A stretch of DNA of 64,000 nucleotides from Platanthera guangdongensis (taxonomy: Eukaryota; Streptophyta; Magnoliopsida; Asparagales; Orchidaceae): assembly GCA_039583875.1 (NCBI GenBank), contig CM077155.1:11945046-12009045 (forward strand). The letters are read 5' to 3'. Below the pieces are notes generated by a model. That model saw only the letters and a program-made list of their open reading frames with translations, was not told where the DNA came from and made no database searches. The translations under genes and the position numbers were made by a program. Positions 1-64,000 of the stretch are shown here, piece after piece; position 1 is the first letter of the stretch; each line of letters begins with the position of its first letter.

Positions 1-1831
1 TAGTGGAAGTAATTTTAAGGTTAAAAACAGAACCCACAGAAATCATGAATGTCCAATAAACAAGAAATAGGAATGAGTACAAAAAATACACAAAAGGAGT
101 CATGGCCTTAAGGCCTTACAATGTTTACTCAAATGTTAATGTTTTCCAAACATCGGCATGCACGCCGGCCACACATGAGTTCTAAGGTAACCACTACCTT
201 TTCTCTTTGGCCTTCAAGGGCCGACATAGCTGCCCTGGGCTCCAGCCTGCTATTTACAACTAGGTTCACCGCACCTGCATTCAACATCCCACCACAGCAG
301 TGGCAAACAAAAGCAATGGTCAGCATTACCTGACCAAATTAAAACGACAACACCCCTCACCCGGTGTGGCGATGCTCCTTCCCTGCAGGAATTAGCATCA
401 ATAATAATATGGCAACAAAAAGCTCAGTCTAAGAACTATTCGCCACAGACATTGGCATTACCGGCACAATGCCTCGTGCACTCAGGGCAAATTGTCGGTG
501 CAACGAGGTTTCAGGCCCCACCACAGTTCTCATAACAGCACCTTTGAGCATTAAAAGACTTTTGAGGGACGAGCCAAAGTCTCTCTCTATGCTATGACAA
601 AGTCAAGGTACTCCCTACCGGATACATGTCATTGACTCACTCCAAATCGAATGCTATAGTGTGGGTGCAGTTCAGCAAATGCCCATTGCTCAAACTGTCA
701 TGCGCCGAAAGCCGAAACCTTCATGGTCATTACATGACGTGGGTTCAGCGTCCCCTTGCCCATTCACAACATGCATAACCAGGTTATGCCCAAGGCTAGC
801 ACACACGACCACCAAAGCTGAGCAGATTAAGCTCACTCTCCAATATACGGCCACCAGGTCTCCACGAGACAGGTCTCACAATAATACATTGCTCACTGGG
901 AGCTACCGCCAGCGATAGAACTACTGTCGTGCGGTAGGGGACAGACTATCATTTCTTCCCCTTATGGTTGTTTTCCTGGAGACTTCCTCTAGTACTCTCA
1001 CTGTAGCCATCTGTACACCCCTCGACTCCGAAATATACACGATTAACACAGAGTCCTCTCCGACATACAAAGCATAAAAACATCATCAATCTAGACCAAC
1101 TTATCCGGATGGGCTTCACACAACATGCCTATTCTGTACTACGCTTCCGGATCTAAATGGAAAACTACGAGGATGCACGTATCTACCCTTCGAGAGAACC
1201 ACTTCTACGTGCTCGTGGAGCGTCTACCCAAAATGCTAAAATGAAGGACTTCACATGTCCAAGGAAGAAGATCGTTACCTTTGATGTACGCTTTGGCGCC
1301 ATGGGAGAAATCCAGACGGTTGAAAACGACCGCTCCGACTTTGCCTCCGCAAATCAGAACTCGCCTTACGAATCCGAGACTCGAAACACAAACAGCGAAG
1401 AGATCTCCCTTCTTCCGGCGTAACTACTCCTCCTCCAGAAAAACAGGCCAAACTCTCCAACTCTAGAATAATGAAGTGGAAACGGCCAAACCAAGCATAT
1501 ATATAAAGCTACCGCCGCGTGGTAACTAGCTACCGCTGTGAGGTATCACCTCGTTTTGCATGTAATCTCCCAGGCCCTCCAATCACAGGCCAACACGTGG
1601 CCACGTCGTTACAGATTCACTATCGTCGTGCGATAAGATTCTAACGACGCACAAAATCCAGCGTCGGTTACGACACGACACCTGCTGCTATCGTCGCGTG
1701 CTAACTGCACCCTCCACGCGGTCGGATCCCAAGAGCCTCATTAATTAAATTGATCCAGCTATCGCTAACGGTATCCCTATCGCCGGGCAATAGCTTCCCG
1801 AGAGCTATGCTAGTTTAATTCCCCAGTTACC
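1..1831 (-). repeat. gypsy-like LTR fragment L, part 1 (R/U5 and part of U3)
   Basis: No gene is recognisable here. The stretch reads best as the downstream part of an LTR on the minus strand. From about 1500 to 1831 it holds repeated inverted motifs of the form ACCGC...GCGGT. A TATA-like run follows at 1496-1507 on the minus strand, then about 1.4 kb without coding signal. The same palindromic motif resumes at 11001, directly after element A, so A was inserted inside this array. The far end of the LTR lies before the window or is not recognisable. Assignment to Ty3/gypsy is inferred from the terminal TGTAACGC seen at the other piece (11164, minus strand), which resembles the start of LTR I. 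Confidence 0.5.
1496..1507 (-). promoter_or_regulatory. TATA box of LTR fragment L
   Basis: On the minus strand the run reads TTTATATATATG. It lies directly downstream of the ACCGC/GCGGT palindromic array, the same arrangement as in the other LTRs of the window. Its promoter role is inferred from this position. Confidence 0.45.
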
Positions 1832-2686
1832 TGAAAGTCCACCTAGTGTCAACTATCTTCACCTATGGGGGGGGGGGATAGGTGACGTGCAGCATTTTTG
1901 CGGAATTTAAAATTCTACCTGCACAATAAAAATAAACAGCACAGCACACAGAAAACACAGGCTATTTATAGTGGTTCCCCGATTTGGGTACATCCACTTT
2001 CCCCCTTCGACCTATCTCCCAACACGGGACGACTCGGTCTCTTCTCCAACAGAATTGAAATCCAATCCTTGCACTATCGGAAGGAACCCTTCCACATGTA
2101 GGAGTCAACACTCCCACAACACGGGTTGCACCCAACCCTTACAACTAGGAACCAACGTTCCTTTACAAAAAAAGTAAAACTAGAATGTACAAGAGATACA
2201 AACTACGTTTGGAGACTACGGTGTCCCTCTTTGTTGACGACTTGTTCCTGAAGTCCACAAAGAGTCCACAACCCTAGATCTCTCTTGGAGAGGATCTCCC
2301 CGGAACCGGCGGCGGCAAGATGGGCGGCGGCAAGGTTCACGGGATCGGCGGCGACGACGATGTGCGGCTGCTGTACTTTGGAGATCCAAACTTCGTAGCG
2401 AAGCAAGCTAGGTCTACCAACGGTCACACGAGGATCGGTCGTCTCGATCGATTCGGACGGGGAAGTTTCTCCCGATCAACAAATCGAGAGACAAGGGATC
2501 TCTGGATAGACGCGTGAGACTCTAAGCTTGGCTAAGCTTCTGTCACCGGAAGATTAGGAAGAAATCTCGATCAAAAGCGGCGACCAACTTGCTTGTGCGA
2601 CGACGGCGGCGGCGGAGCGGAACTCGCGATTTTAGGTCAAGATCGGCTCGGCTTCTTTCTGTATATCTGTCGTTCAAAAAATACCC

Positions 2687-2697
2687 GTATATATACT
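2687..2697 (-). promoter_or_regulatory. TATA box in 3' LTR of A
   Basis: The sequence GTATATATAC follows the palindromic array by about 120 bp on the minus strand. The same site occurs in the other LTR at 10207-10217. Promoter function is inferred from position. Confidence 0.6.
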
Positions 2698-2815
2698 GTA
2701 GATACTTTCAATATGACCGTTGTGGGTCCCACAAGAAGAATCCCTAAATCCCGGTCCAGAACATTGTCAGCGGCAGAATCCAGTTCAGGGAGTTCCAGAA
2801 AAATGCCCAAGTAAA

Positions 2816-3155
2816 AATCGGCGAGAATCAAAAGTGAATCTCGTCGAATCGTCGAGAATCAAAAGTGATTCTCGACGATTCGGCGAGAATCAAAGATGAT
2901 TCTCGTCGAAGTTGACTTGGTTGCACGCACTGATTCAGCCCGGGTCGAGACGGCGAGAATCAGCCAGTGATTCTCGACGATTCGGCGAGAATCACTTGGT
3001 GATTCTCGTCGATTCTTACTTAGAATCAGAGTTGCTTGCTTTGAAGTGTAGTTGGATCGAGTCGGCGGGAATTAGCCACTGATTCTCGGCGATTCAGCGT
3101 GATTCTCGCCGAATCGGCGAGAATCATTTGGCGATTCTCGCTGATTTACACTGAG
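2816..3155 (-). repeat. Palindromic array GATTCTCGnCGA in 3' LTR of A
   Basis: GATTCTCG and its complement CGAGAATC alternate many times, joined by CGA/TCG, so each pair forms an inverted repeat centred on CGA.TCG. Units are about 30 bp. The array lies in U3 directly upstream of the TATA box. Its copy number differs from the array in the other LTR. Confidence 0.9.
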
Positions 3156-3481
3156 ACGAATTTTCGTCTTTCCACCCATGATGTGCTCCTTGACCCATCC
3201 TTGCTCCTTGTCTGCTCCTGCAAGATCACAGCCCTGTACTTGAAAGTAAGTGCACTCCAATAGAGAGAGTACACGTAGGGCAACACACTGATCTGCTCAA
3301 CGAGGGATTACGTCGTGCAGACCCGTGTATATTGACCTACTGCACCCTGACATTGGTGTGCACTTAGCGTGGAATAACTGCAAGCACAACTTGAAATAAT
3401 TTGTCAAAAACATTGCTTATTTACCTTAGCTTGTTTAGGGGCTTCTTCAAATTAGGTACGTTGTGGATACAATACCCAACA

Positions 3482-3495
3482 ATCTCCCCCTATTT
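3482..3495 (-). other. Polypurine tract of element A
   Basis: AAATAGGGGGAGAT on the minus strand directly abuts the 3' LTR. This is the expected plus-strand primer for reverse transcription. Elements B and C have the same sequence at the same place. Confidence 0.9.
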
Positions 3496-3689
3496 GAAGA
3501 AGCCTAAACCCTACAAGCTAAGGTGAATAAAGCGTATAGGAATGAAAATCATAAACTTGAAATTGAGTTGAGTGAGTTATTCATTACCAATACCAATTTC
3601 TTGGGAGCAAGCTTGGAGCCACCTTAGCCTTAGCCGAGAGGGTAATCTCCCCCTTTTTGGCTTCTGCAAATCTCGGTCTGTAGCATTTG

Positions 3690-3800
3690 ACCCCTTGCTC
3701 CCCCTCAGTTTTTGCACTTGTGCCCACACTTAATTACCTTGCTCCCCCTCAGTTCTTGCGCCTGTGCTCATCTTGAGTACCTTGCTCCCCTTCAGTTCTT
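3690..3800 (-). repeat. Triplicated polypurine-like motif downstream of pol in A
   Basis: Three near copies of GAACTGAGGGGGAGCAAGG lie within about 100 bp between the pol stop and the 3' LTR, at about 3693-3712, 3738-3757 and 3780-3800. Element C has one copy at 30283-30300, and element B has an identical core inside its third reading frame at about 45178-45197. A role as a secondary plus-strand priming site is an inference. Confidence 0.7.
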
Positions 3801-3826
3801 GCACAAGCCTGAAGCTTCTGTAGTCT

Positions 3827-6800
3827 TCATTCCTCATAATTTAGCATTCTCAATTTAGTTTTGAAAAGACTGAACTTGGCCTCGTCTAAGGGCTTTGTGA
3901 ATATGTCTGCAATCTGCTTGTCCGTGGGGACATAACAGAGAGAGATGTCCTTGTTCTCCACGTGCTCCCGAATGAAGTGGTAGCGCACTTCAATATGCTT
4001 CGTTCTGCTGTGCGATACCGGATTGTTGGCAATTGCAATTGCACTGGAGGAGTCGCAGTACATTGGTATTTCCTTGAACTGAAGGTCGTAGTCGACTAAC
4101 TGGTTTCTGATCCATAGGAGTTGTGCGCAACAGCTGCCTGCCGAGATGTACTCAGACTCTGCTGTGGAGGTTGCAACACAATTCTGTTTCTTGTTGTTCC
4201 ATGAGATAAGCCTTCTTCCGAGGAATTGACACGTCCCGGAAGTTCTTTTCCTGTCATCCCTACTCCCTGCAAAATCAGCATCTGAAAAACCTATTAGCTC
4301 GACAACATTGTTTCTCGGGTACCACAAGCCAAGATTGGGAGTACCTTTAAGGTATCTTAGAATTCGCTTCGCAGCGACATAGTGAGATTCCTTAGTGTTC
4401 ACCTGATATCTGGCACAGACACATGTGGAGAACATGATATCCGGTCTACTGGCAGTAAGGTAGAGCAGGGATCCAATGATGCTTCTGTATTTGGTTTCAT
4501 CGAAAGGTTTACCTTTCTCATCCTTATCCAGAGACATAGTGGATCCCATTGGAGTCCTCATAGAGGTTGCATTCTCCATACCGAATTTCTTAAGGAGTTC
4601 ATTTGTGAACTTCGTCTGAGAGATGAAGATTCCATCCTCAGACTGTTTCACTTGAAGTCCCAAGAAATACTTGAGCTCGCCCATACTGCTCATTTCAAAC
4701 TTTCCTTGTATAAGTTTAGAAAACTTTTTGCAAAGATTGTTGTCCGTTGAGCCGAACATAATGTCATCGACATAGATTTGCACCAGCAAAATCTTGCCTT
4801 TGACTTCCCTAAGAAACAATGTTTTATCTATTTTACCTCTAGAGAACTTGTTCTCAAGAAGAAAACTAGATAAAGTCTCATACCAAGCTCGAAGGAGCTT
4901 GTTTTAAACCATAAAGAGCTTTATTGAGAAAATACACATGATTGGGATAAGTAGGATTGACAAAACCTGGGGGTTGAGCGACGTATACTTCCTCTTTCAG
5001 GTCTCCGTTCAGGAATGCTGATTTCACATCCATTTGATAGACTGTGAATCCTTTGTGCGAAGCATACGCCAGGAACAATCTGATTGCCTCGAGCCTTGCT
5101 ACTGGTGCGAAGGTCTGGTCGAAGTCAAACCCCTCCTCCTGTCTGTATCCTTGGGCCACCAGCCTTGCCTTATTCTTTATGATGACACCATGTTCATCCA
5201 GCTTGTTTCTGAAGATCCACTTGGTACCAATCATATTCTGCTTGTATGGTCTGGGAACTAGCGTCCAAACGTTGCAACGTTCGAATTGATGTAGTTCATC
5301 TTGCATGGCCAGAATCCATGCCGCATCTTTGTTCGCCTCGTCGAACTTCTTTGGCTCAACCTGTGACAGGAAGCTAAGATGCAATACTTCGTTAATAGTA
5401 CCTCTTCGAGTTCTAACACCGACACGAGGATCTTCGATGATCTGATCTCTAGGATGATCCCTCACGTGCCGGAGCTCTAGAAGTCTGGCGTCTGGAGCTT
5501 CGACTACTTCTTGGGCTTCTCCTCCTTCTAGGAGATTTGTTCCATTTTGATCTTCAACGTTCCCAGATGATGTGGAGGTGGAAACTTTGACGTACTTAGG
5601 AGTGTCATCTTTAGCGGTCTCATCGAGACTCAACTGTTCAAGTCGCGCAACTGCATCTTCAAGAATACCACTAGAAGAATTGCTGTTAAGCAAACTTCCT
5701 TCATCAAATACAACATTAATTGATTCTTCTACCACTAGGGTTTTCTTATTGAAGACCCTATATGCCCGACTGTGGGAACTATAGCCCATGAATATGCCTT
5801 CGAAGCATTTTTCACCAAATTTAGTACGCGGGTACTTCCCATTATTCAGTACATAGCATCTGCAACCAAAGATCCTCAAGTAGGACATGGTTGGTTTCCT
5901 GCCTTTCAGTAGCTCGTAAGGCGTCTTACGATGATGCTTGTTGATCAATGCTCGGTTTTGTACTTGACAAGTTGTATTGACAGCCTCTGCCCAGAAGTAT
6001 TCTGGGAGAGAAGCGTCTTTCAACATTGTCGTGCAGGCTTCAATGAGAGTTCTATTTCTCCTCTCCGCAACTCCGTTTTGCTGAGGAGTGCGCGGGGAGG
6101 AAAACTCATGAAAGATACCTTGTTCTTCACAAAACTCTGTCATAGCACCAGATTCGAATTCTGTTCCATGGTCACTTCTGATTTTGACCACTGAGCAGTT
6201 AAATTCGTTCTGGACCTGCTTGACAAAACAAGTGAAGATGTCAAACGTATCTGACTTTCGTTTCAAAAAGAACACCCATGTAAACCGTGAATGATCATCA
6301 ACTATCACTAGCGTATAGGACTTGCCTCCCAAGCTATGAACTTGCATTGGACCAAACAAGTCCATATGTAAAAGGTAAAGACATCGGGAAGAGTCTTTGT
6401 CTGCAATGCTCTTAAAGATAGCCCGAGTCTGTTTGCCCATCTGGCATGCAGGACAGGGGCTATCTTTGATGCACTTGATACTGGGAGCATCCCTTACTAA
6501 GTTCTTAGAAAACAGCATACTAATTGTCTTGAAATTAATATGTGCCAATCTCTTGTGCCATTGTTCACAAATAGATGCACTGCCTGTTGCCACAAGGCAT
6601 ATGGGGGTAGATAACTGAGAAAATCTAAGCAGAAGATATTTCTGCTCCTAATGCCTGATAATACCGTCTCAGAAGAGGTACGTGAAATTATCAGACATTT
6701 ATCCTTGCAGAACTTAACGTCATAACCTTTATCACATAACTGACTTACACTGATTAGGTTATGGTTTAACCCTTCAACATAAGCCACGTCGGTGATAGAG

Positions 6801-6988
6801 ATTATACCGTTGGAAATCATACCGTAACCTCTGGTGACTCCTCGATCTGACCCTCCAAAGATGACTTTGGGTCCATTCTCAACTGGAGTGTAATCACGCA
6901 GCAGGCTTCTTGTCCCAGTCATATGCCGGGAGCATCCACTGTCCAAATACCAGATCGGCGTTTTGGTGGCCTTTGGACATTCCTGCAA
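3827..6988 (-). pseudogene. pol: pol of element A (PR-IN-RT-RNaseH), two frameshifts
   Basis: This is a copia polyprotein in the order protease, integrase, reverse transcriptase, RNase H. The protease site LDSGCSRHMTG lies at about 6910-6945. The integrase zinc finger ([19 protein letters not shown]) and the core motif SDHGTEF (about 6150-6170) with PQQNGVAER follow. Reverse transcriptase has YVDDIMFGS at about 4751-4778, and RNase H has DADFAG near 4270 and ends MLNYEE. Compared with element C, a 7-nt deletion near 6610 shifts the frame after the protease, and a 1-nt insertion near 4890 shifts it within LYGLKQAP. The pol frame is +1 relative to gag, as in C. The product cannot be made intact from this copy. 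Confidence 0.93.
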
Positions 6989-6995
6989 AACATAA

Positions 6996-9277
6996 TTAAT
7001 TTCCCTTAGGAACCCAATCGAACTTGAGTCCTAGATTCCTGGTTAGCATACTCCCCCTCAGTTGGTTAACCCTACGAGTGGTCGGCCTCGCATTTCTAAC
7101 ATAGGGAGTCTCGTAATACCTTGGATTAAACCAACAATCCACGGCAAAGTGACCGACTTTGCCACAACACCAACAGTCGAATTTGTTGTACCTCTTCCTA
7201 GGCTCCTGCCTTACCTTGGGAATGGTGGGTACAGCTGGGGCCTTGGATCTGGAGGTGGATGCCTCATGGTGACAGCAGTCACATGACTTCGTCACCTTCT
7301 GTATAACAGGCTTGGCTTTTGGTGCCTGCTTTCCATTATGGCCGCTAGAGAATTGACCATAATTTCCCATGTGGATTTCCTCATAAGGTGCCTTGAGGGC
7401 ACTCTCACCGAAGTTCCGGGGAAAGGTCCAACCATCATATCGGCTCTTTGGCTTTGCAACCGAGGGCCGGAAATGATGACCAAAGGTTGATTCAAAGTCA
7501 TGTTGGTTGCAAGGAAAGCTAGGCTTTCTGAACGCAACAGGACTGAGCGGAGCCTTTCCCTTTTCATCAGCAGAGGCCTCCTTGGCGGCCTTATTCTTCC
7601 TCTGGTTCCTGTTTCTCCTGGATGAGGAACCAAATACCCCTACATGCCCCAAGCCAGCTCCTTTGGCCTGTGCAGAGAAGGTATCAACTACTGGAAGAAC
7701 TGTTTTTGGCATAAAGAAGCTCTTGACGATCTTCCTTTCTGCCGCAAGTTGTTCTTCCAACTTGTCGACTTCCTCCTGCTTAAGATCAAGGAGCTTAAGA
7801 GACTCTGAATGCTTTGAAGTCAGGTCAAGGTGCTCCTGTCGGAGAGAAATCAAACTAGTGACCTCTTCCCTTAGGGATACACACTCACCCTTAAGGAATT
7901 TCACTTCCTTTTTCTCAGCCTTCTGTCTCTTACGGCACTCCTCGAAAGTGTTGAGCAGAAGCTCATACTTCTCGAGGAGCTCCACTTCACGGGCCGAAGG
8001 GCTATCCTCAGGTTCATCATCCTGAGACTCAGGATCAGAGTCGGAGTCGGAGAGAGGGGTGTGAGCTTTTACCTTCCCAGTAAATGGGGGGCATTCTCCT
8101 TCTGAGTCGGAGCGACCCACCAGCCCGAAGTAGGCTTCCTCATCATCACTGGAGTCTGAGGAATCAGACTCACTTAGTGTCTTTGGCCTTTTGGCAATGT
8201 AGCTCCGCTCTTTCTTCTTATCTCTCGAAGATTTGTGCTCCTCTTCTTTCCCTTTTTCTCTATTGCCTTGATAGCAGTCGGCCACGACGTGCCCTGGCTT
8301 ATTGCATCCAAAGCAAATAATGTCGGAGGAGCGATGTTTGTTCGGTTTAGAGGCATACCTGTCAGAAGAATAATTTTTCTTCTGATGCCTGGAGGAGGAG
8401 CCGTCTCTCTTTCTTTGATTCCTCATCTTGAGGAACTTCTTGAACTCTCGGGTGATGAGGGAGAAATCCACCTCCGACAGCTCTGAGCTGGAGGAGCATG
8501 GCTCGGAGTCCTCCTCCTAATCCTTTTTCCTGGCACGGTATGAAACCGCACCCTTGCCTTTTCTGGAGTGACTGGCTTTTAGAGCCACAGTCTTTTCTTT
8601 GGCCGCAGCCTTCTCTGCTTCTTCTTCTGCTTTCCTGGTGTTCAGCTGAAGCTCATAGGACATCAGCTTCCCAAACAGAATTTGCGGGTCTGTTTCAGCT
8701 AGTCTGCCAAACTCTCGGATGGCGCAGATCTTTGTGTCTCATTCCTTTGTAAGGGACCTAAGGAATTTATCATTGAGTTCACCATTAGTGAACACTCTTC
8801 CGTATCCTTTGAGGGCGTTGACAATCTTGAGGAAGTTCTCGTAGGTGACTCTGATCTCTTCCTTAGGCCCTTGTCTGAAGGCCTCATATTTCTAGTTCAG
8901 GAGGGATCTCCGATCATCCCTCACTTCATCAGTGCCCTCCATTAGGATGATCAGGCAATGCCAGATCTCCTGTGCTGTCCTGCAGTTGCTGAAGTTTTGC
9001 ATCATTGAGTCATCAACCGCGCTGACCAGAATGTTTTGAGCCTTCTTGTCAAGTCCTACTAGCACCATCTCGTCCTTGTCCATTTCAGAAAGTTTCTTTG
9101 GCACTTTCTGGGTGGGATCAATGGTGGAGGCCTTAGTGGGGACATAAGGTCCCTCCTCCACGATCATGAAGAGTCGAGGATCAACTGCTTCCATGTAGAA
9201 CCTGATCCTTTCCTTCCAGATAGGAAAGTTGAGCCTGGTGCACACTGGGATCTTGCCTGTAACTTGAGCCCGTCCAT
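6996..9277 (-). pseudogene. gag: gag of element A, three nonsense codons
   Basis: Gag forms the particle that packages retrotransposon RNA. The order matches C: an N-terminal copia Gag domain, a first CCHC zinc knuckle (CFGCNKPGHVVADC, near 8280-8320), an acidic Ser/Asp-rich stretch, a coiled-coil segment (about 7720-8000), and a second knuckle (CWCCGKVGHFAVDC, near 7130-7175). Breaks: the ATG at 9275-9277 is out of frame because the copy lacks 1 nt relative to C just after the start, and in-frame stops lie at 8892-8894 (TAG), 8739-8741 (TGA) and 8517-8519 (TAG). Downstream of the last stop the frame is open for 491 codons. The TTG codon upstream at 9318 is unlikely to be a start. Confidence 0.9.
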
Positions 9278-9351
9278 AGTAGAAGTTTGCCTCCTTCTTG
9301 ACACTAGCAGCAGGATTCAACTCAAGGTGTTAACCTTTTAGATGAGGAACC

Positions 9352-9365
9352 TGCCTCTGATACCA
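9352..9365 (-). other. Primer-binding site of element A
   Basis: On the minus strand TGGTATCAGAGGCA lies two bases inside the 5' LTR. Its first 11 bases match the plant initiator tRNA-Met primer site used by copia elements. Confidence 0.9.
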
Positions 9366-10206
9366 CTTGAAAGTCCACCTAGTGTCAACTATCTTCACCT
9401 ATGGGGGGGGGAATAGGTGACGTGTAGCGTTTTTGCGGAATTTAAAATTCTACATGCACAATAAAAATAAACAGCACAGCACACAGAAAACACAAACTAT
9501 TTATAGTGGTTCCCCGATTTGGGTACATCCACTTTCCCCCTTCGACCTATCTCCCAACACGGGACGACTCGGTCTCTTCTCCAACAGGATTGAAATCCAA
9601 TCCTTACACTATCGGAAGGAACCCTTCCACACGTAGGAGTCAACACTCCCGCAACACGGGTTGCACCCAACCCTTGCAACTAGAAACCAACGTTCCTTTA
9701 CAACAAAAGTAAAACTAGAATGTACAAGAAATACAAACTACGTTTGGAGACTACGGTGTCCCTCTTTGTTGACGACGTGTTCTTGAAGTCCACAAAGAGT
9801 CCACAACCCTAGATCTCTCTTGGAGAGGATCTCCCCGGAACCGGCGGCGGCAAGGTTCACGGGATCGGCGGCGACGACGATGTGCGGCTGCTGTACTTTG
9901 GAGATCCAAACTTCGTAGCGAAGCAAGCTAGGTCTACCAACGGTCACATGAGGATCGGTCGTCTCGATCGATTCGGACGGGGAAGTTTCTCCCGATCAAC
10001 AAATCGAGAGACAAGTGATCTCTGGATAGACGTGTGAGACTCTAAGCTTGGCTAAGCTTCTGTCGCCGAAAGATCAGGAAGAAATCTCGATCAATAGCGG
10101 CGACCAACTTGCTTGAGCGACGACGACGGCGGCGGAGCGGAACTCGCGATTTTAGGTCAAGATCGGCTCGGCTTCTTTCTGTATATCTGTCGTTCAAAAA
10201 ATACCC

Positions 10207-10217
10207 GTATATATACT
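10207..10217 (-). promoter_or_regulatory. TATA box, promoter of element A
   Basis: GTATATATAC on the minus strand lies about 120 bp downstream of the palindromic array. As this is the 5' LTR, it would drive the genomic RNA. Confidence 0.6.
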
Positions 10218-10335
10218 GTAGATACTTTCAATATGACCGTTGTGGGTCCCACAAGAAGAATCCCTAAATCCCGGTCCAGAACATTGTAAGCGGCAGAATC
10301 CGGTTCAGGGAGTTCCAGAAAAATGGCCAAGTAAA

Positions 10336-10664
10336 AATCGGCGAGAATCAAAAGTGAATCTCGTTGAATCGTCGAGAATCAAAAGTGATTCTCGACGATT
10401 CGGCGAGAATCAAAGATGATTCTCGTCGAAGTTGACTTGGTTGCACGCACTGATTCAGCCCGGGTCGAGACGGCGAGAATCACTTGGTGATTCTCGTCGA
10501 TTCTTACTTAGAATCAGAGTTGCTTGCTTTGAAGTGTAGTTGGATCGAGTCGGCGGCAATTAGCCACTGATTCTCGGCGATTCGGCGAGAATCACTAGTG
10601 ATTCTCGCCTAGGCGAGAATCACTTGGCGATTCTCGCCTAGATCACTTGGCGATTCTCGCCGAT
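10336..10664 (-). repeat. Palindromic array GATTCTCGnCGA in 5' LTR of A
   Basis: The motif is the same as at 2816-3155. This copy lacks one unit of about 32 bp present in the 3' LTR (around 2955-2985) and has extra CGCCTAGGCGAGAATC units near 10600-10650. The array has therefore changed in length since or during insertion. Confidence 0.9.
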
Positions 10665-11000
10665 TTACACTTAGAAGAATTTTCGTCTTTCCACCCATGA
10701 TGTGCTCCTTGACACATCCTTACTCCTTGTCTGCTCCTGCAAGATCACAGCCCTGTACTTGAAAGTAAGTGCACTCCAATAGAGAGAGTACACGTAGGCC
10801 AACACACTGATCTGCTCAACGAGGTATTACGTCGTGCAGACCCGTGTATATTGACCTACTGCACCCTGACATTGGTGTGCACTTAGCGTGGAATAACTGC
10901 AAGCACAACTTGAAATAATTTGTCAAAAACATTGCCTATTTACCTTAGTTTGTTCAGGGGCTTCTTCAAATCAGGTACGTTGTGGATACAATACCCAACA

Positions 11001-11164
11001 TTACCGCCATGCGGTAACACTACCGCCACGCGGTAGGTCCAGCATCGAGTTGACACAACGCTCTTAATGCTATCACTGGAGCTACCGCTGCACGGTAACT
11101 AGGTAGCATCGGACGATAACTTCCAGAACACCATTTCCTGTCATAAGAAAATTGATGCGTTACA
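11001..11164 (-). repeat. gypsy-like LTR fragment L, part 2 (start of U3)
   Basis: This resumes the ACCGC/GCGGT palindromic array broken by element A. On the minus strand it begins at 11164 with TGTAACGCATCAATTTTC, similar to the TGTAACGCCCCTAATTTTTC start of LTR I at 63599. That terminal similarity is why a gypsy LTR boundary is placed here. Confidence 0.5.
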
Positions 11165-12689
11165 CAAGGTCTATCTGTCAACTCCCGTCGGTGTGATGAC
11201 TGGCGAGCCCGTATACCTGTCACACTATCCTTTACCTAGGATTATGACAGCGCGTGTCAGGACACACCACATGCAATTCCACTTCATCGTGGCATGGAAG
11301 GAGCCCCTGGAATGAGCATCGAGGACTAAGCCAAACCGTCCACTTCGGACGCCATCACATCAAGGGCTCCTACCGAGTCCCTTAACATCATTACCAATCC
11401 AGTGCGGTCAAATGTTCACGCACTACATGCCTTTCAAATTTTCATGCTCTCAACACCTAATGGTTTATCATAAACACAGGAGCCAAGCCACCTTTTACAA
11501 CATACAATCCCACACTACTACCCGTAGGGATACACAACTCTAAGCAGTGGACTATACTAGTAATTGCTTCTAATATTCGAGATCCTGATTTACCATATTC
11601 CATGGCCATGAGATTTACCTCGTCTGATTCCTTCCCTGCAATCGAGCATTCACAAACATATATGATCCCAAATATTTAACACAATCATTATGATGATAAT
11701 TCACATACATCTTCCAACATGGTAACATATTTATAGGTTACACATTCAATTACCCTATACCATTCATCGGATTATTATCATGCGTATTCGTACCGAATTT
11801 CATAAGTATTTCCTTTGTACTACCAAATTTTATCAAATTGTTTGTTCACTAAATTCCTCCAAACCATTTATTTATTTAGATTTCTCCAAACCATTTATTT
11901 ATCTCGCTACATATAACTAGGCTCACCCAAACCTCAACATCATCTTGCTACGTTTCTTCTACCTAGTCCAAAACCGGTTATACACTAACCCGAAATTGTC
12001 ATGCACATAAGTTGTCACCGTGCAGCAACTTTGACTGGGCATTACCGGAGCTATGAAGCTCCTATGACAACGTGTAACATCCGTTGGAAAGGTCTCTCCG
12101 AGGACTACAACTTTAGTGTTCAGCCCAAGACCTAGATCCGGCCGCATCATGCTCAAAAACGGCCTCGAAGTCCGCTGCGCGCAGAAAATAGATTTATGCA
12201 CGCATCTTAAAGCAAAACGAACGACATCGATTCTTCTTCTTCCATTAGCAATTTGTTCAAAACTACACACAAAACTTCCTCCTCCCTTATTCACCAACAA
12301 AAGTCCATCCTTCTTCACAAAACTAAGTCCACCATCTTCAAAACGAAGAGAGGAGAGGTTGAAGACAACTAATCCCTAGGACGAGGTCCTAGCATGGTCT
12401 TTTCCTAGGATATCTTCATCACGTCCAAGTCAATATTTTTTAAGTCGACATCTCTCCTATATCATTACAGAAGATCTAGTACAAAGGGATGGGTAGGAAG
12501 CTCACCTCGTTTCCGGCCATGGACCTTGTCACTCTCCTTGGCAACATCATTCTTCACAGAGGGAAGTTTGGCCTCCAGGAAATCCGAAACAGGCGATCTC
12601 TTCGTTCCTCCACTTCCATTGTGTTTGCACAGTAACGACTCAGTTAGAAGAATGGAAGTGACGGCTAGGTTTTTTTTCCGGATTTTCCC

Positions 12690-12699
12690 TTTTTATAAC
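12690..12699 (-). promoter_or_regulatory. TATA box of LTR fragment N
   Basis: On the minus strand GTTATAAAAAGG lies just downstream of the palindromic array, at the same place as the H LTR TATA box (55358-55368). Confidence 0.55.
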
Positions 12700-12859
12700 A
12701 AGGATTAGGGTTTAGGTCCTACTGCCACGTGTCACCTCCTCAATGGACCGCCCATTATTACTTAAATTAAGTCCTATTGAAAATACTGGTCTAAGGTAGT
12801 CGTCAGCACTCATCCCGAAAACCCAGTTCAGCCTGTACGTATAATACAACGAATCCTGC

Positions 12860-13125
12860 CTGGGCCGAGAAATTCTCCAAGTCAAATTCGTCGAGTATCG
12901 CCCTAATACTCGACGAATCATCGAATTTACCGGTATAGTCTCGACGAATTATCTCAGCTTAATCTGACGAATATTCTCGACTCCACGGGTCGAAATCTTC
13001 TATGTCCAATATGTCTTATATACTCGATGAATCGGTTAACCCTCCAAACAATCTCGACGATTTGTTTCAGTCACACTCGACGAATTCGTCGGATATCCTC
13101 GACGATATCCGACGAATTTCACTTA
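12860..13125 (-). repeat. Palindromic array CTCGACGAATTCGTCGAG in fragment N
   Basis: Repeated CTCGACGA and TCGTCGAG half-sites are spaced about 20-40 bp, including CGACGAATTCGTCG and CGACGATATCCGACG. The array lies directly upstream of the TATA box of N. Confidence 0.8.
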
Positions 13126-13219
13126 ACAGAATTTTCCTAAGTTTATCCAACTGATTTCTTCCAAGTTATGCATCAAGTGTTATGTGACTATATTCGACAA
13201 ATAGTACTGGTCTAGAGAT

Positions 13220-14430
13220 TGGTGTGAGATTCGAGTTGATGACGGCAAGCATGACGAGATTCACAACAATAAAAGTTGGCTTGATTTTTATAGTCAAACG
13301 CATCGTCATTATGGGAACACTTTATTCAGCTATGTGAGGAATTCTTGGGGCCATCCAGAGCTTTGGAATTCACTACCTGATCATTGTCACCGTTAGAAGG
13401 ATAGTGAGCGAGACTTTTTCCAATATTGGGATTTATAGAGCCTCGGGATCTGGCAAATCATTTATTCAGTTTTTCTTTATTTGTGGAGGAGAAATGGATG
13501 TTGTAGTGTAGGCTTTCAGCTGATTCAGAGCGCATTGCGACAGTGCCTCTGGTCGCAATCGGAAGAGAAAACTGGTGTTGAAGGGCAACAGTGATGTAGA
13601 TGTGTAGCCTCGGTCTTGTTTAAGGCAAAAAGATTGTCTGGTCAAGGAGGTTCCTCAAGATGAGACTACACCGGCTGATTATGAGGTTGAGGTGTTGGGG
13701 TCCTCTACCACCCCCCCCTGAGTCCCCTGAGTATCTTCTTCTTTGAATATGATACGTGATGCTGTGAGTGATCTCTTCCTTTAGTCTCCAGTGTGGTTAC
13801 TTTGTGCACTTTTGACCCTTTTCTTCTTGGTTAAACATTGAAGCTCAGGCTCACAAAATGTTCACGTGAAATGATCATTATGACAACTTGAAGGATTGAT
13901 ACATGGCTCTTCAAAAGAGGATTCGGGTGGCAGAGGATTCACTTGCTGCCTTAAGAGAGGAATGTGATCGAGATGCATCTTGATTTTGGCGGATTGGGTC
14001 GGAGCTGAAGGTGCAGCTTGAGGAGGCCCGAGAGGCGTTACTGGCAAAGAAATCCTTGGTGGAGAAGACAACACAAATACTGAAGACTTATTATGAGGAG
14101 ACTTCTTATTTAGAGAAAGAGATAGGGGCTTCGAAGGCTGAGGTGGAGTGACTTTCTTCAGAGGATCGGGCATCAGAGCTGAAGGATATCGGGCTCGCTG
14201 AGTGCACGATCGGTGTTTACTTGGAGAGGAGATTCGTGATGAGACCAGGACCAGAGAGGTGGAGCCCCAGATAGAAGATGTTCGCGAGGTTGCTCTTAGG
14301 CGTGGAATGTCGAAGGTGCTTCGGATGGTTTCCAGGAGGATTGAGTGTGATGTCTAGGGACTTGGCTTTGATGACATTTTTGATGATGATTGCTCGGGCT
14401 CTAATTCCAATGTAGATGTAGTTGGTGAGT
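13220..14430 (+). pseudogene. Antisense coiled-coil accessory ORF of element K, broken
   Basis: On the plus strand, opposite to K, a protein-like reading can be followed with several stops and at least one frameshift. A short block near 13225-13400 includes YGNTLFSYVRNSWGHPELW. From about 13885 a heptad-rich charged segment runs through ALQKRIRVAEDSLAALREE and LKVQLEEAREALLAKKSLVE to about 14170. After a frame change the segment EVEPQIEDVREVALRRGMSK leads to an acidic tail ending at 14430. Such coiled-coil ORFs, annotated as 'putative gypsy type transposon', are known as accessory antisense genes in Tat-like elements. The family match is from memory and needs a profile search. It cannot be expressed intact. 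Confidence 0.5.
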
Positions 14431-14699
14431 AGTGGTCTTTCCTTTTTTGTTTGTATATGTTTGCTTTGTTTAGTCGAGTCTTTGTATGATCTTGTTCCCT
14501 TGCGAGTTGTGGCAGACTTTGTATTTGCTTTTGAGTTCTTGTATAATCTTTTGGATGTGCACAAGAATTTCTTTGAATTGTCTTTGTAACATTTTCCAGC
14601 TTTGAGCTTATCTTGCGTGATTGCTTTGGTCATGTTCACTTCATTGATTGGTTCACTGTTGGAGGACAATACTTGGTGACATCTTAATCTACTAGCCAA

Positions 14700-15230
14700 G
14701 CAAATATTAAGATATCCGGATCGAGGAGTGTCACTGATTGTGATGGTGAAGTACCAACCTTCTAACAGAGGCAACCGCAAAGGTGGCAACCCCTAACGGT
14801 GATGTGACCTACCATGGGGGAGAAGTGTGCACCTTCGATCCGGGGCAGTGAGAGGTCAATTGGAGAGGGCGAGGGGTAAGCCATACCAACCGTTTGTTGA
14901 CTGTGATGGTGAATTACCAACCTTCAAACCGAGGCAGCCGCGAGAGAGTAGGACCTGAAGGTGTCATGACCTACCGCGAGGGTGAAGGATGCACCTTCGA
15001 TCCGGGGCAGTGAGAGGCCACTTGGAGGAGGCTAGGGGTAGGCCCTACTAGATGTTTGGCGTATGCGATGAGGACTTGACCTGGCGCTACTGTTACCTAC
15101 CGCAGGGGGGGCACCTTCGATCCGGGGTTGTGAGAGGTCATTCGGGGCATGGACTTATGACGTGTCCTTGTCGTGGGGGAGAAGGGTGTACCTTCGATTC
15201 AGGGCAAATAATGACAACATTTATGTTGAC
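14700..15230. repeat. Degenerate tandem repeat in 3' part of element K
   Basis: The phrase ACCTTCGATCCGGGGCAGTG recurs at about 14830, 14991, 15111 (variant) and 15187 (variant). GTGATGGTGAA.TACCAACC recurs at about 14738 and 14902. Unit spacing falls from about 160 to 120 to 76 bp, so the array is irregular. Tandem repeats in this region are a known trait of Tat/Ogre-type elements. Confidence 0.8.
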
Positions 15231-15575
15231 TGTTGGAGAGTCGGACAGATGAGCTTTGACTGGTCCTCTAGCAGCAAAGTTAGAAAATAAAGAGAGCGCC
15301 ATATTAGAATGAGTGCAAAGCAAAGTTTGTACAAACGTATTTCTCTCAATTTGAAATATAGTTGGTGACCACTAGGTTAGAAAAGCAGGGATAAAATTGT
15401 GAAGCTGGTGCATAGCATAATGTTCTCTGTTTAACTTTGAGTTTTACTTTTGAACACCTTAACTGGGGAAATGTCAACGTATGAGAGTTTTATAATCATC
15501 CAGAAGTGACAACTGAAGTATTGTGGTATAATTTAACTTTGCTTGAATGATAACAAACTATGCATCATAGGTTTC

Positions 15576-15797
15576 CTACAGAGGTTCTTCGCCTAGAGTC
15601 ACTGGAAGAGTGATGGTGTCGAGGACCGGCACTGGAGTGCTTCCTAGGATGCGCACACTCGTTGACTTGAGCTCAAGGTTACCACTTGTCAGCTTGAGTT
15701 GGAGCAGTGTAGAAAGAAATATTATGTTTACCGTGATCCCTTCGACTACCAAGACCTGACATATATTGGTTGAGGGTTCTCTGATAACTATAATCAT
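15576..15797 (-). pseudogene. gypsy protease-region remnant of element K
   Basis: The 73-codon minus-strand frame contains VEGITVNIIFLSTLLQLKL, matching the usual Tat protease context (variant of DxGSSVNIL). It ends with DTITLPVTLGEEP, a typical Tat protease-end phrase. The active-site Asp and Ser-Gly are lost. No reverse transcriptase follows. Confidence 0.65.
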
Positions 15798-15898
15798 GTT
15801 GTTTAGACTTTGATGGGGGCTTGCTAATTTTTCCTAAACGGAAATTGTTCTATTGTTCCTAGGTGAGCAAATCACTGAATCTCCGCTCTTAGAAGATT

Positions 15899-16609
15899 TC
15901 ACTTCTCAGTGTCCTGTCCAGATATGTAGTGATATTGGTAATATTTTGAGAAATCTCGGTTTAGAGCGATTGGTCTAGGTCTCCACAAGGCAGGATGATT
16001 GTGAATGGATTGAAAGATTTCATCTTTGGAACATTGAGTAGTGCGACCCTTGGCGTCGATGATGTTCTCTTGGTTGACAAGCATCTTCATGACCCTTGCG
16101 ATTCCTTTTGGTTCCGGATGAGATCTATTCACCTGCTTCCTTTTCTTTGCATGCGATTTACCTAATTCATTAGAGGTGATCCTCCTATTGTTGTTTAAAG
16201 TGAATTGATTGGCAAAAAGATGTGCTAGTTCTATGAAACTGTCAACTCATCCTTCTTTCAGAGAGCGAAACCAAGCCAGGGATTGCCCTTTGAGCGCAAC
16301 AAGGAATACTTGACATAGTATCTCATCTGAGGACTGGTAGGTGTGCATTGCGGCCACATAATATCTTATTTGTGTAAGCGGATTGCTTACCCCATCAAAC
16401 TTCTTAATAACTGGTATTTAAAGCCCTTTGGAATGAGGCTCGCTAAGATGGCTGGTGTGAATGGTGAACATTGGTGTTTTTTTCTCTTTGACAGATGGTA
16501 TGTGAAATTTCTCACATTTGAGCTCATAGTGTCTGGTACTCTTGTGGTTTGCCAGATTACAGTGATAACTGCTTTTCATCTCCTGAATTGATTCTGCAGG
16601 AGTCAGCAA
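15899..16609 (-). pseudogene. Tat-type gag remnant of element K
   Basis: Translating the minus strand gives KFDGVSNPLTQIRYYVAAMH, then ILCQVFLVALKGQSLAWFRS, then FIELAHLFANQF. These are the hallmark blocks of Ty3/gypsy retrotransposon Gag (PF03732 type). The C-terminal piece holds DFSKYYQYHYISGQDTEK, matching the usual KYCxFHxxxGHDTExC block with its cysteines lost. Stops and frame changes interrupt it, for example a TGA after the block ending FRSLKEG. The N-terminal part up to about 16950 is too degraded to read. Confidence 0.7.
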
Positions 16610-17004
16610 ACTACTTGAATTAGTGAATTCTTTTTCTATGTCATTGGTTTTGCGTGAGTAGCGTTTGGCTGTAGTGCGATTTAGAGCTGGCTATGGCAGA
16701 CTGCCTATTCCGAGGGCAGGATTATGGGCTTATGGTGCTCCTCTGCTTTTTAGGAGTGTGAGAATCTCTTTTTGATGCCCTTCAACCTAATGCTTGCATT
16801 CTTCCAATGTCATATAAGGTGCATTTATGGATTCTATCATGAGAGGTGCGCTGACGATCGAGCGGGGGAGAGCTGGATCGACGTGCCCCCCTAGGAATTG
16901 ATCTTTCGATAGTGCGGGTGGCTCTTCCTACTAGATTCACTAATCATGAGTACCATTGTGCAGAGGGTACTGTCTTCAAGGTCTTTTTCAAGCTTTGGGG
17001 AACT

Positions 17005-17030
17005 CATTTCCCACAGAAGGTTCCAAACGG
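17005..17030 (-). other. Probable primer-binding/leader region of element K
   Basis: On the minus strand TTGGAACCTTCTGTGGGAAA directly follows the LTR. Tat-type elements usually have TGGCGCCGTCTGTGGGAA here, so this looks like a decayed primer site. It also fixes the LTR edge at about 17031. Confidence 0.5.
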
Positions 17031-18590
17031 TTGCGGCCAACACAACCCTCCGGGTAGACCGGACTAAACTAGGTCATCTTAGCTCGTAGAGCGGTCGAGC
17101 GAGCACACAGTCATAGAACAAGTAGTGTAAAACACAAAGCGGTTTTAACGTGAAAAAATCCCTCAACTGGGTAAAAAACACGTGATCGGTACGGTGCCAG
17201 TCAAATTTCACTATTAGTGGTAGTTTGCAGATTATCAAGGGAATTGAGGGTGACAAGCCGCTCCTCGTTACAACTTGGAGGTATGAGAGATTGCAGGTGT
17301 GCTCGGTGGGCGACAAGCCGCCTCACGCAAACCTCGTTTTCAATCACTTTCTGGTGGTGGTGGATGCCCTCTGATGTCAATTAGATGTTGAGCACGACAA
17401 CGCGACAGCAAGGCGTGCAGAGATGTGTTGGAAGATATGTGTGGAATACTGCTCGCGTAGGAGATTGCTTGCAGTGGCTGACTAACGATCATCTTCTTCC
17501 TTGGATTGTCATGGACATAGACGAATTTTTGGGTGGCTCGACGGGAGGAAGAGACTCGTAGGTGGATTTCGGCAAAGCTCCACCCTGAGGAAGAAGAAAG
17601 TTGGGCAGAGAGAAAGTTAGAAATGAGAAATAACTTGGGGCCTTTTTGTAGTCTCCCGGAGGTGATTACCGTGGATACCGACTATCGACACACCGCAACC
17701 ACCCAATTTACTAGATGGAGACCACATTCTGCATAGTTTTGATTGTATATTATTTACACGATGCAACCCATAATTATACCCATAATATTTCCCACTAACC
17801 ATAGTGGTTACATGAGTGGTTACGTGGTTGGTAACCTATGTAACGAATGGCGGTGATCATAATAGGACGATAAGACAATGCGTTTAAAGGAGGTCGACCG
17901 GAATAATCCGACCAAAGAAAACTGACCGAGCGGTCGACTGGGGCGAGAGTCATCCGGCGCCGGCCTCCCCTTGGGCAACCAGGCGAGGGCCATCTGGCGG
18001 CGACTTTGTCGGGGCGTGCGCGGGGCACCCGGCGCCGGCCTCTACTTTGTCGGGGCGTGCGCGAGGCGCCCGACGCCGGCCTCGACTTTGTCGGGGCGGG
18101 TGCGGGATGCCTGACACCGGCCTCGACTTTGCCGGGGCGGGCGCGGGATGCCTGACACCGGCCTCGACTTTGCCGGGGCGGGCGCGGGGAGTCGGGCGCC
18201 GGCCTGGCTGAGGTCGTCCGGCGTCGGCCACTCGGCGTCGACCTCGTCGAAGCCAGCCGGCAGCGGTGCGCCTGGCGCCGGCCTCGCCGGGGCCGACAGG
18301 AGCGGGGCCCTCGACGCCAGCCTCATCGACGCCAGTCAGGAGCGGGGCGCCCGACGCCTGTCTCGCAGAGGCCGTCTAGGCGCGGAGCAACCCGACGCCG
18401 TCCTCACTGAGGCCGACCAGGAGCGGGGCCGCCCGACGCCGATGACGGCGTGGCCAGTTGTGAGTCGTCATGCGGGTGGTGCGCGTAGTGGGATTTGTGC
18501 GTTGTAGTTTGTCTCATGATCCCCCCAAGTTAGTGAGGATCATGGAAGGTGGGCTATCGGCACCTCACTTTTCCTATATAATTATCTTGA
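17031..18590 (-). repeat. 5' LTR of element K (approximate)
   Basis: The LTR is bounded at 17031 by TG beside the decayed primer site. The upstream edge is estimated from similarity of 18500-18590 (minus strand) to the start of fragment M at 38600-38660 (plus strand). Both read ATAGCC(C)ACCT...CATGATCnTCACTAA. It contains a GC-rich tandem array at 17940-18440, then AT-rich promoter-like sequence at about 17740-17800 and roughly 700 bp of R/U5. Confidence 0.55.
17940..18440 (-). repeat. GC-rich tandem array in K LTR
   Basis: Units of about 41-60 bp contain GCCGGCCTCGACTTTGTCGG and GGGGCGGGCGCGGG. Two adjacent copies of a 41-bp unit at about 18108-18189 are almost identical. Each unit holds palindromes such as GCGCCGGC and half-sites TCGAC...GTCGG. 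Long open frames in several phases across it are a by-product of repetition. Confidence 0.85.
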
Positions 18591-19285
18591 CCACATCAAA
18601 AATATAAATATATTTATTAGTGTAATATTAAGATAAGTTGAAAAATATCTTGCAATTTGTCCAAATAATATATCTTTAATTATAACAAAAAAATTTAAAA
18701 TTAAATAAGATAACCACATAATACATCATTATTAAGATTGAAGAGTGTAAACTTACGAAAGATTGATAAACAAAATTTGTTTCAAGTAATATAAACTTGC
18801 AAAAAATATATAATCATTCAATATATACATTGTTTTCAATGTAAAAAAAACTAGTGAAAAAAATCAGCACCATGAAGCTTCAAGATTTTCTTCTTTAACA
18901 GTGGACTTCAGCGGCATTGTATTGAAACATGCATGATTAGCTTTAAACTTCATTCATACACCATTAACCACTCATCTTTTCAAACTTCAAGCATATCAAA
19001 CAAAATTGCTCAATCGTCATCATAACAAAAAAATTGAAACACATGTTGAATATTCATTCTAATTGCATCTAAGATTAAAATAAATAACTTGAAAAAGCAT
19101 TATAACAATGTTAAGAAAAAAAATAAAGAGATCACATGTATCCACATGAAAGAATAAAAATAGGCCAAAATCAAGCAATCCAATATTGACAGTGAACGAA
19201 AAATGAAATGAACAGGTGGGATACATATGAGCATATAATGAATGTTTGTGTCATTACATACTGCATGGGTGTTGTTTTTAATTGC
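18591..19285. other. AT-rich stretch without recognisable feature
   Basis: There are many A/T runs and no coding, repeat or element signature that I can support. Confidence 0.5.
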
Positions 19286-19590
19286 AAATTGCTGGCAGCA
19301 GCAGCAGTTTTTGCAAGCTGCTGATAGTAGATTTTGCAAACTGCTGCCAGCAGATTTTGCAAAACTGCTGCAAGCTATTTTTGCACAACTGCCCAAAATT
19401 TGCTTCAACTAATAATCCAGATGTTCTGATTGCTCCGCATAGCTAAACACCGACCTTATCCCAATCTAAAATATCTCATAAGTTTTTGGGATCCTCCCCA
19501 AAATTTGCACCATCTAATGATCCTGATGATCTACTTGCTCTGCATGGCTAAACAACGACCTTATCTCAATTCAAAATCTCATTAATATTT
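19286..19590. repeat. Short tandem repeat plus about 100-bp tandem duplication
   Basis: Positions 19286-19391 hold about four imperfect copies of a 22-bp unit such as TTTTGCAAACTGCTGCCAGC. Positions 19392-19485 and 19497-19590 are two diverged copies of one unit; both start CCCAAAATTTGC and contain GCTAAACA.CGACCTTAT. The DNA element at 19592 was inserted at the end of the second copy. Confidence 0.75.
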
Positions 19591-19591
19591 A

Positions 19592-21082
19592 GGGTCTCTA
19601 CGTTTGCACGGAATTGAGGTCCTGGAATTGGAATTGAAGGTTTAATTCCAATTCCGTCGTTCATTTGCTCGCTCGCCCAACGTTGGAATTTGAATTTTAA
19701 TGATTTCCGTGAAATTCATTTTGAATTAAAGACGATTTTTTCCAATTTATATAAGAATTTGACAATTCTGGCCTCGACACATTTTAAAGTTAAGCGCGCG
19801 ATATGCGCCCGGGAGCGCATGTTGTCGCACAGACACGCGTTTTTCGCTTGGGAGCACGTTTTCCGGGGAGCGGGCATTTTTCGTCAAAGCGGCGTACTTC
19901 GCCCTGGCGGGTGTTAATTCACTCGGACGCGATTTTTTCGCTCGTGCGCGAATTTTTCGCGCGTGAGCGATTTTTTCGCCACGACGCGAATTTTTGGCCC
20001 CGTCGCGAATTTTTCGTCGGGGCGCGATTTTTCACCTGGGCGCGAATTTTTTCCCCCAGTCCAGATTTTTCAGTCGGGAGCAATATTTTTCGCCCGGGCA
20101 TGATTTTTAGGACCGGACGCAAATTTTTTCGTCCGGGCGTGATTTTTTATCGCTCGGGCATGATTTTACCTGGGAGCGATTTTTTCGCCCGAGCGCGCTA
20201 TTTACGCACGACCGCGATTTTTTTGCCTAAGAGCACATTTTTCGTCGGGGCGGCGTATTTCGCAATGACGCACGTTTTTTCGCCTTGGGTGCAAATGTTT
20301 TAACTCGACCGCACTATTTTCGCCCTTGTGCGATTTTTTCGCGCAGACGCAAATTTTTTCGCCCGACGCAAATATTTCGCCCGACCGCGCCTTTTTCGAC
20401 CGGCCGCGCTTTTTTTGCATGTGCGCGATTTTCTCGCCCGACCGCGATTTATTCGCCCGGGAGCGACTTTTACGCCCGGACGCAATTTTTTCGCCCAAAC
20501 ACAATTTTTCTCCGGGGCACGATTTTTCTCCGGGCGCGAATTTTTCGTCGGACCGCGAAATGTTTTATCCGACCGCGTTTTTTATTCGCCCGAGCAAGAT
20601 TTTTCCGCTCGGGCGCGATTTTTTGCTCAGGCGCGTTTTTTTCGCCCGGACGATATTTTTTCTCCAGGGTGTGATTTTTCCCCGGGGCCAAAAAATCACG
20701 CTCGGGCGACAAAAACTGGCCCGGGCGAAAAAATGCAACTGGGCGAAAATATCGCGCCCGTGTGAAAAAACCCTGGCCGGGCGAAAAAAATCTCGCCCAG
20801 GCGAAAAAACTCGCGGCCGAACAAAAATTTCGCTCCCGTGCAAAAAAATCGTGGCTATAACGCACATTTGTTTATAGTAATTTTTTAATAATATTTTTCA
20901 ATTCTTATATTGAATTTTATTCAGTAAACGAAGAGAAGAATTGATTAATCATACAATATTTAACAATATTCTTTATTATGCGAACACTGCAATTGGAATT
21001 AGTCACTAATATTTAATTTCATGATATTCACCAATATTCAATTCCAATATCGAATTCTAATTCCATGCAAACGAACGGACCC
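19592..21082. mobile_element. Tourist-like DNA element with fold-back repeat array
   Basis: The element is 1491 bp, flanked by TTA at 19589-19591 and 21083-21085, the target duplication of PIF/Harbinger-type elements. The ends are imperfect terminal inverted repeats: the left reads GGGTC.....GTTTGCACGGAATT and the right, on the complement, GGGTC.....GTTTGCATGGAATT. No transposase is present, so it would depend on one in trans. Most of the interior (19800-20860) is an array of about 20-bp units whose orientation flips near 20690. Confidence 0.75.
19800..20860. repeat. Fold-back array of TTTTTCGCCCGGGCGCGA-like units
   Basis: Several dozen units combine a T-tract with CGCCCGGGCGCGA or variants. 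From about 19800 to 20690 the T-tract is on the plus strand. From about 20690 to 20860 the units are inverted (GGGCGAAAAAATCGCGCC). The two arms can therefore pair, and single units are themselves near-palindromic (CCCGGG, GCGC). The unit length near 21 bp keeps several frames open on both strands, which is not evidence of coding. Confidence 0.85.
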
Positions 21083-21119
21083 TTATATTTTATTTGAGTT
21101 TCTATGATAGGAGAAATTA

Positions 21120-21249
21120 GGCTCCGTTTGGGAGGACTTAATTTCACCGGTCAAGCGGTTACGATCGCATGAACTAGACCTTAATTATGATCCGGCTCAT
21201 GCGATGGTGACCGCTTGATCGGTGAAAATAAGCCTTCCCAAACAGAGCC
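21120..21249. mobile_element. Tourist-like MITE, 130 bp
   Basis: Terminal inverted repeats start GGCTCCGTTTGGGA and GGCTCTGTTTGGGA. Further inverted pairing is seen in TTTCACCGGTCAAGCGGT versus ACCGCTTGATCGGTGAAA. Perfect TTA duplications lie at 21117-21119 and 21250-21252. It has no coding capacity, and its size and termini are those of a Tourist-type MITE. Confidence 0.9.
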
Positions 21250-21252
21250 TTA

Positions 21253-21584
21253 GTATGTAAGCTGAAGAAGTCTATGTACTATTTAAATTTCTCAAGCTTA
21301 TTTGACTTATTTTCTACTACTGTTTTAACTTTTAACCTAGTTTTCTACTGAGATACTACTGGGAGAAGTATCTTATCAGTTGTGTTTATCAATGGTAGTG
21401 ATCATGGGGAATGATAGGGAAGTCAGTTATGTGATGACCTTGCTGAATACTCATACTCAGGCCAAGGATTTGGAAGACAGCAATACTCTCTTGAAATTAA
21501 GGTTGTGAACAACTCGAAGAAAATCTCTTATTCAGAGAAGTATATCTTCAACTTGTGTAGCAATACTAGACTGATGTTTCTGTT
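21253..21584. other. Unannotated stretch
   Basis: I see no gene, repeat or element signature here. Confidence 0.4.
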
Positions 21585-21728
21585 GAGATTTCTCAGAGAA
21601 ATCTGTAGTTTTCTCAGATTTTTCTAAGAAATCTGGACAGTTTTCTTAGAGAAAGTACAGTTTTCTTAGAGAAATCTATATAAGAATCTCTAAGAAATAT
21701 GTACAGATTTCTCAGAGAAATCTACATT
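21585..21728. repeat. Palindromic array GATTTCTCAGAGAAATC
   Basis: Perfect or near-perfect copies of the palindrome GATTTCTC-A-GAGAAATC and its half-sites recur about every 20-35 bp, for example around 21590, 21625, 21655 and 21710. It has the same style as the LTR arrays but lacks CpG. A TATAAG run lies within it. The host repeat is unidentified. From 21729 to the start of element D I see nothing further. Confidence 0.75.
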
Positions 21729-22675
21729 CCAACCTAAGTTTATTGAATTAAATAATCTGAACTCCAAATATGATTCAAAGCAAACAACGATTCATGAGGT
21801 CAAATCTACAACCTATTTAGTTTATTGAATGAAATAATCAAGTTTTACACCTAAGCCGTAAGGAACTAAACCATCAGAAAGCAATAGAGCATTACTATTA
21901 TTGGTTAACCAAGCGATGAATTAAGATGATCACAATAGAATGTCTCACATAAATCCCAAGGAAATAGAACTGTTGCGAATGTTAAATTTTCTCAACGTGG
22001 TCAGCAAGATAGCCCAAACGCCAAATTAATATCTTCGGAACTACCCAGTTCGCACGCTGAATCCGCGGAAAGCCCAAGGACTAGAGGTTGCACCCAATAA
22101 AACAATGGAAGCACAAGAAAGTCTTTTTATGCATTCACTTCTTTACAATCCGAGGCATACATAGCGAGACATGATTTCGCTAGTATAACAGCTGAAAACA
22201 GAAAGAACCAAAAAACAAGCCGGGCGGACAGCACCGGAGTCCGCCGAGACCGCGAGGTCGCCGAGACCGCCGAGCTCGCCCAAGCTATGCTGCAATCCGC
22301 CGAATACCACGGAGTCCGCCGAAGCCGCGAGGCCGCGCGGACAGACCGTTATTCGCCTCCTGCTGAACCCGAACTGAGGAACTCCCCTACCCGCCTGAAA
22401 CCGGCGGACAGGTTATTGAAGCTGGCAAAGATGAAACAGAACTGACAAGCCGCAGAGCGACCTCCTGCTGAGTCCGCAGAGACCGCACACTTCCAAGCAC
22501 TTGACCGAAGTCACAGCCAAACTCCTGGCTCCTTGAAGTTATCCGCGCGACCTGCACACAGCAAACCGTCAGCCTGAAACAATCCGAGCGGACTGGCAAA
22601 CACAGACCGCAGCACTTCGCACACCCCAACTTACTGTTCACTCTAGTTACTTAGGTTACTGTAGATGTGTCAGGG

Positions 22676-22690
22676 GGGTCCTATTTATAG
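22676..22690 (-). promoter_or_regulatory. TATA box in 3' LTR of D
   Basis: On the minus strand TGCCTATAAATAGGA lies downstream of the GCGGAC-rich region. The other LTR has the same site at about 37675-37690. Confidence 0.65.
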
Positions 22691-23390
22691 GCAAGGTGAG
22701 GAGTGTGGTCACCGCCCAAGAGATAGCGACACCACCCTCAGTCCGCGCGAATACAACCACCGTCCGCTGAGTCCGCATGGACTTAGCCGGATACCAAGGA
22801 AACCGCCAGGAGCAAGGCAACCATTGACGAACCCTCTCCAGTCCGCCCAAGCTAAGCGGACAAGGCACCAGCCCGCAAAGCTCCAACTGCTTCAGGACAG
22901 CAAACCCCCTTCAATGGTTGTCCGCACCAACCCGAGGCAGTCCGCAAGACTCACACCTCAATCCGCCACAAGTCCACGACCAAAGGCAAACAGCAACAGT
23001 CCGCCCGGTCACAGCGGACTTGGCGGATACGGCGGACACCATGAACTTGGCACTGTTGGGTATTGTATCCACAATGTACCTGATTTGAAGAAGCCCCTGG
23101 ACAAGCTAAGGTCAATAGACTATATATTTGATAAAATCCTTCTAGTTGTGCTTGCAGTTTTTTCCACGCTAAGTGCACACCAATGTCAGGGTGCAGTAGG
23201 TCAATATACACGGGTCTGCACGACGTAATCCCTCGTTGAGCAGATCAGTGTGTTGGCCTACGTGTACTCTCTCTATTGGAGTGCACTTATTTTCAAGCAC
23301 AGGGCTGTAAATATGTAGGAGCAGACAAGGAGCAAGGATGGGTCAAGTAGCATCTCATAGGTGGAAAGACGAAAATTCGTCTAAGTTAGA

Positions 23391-23738
23391 ATCGACGAGA
23401 TTCACTTGGGATTCTCGCCGATTCGTCGAGAATCAGAAGTTGATTCTCGCCGAACTCGATCCAGCAACTTCTAAGCAAGCACCTCTGCGTCTAAGTAAGA
23501 ATCGACGAAAATCACTTAGTGATTCTCGTCGATTCGGCGAGAATCACTAGTGATTCTCGTCGAATCGACGAGAATCACTGGTTGATTCTCGCCGTCTCGA
23601 CCTGGCTTAAAGCAGTGCGTGCAACCAAGGCAAATTCGACGAGAATCATCTTTGATTCTCGCCGAATCGTCGAGAATCAACTTTGATTCTCGGCGACTCG
23701 GCGAGAATCACTTTCGATTCTCACCGATTTTGACTTGG
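23391..23738 (+). repeat. Palindromic array GATTCTCGnCGA in 5' LTR of C
   Basis: GATTCTCG and CGAGAATC alternate with CGA/TCG centres in units of about 30 bp, upstream of the TATA box. It has about one unit (30 bp) less than the partner array at 30850-31222. Confidence 0.92.
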
Positions 23739-23852
23739 CGTTTTTCTGGAAATTCCTGAACTGGATTCTGCCGCTGTTAAATTTCTGGACCGGGATTTGG
23801 GGATTTCTTTTGTGGGTCCCACAAACGGTCATATTGGAAAACTTCTACAGTA

Positions 23853-23862
23853 TTTATATACA
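23853..23862 (+). promoter_or_regulatory. TATA box, promoter of element C
   Basis: TTTATATACA lies about 115 bp after the palindromic array and upstream of the long R/U5. The same site occurs at 31345-31354 in the 3' LTR. Confidence 0.65.
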
Positions 23863-24711
23863 GGTATTTTGAACGGAATACCTAGACAGAAAGAAGCCGA
23901 GCGAGTGCAACCCTAAAATCGCGAAATCTCTCCGCCGCCTCCGTCGCCGCTCGCGCAAGTCCGTCGCCGCTGCTGATCGCATTTCTTCCCGATCTCCGGC
24001 GACAGAAGCTTAGCAAAGCTTGAGTCTCACGTGTCTATCCAGAGATCCCTTGTCTCTCGATTTGTTGACCGGGAAAAACTCCCCCGTCCGAATCAATCGA
24101 GACGACTGATCCTAGAGTGACCGTTGGTAGACCTAGTTTGCTTTGCAACGAAGATTGGATCTCAGAAGTACTGCTGCCGCGCATCGTCGTTGCCGTCGAT
24201 CCCGAACCAAGCCGCCGCTCGGATTGCCGCCCCGGTTTCGGGAAGATCCTTTCCAAGAGAGACCAAGGTTGTAAACTTTTCGTTGACTTCACGAACACGT
24301 CGTCGAACGAAGAGGAACACCGTAGTCTCCAAACGAAGTTTGTATCTCGTGTACTTTCTATATTTAATTTTGTTGTAAAGGAACGATTGTTCCGTGTTGT
24401 AAGGGTTGGGTGCAACCCGTTTTGTGGGAGTGTTGACTCTCACGTGTGGAAGGGCTCCTTCCGTTAGTGCAGGGATTGGATTTCAATCCCGTTGGAGAAG
24501 TGACCGAGTCGTCCCTTGTTGGGGAGATAGGTCGAAGGGGGAAAGTGGATGTACCCAAGTCGGGGAACCACTATAAATTTCCTGTGTATTCTGTGTGCTG
24601 TGCCTTTTATCTTTATTGTGCAGGTACCGTCGTAAATTCCGCAAAAGCGCTACTCGTCACCTATCCCCCCCCCCATAGGTGCACATAGCTGACACTAGGT
24701 GGACTTTCAAG

Positions 24712-24723
24712 TGGTATCAAAGC
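24712..24723 (+). other. Primer-binding site of element C
   Basis: TGGTATCAAAGC lies two bases after the 5' LTR and matches the initiator tRNA-Met primer site with one difference. Confidence 0.9.
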
Positions 24724-24799
24724 GAGGTTACTCATCAAAAAGGTCAACACCTTGAGTTGAATCCTGCCCCTAGTGTCAAGAAGATGACAAATATCTACT

Positions 24800-27082
24800 A
24801 TGGACGGGCTCAAGTTCTCCGACAAGATCACAGTATGCACCAGGCTAAACTTTCCGATCTGGAAGGAAAGAATCAGGTTTTACATGGAAGCAGTCGATCC
24901 TCGACTCTTCATGATCGTGGAGGAGGGACCTTATGTCCCCACCAAGGCCTCCACCATCGATCCCACCAAGAAGGTGCCGAAGACACTTTCTGAAATGGAC
25001 AAAGACGAGATGGTGCTCGTGGGACTGGACAAGAAGGCACGGAACATTCTGGTGAGCGCAGTTGATGATTCCATGATGCAAAATTTCAGCAACTGCAGGA
25101 CTGCTCAGGAGATCTGGCAGTGCCTGATCATCCTAATGGAGGGCACGGATGAAGTGAGGGATGATCGGAGATCCCTCCTGAACCAAAAATATGAGGCCTT
25201 CAGGCAAGGGCCTAAGGAAGAGATCGGAGTCACATACGAGAACTTCCTGAAGATTGTCAATGCCCTCAAGGGCTACGGAAGAGTGTTCACCAATGGTGAA
25301 CTCAATGACAAATTCCTTAGGTCCCTTACTAAGGAATGGGACACAAAGATCTGCGCCATCAGAGAATTTGGCAGACTAGCAGAAACTGATCCACAAATCC
25401 TGTTTGGAAAGCTGATGTCCTATGAACTTCAGCTGAACACCAGGAAGGCAGAGGAAGAAGCAGAGAAGGCTGCTGCAAAAGAAAAGACTGTGGCCCTAAA
25501 AGCCAGTTACTCCAGAAAGGGCAAGGGTGCGATGTCATACCGTGCGAGGAGTAAGGAAGAGGAGGAGGACTCTGAACCATGCTCCTCCGGCTCAGAGCTG
25601 TCGGAGGAGGATTTCTCCCTCATCACCCGAGAGTTCAAGAAGTTCCTCAAGATGAGGAATCAAAGAAAGAAAGACAGCTCCTCCTCCAGGCATCAGAAGA
25701 AAAATTATTCTTCTGACAGGTATGCATCTAAACCTAACAAACACCGTTCTTCTGATATTATTTGCTTTGGATGCAAAAAGCCAGGGCACGTCGTGACCGA
25801 CTGCCATCAAAGCAAAAGAGAAAAAGGGAAAGGAGAGGAGCTCAAATCCTCCAGAGATAAGAAGAAGGAGCGGAGCTACATCGCAAGAAGGCCAAAGACA
25901 CTAAGTGAGTCTGATTCCTCAGACTCCAGTGATGATGAGGAAGCCTACTTCGGGCTGGTGGGTCGCTCCGACTCAGAAGGAGAATGTCCCCCATTTACTG
26001 GGAAGGTAAAAGCTCACACCCCTCTCTCCAACTCCGACTCTGATCCTGAGTCTCAGGATGATGAACCTGAGGATGGCCCTTCAGCCCGTGAAGCTGAGCT
26101 CCTCGAGAAGTATGAGCTTCTGCTCAACACTTTCGATGAGTGCCGAAAGAGACTGAAGGCTGAGAAGAAGGAAGTAAAATTCCTTAAGGGTGAGTGTGTA
26201 TCCCTAAGGGAAGAGGTCACTAGCTTGATTTCTCTCGGACAGGAACACCTTGACCTGACTTCCAAGCATTCAGAGTCTTTGAAGCTCCTTGATCTAAAGC
26301 AGGAGGAAGTCGACAAGTTGGAAGAACTACTTGCGGCAGAAAGGAAGATCGTCAAGAGCTTCTCCATGCCAAAAACAGTTCTTCCAGTCGTTGATACCTT
26401 CTCTGCTCAGGCCAAAGGAGCTGGCTTGGGGCATATAGGGGTACCTGGTTCTTCATCTAGGAGAAACAAGAACCAGAGGAAGAATAAGGCCGCCAAAAAG
26501 GCCTCTGCTGATGAAAAGGGTAAGGCTCCTCTTAGTCTTGTTGCGTTCAGAAAGCCTGGCTTTCCTTGCAACCAACACGACTTTGAGTCAACATTTGGGC
26601 ATCATTTCCGGCCCTCGGTTGCAAAGCCAAAGAGCCGGTATGACGGTTGGAACTTTCCCCGGAACTTCGGTGAGAGTGCCTTCAAGGCACCTTATGAGGA
26701 AATCCACATAGGAAATTATGGTCCGTTCTCTAGCGGCCATAATGGAAAGCAGGCACCAAAAGCCAAGCCTGTTATACAGAAGGTGACAAAGTCACGCGAC
26801 TGTTGTCACCATGAGGCCTCCACCTCCAGATCCAAGGCCCCAGCAGTACCCACCGTTCCCAGGGTAAGGCAGGAGCCTAGGAAGAGGTACAACAGATTTG
26901 ACTGTTGGTGCTGTGGCAAAGTAGGTCACTTTGCCGTGGATTGTTGGTTTAATCCAAGGAACTACGAGACTCCCCATGTTAGCAATGCGAGACCGACCAC
27001 TCGTAGGGTTAACCAACTGAGGGGGAGTGTACTAACCAGGAATCTAGGACCCAAGTTCGATTGGGTTCCTAAGGCAAATTAA
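24800..27082 (+). CDS. gag: Gag of element C, intact
   Basis: This is the only long intact retrotransposon gene in the window (760 aa). Residues about 13-215 form the copia Gag (UBN2-like) domain, including RLNFPIWKERIRFYMEAVDP and GRVFTNGELNDKFLRSLTKE. A CCHC zinc knuckle CFGCKKPGHVVTDC lies at about 321-334. An acidic Ser/Asp-rich stretch follows, then a heptad-rich coiled coil at about 431-525. A basic region and a second knuckle, CWCCGKVGHFAVDC, lie near residues 701-714. The start is the ATG at 24800, the second ATG after the primer site; the first ATG (24785) is in another frame. Gag assembles the cytoplasmic particle that carries the RNA. A tract CTGAGGGGGAGTG lies inside the gene near 27016. 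It stops 7 nt before the pol frame begins, in a different phase. Confidence 0.93.
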   Translation: MDGLKFSDKITVCTRLNFPIWKERIRFYMEAVDPRLFMIVEEGPYVPTKASTIDPTKKVPKTLSEMDKDEMVLVGLDKKARNILVSAVDDSMMQNFSNCRTAQEIWQCLIILMEGTDEVRDDRRSLLNQKYEAFRQGPKEEIGVTYENFLKIVNALKGYGRVFTNGELNDKFLRSLTKEWDTKICAIREFGRLAETDPQILFGKLMSYELQLNTRKAEEEAEKAAAKEKTVALKASYSRKGKGAMSYRARSKEEEEDSEPCSSGSELSEEDFSLITREFKKFLKMRNQRKKDSSSSRHQKKNYSSDRYASKPNKHRSSDIICFGCKKPGHVVTDCHQSKREKGKGEELKSSRDKKKERSYIARRPKTLSESDSSDSSDDEEAYFGLVGRSDSEGECPPFTGKVKAHTPLSNSDSDPESQDDEPEDGPSAREAELLEKYELLLNTFDECRKRLKAEKKEVKFLKGECVSLREEVTSLISLGQEHLDLTSKHSESLKLLDLKQEEVDKLEELLAAERKIVKSFSMPKTVLPVVDTFSAQAKGAGLGHIGVPGSSSRRNKNQRKNKAAKKASADEKGKAPLSLVAFRKPGFPCNQHDFESTFGHHFRPSVAKPKSRYDGWNFPRNFGESAFKAPYEEIHIGNYGPFSSGHNGKQAPKAKPVIQKVTKSRDCCHHEASTSRSKAPAVPTVPRVRQEPRKRYNRFDCWCCGKVGHFAVDCWFNPRNYETPHVSNARPTTRRVNQLRGSVLTRNLGPKFDWVPKAN

Positions 27083-27100
27083 TTTTGTTTTGCAGGAATG
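27083..27100 (+). promoter_or_regulatory. gag-pol junction with acceptor-like TTTTGTTTTGCAG
   Basis: After the gag stop the sequence TTTTGTTTTGCAG/GAATG leads into pol, which is in the +1 frame. Element A keeps the same layout at about 6970-6995 (ATGTTTTGCAG/GAATG). The pyrimidine-rich run ending in CAG looks like a splice acceptor, but no partner donor has been established. Programmed frameshifting is an alternative. Confidence 0.4.
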
Positions 27101-30100
27101 TCCAAAGGCCACCAAAACGCCGATCTGGTATTTGGACAGTAGATGCTCCCGGCATATGACCGGGACAAGAAGCCTGCTGCGTGATTACACTCCAGTCGAG
27201 AATGGACCCAAAGTCATCTTTGGAGGGTCAGATCGAGGAGTCACCAGAGGTTATGGTATGATTTCCAATGGTATAATCTCTATCACCGACGTGGCTTATG
27301 TTGAAGGGTTAAACCATAACCTGATCAGTGTAAGTCAGTTATGTGATAAAGGTTATGACGTTAAGTTCTACAAAGATAAATGTCTGATAATTTCACGTAC
27401 CTCTTCTGAAACGGTATTATCAGGCATTAGGAGCAGAAATATCTTTTGTTTAGATTTTCTCAGTTTAGATTCTTCTACCCCCGTATGCCTTGTGGCAACA
27501 GACAGTGCATCTCTTTGTGAACAATGGCACAAGAGATTGACACATATTAATTTCAAGACAATTAGTATGCTATTTCTAAGGACTTGGTAAGGGATGCTCC
27601 CAGTATCAAGTGCATCAAAGATAGCCTATGTCCTGCATGCCAGATGGGCAAACAGACTCGGGCTACCTTTAAGAGCATCGCTGACAAAGACTCTTCCCGA
27701 TGTCTTTACCTTTTGCATATGGACTTGTTTGGTCCAATGCAAGTTCATAGCTTGGGAGACAAGTCCTATACGCTATTGATAGTTGATGATCATTCTCGGT
27801 TTACATGGGTGTTCTTTTTGAAACGAAAGTCAGATACGTTTGACATCTTTACTAATTTTGTCAAGCAGGTTCAGAACGAATTTAACTGCTCCGTGGTCAA
27901 AATCAGAAGTGACCATAGAACAGAATTCGAATCTGGTGCAATGATAGAATTTTGTGAAGAACAAGGTATCTTTCATGAGTTTTCCTCCCCGCGCCCTCCT
28001 CAGCAAAATGGAGTTGCGGAGAGGAGAAATAGAACTCTCATTGAAGCCTGCACGACAATGTTGAAAGATGCTTCTCTCCCGGAATACTTCTGGGCAGAGG
28101 GTGTCAATACGACATGTCATGTACAAAACCGAGCATTGATCAACAAGCATCATCGTAAGACGCCCTACGAGCTACTGAAAGGCAGGAAACCAACCATGTC
28201 CTACTTGAGGTTTTTTGGTTGTCGATGCTATGTACTGAATAATGGGAAGTACACGCGTACTAAATTCGGTGAAAAATGCTTCGAAGGCATATTCATGGGC
28301 TATAGTTCCCATAGTCGGGCATATAGGGTCTTCAATAAGAAAACCCTAGTGGTAGAAGAATCAATAAATGTTGTATTTGATGAAGGAAGTTTGCTTAACA
28401 ACAATTCTTCCAGTAGTATTCTTGAAGATGCAGGTGCTAGACTTGAACAGCTGAGTCTGGATGAGACCCCTAAAGATGACGCTCCCAAGTACGTCAAAGT
28501 TTCCACCTCCACGTCATCTGAAAATGTTGAAGATCAAGATGGAACAAATCTCTTAGAAGAAAGAGAAGCCCAAGAAGTAGTTGAAGCTCCAGACGCCAGA
28601 CTTCTAGAGCTCCGGCACGTGAGAGATCATCCTAGAGATCAGATCATTGGGGATCCTCGTGTTGGTGTCAGAACTCGAAGAGGTACAGTTAACGAAGTAT
28701 TGCATCTTAGCTTCCTGTCACAGGTTGAGCCAAAGAAGTTCGACGAGGTGAACAAGGATGCGGCATGGATTCTGGCCATGCAAGAGGAACTACATCAATT
28801 CGAACGTTGCAAGGTTTGGACGCTGGTTCCCAGACCATACAAGCAGAATGTGATTGGCACGAAGTGGATCTTCAGAAATAAGCTGGATGAACATGGTGTC
28901 ATCGTAAAGAACAAGGCCAGGCTGGTGGCTCAAGGTTACAGACAGGAGGAAGGGATTGACTTCGACCAGACCTTCGCACCAGTAGCAAGGCTCGAGGCAA
29001 TCAGGTTGTTCCTGGCGTATGCTTCACACAAAGGATTCACAGTCTATCAAATGGATGTGAAATCGGCATTCCTGAACGGAGACCTGAAAGAGGAAGTATA
29101 CGTCGCTCAACCCCCAGGTTTTGTCGATCCTACTTATCCTAATCACGTTTATTTTCTTAATAAGGCCTTATATGGGTTGAAACAAGCTCCACGAGCTTGG
29201 TATGAGACATTATCTAGTTTTCTTCTTGAGAACAAGTTCTCCAGAGGTAAAATAGATAAAACATTGTTTCTCAGGGAAGTCAAAGGCAATATTTTGCTGG
29301 TGCAAATCTATGTCGATGACATAATATTCGGCTCAACGGACAACAATCTTTGCAAAAAGTTCTCTAAACTTATGCAAGGAAAGTTTGAAATGAGCAGTAT
29401 GGGAGAGCTCAAGTATTTCTTAGGACTTCAAGTGAAACAGTCTGAGGATGGAATCTTCATCTCTCAGACGAAGTTCACAAATGAACTCCTTAAGAAATTC
29501 GGTATGGAGAGTGCAACCTCTATGATGACTCCAATGGGATCCACCATGTCTCTAGATAAGGATGAGAAAGGTAAACCTTTCGATGAAACCAAATACAGAA
29601 GCATCATTGGATCCCTGCTCTACCTTACTGCCAGTTGACCGGATATTATGTTCTCCACATGTGTCTGTGCCCGATATCAGGTGAACACTAAGGAATCTCA
29701 CTATGTCACTGCAAAGCGAATTCTGAGATACCTTAAAGGTACTCCTAATCTTGGCTTGTGGTACCCGAGAAACAATGATGTCGAGCTAATAGGCTTTTCA
29801 GATGCTGATTTTGCAGGGAGCAGGGATGACAGGAAAAGCACCTCCGGGACGTGTCAATTCCTCGGCAGGAGGCTTATCTCATGGAACAGCAAGAAACAGA
29901 ATTGTGTTGCAACCTCCACAGCAGAGTCAGAGTACATCTCGGCAGGAAGCTGTTGCGCACAACTTCTATGGATCAGAAACCAGCTAGCCGACTACGACCT
30001 TCAGTTCAAGGAAGTACCCATGTACTACGACTCCTCAAGTGCAATTGCCATTGCCAACAATCCGGTGTCGCACAGCAGAACGAAACATATCGAAGTACGC

Positions 30101-30256
30101 TACCACTTCATTCGGGAGCACGTGGAGAACAAAGATATCTCTCTCTGTTATGTCCCCACGGACAAGCAGATTGCTGATATATTCACAAAGCCCCTAGATG
30201 AGGCCAAGTTCAATCTTTTCAAGACTGAATTGGGGATGCTCAATTATGAGGAATGA
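27090..30256 (+). pseudogene. pol: pol of element C (PR-IN-RT-RNaseH), lightly broken
   Basis: The domain order is protease, integrase, reverse transcriptase, RNase H. The protease site reads LDSRCSRHMTG instead of DSG (near 27135), a change at a catalytic-site glycine. A 1-nt loss near 27570 relative to element A shifts the frame between the integrase histidine pair (HKRLTHINF) and cysteine pair ([10 protein letters not shown]). The integrase core reads SDHRTEFES, where A has SDHGTEFES. Reverse transcriptase has YVDDIIFGS near 29310-29337. A TGA at 29636-29638 replaces Arg after LLYLTAS. RNase H resumes in frame with DADFAGSRDDRKSTSG and ends LGMLNYEE at 30256. All domains are otherwise full length. 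Confidence 0.95.
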
Positions 30257-30500
30257 AGAATACAGAGGCTCCAGGCCCGTGTAAGAACTGAGGGGGAGCA
30301 AAGGGTAAAACGCTACAGACCCCGATTTGTAGAAGCCGAAAAGGGGGAGATTACCCTCTCGGCTAAGGCTAAGGTGGCTCCAAGCTTGCTCCCAAGAAAT
30401 TGGTATTGGTAATGGATAACTCACTCAACTCTCTTTTCAGTTTATGGTTTTCATTCTCATTTGCTCTATTCACCTTAGCTTGTAGGGTTTAGGCTTCTTC
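30257..30500 (+). other. Element C 3' untranslated region
   Basis: There is no reading frame here. It contains AAGAACTGAGGGGGAGCA at 30283-30300 and a second purine tract (AAAAGGGGGAGAT) near 30339-30351 before the main polypurine tract. Confidence 0.7.
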
Positions 30501-30514
30501 AAATAGGGGGAGAT
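30501..30514 (+). other. Polypurine tract of element C
   Basis: AAATAGGGGGAGAT directly abuts the 3' LTR and would prime plus-strand synthesis. Confidence 0.93.
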
Positions 30515-30849
30515 TGTTGGGTATTGTATCCACAATGTACCTGATTTGAAGAAGCCCCTGGACAAGCTAAGGTCAATAGACTATGTATTTGATAAAATCC
30601 TTCTAGTTGTGCTTTCAGTTTTTTCCACGCTAAGTGCACACCAATGTCAGGGTGCAGTAGGTCAATATACACGGGTCTGCACGACGTAATCCCTCGTTGA
30701 GCAGATCAGTGTGTTGGCCTACGTGTACTCTCTCTATTGGAGTGCACTTATTTTCAAGCACAGGGCTGTAAATATGCAGGAGCAGACAAGGAGCAAGGAT
30801 TGGTCAAGGAGCATCTCATAGGTGGAAAGACGAAAATTCGTCTAAGTTA

Positions 30850-31222
30850 GAATCGACGAGAATCACCAAGTGATTCTCGCCTATTCGGCGAGAATCACTT
30901 GGGATTCTCGCCGATTCGTCGAGAATCAGAAGTTGATTCTCGCCGAACTCGATCCAGCAACTTCTAAGCAAGCACCTCTGCGTCTAAGTAAGAATTGACG
31001 AAAATCACTTAATGATTCTCGCCGATTCGGCGAGAATCACTAGTGATTCTCGTCGAATCGACGAGAATCACTGGTTGATTCTCGCCGTCTCGACCTGGCT
31101 TAAAGCAGTGCGTGCAACCAAGGCAAATTCGACGAGAATCATCTTTGATTCTCGCCGAATCGTCGAGAATCACCTTTGATTCTCGGCGACTCGGCGAGAA
31201 TCACTTTCGATTCTCACCGATT
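30850..31222 (+). repeat. Palindromic array GATTCTCGnCGA in 3' LTR of C
   Basis: The motif is the same as in the 5' LTR with about 30 bp more. The added unit contains CCAAGTGATTCTCGCC followed by TATTCGGCGAGAATCAC. Confidence 0.92.
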
Positions 31223-31343
31223 TTGACTTGGCGTTTTTCTGGAAATTCCTGAACCGGATTCTGCCGCTGTTAAATTTCTGGACCGGGATTTGGGGATTTC
31301 TTTTGTGGGTCCCACAAACGGTCATATTGGAAAACTTCTACAG

Positions 31344-31354
31344 TATTTATATAC
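31344..31354 (+). promoter_or_regulatory. TATA box in 3' LTR of C
   Basis: TATTTATATAC occupies the same position as the 5' LTR copy. Confidence 0.55.
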
Positions 31355-32742
31355 AGGTATTTTGAACGGAATACCTAGACAGAAAGAAGCCGAGCGAGTG
31401 CAACCCTAAAATCGCGAAATCTCTCCGCCGCCTCCGTCGTCGCTCGCGCAAGTCCGTCGCCGCTGCTGATCGCATTTCTTCCCGATCTCCGGCGACAGAA
31501 GCTTAGCAAAGCTTGAGTCTCACGTGTCTATCCAGAGATCCCTTGTCTCTCGATTTGTTGACCGGGAAAAACTCCCCCGTCCGAATCGATCGAGACGACC
31601 GATCCTAGAGTGACCGTTGGTAGACCTAGTTTGCTTTGCAACGAAGATTGGATCTCAGAAGTACTGCTGCCGCGCATCGTCGTTGCCGTCGATCCCGAAC
31701 CAAGCCGCCGCTCGGATTGCCGCCCCGGTTTCGGGAAGATCCTTTCCAAGAGAGACCAAGGTTGTAAACTTTTCGTTGACTTCACGAACACGTCGTCGAA
31801 CGAAGAGGAACACCGTAGTCTCCAAACGAAGTTTGTATCTCGTGTACTTTCTATATTTAATTTTGTTGTAAAGGAACGATTGTTCCGTGTTGTAAGGGTT
31901 GGGTGCAACCCGTTTTGTGGGAGTGTTGACTCTCACGTGTGGAAGGGCTCCATCCGTTAGTGCAGGGATTGGATTTCAATCCCGTTGGAGAAGTGACCGA
32001 GTCGTCCCTTGTTGGGGAGATAGGTCGAAGGGGAAAAGTGGATGTACCCAAGTCGGGGAACCACTATAAATTTCCTGTGTATTCTGTGTGCTGTGCCTTT
32101 TATCTTTATTGTGCAGGTACCATCGTAAATTCCGCAAAAGCGCTACTCGTCACCTATTCCCCCCCATAGGTGCACATAGCTGACACTAGGTGGACTTTCA
32201 GGCACAATGTGTGACCAAGTCCAAAACCATCAAGGGCCAGTGCGAGCATGGCGGACACAAAGTCCCGTCCGCCAAACACCCTAGCACAGACCGCAACCAG
32301 TCCGCGAGCTCCTCGCACTTGTCCAACGCAGCAGCTTCCTCCCGGACTCCAAACACCAGGCCGCCAACTGGTCTCCACAGCAAATCGCCTGCTGTAACAC
32401 CAGAGCTCGATAAGGCCTCAGCCAAGCTCTAGGCTCAGTCCGCAACAGCCAATACCGCGGACACTCCAGTCCACAAGGCTTCCCGCGAACTCGAACCAAC
32501 CCGCCAACAGCTCAAGCTTGCACCCACGACCACTGAGCAAAGCACCAGTCCGCGAGCCTATCCGCAGATACCAGGCCGCACCAAACCGCGGACTCCATGC
32601 AACAACCCGCTCAACACAGCCGGCTTCCACCAGACTTTCCACCAGGCCGCAACCCTCAGTCCGCCCAGTCCGCCCAGTCCGCCAAAGCTGTCCGCCACAG
32701 GCCGCGCGACCTGTCCCGACACCCACTTCCACTTCACAAATT

Positions 32743-35700
32743 TCAACACTCCCCCTTGAAGTGAGAAGTGGTGACCAAGCCCAGCAAGCTGCGTAAGCGT
32801 TCAAAGGGCCCCTTCGACAGCGGCTTCGTGAATATGTCAGCAAGATTATCTTCACTCCGAACATGCCCGACCAGCAGAGATCCTTCCAACACCTTCTCCC
32901 TGATGAAATGGTGATCAATCTCTATATGCTTGGTCCTGGCGTGACACACTGGATTGTTAACCAGCTTGAGAGCACTCTCATTGTCACCCCGGAGTAAAGT
33001 AGGCCCTTGCACTTCTTCATGAACATCCTCTATGAGCCTCCTTAACCAAACGGCTTCCCGAGCAGCCAAGGCCGAAGCCTTATACTCCGCCTCCGTGGTT
33101 GAAACCGACACCGAGTCCTGCTTCTTGCTACACCACGAGATGCTAGCTGAACCGCAAGTGAACACATAACCTGAAGTAGACCTTCGATCATCCGAATCAC
33201 CGCCATAGTCAGCATCCGTGTACCCGAGCAACGCAAACTCCGCATCCCTTCCATAGAGGAGTCCCATCTCAGAAGTCACCTTGACATATTTCAGAATCCC
33301 TTTTGCCGCCAACAGATGAGATTTCCTTGGTTCAGCCATATATCGACTTACTCGGCCAACAGCATAAGCTATATCCGGCCTTGTAATCGTCAGGTAAATC
33401 AAGCTCCCAACAAGAGCCTTGAACACCAAGGGATCATTAAGAACCCTTCCCTCATCTCGTCGAAGCTTTAGCCCAGGTTCCAGTGGAGTAGAGCACTTCT
33501 TCCCTTCGCCCATGCCAAACCGCTTCACAATACGATCAGCATACCCTTTCTGGCTAATGAGAATCCCACACTCCTTCCTCTCCACTTCCAGACCAAGAAA
33601 GTGATGCAACTCTCCCAGGTCTTTCATCTCGAAGCGTATAGCAAGCTCAGCCCTGAGCCTTGCTACTTCCTCCTCCGAATTCCCTGTGATGATCATGTCA
33701 TCCACATACAGTAGGACCAAGACTCTTAGCTCTCCCTTCTTCTTGACGAACAAGCTAGAATCCGAGTTAGAAGCAAAGTATCCACAGAATTGCAGGTACT
33801 CTGCAATCTTCCCATACCACGCTCTAGGAGCTTGCTTCAACCCGTAGAGAGCCTTCCTGAGTTTGCAGACATAGTCCGGATGCTTCTCAGATACGAAACC
33901 AAGCGGCTGATCCATGAAGATGTCCTTGTCAATCTCTCCGTAAAGAAAGGCATTCTTCACATCGAGTTGCCACAACCTCCATCCCTTGCTAGCAGCTAAG
34001 GCGATCACCACTCTTACAGACGTCATCTTCGCAACTGGACTAAATGTCTCCTCATAGTCTTCTCCATACTGCTGTGAGAATCCTCTAGCGACCAGGCGAG
34101 CCTTGAACCGATCAATTCTCCCATCAGCCTTCTTCTTCAACTTATACACCCACTTGCAAGTAACCGGAGTAACGCCATCAACCTTGGGCACAAGGTCCCA
34201 GGTTTCATTCTTCTTCAGAGCATCAATCTCTTCCTTCATGGCATCATCCCACTCCTTCAATCCAGTGGCCTCGTTGAAGTTTGCAGGCTCTCGCTCATCC
34301 AGAGGACCTGCAAAGAAGCAGGAGACAAAGCTCACTGCATTCCCATCACAGTACCGAGCCGGTGGCTTAACCACCCTCTTCGATCTCCGAAGACATGGCT
34401 CCTTGCTCACGGCTTCCGTTGCTTCTTCAGGCTCCACTCCTACCTGGGGCAAGCATTGAGCAGTGCTCCCCCTGCTTCCTGAGCCAGAAGGCTCAGCCTC
34501 GGAGTTCGAAGCAACATGAGTTGCTGGTGAAACAGCAAGCTCCTCTTCCAAGCCATCAGCAGCCTCCACCGGTGCTTCCTCAACCTTGCTACTTCCGGTA
34601 AGCTCCATCGAGCCACCTCCATATGACGTCAGCTCGTCAAAGACAACGTCTCTTGACACCACGAACTTCTTCGTCACAGGGTCCATGCATTTCCATCCCT
34701 TCTTCCGCTCATCATAGCCAACAAAGACAAGTTTCCATGCCTTCGCATCCAGCTTTGTCCTTGAAGCATCCGGGACATGCACATAGCAAGTTGAACCGAA
34801 CACCCTAAGGTGTCCCACACTCGGCTTCTCCTTCAGCAACAGCTCAACAGGAGTCTTCATGTTGATAGGGCTGAGTGGCATCCGGTTGATAACATAGGCA
34901 GCACAAGACATTCCCTCCGCCCAAAAGGACCTTGGGATATCTTTCGCATGAAGCCAACATTTGCAGGTCTCCGTCAGATGACGGATCTTCCGCTCCGCTA
35001 CCCCATTTTGTTGTGGAGTGTGAGCACAAGTAAGCTCTCGTTGGATCCCGTGCTTCCTGCAGAAGTTAGAAAACTCGGAGAAAACAAATTCTCCTCCGTT
35101 ATCAGTTCTAAACTTCTTAACCCGCAAGCCAAGCCGGCCTTCTACCAACTCCTTGAACTCCACGAACAAACGGAAGGCTTCCGACTTCTCCTTTAAGAAG
35201 TACACACAAGTATACCTTGAGTAGTCATCAACCAAGACAAGCATGTATTTGCTTCCACCAAGGCTGGCAGTAACAGTCGGTCCCATCAGGTCGCCATGAA
35301 TACACTCCAATGGTTTCTTGCTCCTTGTTTGAGATTTATCAAACGGAAGGCGATGTGCCTTACCGTATTGACAGCCCGCACAAACATGCCCATCACCAAA
35401 GGAGGACAACATCGGCAACCCCCTCACCAGACTTCTACTAGCCATCGCCTTCAGCTTGTCCATGCCAACATGCCCCAGCCTCTCATGCCAGATAGCCGCA
35501 CTATCATTGGCTCTCATCCTATCAATATAGGCACTGGTGGAAAGAACAAACAAGTTCTTCACCCTCCTCCCAACATGAGCAACATCAGCCTTTACCGCTG
35601 ATACGTTGCGAAGGAACCTCACGTCTGTTGGCCCAAACAGAACGTGATACCCAGCGTCCACCGCGTTGGTCACCGAGAAGAGGTTCTTCTTCATGCCCGG

Positions 35701-36831
35701 CACGTGATACACACTCCTTAACGTGAGTGGCCCCTGATCACTACCCAAAGACACGACCCCCTCCTTCTCTACTGCATAAACAGTATTATCAGCAGTGATA
35801 ATAGCTTCATTACCTGAGTAAGCCTACATGGAGGTGAACTTCGACTTGTCTCCGGTGAGGTGATGACCATACCCGGAGTCGATGATCCACTCGCTGTTGA
35901 AGTCCTCAGCAGAAAAGGCCCGGACACAAGTGCCCGTCATGAAAGCTCCTCCCCATTCTGCTTCTTCACTTCGCGAGCAAGCTTCCTCCTTTCCCGCAGC
36001 ATGCCCAGGCTGCAGTTTGACCTTGCAGTCCCGCTTGAAGTGCCCTCGCTGATGACACCGGTAGCACTTCAAGTTCTTCTTCCAGTCCTTAGGAGCATTG
36101 CTCCTCTCCGGCGGATATGAAGTTGAAGTCTCCTTCTCAACAGCGGCCTGCACCTTCTTCTTCTTCTTCCCTTCCCATCCCTTCTTCTTGCCTGAGAAGA
36201 GAGCCTCGCTGCCTTCCTGATTCAGATTCACTCCAGCCATCTGCCTTGCTAAGCTCTCCTGCGAAGCAAGCAGATTCTCCAGCTCCAGCAACGACGGCTG
36301 AGTAGCCCACCCTTGAACAGATGTAACAAAGGCCACATACTCCTTCCGCAAGCCGCGGATAATGTGCCTTTTCATCTTTGCCTCAGAGATAGGCTCATCA
36401 GGATCCAGTGCCGACAGCTCAGCACACAGGCTCTTCATCTTTAAGAAGTACTTGGAGATGGAAAGGTCTCCCTGAGTTGCCCTGGCCAACTCATTCTCCA
36501 GGAACTAAAGCCGCGCCACATTCTTCCTATTGAACAACTCATCAATGGTTGTCCAAATATCAGCAGCCGACTCACATCCAATGATGTGATCAAACAGTTC
36601 CGGAGAGACAGCTCTCTTCAGAATGAACTCCGCCTTAGCATTAGTTCTTCTCCAGAGCCTCACCTGCTCAGCAGTACCGAAAGCAGCAGTAACTTCCTGT
36701 CTATCGTCTCCACCGACGACTTCCCACAGCTCCTCGCCTAGAAGATAACTCTTCATGCACGACTTCCACTTCTTGAAGTTAGTCGGCGTTAAGAGTTCAA
36801 TGCCCAGACCTCTTTCTAAGCTCCCTTCCAT
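32743..36831 (-). pseudogene. gag-pol: gag-pol of element D, one frame with two TAG codons
   Basis: This is a single copia polyprotein frame of 1363 codons, open except for TAG at 36505-36507 (in gag) and TAG at 35824-35826 (just after protease); there is no frameshift. Reading from the ATG at 36829-36831, Gag starts MEGSLERGLGIELLTPTNFK. A zinc knuckle CYRCHQRGHFKRDC lies near residue 254 and the protease site IIDSGYGHHLTG near 315. The integrase HHCC finger (HERLGHV, CAGCQYGK) lies at about 445-485, with RTDNGGEF near 573 and PQQNGVAER near 605. Reverse transcriptase YVDDMIITGN lies near 1042 and RNase H DADYGG near 1208. Length and order fit a complete copia polyprotein. The upstream in-frame TTG at 36894 is not preferred. 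The subfamily is not assigned. Confidence 0.93.
32749..32761 (-). other. Polypurine tract of element D
   Basis: On the minus strand CTTCAAGGGGGAG abuts the 3' LTR start TGTTGAAA. The pol stop overlaps the LTR edge, so there is almost no 3' untranslated spacer. Confidence 0.85.
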
Positions 36832-36960
36832 TGCAATCACCTGTTGGTACCCTTCAGCAGCTCCAAGCAACAACACAGGTTGATCACCACTCAATCACTG
36901 AGTAACAACGCTGGTTGACTTCCGCTCACGCAACTGAACAACCCGCAACCTCAGAAACCT

Positions 36961-36973
36961 GGCTCTGATACCA
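36961..36973 (-). other. Primer-binding site of element D
   Basis: On the minus strand TGGTATCAGAGCC directly abuts the 5' LTR and matches the initiator tRNA-Met primer site fully. Confidence 0.95.
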
Positions 36974-38583
36974 TGTTAAATTTTCTCAACGTGGTCAGCA
37001 AGATAGCCCAAATGCCAAATTAATATCTTCGGAACTACCCAGTTCGCACGCTGAACCTGCGGAAAGCCCAAGGACTAGAGGTTGCACCCAACAAAACAAT
37101 GGAAGCACAAGAAAGTCTTTTTATGCATTCACTTCTTTACAATCCGAGGCATACATAGCGAGACATGATTTCGCTAGTATAACAGCTGAAAACAGAAAGA
37201 ACCAAAAAAATAAGCCGGGCGGACAGCACCGGAGTCCGCCGAGACCGCGAGGTCGCCGAGACCGCCGAGCTCGCCCAAGCTATGCTGCAATCCGCCGAAT
37301 ACCACGGAGTCCGCCGAAGCCGCGAGGCCGCGCGGACAGACCGTTATTCGCCTCCTGCTGAACCCGAACTGAGGAACTCCCCTACCCGCCTGAAACCGGC
37401 GGACAGGTTATTGAAGCTGGCAAAGATGAAACAGAACTGACAAGCCGCAGAGCGACCTCCTGCTGAGTCCGCAGAGACCGCACACTTCCAAGCACTTGAC
37501 CGAAGTCACAGCCAAACTCCTGGCTCCTTGAAGTTATCCGCGCGACCTGCACACAGCAAACCGTCAGCCTGAAACAATCCGCGCGGACTGGCAAACACAG
37601 ACCGCAGCACTTCGCACACCCCAACTTACTGTTCACTCTAGTTACTTAGGTTACTGTAGATGTGCCAGGGGGGGTCCTATTTATAGGCAAGGTGAGGAGT
37701 GTGGTCACCGCCCAAGAGATAGCGACACCACCCTCAGTCCGCGCGAATACAACCACCGTCCGCTGAGTCCGCATGGACTTAGCCGGATACCAAGGAAACC
37801 GCCAGGAGCAAGGCAACCATTGACGAACCCTCTCCAGTCCGCCCAAGCTAAGCGGACAAGGCACCAGCCCGCAAAGCTCCAACTGCTTCAGGACAGCAAA
37901 CCCCCTTCAATGGCTGTCCGCACCAACCCGAGGCAGTCCGCAAGACTCACACCTCAATCCGCCACAAGTCCACGACCAAAGGCAAACAACAACAGTCCGC
38001 CCGGTCACAGCGGACTTGGCGGATACGGCGGACACCATGAACTTGGCACAATGTGCGACCAAGTCCAAAACCATCAAGGGCCAGTGCGAGCATGGCAGAC
38101 ACAAAGTCCCGTCCGCCAAACACCCTAGCACAGACCGCAACCAGTCCGCGAGCTCCTCGCACTTGTCCAACGCAGCAGCTTCCTCCCGGACTCCAAACAC
38201 CAGGCCGCCAACTGGTCTCCACAGCAAATCGCCTGCTGTAACACCAGAGCTCGACAAGGCCTCAGCCAAGCTCTAGGCTCAGTCCGCAACAGCCAATACC
38301 GCGGACACTCCAGTCCGCAAGGCTTCCCGCGAACTCGAACCAACCCGCCAACAGCTCAAGCTTGCACCCACGGCCACTGAGCAAAGCACCAGTCCGCGAG
38401 CCTATCCGCAGATACCAGGCCGCACCAAACCGCGGACTCCATGCAACAACCCGCTCAACACAGCCGGCTTCCACCAGACTTTCCACCAGGCCGCAACCCT
38501 CAGTCCGCCCAGTCCACCAAAGCTGTCCGCCACAGGCCGCGCGGCCTGTCCCGACACCCACTTCCACTTCACAAATTTCAACA
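36974..38583 (-). repeat. 5' LTR of element D
   Basis: This is an intact LTR of 1610 bp, starting TGTTGAAATTTG in element orientation. U3 (about 38560-37700) is crowded with GTCCGC/GCGGAC half-sites, many paired as inverted repeats. A TATA box (TATAAATAGG) at about 37675-37690 follows, then a GC-rich R region. Confidence 0.94.
37675..37690 (-). promoter_or_regulatory. TATA box, promoter of element D
   Basis: On the minus strand TGCCTATAAATAGGA lies directly downstream of the GCGGAC-rich U3. Confidence 0.65.
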
Positions 38584-39405
38584 GCGGATGAACCTCATTT
38601 TATATGTCATGGGTGTGCACATAGCCACCTCCCCCATGATCTTCACTAAAATTAATAGGATCATAAGTTTGACCACGCGCGCGATCACCGCATCTGATCC
38701 TCGCGCGCGCGATCACCGCGTCTGATCTCCGCGCGCCGATCCAACAACCTATTATGGGGAAACCGCCACACCTCGCCGGCGGCAGGCGACCGAACTCCTC
38801 CCTGGACGCCGGCCGAACGCCCCCGACCATGCGGCCAAGGGGGCGGCCGCCCGGGCCTCCCCATTCCTCGGCCGCCGGTGCGGCCAAGCGGGGCGGCCGA
38901 CCGAGCCGCCCCCCCCTCCTTGGTCGTCGGTGGCCAAAGGAGCGGCCACCCCCGCCGCTCCCTCGCCTGGCCGCCCGTGCGGCCGAGAGGGGCGGCCAAC
39001 CGGGTCGCCCCCCGCCTTGGCCATCGACAGCCAAGGGGGCGACCGCCCCGACCTCCCCCCTCTCCTGGCCGCCCGTGCGGCCGAGAGGGGGCCAACCCGG
39101 CCGCACCCTCCTTGGCCAACGGTGGCCAAAGGGGATGATGCCCCGACCGCCCCTCTCCTTGGCCGACGGTGGCCAAAGGGGCAAACGCCCCAGCCGCACC
39201 ATCGGCTTAGCCGCCGGTGGACACAGGGTCGGCCGGCCGCCGCATCCCTCGGCCGTCGGCGCCTGACCGATGGGAGTGGCCACCTCTCCCCGACCGTCGG
39301 CGGCGACCCTCCCTCGCCGGCGAATTTGGCGGCAAGTTCGGCGTCCGCCCATGGAGGCCCTCTCCCGTCGTCCGATTAGGGGAGATCGTCCTCGACCGCT
39401 TGATC
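38584..39405 (+). repeat. GC-rich LTR-like fragment M, related to the K LTR
   Basis: The start (38610-38660: ATAGCCACCTCCCCCATGATC.TCACTAA) matches the minus strand of 18500-18580 in the K LTR. A GC-rich array follows (38820-39230) built on GGCCGCCCGTGCGGCCGAGA and CTTGGCC..CGGTGGCCAAAG inverted units. It is probably the start of a Tat-type LTR into which both D and H inserted. The long open frame on the minus strand is a consequence of repetition and high GC. Confidence 0.5.
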
Positions 39406-39909
39406 TGTAAGACCCCCCTTCTAGAACACAAGACACAGTCGAGGGAAGTCTTATGCCCAGAACAGCTGCCTTGTGGTAGCGCCAACACACGGGTTGACCT
39501 GTACAGCCAGACGTCTATCCTACCGGCTAAAAGCAATATCATCATTGCCAACTCAACATAAGAATTAAAACACAAGTCAAAATCCACATAAGTACATAGT
39601 CCAAAACGAATACATCAAATAAAAAGAAGCAAGCAAGGCTTTTATAATATCAAAGTACATCATGCCAAAAAGGTTACAAAATGAGTCTCTCAAAAACTTA
39701 CATCAGTCACTGACGGCAGCAATGGTATCGTCACTTCAGGCTCTATCATCCTGGCTTTGCTTCCCTCCTGCATAACCTGCTGCTGCTCTATCTGCGAGGT
39801 TTCCTCCTAAAATGGAAGACGTAGCAACCGTTAATCATAAAGACTAAGTGGCTATCACATCCGCTCCCCTGACAATTCTTAAGCACCGGGCGGAGAAAAG
39901 AAGAGGGTG

Positions 39910-39911
<2 letters not shown>

Positions 39912-39988
<77 letters not shown>
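39912..39988. repeat. (TA)n microsatellite, 77 bp
   Basis: This is an uninterrupted alternating A/T run of about 38 dinucleotides within the R/U5 part of the H LTR. Confidence 0.98.
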
Positions 39989-39991
<3 letters not shown>

Positions 39992-40934
39992 TAGTACAAG
40001 TAGGTGGTATAAGATAATCAATATCAGAGTATATCAAAGTAACTACAAAAATTGTGTATGTCAATTTACACTTGCAGTTCTACCATCAACAGTAGTGTAC
40101 AAGTATGAATAAACAATAAGAAGTAACTTAACTTATATGAATGCTCATATAGACATATAAGTTAAGGACCGCCTTAACAGTAAAGTAACTCATCATATAA
40201 GAGTGCATATACAAACTTATATAATAAGGATCTTGTGTATGTAATGCAATACAATGTTATGAATGCAATGCGATAACTCACCCATGCTAACACACATGTA
40301 ACTGCTATGTCGACACAGACTTGTAGTTCCCACTTTTCGAGCAGGTAGCTAACCTCTCAGGCTCCATCCGTCGTGGCCAGACGATGATAGTAGAACAGGA
40401 TTTCCACTACTAGGCGGACATCCACACTACCAAGCCTAGGCCTCCATACGACTCAATGCTAAGAACACAACAACGGAGCTCACATGCGTACTACGGCTTA
40501 GAGGGGTCTTGGCTAGATGTGAACCATGAACACAACCCAAACTGGCCTACCAGTGTGGCAGAGAAAGGGCCTCGGGAATGAGCACCGTGGACACAGCCAA
40601 ACCGTCGACTTGGAACAGAAAGGGCCTCGAGAATGAGCACCGAGCACACAACCAAACCGTTCAAAGTCTATATGTCAAGTCCCGTCGGTGTGAAGAATGG
40701 CGAGCCTGTAGACCGGTTACACTATCCTTAACCCAGGATTATGACACCACATGTTAACTCACTATTGACAATTGTGCCCTACAATGTTACTCAGGATTTG
40801 AAGAGGCATCACCAATCATGCTAAGGGGCATAATGTATTTGATGTGTGCTTAAGTTCATGCATGCAGGTTGTCCTTGATTATACAAGTGAACAAAAAGAG
40901 TAAGCTGAAAGTTAGATAATTTGACTAAGGTAAA

Positions 40935-41300
40935 AGTATTGAGACCGCTGAGATAGCTGAGTCAACTGAGAAGAATGTCTCAACATAACCGCTGAGACAG
41001 CTGAGAAGCTCAATGCAAAGCATTGAGTGAAGAATGTCTCAGCAAAACCGTTGATATAAGAGATAGTCTTAGTTGTGAAGAAGAAAGCATTGAGACAGTT
41101 GAGAAGAAACTGCTGAGACAGGAGATAATCTCGGCTATGAAGAAGAAACCGCTGAGATAGTTGAGAAGGAATCACTGAGACAAAGCCAGCAAAAATTCTC
41201 TAAGTCTAGAAGCGTTGAGTGAAGCAGGTTCACTCAACACTTCTACTGAAGAGCCAAGTCAGCATGCATTGAGAGACTTAACATCACTCAACACTTAATG
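40935..41300 (+). repeat. Array of CTGAGACAGTTGAGA-like units in LTR E
   Basis: CTGAGA(C/T)AG and TTGAGA/CTCAAC half-sites are repeated through U3, upstream of the TATA box. This is the same position as the arrays of the other LTRs, with another motif. Confidence 0.75.
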
Positions 41301-41578
41301 ACTTCTGGAATTTTTCCAAGTCCAAAAAGTGATGACCACTGCTGACGTCACCAGAAGTCAACAAGTCAAAGTATTTCGTGTCGTTGCGGGAAAGCTACAA
41401 CAACACCGGTTGCCACTGCTGACGTCACCAGAAGGCAACAAAGTCAAAATAGTTCATGTCATTGCGGGGAAGATGCAGTAGCGCCGGAAGCTTCTATTTG
41501 TCTTCTTCCTAGGGAGGTGGAGCTCACCATCCGTGGCTGGGCCCACACTCAAATTGTGTCGTTGATTCAAATAAATAG

Positions 41579-41588
41579 ATATAAAAAG
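41579..41588 (+). promoter_or_regulatory. TATA box of LTR E
   Basis: GATATAAAAAGC follows the array. Its role is inferred from position. Confidence 0.5.
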
Positions 41589-42689
41589 CAGAGAGAAAAG
41601 TAGATTATGGTTACAAAGAAAATACAAAAAACTGAGCCGACTGAACTTCATCTTCTTCGACGAGCTTGAAAGCCAAGTCTAGCAGTGCACGCCAACAAGC
41701 AGAGAAAATAACTGAAGCTTTTCCAGTTCAACAAGTTTGTTCTTTGCAGAATAAGGTGGATGATTCATCTAATCAGCAAGGAGAGATATCTGTGTGAAGG
41801 GCCTGAAAGAATTAGTTTCAAGATATCCTAAACACCTAGAGGGGGGGGTGAATAAGTTCAATTCCTTTTTATTAAGGCAGTTCAAATATATAACTAGTAG
41901 ACAACCCATGTAACAAAATTCACAACAAAGATTAATAGAAATACATCCAATCATAGCATACACACAGATTTATAGTGGTTCCCCAAGAGATGGGTACATT
42001 CACTTTCCTCCTTCGCCTATCTAGCAGTATACTAGATTCGGCCTAACTTCCTTCTTTCTTCTCAGATCCTCAGATCTTACAACTCAGAACCAAGAATGGT
42101 TCCTACAGCTCACACTTCACCAAGTGTTACAACTCAAATTCTTCCTAAGAATCCTACCTCAGAGTGAGTCCACACTCCTACAACTCAGGCAATCAAGCCC
42201 TACCTCAGCCTTATCCACCAGGCCTACGACTCAGAGAAATTAATCCCCTACCTCAGGCACTCAGCCCTACCTCAGCCTTTATAAACTTAGGCTTACAACT
42301 CAGAGAGATAACTCTCTTACACTCAGATCTATAAAAGATCCTACAGAGAAAATTGATTATAAAAAGAATAAATCCTTCACCCAGGCAGAGAGAGAAAGGG
42401 GTGAAGGTTTCTTGATCAGTTCTTGATAGATCTGACTGCTTAAGATTCAACCTGTCTTACCTTCTTCAAAGCTTCTTGAATCTGAACAAAGTAAGGTTGA
42501 TCTTCATGTGAAGTTGGAGATGATCTTCAATCCAGCTTCCTTTTATTTCAGATGTAGATCTGAATTCTTCTTGCAGACTTGTTCAGAATCTGCCCTTAGA
42601 GACTTGTTGATTTCTGGATCAGAACTTATCTTCTTAGTTCTCTTAATCTCTTCAATCTAAATCATCTTCTATTTGATGATAGAACAAGT

Positions 42690-42699
42690 CTTTATATAG
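42690..42699 (-). promoter_or_regulatory. TATA box in 3' LTR of B
   Basis: CTATATAAAG on the minus strand lies about 150 bp after the palindromic array. Confidence 0.6.
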
Positions 42700-42845
42700 A
42701 CCCATCTGAGGTTACCGGCTGATCCGGTTCATAACGGCCTTCTGACAGTTCTGACAGATACAACAGGTTTGTTAGTTATGACAGCTGTCATGTCTTCAGT
42801 CTTGACACATGATACCTTATTGTACTCTATCTCAGTCAGAAAAAG

Positions 42846-43237
42846 TGTCGAGACAATACTTCAAATGTGTCAACACAAATAGACCATGTGTCGACACAAT
42901 TCTTGATGATGTCGACACAGCTCACACAATGTCGACACAACCCTTCTTTATCTTCTCAACACAGCTTCTGTGGAATGTATCGACACAAGTCCTGTGTGTC
43001 GACACAATAGCTTCTAGTCTCGACATAGTTGGTGCTGATAGAATTCTGGTATGTGTCGACACAAGTCCTGTGTGTCGACACAATTGTTGTCGACAGAATT
43101 CTGATGTGTGTCGACACAAGTCCTGTGTGTCGACACAATTATTGTTGACAGAATTTCTATGTGTCTACACAAGTCCTGTGTGTCGACATAATTTGGCTCC
43201 CGGTGTCGACACAATTCTTCTCAAGTGTCGACACTTG
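42846..43237 (-). repeat. Palindromic array GTGTCGACAC in 3' LTR of B
   Basis: About 15 copies of the 10-bp perfect palindrome GTGTCGACAC or one-base variants are spaced about 18-35 bp apart, often in the unit GTGTCGACACAAGTCCTGT. The same motif recurs in the 5' LTR and inside the element upstream of the third ORF. Confidence 0.93.
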
Positions 43238-43372
43238 TACTTAGAAACGTTTTCTGCATTTTCTTAACCTGCACATTGAAACTCAACAACCCATCAAATA
43301 CACAATGATATATATTATTGAGTTGAGTGATGTTTCTCCAAATCAGGTACACAGTTTCCAATGTACCCAACA

Positions 43373-43386
43373 ATCTCCCCCTATTT
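43373..43386 (-). other. Polypurine tract of element B
   Basis: AAATAGGGGGAGAT on the minus strand abuts the 3' LTR and is identical to those of A and C. Confidence 0.93.
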
Positions 43387-43672
43387 GGAGAAGTCATAAC
43401 CCTTAGTCAATGATATACATCACTTATAATAAAACAAATAGTATGATGTAAACATTTACTTCAAAAACAAGATTAACCATAAGCAGTCATAGCATGTAAT
43501 AGTATTATCACATAATATGTTATAACATAATAATCATGCATCACAAAATCTTAAGTATACCATATCAAATTAAGGCTAAACCAAGGAATTTATTAATATA
43601 TGTTTCAGCAATTTAGAATAACAAAGATTTAGTCCAAAATGTTACATAGACCTAAGCCTAGTCCATCTAACT

Positions 43673-46504
43673 CTACGATTGATCATGCTCCTTGATGACG
43701 ATTCCTTTGCCAGACTGAATCCTAGCTTGTACATTGGCTTCTGTGTCATCGACCAGCTTCTTTCCTTTCAGATCCTTCTTCTTGAGCTCTTCTGTCTTGA
43801 TCTTTTGCCTTTCAAAGTAATGATAAGGCTTTGGAAAATATTTGCTAGGCTCCACAGAAGTAGCAGGTATCTTCCCAGCTTTGAGGTCTCTTCTAAACTG
43901 ATATATGGCATCTTGCCGCTTCTGATATTTGCTCAATTCTTGTTCAAAATACCACTTGACTCTATCATGCATGTTTTCTTTAACAGCTTGCCAAGCAGTG
44001 AGAATAATGTTTCTGGAGGTGGGACTCCACTGTTCAAAATCAGGCTTTAATTCTGCCTGCTCTATGAACCTTTTCTTAGATAATTGAGCTTCTTTCTGAG
44101 CATCCCTAGCTCTTTGTGCTTCTTGCTCTCTTTGCAAAGTAGCTCCATACATTTCAACCGTTTCACTAAAAACATTCTGTACCTTCTTTGGCGGACTATA
44201 CATTTGTTGTACTGTATGCTGAATTCCCTCAAAATCGGAAGGTAGATAAATAATTTGAGCTACTTCCTGCTGAACCCCTTCATTGTAAGCCGTTGAATTC
44301 CTGATTCAGCAGTGTTGTCATCATCACAAAGGGGTGGATAACCAAGAGTTGCTCTAATAGCATTAGTTATCCATTTAGCATGATCTGAGCCTGCATTGAC
44401 TAATACTCTTTCCCCCTTTATGACTTCTCATTCAATATGGTCTTGTAGATCATCCTTTTGAAATCTTATCTGATCAGCTAGATAATTGATGTCTGCTTTA
44501 TAGTATAATCTGAACTTCTGCAGCTGATCAACAATTACCTTTTGAGAGGCCTGGATAGCAGTGTGAACATTAGCCAAATCTGCTTTGAGTTGTGTATCAA
44601 ACTCTGACTTTTCTTTAACCTTGTTTTAGTGAAAGCAGTGGCTTTATTCTTGAGTTCTGTGACAATAACATTATGAGATTCAGTGAGATTGTCATTCATT
44701 CTAATTTGATTCTCCAGAACATATCCTTGTTTTATTGCAATGTAATCTATCTGAGTTTTGGCCTCTTTTTGTTGTTTGGCCAGGTAGACAACAGCATGAA
44801 CTACATTTTGAAAGCATTCAGTCATTTCCATTTTGTTCTGATTGACTTCAAATCTGATGGATTTGATATCTTGGGCCAAGGTAGATTGCAGTTCTTTATG
44901 ACTCTCATCCACATATTTCTCAAGAGCAACACTTTGTTCATCCAATTTCAGTTGTAGTGACACTAACAGTGAACTGAAATCTATTGCAGGAGCTGGACTT
45001 GGTGGTGCATTCTTCAAGGTTCTCTTATATCTTGTGCTCCTCTTCCTAAGCTCTAGAAGTTTTCTCTTCTTTACCCTGGAGGCCTCTTCATCTACAGAGG
45101 TATCAGATGAACTATCTATGTCCACTATGTCTTTTGGACTTGAGACAATGATAGGCACCTCCTTCTCAATTCTTGGCTGCTCCCCCTCAGTTCTTGCTCC
45201 TAGAAAATCAGGAAACAACTCTTCTAAGGTGACCTCTTGTTGCATTTGAACTGATGGAATAACTTTCTCTTGCTCAGCAGAAGGGCCTCCTTCAAATTCA
45301 AAGGTTTCTTCCATATTAATATCTTGTTCTGGGACATTGTCTTGGTTATTTTGATCAACATTATTCATAATCACATCCAGTGCATCATTCTCAATGTCTA
45401 TAGTAGTTTTACTTATATCCTGTATTACCTCAAGTATAGATTGAGTGGCTGCTTCACTGTCCAATGCAGCTGTTGGTCATTTGGCTCTTGCACATTATCT
45501 TCCTTTGAAGGTGATGGCACTTGTTGAGCTTGAACTGGAAAAAGCTCATTAGGTCCCCCTTGATGAGGCTCTTCCTGGACCTAGTCCACTGAGATGTTGG
45601 TGGCAGGAATCTGCGCCCCCTATAGCTGATCATCAGTCACAGTTTCTAGAGCAGTAGATTTTCTAGTACTCTCTGGTCCTTCTTCATCTGTGCTGAAAAC
45701 AACTTCTTCTTATGAATCACTAGAAGATTCAACTAGCTTGTGTTGAGTTTTCTTCTTTGTCTGAACCTGTTTCTGGTATTTCTGAGGTGTAGAGACATCC
45801 TTGGTCAATACCCTATCCCATCTGTACAGTATCCTCATGTCCGTTCTCCTCATATGATTAATCTTAGAGTCGGTAGTCTGATTCAGCACTTCTGGAATAG
45901 TCATGGACAGATACAGGCTTAGTATTCTACCCAGATTAGGTTTCTTTATACTTTCCGTGATCTTTTCAAAAACAACAGCAGACCAGTTAGTTTTCACCTT
46001 AAATATAACTCTAATCATGAGATTGAACATATAGGCTGAGATCCTATCATGTCCTCCTATTTTACATAGAATAACCTTGCCTATAATTTTAGACAAAAAT
46101 TTGCCCTGGGAATTCATTCCCTTCCTGTTCATGTATGATCCAATTTTGGTAGTGGGATCCAGTCCGCACCATTGGAGAGCATCTTTTGTCATGGAAGATG
46201 CTATGTCATCTTCTTCCTTAACTCTAGGAAGCTGAAGTGTCTTACTTAAACTCTTCTGTGTGAGTGTCACCTTAGTACCTTGGATAGAAGATTTAATTTT
46301 CACGCCCTTCGGTTCCATGGATGCTGATGAGTAGAATTCAAGAACCTCCTTCTTCCATATCCTGGTAGGTTCTGAGACTAAGTACTCCAATCCATTCTCG
46401 GTGATTAGGGTAATCACGGCTTGGAATTCTGCAGTGGCAGTCTCAAACGCATTGCGAACTAGTTCATAGCCCTCGTTGATGTTCTCTTCCAGCTTTGGCG
46501 CCAT
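43673..46504 (-). pseudogene. Third ORF of element B (post-pol), about 940 codons, broken
   Basis: This large gene lies between pol and the polypurine tract, where some SIRE elements have an envelope-like ORF. It starts MAPKLEENINEGYELVRNAF at 46502-46504. The first about 240 residues include VKIKSSIQGTKVTLTQKSL followed by QLPRVKEEDD. This resembles the 'putative plant transposon protein' domain known from post-pol ORFs of Athila-like and SIRE-like elements (recalled, not searched). An acidic, Gln/Ser-rich linker follows (about 45700-45100), then a coiled-coil segment (about 44990-44640) and a C-terminal domain with DFEQWSPTSRNIILTAWQAV. Breaks: TAA/TAG stops at 45710-45712 and further stops and shifts near 45590, 45470, 44625, 44430 and 44250. 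I see no signal peptide or membrane segment, so calling it an envelope is not supported. Confidence 0.75.
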
Positions 46505-46613
46505 TAGGGATGAGAGAGAGAGAGATTGAGGAGAAGGAAGATGAAGGTCTTGTCGACACAGATGGTTTGGTCTCGAGAATTCTGAGAGCGTAGTCAACAA
46601 GGTCTTGTTTCCA

Positions 46614-46625
46614 CCTATTTATACT
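46614..46625 (-). promoter_or_regulatory. Internal TATA box upstream of the third ORF of B
   Basis: On the minus strand AGTATAAATAGG is a consensus TATA box, 110 nt before the ATG of the third ORF. A CT-rich leader (CTCTCTCTCTCTC at about 46510-46525) fills the space to the ATG. With the palindromic array just upstream, this looks like a promoter for the third ORF. Confidence 0.65.
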
Positions 46626-46659
46626 TTTCTAAATAATGAAGGCCAAAAGGTAGGAGGAA

Positions 46660-46985
46660 ATTTGCTTATTGTGTCAACACAGTTGGGATGGTGTCGACAC
46701 AGACTACTAAAGTCTCGACAGAGATTTTAAAAGGTATTACAATACTTTATGTCGACACCAATTGTGATGTGTCGACACAGACAACCTTAAGAGTCTACAC
46801 TAATTCCTGCGTGTCGACATAGATGACTGTATGTGTCGACACCAATATCTATGTGTTAGGATATCTATATGTCGACACCAAATTCTGAGTGTCGACATAA
46901 TCTTCTTGATGCGTCGACAGAATTTTCCTTAAATGTCAACACCAACTACTAAGTGTCGACACAGATTTCTTTATGTGTCGACACA
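46660..46985 (-). repeat. Internal GTGTCGACAC array upstream of the third ORF
   Basis: About ten copies of TGTCGACAC or close variants (for example near 46697, 46752, 46770, 46813, 46837, 46870, 46890, 46959 and 46976) lie between the pol stop (47011) and the internal TATA box. The motif is that of the LTR arrays of the same element, but spacers differ (for example CACCAATTGTGATGTG). Confidence 0.88.
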
Positions 46986-47010
46986 AATTTACTTAGTCAA
47001 ATTTATCATA

Positions 47011-50000
47011 CTATTCTAAGTTTAGCATGCCTAATTCAATTTTAAAGTAATTGAATTTTGTTTCATCCAGTGGTTTGGTGAACATGTCAGCAATTTGACT
47101 ATTAGTGTTGACAAATTCTAAACTTATGTCTTCTTTTTCAACATGATCTCTAATGAAATGAAATCTGATTTCTATGTGCTTAGTTCTGCTATGCGAAATA
47201 GTATTTCCAGCAATAGAAATGGCACTTGTAGAATCACAATATAATGGAGTTCTACTTACCTTGATGTCATAGTCTTCAAGTTGATGTTGTATCCACAAAA
47301 ACTGAGCACAACAACTTCCTTCAGCTACATATTCTGACTAAGCAGTGGATATAGCCACACTTGTCTGCTTTTTGCTGCTCCATGACACCAATCTTTCACC
47401 TAGGAACTGACATGCGTCAGTGGTGCTTTTCCTATCTTCTTTGCACCCTGCAAAGTCTGCATCTGAAAAATCTGTTAGTAGAAAATCTCTATTCTTAGGG
47501 TACCAAAGACTAAGATTTGGTGTTCCCTTAAGATATCTCAAAATTCTTTTGATAGAAGTATAATGAGATTCTTTTGGGCAAGCTTGATAACTAGTACAAA
47601 GACATGTAGCATATATGATGTCTGGTATACTAGCAGTTAAGTAAAGAAGGGAGCTAATTATCCCTCTATACAAAGACTCATCTACAGGTTTTCCCGCATC
47701 ATCTTTGCTTATAGGCATACTTGTCCCCATTGGAGTTCTCATGGTGGAGGATGACTCCATGGCATATTTCTTAATTAACTCCTTGGTGAACTTAGACTAG
47801 GATATGGACAAACCATCATCAGTATATCTAACTTGGAGTCCCAAGAAGAATTTCAGCTCACCCATGCTGCTCATCTCAAACTTCCCTTGCATAAGTTTTG
47901 CAAACTTTCTACAAAGGTTGTTTTTAGTAGATCCAAAGATAATGTCATCAACATATATCTGGACTAGGATGATCTTGCCTTTTGATTTCCTTAGGAATAG
48001 AGTCTTGTCTATTTTTTCCCTTGAGAATTTGTTCTCAATGAGGAAGGTAGACAGTGTTTCATACCAAGCCCTAGGGGCTTGTTTCAACTATATAGAGCTT
48101 TCTTAAGCCTATAAACATAATTAGAATAAAGAGGATCTACAAAACCTGAGGGTTGTTCAACATATACTTCCTCTTTTAAGTCACCATTCAAGAATGCTGA
48201 CTTTACATCCATTTGGTATACCTTGAACCCTTGGTAAGCTGCATAGGCAAGGAACAACCTTATTGCTTCCAACCTTACCACTGGGGTAAATGTCTGGTCA
48301 AAGTCTATTCCTTCTTTCTGCCTGTAGCCATTTGCTACCAGTCTTGCTTTCTTCTTGACTATAATGCCATTCTCATCTAACTTGTTCCTGTAGATCCACT
48401 TAGTCCCTATGACATTGTGATTCTTTGGTTTAGGAACCAACTCCCAGACTTTACATCTTCTGAATTGATTCAGCTCTTCCTGCATGGCATCAATCCAATT
48501 TGGGTCTTGTATGGCCTCTTCAAATTTCTTGGGTTCCATCTGTTACAGAAAACTTGAGCATAGAACTGTGTTTAAGCTCTTGCTTCTGGTTAGAAAACCA
48601 TGTCTTGGATCACCAATAATTTGGTGTGCTGGATGATCCGTTAGATGTCTTATTACTGGAGGCAATCTTTCTACAACTTGATTTTCTCCAATTTCCTCAC
48701 CAAGCTGTACTTTATTGTCTTCATCATCAGCTTATGGGTCTTGTACTCCCCCTAAATAGCATCAATCATTTTCCTCATTCTGTCTTGCAGGTTGGCCTTA
48801 TCTAATGGTTAGCTTGTCCATATTTTCCTTCAAACCCGTAGAGCTACAAAAAGTGCTAGACAGCTCACAGTTGATTAGCTTAGATTCATCAAAGAATACA
48901 TGGACAGATTCTTCTACAGCTTAAGTAGTCAAGTTGTAGACCCTGTATGCCCCACTGTTGTTGCTGTACCCAACAAATATCCCTTCTTAAGACTTGACAG
49001 CAAACTTAGTTAAATAAGACTTGCCATTGTTAAGTACATAACACTTGCTACCAAAGATCCTAAAATAGGATATATTTGATTTTCTGCCTTTCATAATCTC
49101 ATAGGGTGTCTTCTTGTAGCTTTTGGTGATGGAATCTCTATTGAGAACATGACATGCAATGTTTACTTCCTCAGCCCAGAAATATTTTGGGAGAGAAGTG
49201 TCACTTAGTAGTGTTCTACCAGCCTCAATAAGAGTCCTATTCTTTCTTCCAGCAACACCATTTTGCTGGGGATTTCTAGGAGAGAACTCTTGATGAATCC
49301 TTAGTTCTTCACAAAATCTTGTCATGAATTCAGACTGAAATTCAGTCCCATGGTCACTTCTAATTTTGACCACTGAATTGTGAAGTTCATTTTGAATTTG
49401 CCTAACAAAATTGTGGAAGACAGTAGGGGTTTCAGAGTTCTGGCTCAGAAAGAAAACCCATGTAAATCTAGAATAGTCATCCACAACCACAAAGGTATAG
49501 ACTTTCCTACCTAGACTATGAACTGAAATTGGACCAAATAGATCAATATACAGGAGGTACAAACACCTCACAGAGTCTTTGGTATCAAGACTGTGGAAGG
49601 AGGTCTTGGTCTGTTTGCCTTTTTGACAAGCTAAACATACACCCTCCTTGACGCACTTGACTTGAGGAACATTTCTCACTAACTTTTTAGAAAAGAGTTC
49701 ACCTATAGTCTTGTAGTTAAGGTGAGCTAGCCTCTTGTGCCCTTTGACACAATGAGAAGCTTTCTCATTTGCAACTAGGCAAACAGGAGAATCTTTATTC
49801 TCACACACAAAATTTATACAATAAACATTTCCTTTCCTATAACATGTCAAGATGACCTCCTGATCACTTGACCTTCTAATCTGACACCCATTCTTAATAA
49901 AAGAAGTGTCATAACCAAGATCACTTAGTTGACTTATGCTTATTAGGTAATGTTTCAGACCTTTCACATAAGCAGCTTGGGTGATAGTGATAGAGCTATT

Positions 50001-50183
50001 GGAAATGTTACCAAACCTTTTGATGACTCCCTTTTCAGATCCACCAAAGATCACTTTGGGTCTATTTTCTATGGGAGAGTAATCCTTTAGCATCCTTCTT
50101 ATTCCAGTCATGTGCCTGGAACATCCACTGTCCAAGTACCATATTGTGGTATGGCCACATAGACTCACCTTCATCAAATAAAA
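47011..50183 (-). pseudogene. pol: pol of element B (PR-IN-RT-RNaseH), multiply broken
   Basis: The protease has LDSGCSRHMTG near 50110-50145. The integrase has HKRLAHLNYK, CLACQKGKQT and SDHGTEFQS (near 49345) with PQQNGVAGR (catalytic-region AER changed to AGR). A decayed linker spans about 48990-48540. Reverse transcriptase starts [19 protein letters not shown] and carries YVDDIIFGS near 47935-47962. RNase H has DADFAGCKEDRKST and ends LGMLNLE at 47011. Stops or shifts lie near 48990-48540, 48084-48087 (Leu codon changes within ALYGLKQAP), 47797-47799 and 47338-47340. In this element the gag stop at 50184-50186 is followed in the same frame by pol, unlike A and C. Confidence 0.92.
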
Positions 50184-52458
50184 TTACTTAACCTTAGAAC
50201 CCCAATAATTATTTGGTCCTAGGTTTAGGTTAGACTGAAACTTGACATACTTGCATGTAGCCTTTCTGATAGGTAAGCTTGCATTTTTCTTGACTGAAGT
50301 GTTGTGCCAACAATCAATGGCATAATGACCCACTTTGGCACAACCCCAGCACTCATATCTGTTATATCTTCTTTTAACTACAGTCTTAATAGCATTGATG
50401 TAAGAATTCCTTAAAACTGTAGGTATAGTGGTCCTTTTATTGAGTGCTGGGGCTGGTGCATCAAACACTGATGATTCCTGAAGAACATGGTGTGTTTGTT
50501 CATGGGCTGCCCTATTGGCATTTGCACCCTTGTCATTCTGATCAACATGCTTACAATGACCATGTGTGATGTCATGGTCATACCTGTTAGTAGGCTGCAT
50601 CACTTTCCTGAAAGAAATAGGGAGTTTGGAGGCTAGTGGCTGAACTGGGCCTTTGCCTTTTCTTTTGGAATTAGCTGCCCTGTTCTTCCCTTGAAGCCTA
50701 ATCCCGTCTTACCCTTTTGGAGGATGAAGTCATCAATTAAGGGTAGGACTGACTTTGGCTTTGAGAATTTAGCCATAAGATCCTTCTCTCTTTGAAGTCT
50801 GACTTCCAGACTCTTGATTTGATCATTTTTGAAGGTAATTATACCCATCTGAATAACAGTTATATTTTTCAGTTTGGAAACTTCATTCAACTTCAAATCC
50901 ATCATTTTTGCTGAATCTGATGCAACCAATTTAAGAGATTCAATTTTCTTAGCCTGTTTTTTGATAAGGATTCTGCTTCTCTTAAGAGCTTGCAATAGAT
51001 CACCATACTCATCAATCAGTTGTTGAACACGACGTTAAGATTCAGAACCATCCTCATCTCTTGATGCAGATGCTTCTGATTCTGATCCAGTATAATAATC
51101 AGACTGTGAAGATAGGTTGTTTACCTTACTGGGACCAGGCTGATCCTGACACTGATCTTCCTCAGTCAAAGCCATCAGCCCTCTACAATGATGATCTTCA
51201 ATCCCATTTATAGAATCCAGCATTTGCAAGAACTCAGTTTCTACTGAATCCTCTTCAGTAGTGAATAATCCAATATAGGCTTCAGCTTCAGCCACTTCTC
51301 CTGATCCTGATGATGAGGAATCTATCCAACTCTTCTACTTCTTTGCAAAAAAGGAACTCTCCTTCTTGCCCTTATTTTGATGCTTTTTCTTGTCATTAGA
51401 TTCCTTTCTTTTATCAGGGCAGTCAGCTACAACATGTCCAGACCTGTTGTAACAATAATAATTAATCTTAGAAGAAGTTATTTTGCTAGGTTTAGTGTCA
51501 TACCTGTCATTTTTAGAAGATTTCTTTTTCTAGTAATAGTCATCCTTGGACTATGAGGAGGATGGCTTGGTTCTCCACTATTTTTTCTTCATGAATCTTT
51601 TGAATTGCCTTGTGAAAGAAGCAAAATCTTCATTAGAATTAGGGCTGTCTGATGTGTTGTTGTCAGAATTATCTGAGATAACTTCAGCTGCTTTCTTAGG
51701 AGGAGATGGTGACATCCTCCTATCCTTATTTGGGGCATCAACCTTGAAGGCCACAGATTTCTCTTTGTACTCAGACCTATAGCTTTTCTCTTCCTCCTTC
51801 CTGGCTATAAGCAGCATCTCACATGATAGCAGTTTTCCAAATAGGGTTGGAGGAGAAGTGTCTGCAACTCTGGGTACTTCCCTGATGACACATATCTTGG
51901 TATCCCAGTTCTTGGTTAGTGATCTGAGAAACTTATCATTGAGCTCATATGTGCTAAAGACTCTTTCATATGACATTAGCTCATTAACTATTCTGAAAAA
52001 CTTCTTGTAGCAATCAGTTATGCTGTCTGTTTTAGTTTGTCTAAAACTTTCATATTCTTGATTTAACATAAACTTTCTGTCCTATCTTATTTCTTCCGAT
52101 CACTCCATGTAGACAATTAAAGTGTCCAACATCTCCTTGGAGGTTTTACAGTGAATCAAGTTTTGGAAAGATGAATCATCTATAGCACTAACTGTTATGT
52201 TCTGTGCTCTCTTATCCATAGTGGCTAAGATGATCTCATTCTTTGTCATTTCTGAGTAACTCTTTGGAGTCCTGATGTTGGCATCAAGAGCTGAGATATT
52301 CATAGGAATGAATGGCCCTTTTTAACTGTGATGCAGATTCTTGGGTCAGAAGCTTCCATGAATAATCTGACTCACTCTTTCCATATACCAAAAATTTCCT
52401 TTCTACATATAGGTAATTTCATGGATCCAAGTTCCATGTGATTTTCACTTGAACCCAT
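50184..52458 (-). pseudogene. gag: gag of element B, multiply broken
   Basis: Gag reads from the ATG at 52456-52458 (MGSSENHMELGSM) and contains blocks collinear with Gag of C, such as YERVFSTYELNDKFLRSLTK. The first zinc knuckle is damaged (YYCYNRSGHVVADC, near 51440-51470). The second, CWGCAKVGHYAIDC near 50310-50350, is intact. Between them lie an acidic segment and a coiled coil (about 50990-50770). Stops and shifts occur at least near 52360, 52310, 52100, 51575, 51340 and 51033. The gag stop TAA at 50184-50186 is in frame with pol. Confidence 0.88.
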
Positions 52459-52524
52459 TTTGATTATAACTGGTAACTGCCTTATAGATCAACTCAGACT
52501 GTTAAGTCTATTCTTGAGTAACCT

Positions 52525-52537
52525 CCCACTTATACCA
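52525..52537 (-). other. Primer-binding site of element B, degenerate
   Basis: On the minus strand TGGTATAAGTGGG lies two bases inside the LTR. Only the first six bases fully match the initiator-Met site, consistent with decay. Confidence 0.75.
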
Positions 52538-53423
52538 CTTGAAAGAATTGGTTTCAATATATCCTAAACACCTAGAGGGGGGGGGGGGGGTGAATAAGTT
52601 CAATTCCTTTTTATTAAGGCAGTTCAAATATATAACTATTGACAACCTATGTAACAACAATCACAACACAGATTAAGAGAAACACAACCAATCACATCAT
52701 ACACACAGATTTATAGTGGTTCCCCAAGAGATAGGTACATCCACTTTCTCGCTTCGCCTATCTAGCAGTATATTAGATTCGGCCTAACTTCCTTCTTCCT
52801 TCTCAGATCCTCAAATCTTACAACTCAGAACCAAGACTGGTTTCTACAGCTTACACTTCACCAAGTGCTACAACTCAGATTCTTCCTGAGAATCCTACCT
52901 CAGAGTGAGTCCACACTCCTACAACTCAGGCAATCAAGCCATACCTCAGCCTTATCCACCAGGCCTACAACTTAGAGAAATTAATCCCTACCTCAGGCAC
53001 TCAGCCCTACCTCAGCCTTTATAAACTTAGGCTTACCACTCAGAGAGATAACTCTCTTACACTCAGATCTATAAAAGATCCTACAGAGAAAATTGATTAT
53101 AAAAAGCATAAATCCTTCACCCAGGCAGAGAGAGAAAGGGATGAAGGTTTCTTGACCAGTTCTTGATAGATCTGACTTCTTAAGATTCAACCCGTCTTAG
53201 CTTCTTCAAAGCTTCTTGAATCTGAACAAAGTAAGGTTGATCTTCATGTGAAGTTGGAGATGATCTTCAATCCAGCTTCCTTTTCTTTCAGATCTGAATT
53301 CTTCTTGCAGACTTGTTCAGAATCTGCCCTTAGAGACTTGTTGATTTCTGGATCAGAACTTATCTTCTTAGATCTCTTGATCTCTTCAATCTAAATCATC
53401 TTCTGTTTGATGATAGAACAGGT

Positions 53424-53433
53424 CTTTATATAG
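53424..53433 (-). promoter_or_regulatory. TATA box, promoter of element B
   Basis: CTATATAAAG on the minus strand follows the array. Its role is inferred from position. Confidence 0.6.
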
Positions 53434-53577
53434 ACCCATCTGAGGTTACCGGCTGATCCGGTTCATAACGGCCTTCGGACAGTTCTGACAGATGCAACAG
53501 CTTTGTTAGTTATGACAGTTGTCATGTCTTCAGTCTTGACACCTGATACCTCATTGTACTCTATCTCAGTCAGAAAA

Positions 53578-53990
53578 AGTGTCGAGACAGTACTTCAAAT
53601 GTGTCAACACAAACAGACCATGTGTCGACACAATTCTTCATGATGTCGACACAGATCACACAATGTCGACACAGATCACACAATGTCGACACAACCCTTC
53701 TTTATCTTCTCAACACAGCTTCTGTAGAATGTGTCGACACAAGTCTTGTGTGTCGACACAATAGCTTCTAGTCTCGACATAGTTGGTGCTGACAGAATTC
53801 TGGTATGTGTCGACACAAGTTCTGTGTGTCGACACAATTGTTGTCGACAGAATTCTGCTGTGTGTCGACACAAGTCCTGTGTGTCAACACAATTATTGTT
53901 GACAGAATTTCTATATGTTGACACAAGTCCTGTGTGTCGACACAATCTGGCTCCTGGTGTCGACACAATTCTTCTCAAGTGTCGACACTT
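53578..53990 (-). repeat. Palindromic array GTGTCGACAC in 5' LTR of B
   Basis: The motif is as in the 3' LTR, with one extra 21-bp unit (ATGTCGACACAGATCACACA repeated at about 53643-53685). Confidence 0.93.
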
Positions 53991-55357
53991 GTACTTAGAA
54001 ACTTTTTCTGCATTTTCTTAACCTGCACATTGAAACTCAACAACCCATCAAATACACAATGATGTATATTATTGAGTTGAGTGAGGCTTCTCCAAATCAG
54101 GTACACAGTTTCCAATGTACCCAACAGGGCCGTCAACCTTCAATAGCAGATAGTTGTTCTTTAGTGCAGCAGTGAAATAGTTAGCTGTAGAAGAAGACTA
54201 ATTCCTTCTATAACAAGAGGGGTGGACTAATATCTGCTCAGTCCAACAAGGTAGACTCAGAGATTTATCTCTGAGTCAGAGTTTTAATTTATTTCAACTT
54301 CTTGATTAAATTCATGTAGGATTCAGGTTGTCTGAATCTGAGGTGTTTGACCTTTTGTGCCTGAGTTCTAGGTGACTAATTAGTCAGTGAATTTGGTGCC
54401 ATGCTGGGGTATTGAGGTAGTATCTAAGTGTGGATCTGAGAGTAAAGCTGTCCTCCCAGCCTGAGTAGTAGGGCCTAGTGCCTGAGGTAGGTGACTGTTG
54501 AGTCACTGAGCTGTAGATGACAAGTGTGTCACTGAGTTGTAGGCCTTTGAGGAGGCTGAGCTGTAGGTTCCTTGAAGGGCACTAAGGTAGGTACCTGGAA
54601 GGGTACTGAGCTGTAGGAGTGCTGTAGCACTCTGAGAGTAGGGCCTTGTACCTGAAGTAGTAGCGCTGAAAAGCCTGAGTTGTAGTCCTTAGAGATAAGA
54701 CTGAGGTAGGTGGTCTGTGGACCACTGAGCTGTAGGAGCGCTGCATGGCTCTGATGTAGGAACCTTTGTGGTTCTGAGGTAGGGTTCTGAAGAGAACCTG
54801 AGTGTAAGGCTGAGATCCTGAGGTGTTAGCTCTGATGAGCATTTTGGAGGAGTTTGTGCCTTGTCTAACATAAGTTAGGAAGGTGGGAGGGAAAGTGAAT
54901 GTACCCAATTGGGGAACCACTATAAATATATATGTGCTTTACTGTGTTGCTTGTACTTCTCTTATATTGCAGGTACTAAAGACAAGCTCTAGATCACTTA
55001 GTAAGAAAACAGCAAAAATCAAACATGGCACAAGCCCTAGCATGGTCTCTACCTAGGAGATCTTCATCTCACAAATCAAACTCTTTTGATTCGACATCCC
55101 TCCTAGAAATAACTACAGATCTAGCACCAAGGGAGATGGTAGGAAGCACACCTCATTTCCGATGGTTCAGGTCATGGATCTCATCACTCTCCTTGATGAC
55201 ATCTTCTTTTACGTTGGTGTTGTTCTTCACGGAAGAAGAGAAGGGAATGTTTTCCTCCAGAAATCACCTATGACAACTCTTCTCTCCTAACGGTTTTAGC
55301 ATAGGTAACGACTCGGTAAAAATGGAGAAGTGACGGCTATATTTTCCTGTAAGTCTT

Positions 55358-55368
55358 CTTTTATAATG
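55358..55368 (-). promoter_or_regulatory. TATA box of the H LTR
   Basis: CATTATAAAAG on the minus strand lies downstream of the palindromic array. The equivalent site in fragment N is 12690-12699. Confidence 0.55.
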
Positions 55369-55619
55369 AGAAATTAGGGTTGAACCGCTTTGCCACATGT
55401 CACCATGTTACTGGACCGCCCGTTATTATATTAATTATGTCCTTTTGAAAAGGCGTGTCAATTTAAGTTGCTTAGCGCCAATCCCGAAATCCGGTTCACC
55501 CCGTGTATAGGAATCCGAAACAGTGGGCCAAAATATGACATGTCAAATTCGTCGTGTATAGCATACCCACTCGGAGAATCATCAAGATTTGTCGTGATCA
55601 CTCGACGCCTTATATAATT

Positions 55620-56360
55620 ACAGCACTTTAAGTTAAAATTGTCGAGTTTACTTCCATTACTTGACAAATCGTCGAGTGGCATCGAGTGCAGTCAACGCAC
55701 TCGACTCATACAACCTCAGAATAACACTAAGTAAAAAGCGTTGAGTTTACTTACCCTTACTCGATGAATCGTCGAATGGCGCTGAGTGCACTAAACGCAC
55801 TCGACGCCTATACCATCCAAAATATTTCTAAGTCAAAAGCGTTGAGTGCGTTGAGACCACTCAATGTTGTGTTGACTCCACTCAACGTCAACAACATTCC
55901 ACAGTTTCTAAGTAAAAAGCGTTGAGTGTGTTGATACCACTCAACACCGCGTTGACTTCACTCAACGCCAATAGCATCCAAAATGGATCTAAGTTAAAAG
56001 CGTTGAGTGGCATTGAGACCACTCAACGCCGCATTGACTTCACTCAACACCAAAACTTCCAGAAAATATTCTAAGTCAAATACGATGAGTGGTGCTGAGT
56101 CCACTCAACGCCTCAGCTTAATCCGTTGAATGGCATTGAGTGGTGTTGAGTCCACTCAGCGCCTCAGCTTTTTCATTGAATGGAATTGAGTGGTGTTGAG
56201 TCCACTCAATGTCTCAGCTTATTCATCAAACGACATTGAGTGGTGTTGAGTCCACTCAACGCCTTAGCTTATTCGTCGAATGGAGTTGAGTGCTGTTGAG
56301 TCCACTCAACGCCATGAGTCCAGAAAATATTCTATGTAACATCTACTCTATTCGTCGACT
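55620..56360 (-). repeat. Array of CACTCAACGC / GTTGAGTGG units in the H LTR
   Basis: GTTGAGTGG and its complement CCACTCAAC recur about 20 times with a spacing of 20-60 bp, framed by AGTAAAAGCGTTGAGTG. Toward both edges the motif grades into CTCGAC/GTCGAG. The array lies upstream of the TATA box. Confidence 0.88.
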
Positions 56361-57835
56361 CCAGTCGACTCACTCGATGCTTCCCGAGCCTGAGTCAATT
56401 CTTTTGACTCAAAATGCACGCGAGGGGCCTAGCGTGAAACAGGACATTACAAATCCTATAAATAAAATAAAAGATTTCATCACTGAAATCAGGCTAAGGC
56501 TGTGGGGGAAATATAACATGAAAAATATAATAAAATTTTAAACTTACCTTGGGAAAACAACTCTGGGTAGCGCTTTTGCATCAAGTCCACCGGCTCCCAA
56601 GTGTATTCTTCTTTCCCGTGATTAGACCATTGGACAATTATCAATGGTACACTTTTCCACCACATGCTCCTTTTCTCGGTGTCCACTATCTGCACCGGCT
56701 CTAGGCGGACAGATATATCAGTTTCCACTGCTCCATCTACAGTGGGGACATATTGTTCAGGCTGTAGTAGTGCCTTCTAGAGAGATGACACATGGAAGAC
56801 GTTGTGCAAATTTTCCATCTCTGGTGGTAGCTCCAGCCGATAGTCCAAAGGGCACATTCTCTCCAATATAGCATAGGGCCCCATATATCTCGGGCTGCGC
56901 TTCTTCATACCACGCACTCGAGACACTCCATGCATTGGCCCGATCTTCAAGAATACCTTGTCACCCACTTGAAATTCTACCATCCGATGTTTCACATTAT
57001 AGTACTTTGCTTGTCGACTTTGAGCCTCACTCAGGCAGTCTTGTATCTATCTAACAAGTGCATCGATGTCGTCAATGTACTCTATCCCCAATACCTTTGA
57101 GTCTTCATCCTGCACCCATGACAATGGAGTTCTACACCTTCTTCCATAAAGTACTTCGTGGGGAGTCATCCTAATGCTAGCTTGGTGGCTATTGTTGTAT
57201 GAAAATTCTACCAGTGGTAAGAGCCTTTCCCACAGTTCTCCTCTATCCAATACACACAGTCTCAAAAGATCCTCCATTGTCCTGATGGTCCTCTCAGACT
57301 GACCATCCGTCTATAGATGAAAAGCTGTGCTGAACGTAATACGAGAGCCTAGATATGTTTGTACTGTCTTCCACTCCTTGGAGGTAAAACGACCATCATG
57401 ATTTGAGATTATTGCCTTAGGCACACTATGGTACCGTACAAATTGCTCCACAAAGAGATGCACTAAGACATCCACATGTGTCCCCTTCTTCATAGGGATG
57501 AATCTGGCCACCTTTGTCAGGCGATCTTGTTGGGTATATTGGAAATAATGTACTTGATTTGAAGAAGCTCTTTCAACTCAATGATATACACAACTTTGTA
57601 TTTGATGTATGTTTCAGTTTTTGCATGCAGGTTAGTCTATGTCATATTGATTGGACAGGTGTTCCAAGTGACATTGACAGGTGGAATCATAGAAGCTGAC
57701 TGAAAAGACAGTAAATAAAATTTACTATGTACACAGATGTCGAGTGTAGCCAGTTCACTCAACGACATACAACTAAAAGTGCCGAATGAAGTCAGGACAG
57801 TCGACGCCTAGCAAGTTGTAGTACAGAAAAATGGC

Positions 57836-58345
57836 TAAGTACAAAAGTGTCAACACACTTCAACTATGTCGACACCTTTGCAGGAGATGTGTCGAGACAA
57901 GTCAGTTATGTCGACACCTTGAAGATCAAGTAAGCTGTGTTGAGACAATTCAGTTATCTCGACACCTTGAAGTTTCGAGACAGCAGTGTCGAGACAAGTT
58001 AGTTATCTCGACACCTTGAAGTTTAAGTCAGTAGTGTCGAGTCAGCAGTGTCGAGACAAGTCAAATATCTCGATACCTTAAAGCTTAGGACAGTAGTGTC
58101 GAGATAATACAGCTGTCTCGACACAATGTAGAGCTGAAGGGAAGACTTAAAGATGTCGACATCCAGCAGACAGTAGTGTCGAGACTATTCAACTGTCTCG
58201 ACACAGTGAAGACTTAAAAATGTTGACACCAGCAGACAGTTGTGTCGAGACTATTAAGATGTCTCGACACATTGCAGTTTACACAAAGTATTATAGTGTC
58301 AAGACACTTAGGACATCTCGACACTTATGATTCTGAAGATGTATA
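57836..58345 (+). repeat. Array of TGTCTCGACAC / TGTCGAGACA units in LTR G
   Basis: Pairs of GTGTCGAGACA and TGTCTCGACAC alternate with spacers of 10-25 bp, so neighbouring units are inverted repeats. This is related to, but distinct from, the GTGTCGACAC of element B. Confidence 0.9.
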
Positions 58346-58493
58346 GAGTCAACACAGAAGTGTCAAGTCAAGTCAGAAATGTCACATCAGCTACCGTAAC
58401 GTGATATCTCATTAGAATCTGTTTGAAGGATAACTTGAAGCATGATGGCGTAATGATGACATCATCAATCAGTTGCCAGCAACCCGTGAAGGC

Positions 58494-58505
58494 TGTAAAT
58501 AGAGG
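58494..58505 (+). promoter_or_regulatory. TATA-like box of LTR G
   Basis: GTAAATAGAGG lies about 150 bp after the array. It is weaker than the other boxes. Confidence 0.4.
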
Positions 58506-61500
58506 GGTTGTCTACACAGAATGCAACAATCAAAATCATCACTTAATCAATCATTTTTCTCTAAGTCAGAGGAGGGTGACAACCCCAAGAAGAAGGAAGA
58601 TGAAGGTCTTCAAGAAAATCTTCAGATCCTTTCATCGAGTTGATCAGAAGATTAAGGTGGATCTATTCTACAAGTTTTTCAAGGAAATCAAGCCGATCAA
58701 CATCAAGAACTTGACGATCCATGGAAGAATCATTTCAGCCAGCTTGCTTTTCAAGAATCTATTCTGTGCTTCTAAATTGAAGAATCTGAATTCTCAGATA
58801 AGTCAAATTACAGAATTGTTGTTTTCTGAGTTTATTATTCTTATTTAACTTTTAATTTTGTAAGATTTATTTGAGATCTAAGTGGGTAGGAGATAAATTC
58901 TCTGAGTTGTAAGCCTGATTTATGAAGGCTGAGGTAGTGTTCTTGAGGGACTTGAGGTAGGTGATTTGAGTGGGATCATTGAGGTGTAAGCCTGTATTAT
59001 AAAGGTTGAGATAGGGTTGTTGAGGGACCTGAGGTAGGAGATTGGGTGAATCTCTAAGGCAGGACCTGTTGGTCTGAGTGTAGGTTTCTTAATAAAAACT
59101 TAGCTTGTAAGAACTATTGATCTGAGTTGAAGAGGAGGAGATATAACCTTATCTAACACATTGCTAGTGAGGAAGAAGGGGGAAAGTGGATGTATCCTAA
59201 ATAGGGGAACCACTATAAAATTTCTGTGTACTGTGGATTGCTTGTGATGTGCTCTGTGGATTGCATGTGATGTGTTCTTTTGAAGTTTTTTAAGTATCTG
59301 CTGAACATATAATATAAGTGACAAAAAATTTTAAAGACACTCATTCACCCTCCCTCTAGGTGATTAACTACCCAAAAAGTTATCTTTCAAATCCATGATT
59401 ACCCAAACTAAATTGTTCCCAGAGCACGAGAGAGGCAACCCATGAACAAAGTCCATGGAGATATCCTCGAACTTCTACTCAGGTATGGGCAATGACTGTA
59501 ATAATCCTCCGGGGATCTTGCACTCCACCTTCACCTTTTGACAAGCCTCACAGTGCATAACATAATACTTGATAGCTTTCTTCATTCCTGACCAAAACAT
59601 GGTCTTCCGCAAGTCACTATACATCTTAGAAATCTCGGGATGCACCGAATACTTGGAGCGATGTGCTTCTCTCAATATATCTTCCCGGATTTACCCGCCC
59701 TTGGGAATGTAGAGTAGGCCATGGAAATGAACAAGGCCGTCCTTTAGCGTATACTCTTTAGCAGATCCATCTTCAATTGACTTAATCACTAGGGCCAGAG
59801 CAGCATGCTTCCCTTGCTCTGCCCAGATCCGATCTCGAATATCACAAACTATACTCATTGCAGATAGGTACTCAATATACTCTTCAGAATGATCTTTAAA
59901 CACCAGCGTGATCTCAATCTCCTCGAGCATTCGAGCTAATTCCATACTCATCAACCGAGACTCAGGGCTTGATTCTGGTACCTTTCTACTCAAAGATGAC
60001 TACGAAGTTTGCTTTTCCTGGGTGGTTGTTCAAGGTAAACTCATAATCACACAAAACTTCTAACCACCGCCACTATTTCATATTCAACTCCTTTTGAGTA
60101 TGAACATACTTTAGATTCTTATGGTCTGAGAATATCTCGCAGTGGACACCATATAGATAGTGCCTCCAAACTTTCAAGGCGAACACCACTGCCCCCAATT
60201 CCAAATGATGAACTGGGTAATTGGCTTCATGCTTCTTCAGTTACCTCAAATCATAAGTAATCACATGCCCATGCTGCATCAATACTGCTCCCATCCCTTG
60301 ATATGACGCATCTGTATAAACTTGAAATCCTTCCTTCCCAGATGGAAGGGCTAGGACAGATGCGGTGGTCAGTCTATCTTTCAGCTCTTGTAATGCAGCT
60401 TCACACTGGGGTGTTGTCACAACTCGCATTTTTCACCGCCAAATAAGTATATCAGAGTAAGGGAAAAATGCACGTCATGATGCCACATCAGCAGGGGATA
60501 ACTGCTGACGCTCAAGAAAAACTCCTACTTAACCATGAAGAAAGGTTCTTTAAGTTATTCAGAGTTAAAGTCAATTTAAGTATAGTAGATAGCCGTATCC
60601 CTCAGCTTAGTGGATCATCTAGTGCACAAGAAAAGTAGTTAAACGCTCCAAAAAATACTTCTTTTATCGGATTCGACATCCTACAAGAGCTTAGAGGTTC
60701 CTAAAGGACACCTCAAGGTATGAAAGTTCTAAGTTTATAATAGCAATAAAAGTAGATTTGTACGGTCGTTAAATATATTGAGTTAACATTCTAAAAGCGT
60801 GCAATGCATGAGGTTATATTAATAGTTTTATTTTATACTTGAAAATACCTACCATGCATTCCTAGCATAAAACATCCCAGAGAGCAAGTAATCCACATCC
60901 ACAGAAAGAAAACTAAACAACTAGCAAGTATCCAAAAAATAGCAATCTTGTGGGCATCAACAAACTGACACAAACTCACATACAATAAAGTATGTCTGAA
61001 CCAATAAGACAAAATAAACAACAATCTACCTCGCTAAGATGAGGCAACAACCACAACCCACACTACTGCTCAAGCACTCGAAAAACTAGCACCGAACTCA
61101 GCTACAGCTCTGAACCTGAGGCATTCCAAAGATAGAACACCTCAGCAAGAAAGTACAAGTAATGGCGGAAAGTAAGCCAAAAGTAAACAAAGTCGATAGG
61201 TACCAACCCAAAACCAAAGAAAAATACTTAATTAAAGTACAGTAGAAATGTACAAAAGCCAAAGGAAACACTTACGTGAAGTGTCATGTACCACAAAAGC
61301 ACCCCAAATGCACAAGACTATAAAGGCAAAAAGGGTCATGATTAAATCATCTGGAAAAAGAACAAACCCCTACTAGCCTCTTGTGGTCAACTCCACCAAA
61401 CAATCCAAACGGGCAGGGGGGGTCAACTCAACTGGACACAACCCCCAAAGACAATTATCCGTCTAAATGCGGGGGAGACTAAATACTTCACCATTAACCG

Positions 61501-62308
61501 CAAATGCCCCAAACACCCGGTAGAGTTCCATGAGATACTAATAAAGGAAACAATCACTATGGAGGTGGTTTCATCCACTAACTCCCACAATCAAGAAAAC
61601 CCAACAAAAAAAATATATCTCAGGACTTGGCATATCAGATTCTACTAGACATTTCTAGATTAAGAAGCCGTTGATCAATCCCAGAAAATATTTCACAGTC
61701 CTAAACAACTCTTATCACATCCTACATAAAAGTTAGGAATAATTAAAGCCAACAATTAAACATTTCCATCAAATCACTACAACGCTACAAAATTGAATCA
61801 TCATGACAAAAACTAATAACGCAAGTGGATTCAAAGGAAAACTTTAATATATCAACAAATTGAAATGACAACAGTATAGAAAGATTAAATAAAATGAGGT
61901 TAACAACATATCATCAAGGTTAGGAAGAAGAGAGAAAAGGAAACAAAGGATTAAAACCACCACTTGCATTGGTTTTATAGGAAAAATTCTCTAAACCACT
62001 CCACGTCGCAGATCGGGGCAAAAGAAGATGGAAGGAGTCGAAATCAGAACAGGAATGGCCAAAATATATGTTAGGGACAAAAACCCTAACGAGAAAACTC
62101 AAGAAATGGGGAAAGTTTTACCATGATGGCGTAGCTCTCGACGAGAGATTTCCGGATCTATATTTGGTTGAAGATTTCGAGCACTGGAGCACCGTCGGCG
62201 GCCGGCGGAAGAATCACGAAAAAAATCCCTCTCTCTCTCTCTCACGCCGCTTTGGTTCAGAAGATGAACAGGAATTCGGTCCAAAGTGAAGGAGGATAAA
62301 GAAGATAA

Positions 62309-62323
62309 GTATATATATATACT
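62309..62323 (-). promoter_or_regulatory. TATA box of LTR I
   Basis: AGTATATATATATACT lies about 85 bp downstream of the GTTCTCGAGAAC array on the minus strand. Confidence 0.6.
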
Positions 62324-62404
62324 AATGGTATTATTAGGTTAATCAGTATTTAAGCAAAACAAACCGGGATCGGGTGAACCGGACAACTCGAGAAGAGGTA
62401 AGGG

Positions 62405-62770
62405 GGGTTCTCGAGAACATCAGACAGTTCTCGAGAACTAGAAGGTAGTTTTTGGGATCAGCATACAGTTTTAGAGAACTAGAAGGCAATTCTTGAGAAG
62501 AGCGGATAGTTCTCGAGAAGTAGAAGGCAGTTCTCGAGAACAACAAACAGTTCATGAGAACTAGAAGACAGTTCTCGAGAACAACAAACAGTTCTCGAGA
62601 ACTAGAAGGAAGTTCTTGAGAACAGCAATGACATCTCAAAAACAAAGAACCACCCCTATAGAATAGAAGGTATCTCGAGAACAGAAAGTAGTTCTCGAGA
62701 ACAGAAGGACAACTCTCGCGAAAGAAAGACCGTTCTCGAGTACAACAAGTCTTCTCGAAAACAAGCTCTC
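62405..62770 (-). repeat. Palindromic array GTTCTCGAGAAC in LTR I
   Basis: About 14 copies of the 12-bp perfect palindrome GTTCTCGAGAAC or variants occur in a unit with AGTTCTCGAGAACTAGAAGG, spaced about 20-35 bp. Confidence 0.93.
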
Positions 62771-62825
62771 GACTACATGGAGAAACACTTCTCGGAAACA
62801 AGCAGGAAGGAAAAAAAATCATCTT

Positions 62826-63020
62826 GACGCATCGTTGAGCTCAGCTCGACGCTTCGTCGAGCTCCGCTCGACGATCGTCGAACACAAGGAAAACTCGATC
62901 GACGAATTTAGTTCGAAATTCGTCGAACGCAACCCAGTTCAACGATTTCTGCACAGATTTCGTCGAACTCAAAACCCAGAACAGCCCGACTCATAGCCGA
63001 GCCCAGCTCGAGCTCCGCTC
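62826..63020 (-). repeat. Second palindromic array CGTCGAGC/GCTCGACG in LTR I
   Basis: GCTCGACGA and TCGTCGAGC/TCGTCGAAC half-sites are repeated, for example GCTCGACGCTTCGTCGAGC. It lies immediately upstream of the GTTCTCGAGAAC array in the same U3. Confidence 0.88.
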
Positions 63021-63703
63021 GACGATTGTCGACCTCCAATCGACACCTTGCCAAACACCAGGTAGCATCATAAAACTGCACCACCCGCCTCAGGTCGACG
63101 AAAACCTACCCAAAGGAGGGCTTCCTGAGAATCAAAGCAACCTAAGGCTTAAAGTAATTAAAATAATTTTTTTCACCTTCAGAATAGTTTGACAAGGAAG
63201 GTAGGAGTTTTAAACAGAGCACAAATGCACATTGAATTTTAACAAATTTAACGGCGAAGACTACCCGAGAATTCGACGTACCATTCTTGAGACTCAATCA
63301 TCACCTGCTCTCACAAGCAAGGAAATCACCACAAGGGTCCAAACACGCGCCGAGACTCCAAGATGCTCGGATCATAACAAAACTAGACAAGACCAAGGTC
63401 TCAAAAACCTCATCCTTTAAATCAAGGAAAACATCCAATCCCAACTGGATTCCCATAATATGGTCAATCAGACCCAATAGACGCGAAAACGCACGAACGG
63501 TGCAGCGCCGACATTAAAACGAAAGAGGGTAACGCCCTGACGTCAAATTATGACGTCGACAAACCAAATAATGACATCAGAAAAATTAGGGGCGTTACAG
63601 TCACACCCCTAAAAAGAAGTTTCGTCTCGAAACTTTAACACAACTTTAAAACCAAACAGAAACAAAACCCAATTATTATCAAAATCTTGAAGACATACCT
63701 GAA

Positions 63704-64000
63704 CTAAGGGAAAAGATGCGGATGAGATTCTCTCATCACCGACTCCAATTCCCAAATCGCATTCTTGACGTCTTGATTTCTCTAGAGAACTTTAAGCATG
63801 GGGATGATCTTTCTCCGCAACACTCGATCTTGAGAATCCAGAATACGAACATGTTCTTCCACATACATAAGGTTGGGCTGAATCTGGGGCACCGAGTCGA
63901 GGTCTTGACGATCATTACAAAAACACTTCCACAACTTGCTCAAATGGAACACATTATGGACACCAGGGAAGGTAGCAGGCAACTGCAGCCTATAAGCTGA
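63704..64000 (-). pseudogene. pol: pol C-terminus of gypsy element I
   Basis: This is the last about 99 codons of an integrase C-terminus: LPATFPGVHNVFHLSKLWKC, then HVRILDSQDRVLRRKIIPML and KVL. A chromodomain-like tail follows, with WELESVMRESHPHLFP ending at the TAG 63704-63706. A TAG replaces the usual Trp directly after KVL (near 63782), so this copy is interrupted. Between 63600 and 63703 there is untranslated sequence with AGGGGTGTGAC, a plausible polypurine tract, beside the LTR. Confidence 0.8.

Follow-up and report, generated by a model that had tools for sequence, protein, structure and literature searches.

The element and its extra open reading frame

The window analysed here, a stretch of 64,000 nucleotides from contig CM077155.1 of Platanthera guangdongensis, harbors on its minus strand (54126-41804) a Sirevirus-type Ty1/copia element with an extra open reading frame, referred to as element B. 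The element was recognised by its LTR ends, by the TSD GGCCC flanking it on both sides (54131-54127 and 41803-41799) and by gag and pol domains of copia type: Retrotran_gag_2, gag_pre-integrs, rve and RVT_2 follow one another in this order on the minus strand, each scoring above its cut-off, with the integrase ahead of the RT as in copia. The 5' LTR (52540-54126, 1587 bp) and the 3' LTR (41804-43372, 1569 bp), both on the minus strand, differ by 68 mismatches over 1561 aligned bases. The Sirevirus polyC-rich signal CCCCCCTCTAGG is found near the 3' end of both LTRs (52582-52571 and 41846-41835), and the terminal polypurine tract AGGGGGAG (43375-43382, minus strand) lies directly before the 3' LTR. 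Further copies of AGGGGGAG are located at 45187-45180, inside ORF3/linker, and at 48753-48746, in pol, which is fewer than the published Sirevirus average of 4 per element. The Sirevirus PBS TATCAGAGC is absent from element B, the site reading TGGTATAAGTGGG in this copy, and no known RNA family was matched at gathering scores within 41700-54300.

Both LTRs of element B carry a palindrome array followed by a TATA core. In the 5' LTR the array spans 53988-53579 and the core TATATAAAG is located at 53432-53424, and the 3' LTR displays the same array and core. Exact copies of TGTCGACA ahead of TATATAAAG number 13 in the 5' LTR and 12 in the 3' LTR, the final one sitting 198 nt ahead of the core. 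The box closest to the TATA (53579-53588) is of the TGTCTCGACA kind, unlike the other units, and similar boxes occur in families D and E, described below. The extra open reading frame, ORF3 (43676-46504, minus strand), opens with an ATG at 46504-46502 and, like pol, is interrupted by stop codons in this copy.

The stretch between pol and ORF3

A stretch of 506 nt with many stops separates the pol stop codon (TAG, 47013-47011, minus strand) from ORF3 in element B. It contains an internal array on the minus strand (46671-46984) with ten units of GTGTCGACAC at one mismatch or less, five of them exact, commonly 20-22 bp apart. Over the whole window 53 such matches were observed, compared with 1.43 expected (sd 1.17, maximum 6, 100 shuffles), and the array of GTGTCGACAC is beyond chance. 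The array is followed by a TATA box, TATAAATAGG (46614-46623, minus strand), which contains TATAAATA at 46623-46616; this is the sole sense-strand occurrence of TATAAATA in element B, and the 11 occurrences on both strands of the window imply about 0.003 expected per 40-nt slot. The first-pass annotation had placed the array, the TATA, the pol stop and the ORF3 start codon correctly, and had added a CT-rich leader of about 80 nt. A leader is indeed predicted (46505-46593, minus strand); with the start set by convention 30 nt after the TATA and a TATA-to-ATG distance of 119 nt it would be about 89 nt long, and its CT-rich part is limited to the final 45 nt or so, with a mean of 85% pyrimidine in 30 copies. 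The leader also includes an extra GTGTCGACAC-like unit (46550-46559, minus strand, at most one mismatch), a palindrome downstream of the TATA that had been overlooked. The idea that this layout repeats that of the LTR holds for the order, array and then TATA; the LTR core, however, is of another sequence, TATATAAAG, and is not followed by a palindrome.

The CpG observed/expected ratio is 0.97 in the internal array, 0.06 in the adjoining 3 kb of pol and 0.19 in the ORF3 region, part of the array value following from the motif itself, which brings one CpG per unit. This high ratio is in agreement with the CpG islands described in the accessible text of Bousios et al. (2010; PMC2829016). The spacing of the arrays is locally close to 20 bp; strict helical phasing was considered and is unsupported, the Rayleigh p at 10.5 bp ranging from 0.027 to 0.89 over ten regions.

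The host assembly (4.25 Gb) was searched for other copies of family B, which gave 4844 first-look candidates, of which 40 were scored and 30 read, the 10 scored without a locus being left out. Because these copies were selected by similarity to the same promoter stretch, the within-family counts are biased and their agreement amounts to consistency rather than to proof of selection; nor are copies of one family independent of each other. The array (8-12 units each, at most one mismatch) and the ATG at the start of ORF3 are kept in all 30 copies, exact TATAAATA in 26, an ATG-free predicted leader in 28 and the leader palindrome, at a distance of 65 nt from the start of the TATA, in 26. Motif columns are no better kept within B than spacers (variability of 0.087 each over the 30 copies, and 0.076 for non-CpG motif columns), while variability is higher in the gap that separates the array from the TATA (0.162) than between the TATA and the ATG (0.065). 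Forty-three of 499 8-mer places in the B linker, where some gapped places went unscored, are at least as conserved as TATAAATA.

ORF3 could be expressed from RNA initiated in the LTR, by splicing, stop-codon readthrough or internal translation initiation, with the array serving only the LTR or chromatin. Readthrough is the published mode in SIRE1 of soybean, which belongs to the same genus and has an extra ORF after pol as in B, splice acceptors have been predicted for BAGY2 and Athila (both as cited in the accessible text of PMC2829016), and the CT-rich tract ahead of ORF3 in B also favors a route of this kind. However, the stop-codon suppression of SIRE1 has only a stop to overcome between pol and ENV (same source), whereas each of the 30 B copies has 5-12 in-frame stops between pol and ORF3 in the ORF3 frame, which rules out pol readthrough into ORF3, and an AG lies within 40 nt before the ORF3 ATG in only 2 of 30 copies, which argues against splicing in B. 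We regard expression from LTR-initiated RNA as unlikely.

Related families and the motif at two sites

The window also holds a lone LTR of a sister family, C (57528-59389), in which TGTCGAGACA/TGTCTCGACA boxes outnumber TGTCGACA. Starting from copies of this LTR, a C element bounded by two LTRs was located, together with its linker, L073. Among the linkers collected for C (L073-L077), two reach the promoter, L075 covers part of ORF3 only, and L074 and L077 are LTRs of families D and E, met as nested insertions. Pieces of these insertions were used to find D copies and E elements with both LTRs, the former being picked by the 3' part of the linker and the latter by the LTR, neither by the promoter. 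Four D loci were fetched, of which L081 matched nothing and was omitted, leaving three usable copies; one E copy (L087) has no ATG and was counted for array and TATA only. The locus L078, taken for a D promoter, contained an LTR of family F, a more distant family whose pol matches those of the other families at 66-71%.

The layout of array, TATA and leader is present in both C copies covering the site, in the three usable D copies and in the five E copies. The C linker L073 shows the array, TATAAATAGGG, a leader and ATGGCGCCC; TATAAATA is found in the two C copies spanning the site, and both have one ATG in the predicted leader. All three D copies display TATAAATAGG, a TATA-to-ATG distance of 108-109 nt and an ATG-free leader, and their linkers contain 7-12 exact copies of TGTCGACA. 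In the five E copies an array of 8-12 exact units is present together with TATAAATAGG, and four of them keep the ATG, 106-107 nt after the TATA, with a leader free of ATG.

Family F counts against a universal internal promoter. Its linker has an array, yet TATAAATA is absent in 3/3 copies, with a conserved CTTATATCTAGG at a distance similar to that of the TATA elsewhere (3 copies) and with a good acceptor-like TTTCTTGCAG (TTGCAG) 9 nt before the extra ORF in all three (L088:931-954), a position that speaks for splicing; the ATG is lost in one of the three. A piece of the F ORF showed no detectable similarity to ORF3 of B (BLASTP E=33) and no Pfam match, and F may express its extra ORF by another route. 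Element A of the same window, by contrast, speaks for the internal promoter: this single copy with no extra ORF bears LTR arrays of CGAGAATCA/TGATTCTCG, and its linker has neither array nor TATA. Arrays of CGAGAATCA/TGATTCTCG were seen in Sirevirus-like elements at 2822-3118, 10342-10614, 23427-23702 and 30857-31195, and the Sirevirus-like element at 24800-31300, inspected at its 3' end, has no extra ORF.

Conservation between families was assessed as the per-column difference for the pairs B-D, B-E and D-E, using 30 B, 3 D and 5 E copies, three pairs that are not fully independent given the shared ancestry of these families. The differences, in this order of pairs, were 0.017, 0.017 and 0.000 for TATAAATAGG and 0.20, 0.13 and 0.18 for the non-CpG motif columns, compared with 0.43, 0.47 and 0.36 for the array spacers, 0.35, 0.46 and 0.30 for the gap before the TATA and 0.29, 0.34 and 0.29 for the leader, within which the palindrome differed by only 0.05, 0.01 and 0.04. 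When the motif mask was slid round the array, none of the 324 shifted placements matched the true one in any of the three pairs. Across pairs, codon positions 1, 2 and 3 differed by 0.15-0.16, 0.09-0.12 and 0.39-0.42 in pol and by 0.25-0.32, 0.12-0.22 and 0.58-0.62 in ORF3. These differences imply that purifying selection has acted on the TATA and the motif, on one palindrome of the leader and on the protein encoded by ORF3, and LTR-initiated expression would leave the strong conservation of TATAAATAGG in B, D and E, amid drifting surroundings, unexplained.

It could also be that the promoter was formerly functional and is now a relic in this genome, which would fit with the stops in pol and ORF3 of element B and with several other copies being broken in ORF3. 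We judge this very improbable: the excess of change at third positions of ORF3 over the first and second (0.12-0.32), together with the conservation of the promoter, points to selection up to the last common active copies, and in family D the 39 best hits besides the query share 93-96% identity with it, which makes them fairly young and counts against a relic.

The palindromes after the TATA follow a fixed arrangement. In E, all 5 copies have TGTCGACA at two points downstream of the TATA start, at exactly 24 nt and exactly 63 nt; in D it is found 24 and/or 63 nt after the TATA start in 3/3 copies, with the palindrome at 63 nt in two of them. The LTRs inspected (two of B, one of D and one of E) have none after the TATA, even with one mismatch allowed. 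Palindromes after the TATA are peculiar to the internal promoter and could serve autoregulation.

To follow the motif itself, exact TGTC-Nk-GACA was counted at every k from 0 to 5, of which just two, k=0 and k=2, are common; counts of these two with one mismatch were tried as well and are uninformative, since the patterns overlap, and a Fisher p was set aside on account of the non-independence of the copies. The ratio of k=0 to k=2 in B was 25:2 in the LTR (two LTRs) and 270:0 in the internal array (30 copies). In D it was 13:0 (one LTR) and 29:3 (three internal regions), and in E 24:1 (one LTR) and 11:2, 8:2, 9:0, 11:2 and 12:1 (five internal copies). Family C gave 33:75 in the LTR (12 copies) and 1:6 internally (2 copies); the C and F samples are small and the C LTR is mixed, with 33 at k=0. 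The internal motif therefore follows that of its own LTR, being TGTCGACA in B, D and E, mainly TGTCGAGACA in C and TCGACGAA in F. Three F linkers carry 6, 3 and 6 copies of TCGACGAA and no TGTCGACA, and an F LTR from another copy (L078:241-1000) has 10 TCGACGAA plus a sub-array of 10 TGTCGACA that is missing internally. In B, C, D and E, a single LTR and a single internal region per family were inspected and proved free of TCGACGAA.

An internal array could resemble that of the LTR as a passive tandem repeat derived from it, or it could act as a cluster of RNA hairpins or as a source or target of small RNAs, a reading favored by maize, where small RNAs are drawn to the palindrome clusters of Sireviruses (Bousios et al., 2016, according to the accessible part of PMC10760457). 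When motif-masked internal arrays of B, C and D were compared with their own LTR spacers, the best matches were 8-11 bp long, with E values of at least 0.1, which rules out a duplicated LTR piece and means that the shared motif is not due to recent copying. Between families the motif is conserved in its letters, and downstream of the array come a TATA and a leader palindrome that are conserved as well; an origin as passive repeat or a role in RNA alone is, in our judgement, quite improbable. The simplest reading of the sequences is one trans-acting factor per family that would serve both sites.

A candidate internal promoter, its gene and known systems

We propose that 47010-46505 is probably a promoter for RNA polymerase II, internal to the element, from which ORF3 is expressed and which shares a DNA-binding factor with the LTR. 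As judged from the layout, its conservation, the motif change at both sites and the closed frames between pol and ORF3, a sequence-specific factor would occupy the inverted-repeat arrays (half-site TGTC/GACA) both internally and in the LTR, where two TATA cores would be used, TATATAAAG in the LTR and TATAAATAGG inside. ORF3 would then be transcribed as its own unit, from a start about 30 nt after the internal TATA, and with the same factor at both arrays, genomic RNA and ORF3 mRNA would be switched on together. The first-pass annotation had likewise regarded ORF3 as a separate unit sharing a regulator with the LTR; the comparison of copies and families supports this well at the level of sequence, and the reading taken as a whole in part.

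The N-terminal part of ORF3 weakly resembles PF20167 (Transposase_32, Putative plant transposon protein), with 19.9 bits for B and 23.4 bits for a C piece, both below the curated cut-off of 45 bits, and the F piece gave no match. A single-sequence structure prediction of this part reached a pLDDT of 34 and was discarded. Three ORF3 pieces contain no transmembrane stretch, their top 19-residue hydropathy mean being 0.91, while the usual threshold for a membrane span is 1.6. ORF3 of B has a basic stretch near 45075-45020, which resembles a nuclear localisation signal; a KKRKLVELRKRSSGYKK-type stretch, more or less changed, is present in 21 of the 30 B copies, and two more match only beside it, the flank ending nearby. 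A basic, possibly nuclear product with no evident transmembrane stretch would argue against the reading of ORF3 as an envelope gene. Canonical PF20167 loci were also inspected with 1.5 kb flanks: among the 150 matches listed, 30 were taken, all 30 without a B pol match at E 1e-3 and 29 without a palindromic 8- or 10-mer repeated at least three times, a weak control since most have frames of the same length, 408, and probably belong to a single family.

A more tentative idea, which we consider doubtful, is that ORF3 itself encodes the array-binding factor, a self-encoded and family-specific regulator or anti-silencer of VANC-like kind that would act on its own promoter, with a feedback loop mediated by the arrays and by the palindromes fixed some 24 and 63 nt downstream of the TATA. 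The motif tracks ORF3: it is the same where ORF3 is similar (B, D and E), its spacing is changed by 2 bp in C, whose ORF3 shows 59% identity over a single piece of 123 residues, and it is different in F, where the extra ORF has no detectable similarity in one piece. This tracking is weak as evidence for a self-encoded factor because pol and LTR follow the same family tree, and the array of element A, which has no extra ORF, speaks against such a factor as a general rule. VANDALs are DNA transposons. In those of Arabidopsis, an element-encoded protein binds short repeated noncoding motifs that diverge between families (accessible text of PMC5735166). Family-specific repeated noncoding motifs are common to both systems, binding being demonstrated for VANC and conjectural here, and Pfam scans of ORF3 name no VANC family. 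The choice between a host and an element origin for the array-binding factor lends itself to a cross-family binding test.

A maize system offers a further comparison in Grande, which is a Ty3/gypsy element. Its gene23 is an accessory gene between pol and the 3' LTR with its own promoter and a product reported to be nuclear (Gomez-Orte et al., 2013, as reported in the accessible parts of PMC7264820 and PMC11963269). Like ORF3, gene23 is an extra gene after pol; unlike ORF3, which is in sense and preceded by a putative promoter with the LTR motif, it is antisense to gag-pol.

The first-pass annotation had considered an LTR-motif promoter before an extra ORF to be new, a claim that is wrong in part given the work of Bousios et al. 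(2010). The accessible text of that paper (PMC2829016) describes palindromic repeated motifs (RM boxes) upstream of the TATA in Sirevirus LTRs, with 8-32 per element in 13 elements, and, in Table 3, upstream of the ENV-like gene in 9/9 ENV elements with RMs and in the linker of none of the 4 without ENV. The motif is element-specific and common to both sites, and an internal promoter, a hypothesis credited there to Peterson-Burch and Voytas (2002), is presented as supported but not conclusively identified. Element B resembles the RM system in its high-copy palindromes upstream of the LTR TATA, families B, C, D and E in having further copies before the extra ORF, and element A in lacking them in its linker. 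The core differs, being TCGA in GTGTCGACAC compared with CGG-CCG, to which Tnd-1 is the one exception among the 13 elements (same source). The kind of arrangement is thus already known, and what our sequences add is comparative evidence for a specific core promoter, with a conserved internal TATA box, for fixed palindromes near the predicted start and for a motif that changes at the two sites together from one family to another within a single genome, which are not found in the accessible text of that paper. The accessible parts of MASiVEdb (PMC3414828), of a review of additional ORFs (PMC7264820), of the Retand study (PMC11963269) and of a 2025 review (PMC12786077) likewise describe no Sirevirus with an internal TATA box, an absence that weighs little within open-licence literature. 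The expression and role of Sirevirus extra ORFs are described as unproven in the accessible text of PMC2829016 and PMC3414828. With several young families that share the internal layout and differ in motif, this genome opens the hypothesis of an internal promoter, put forward in 2002/2010, to a direct test by RNA data.

Outside these elements, the window holds another copia element at 32201-38344, with an open pol frame of 1003 aa between 300-bp repeats that are 99% identical, which is probably a young insertion. Palindromes of the GTTCTCGAGAAC type form an array at 62407-62744, where they recur about every 20 or 41 bp, and a tandem array with inverted units TTGAGTGG/CCACTCAA, showing periods of 50, 82 and 100 bp, lies at 55629-56313.
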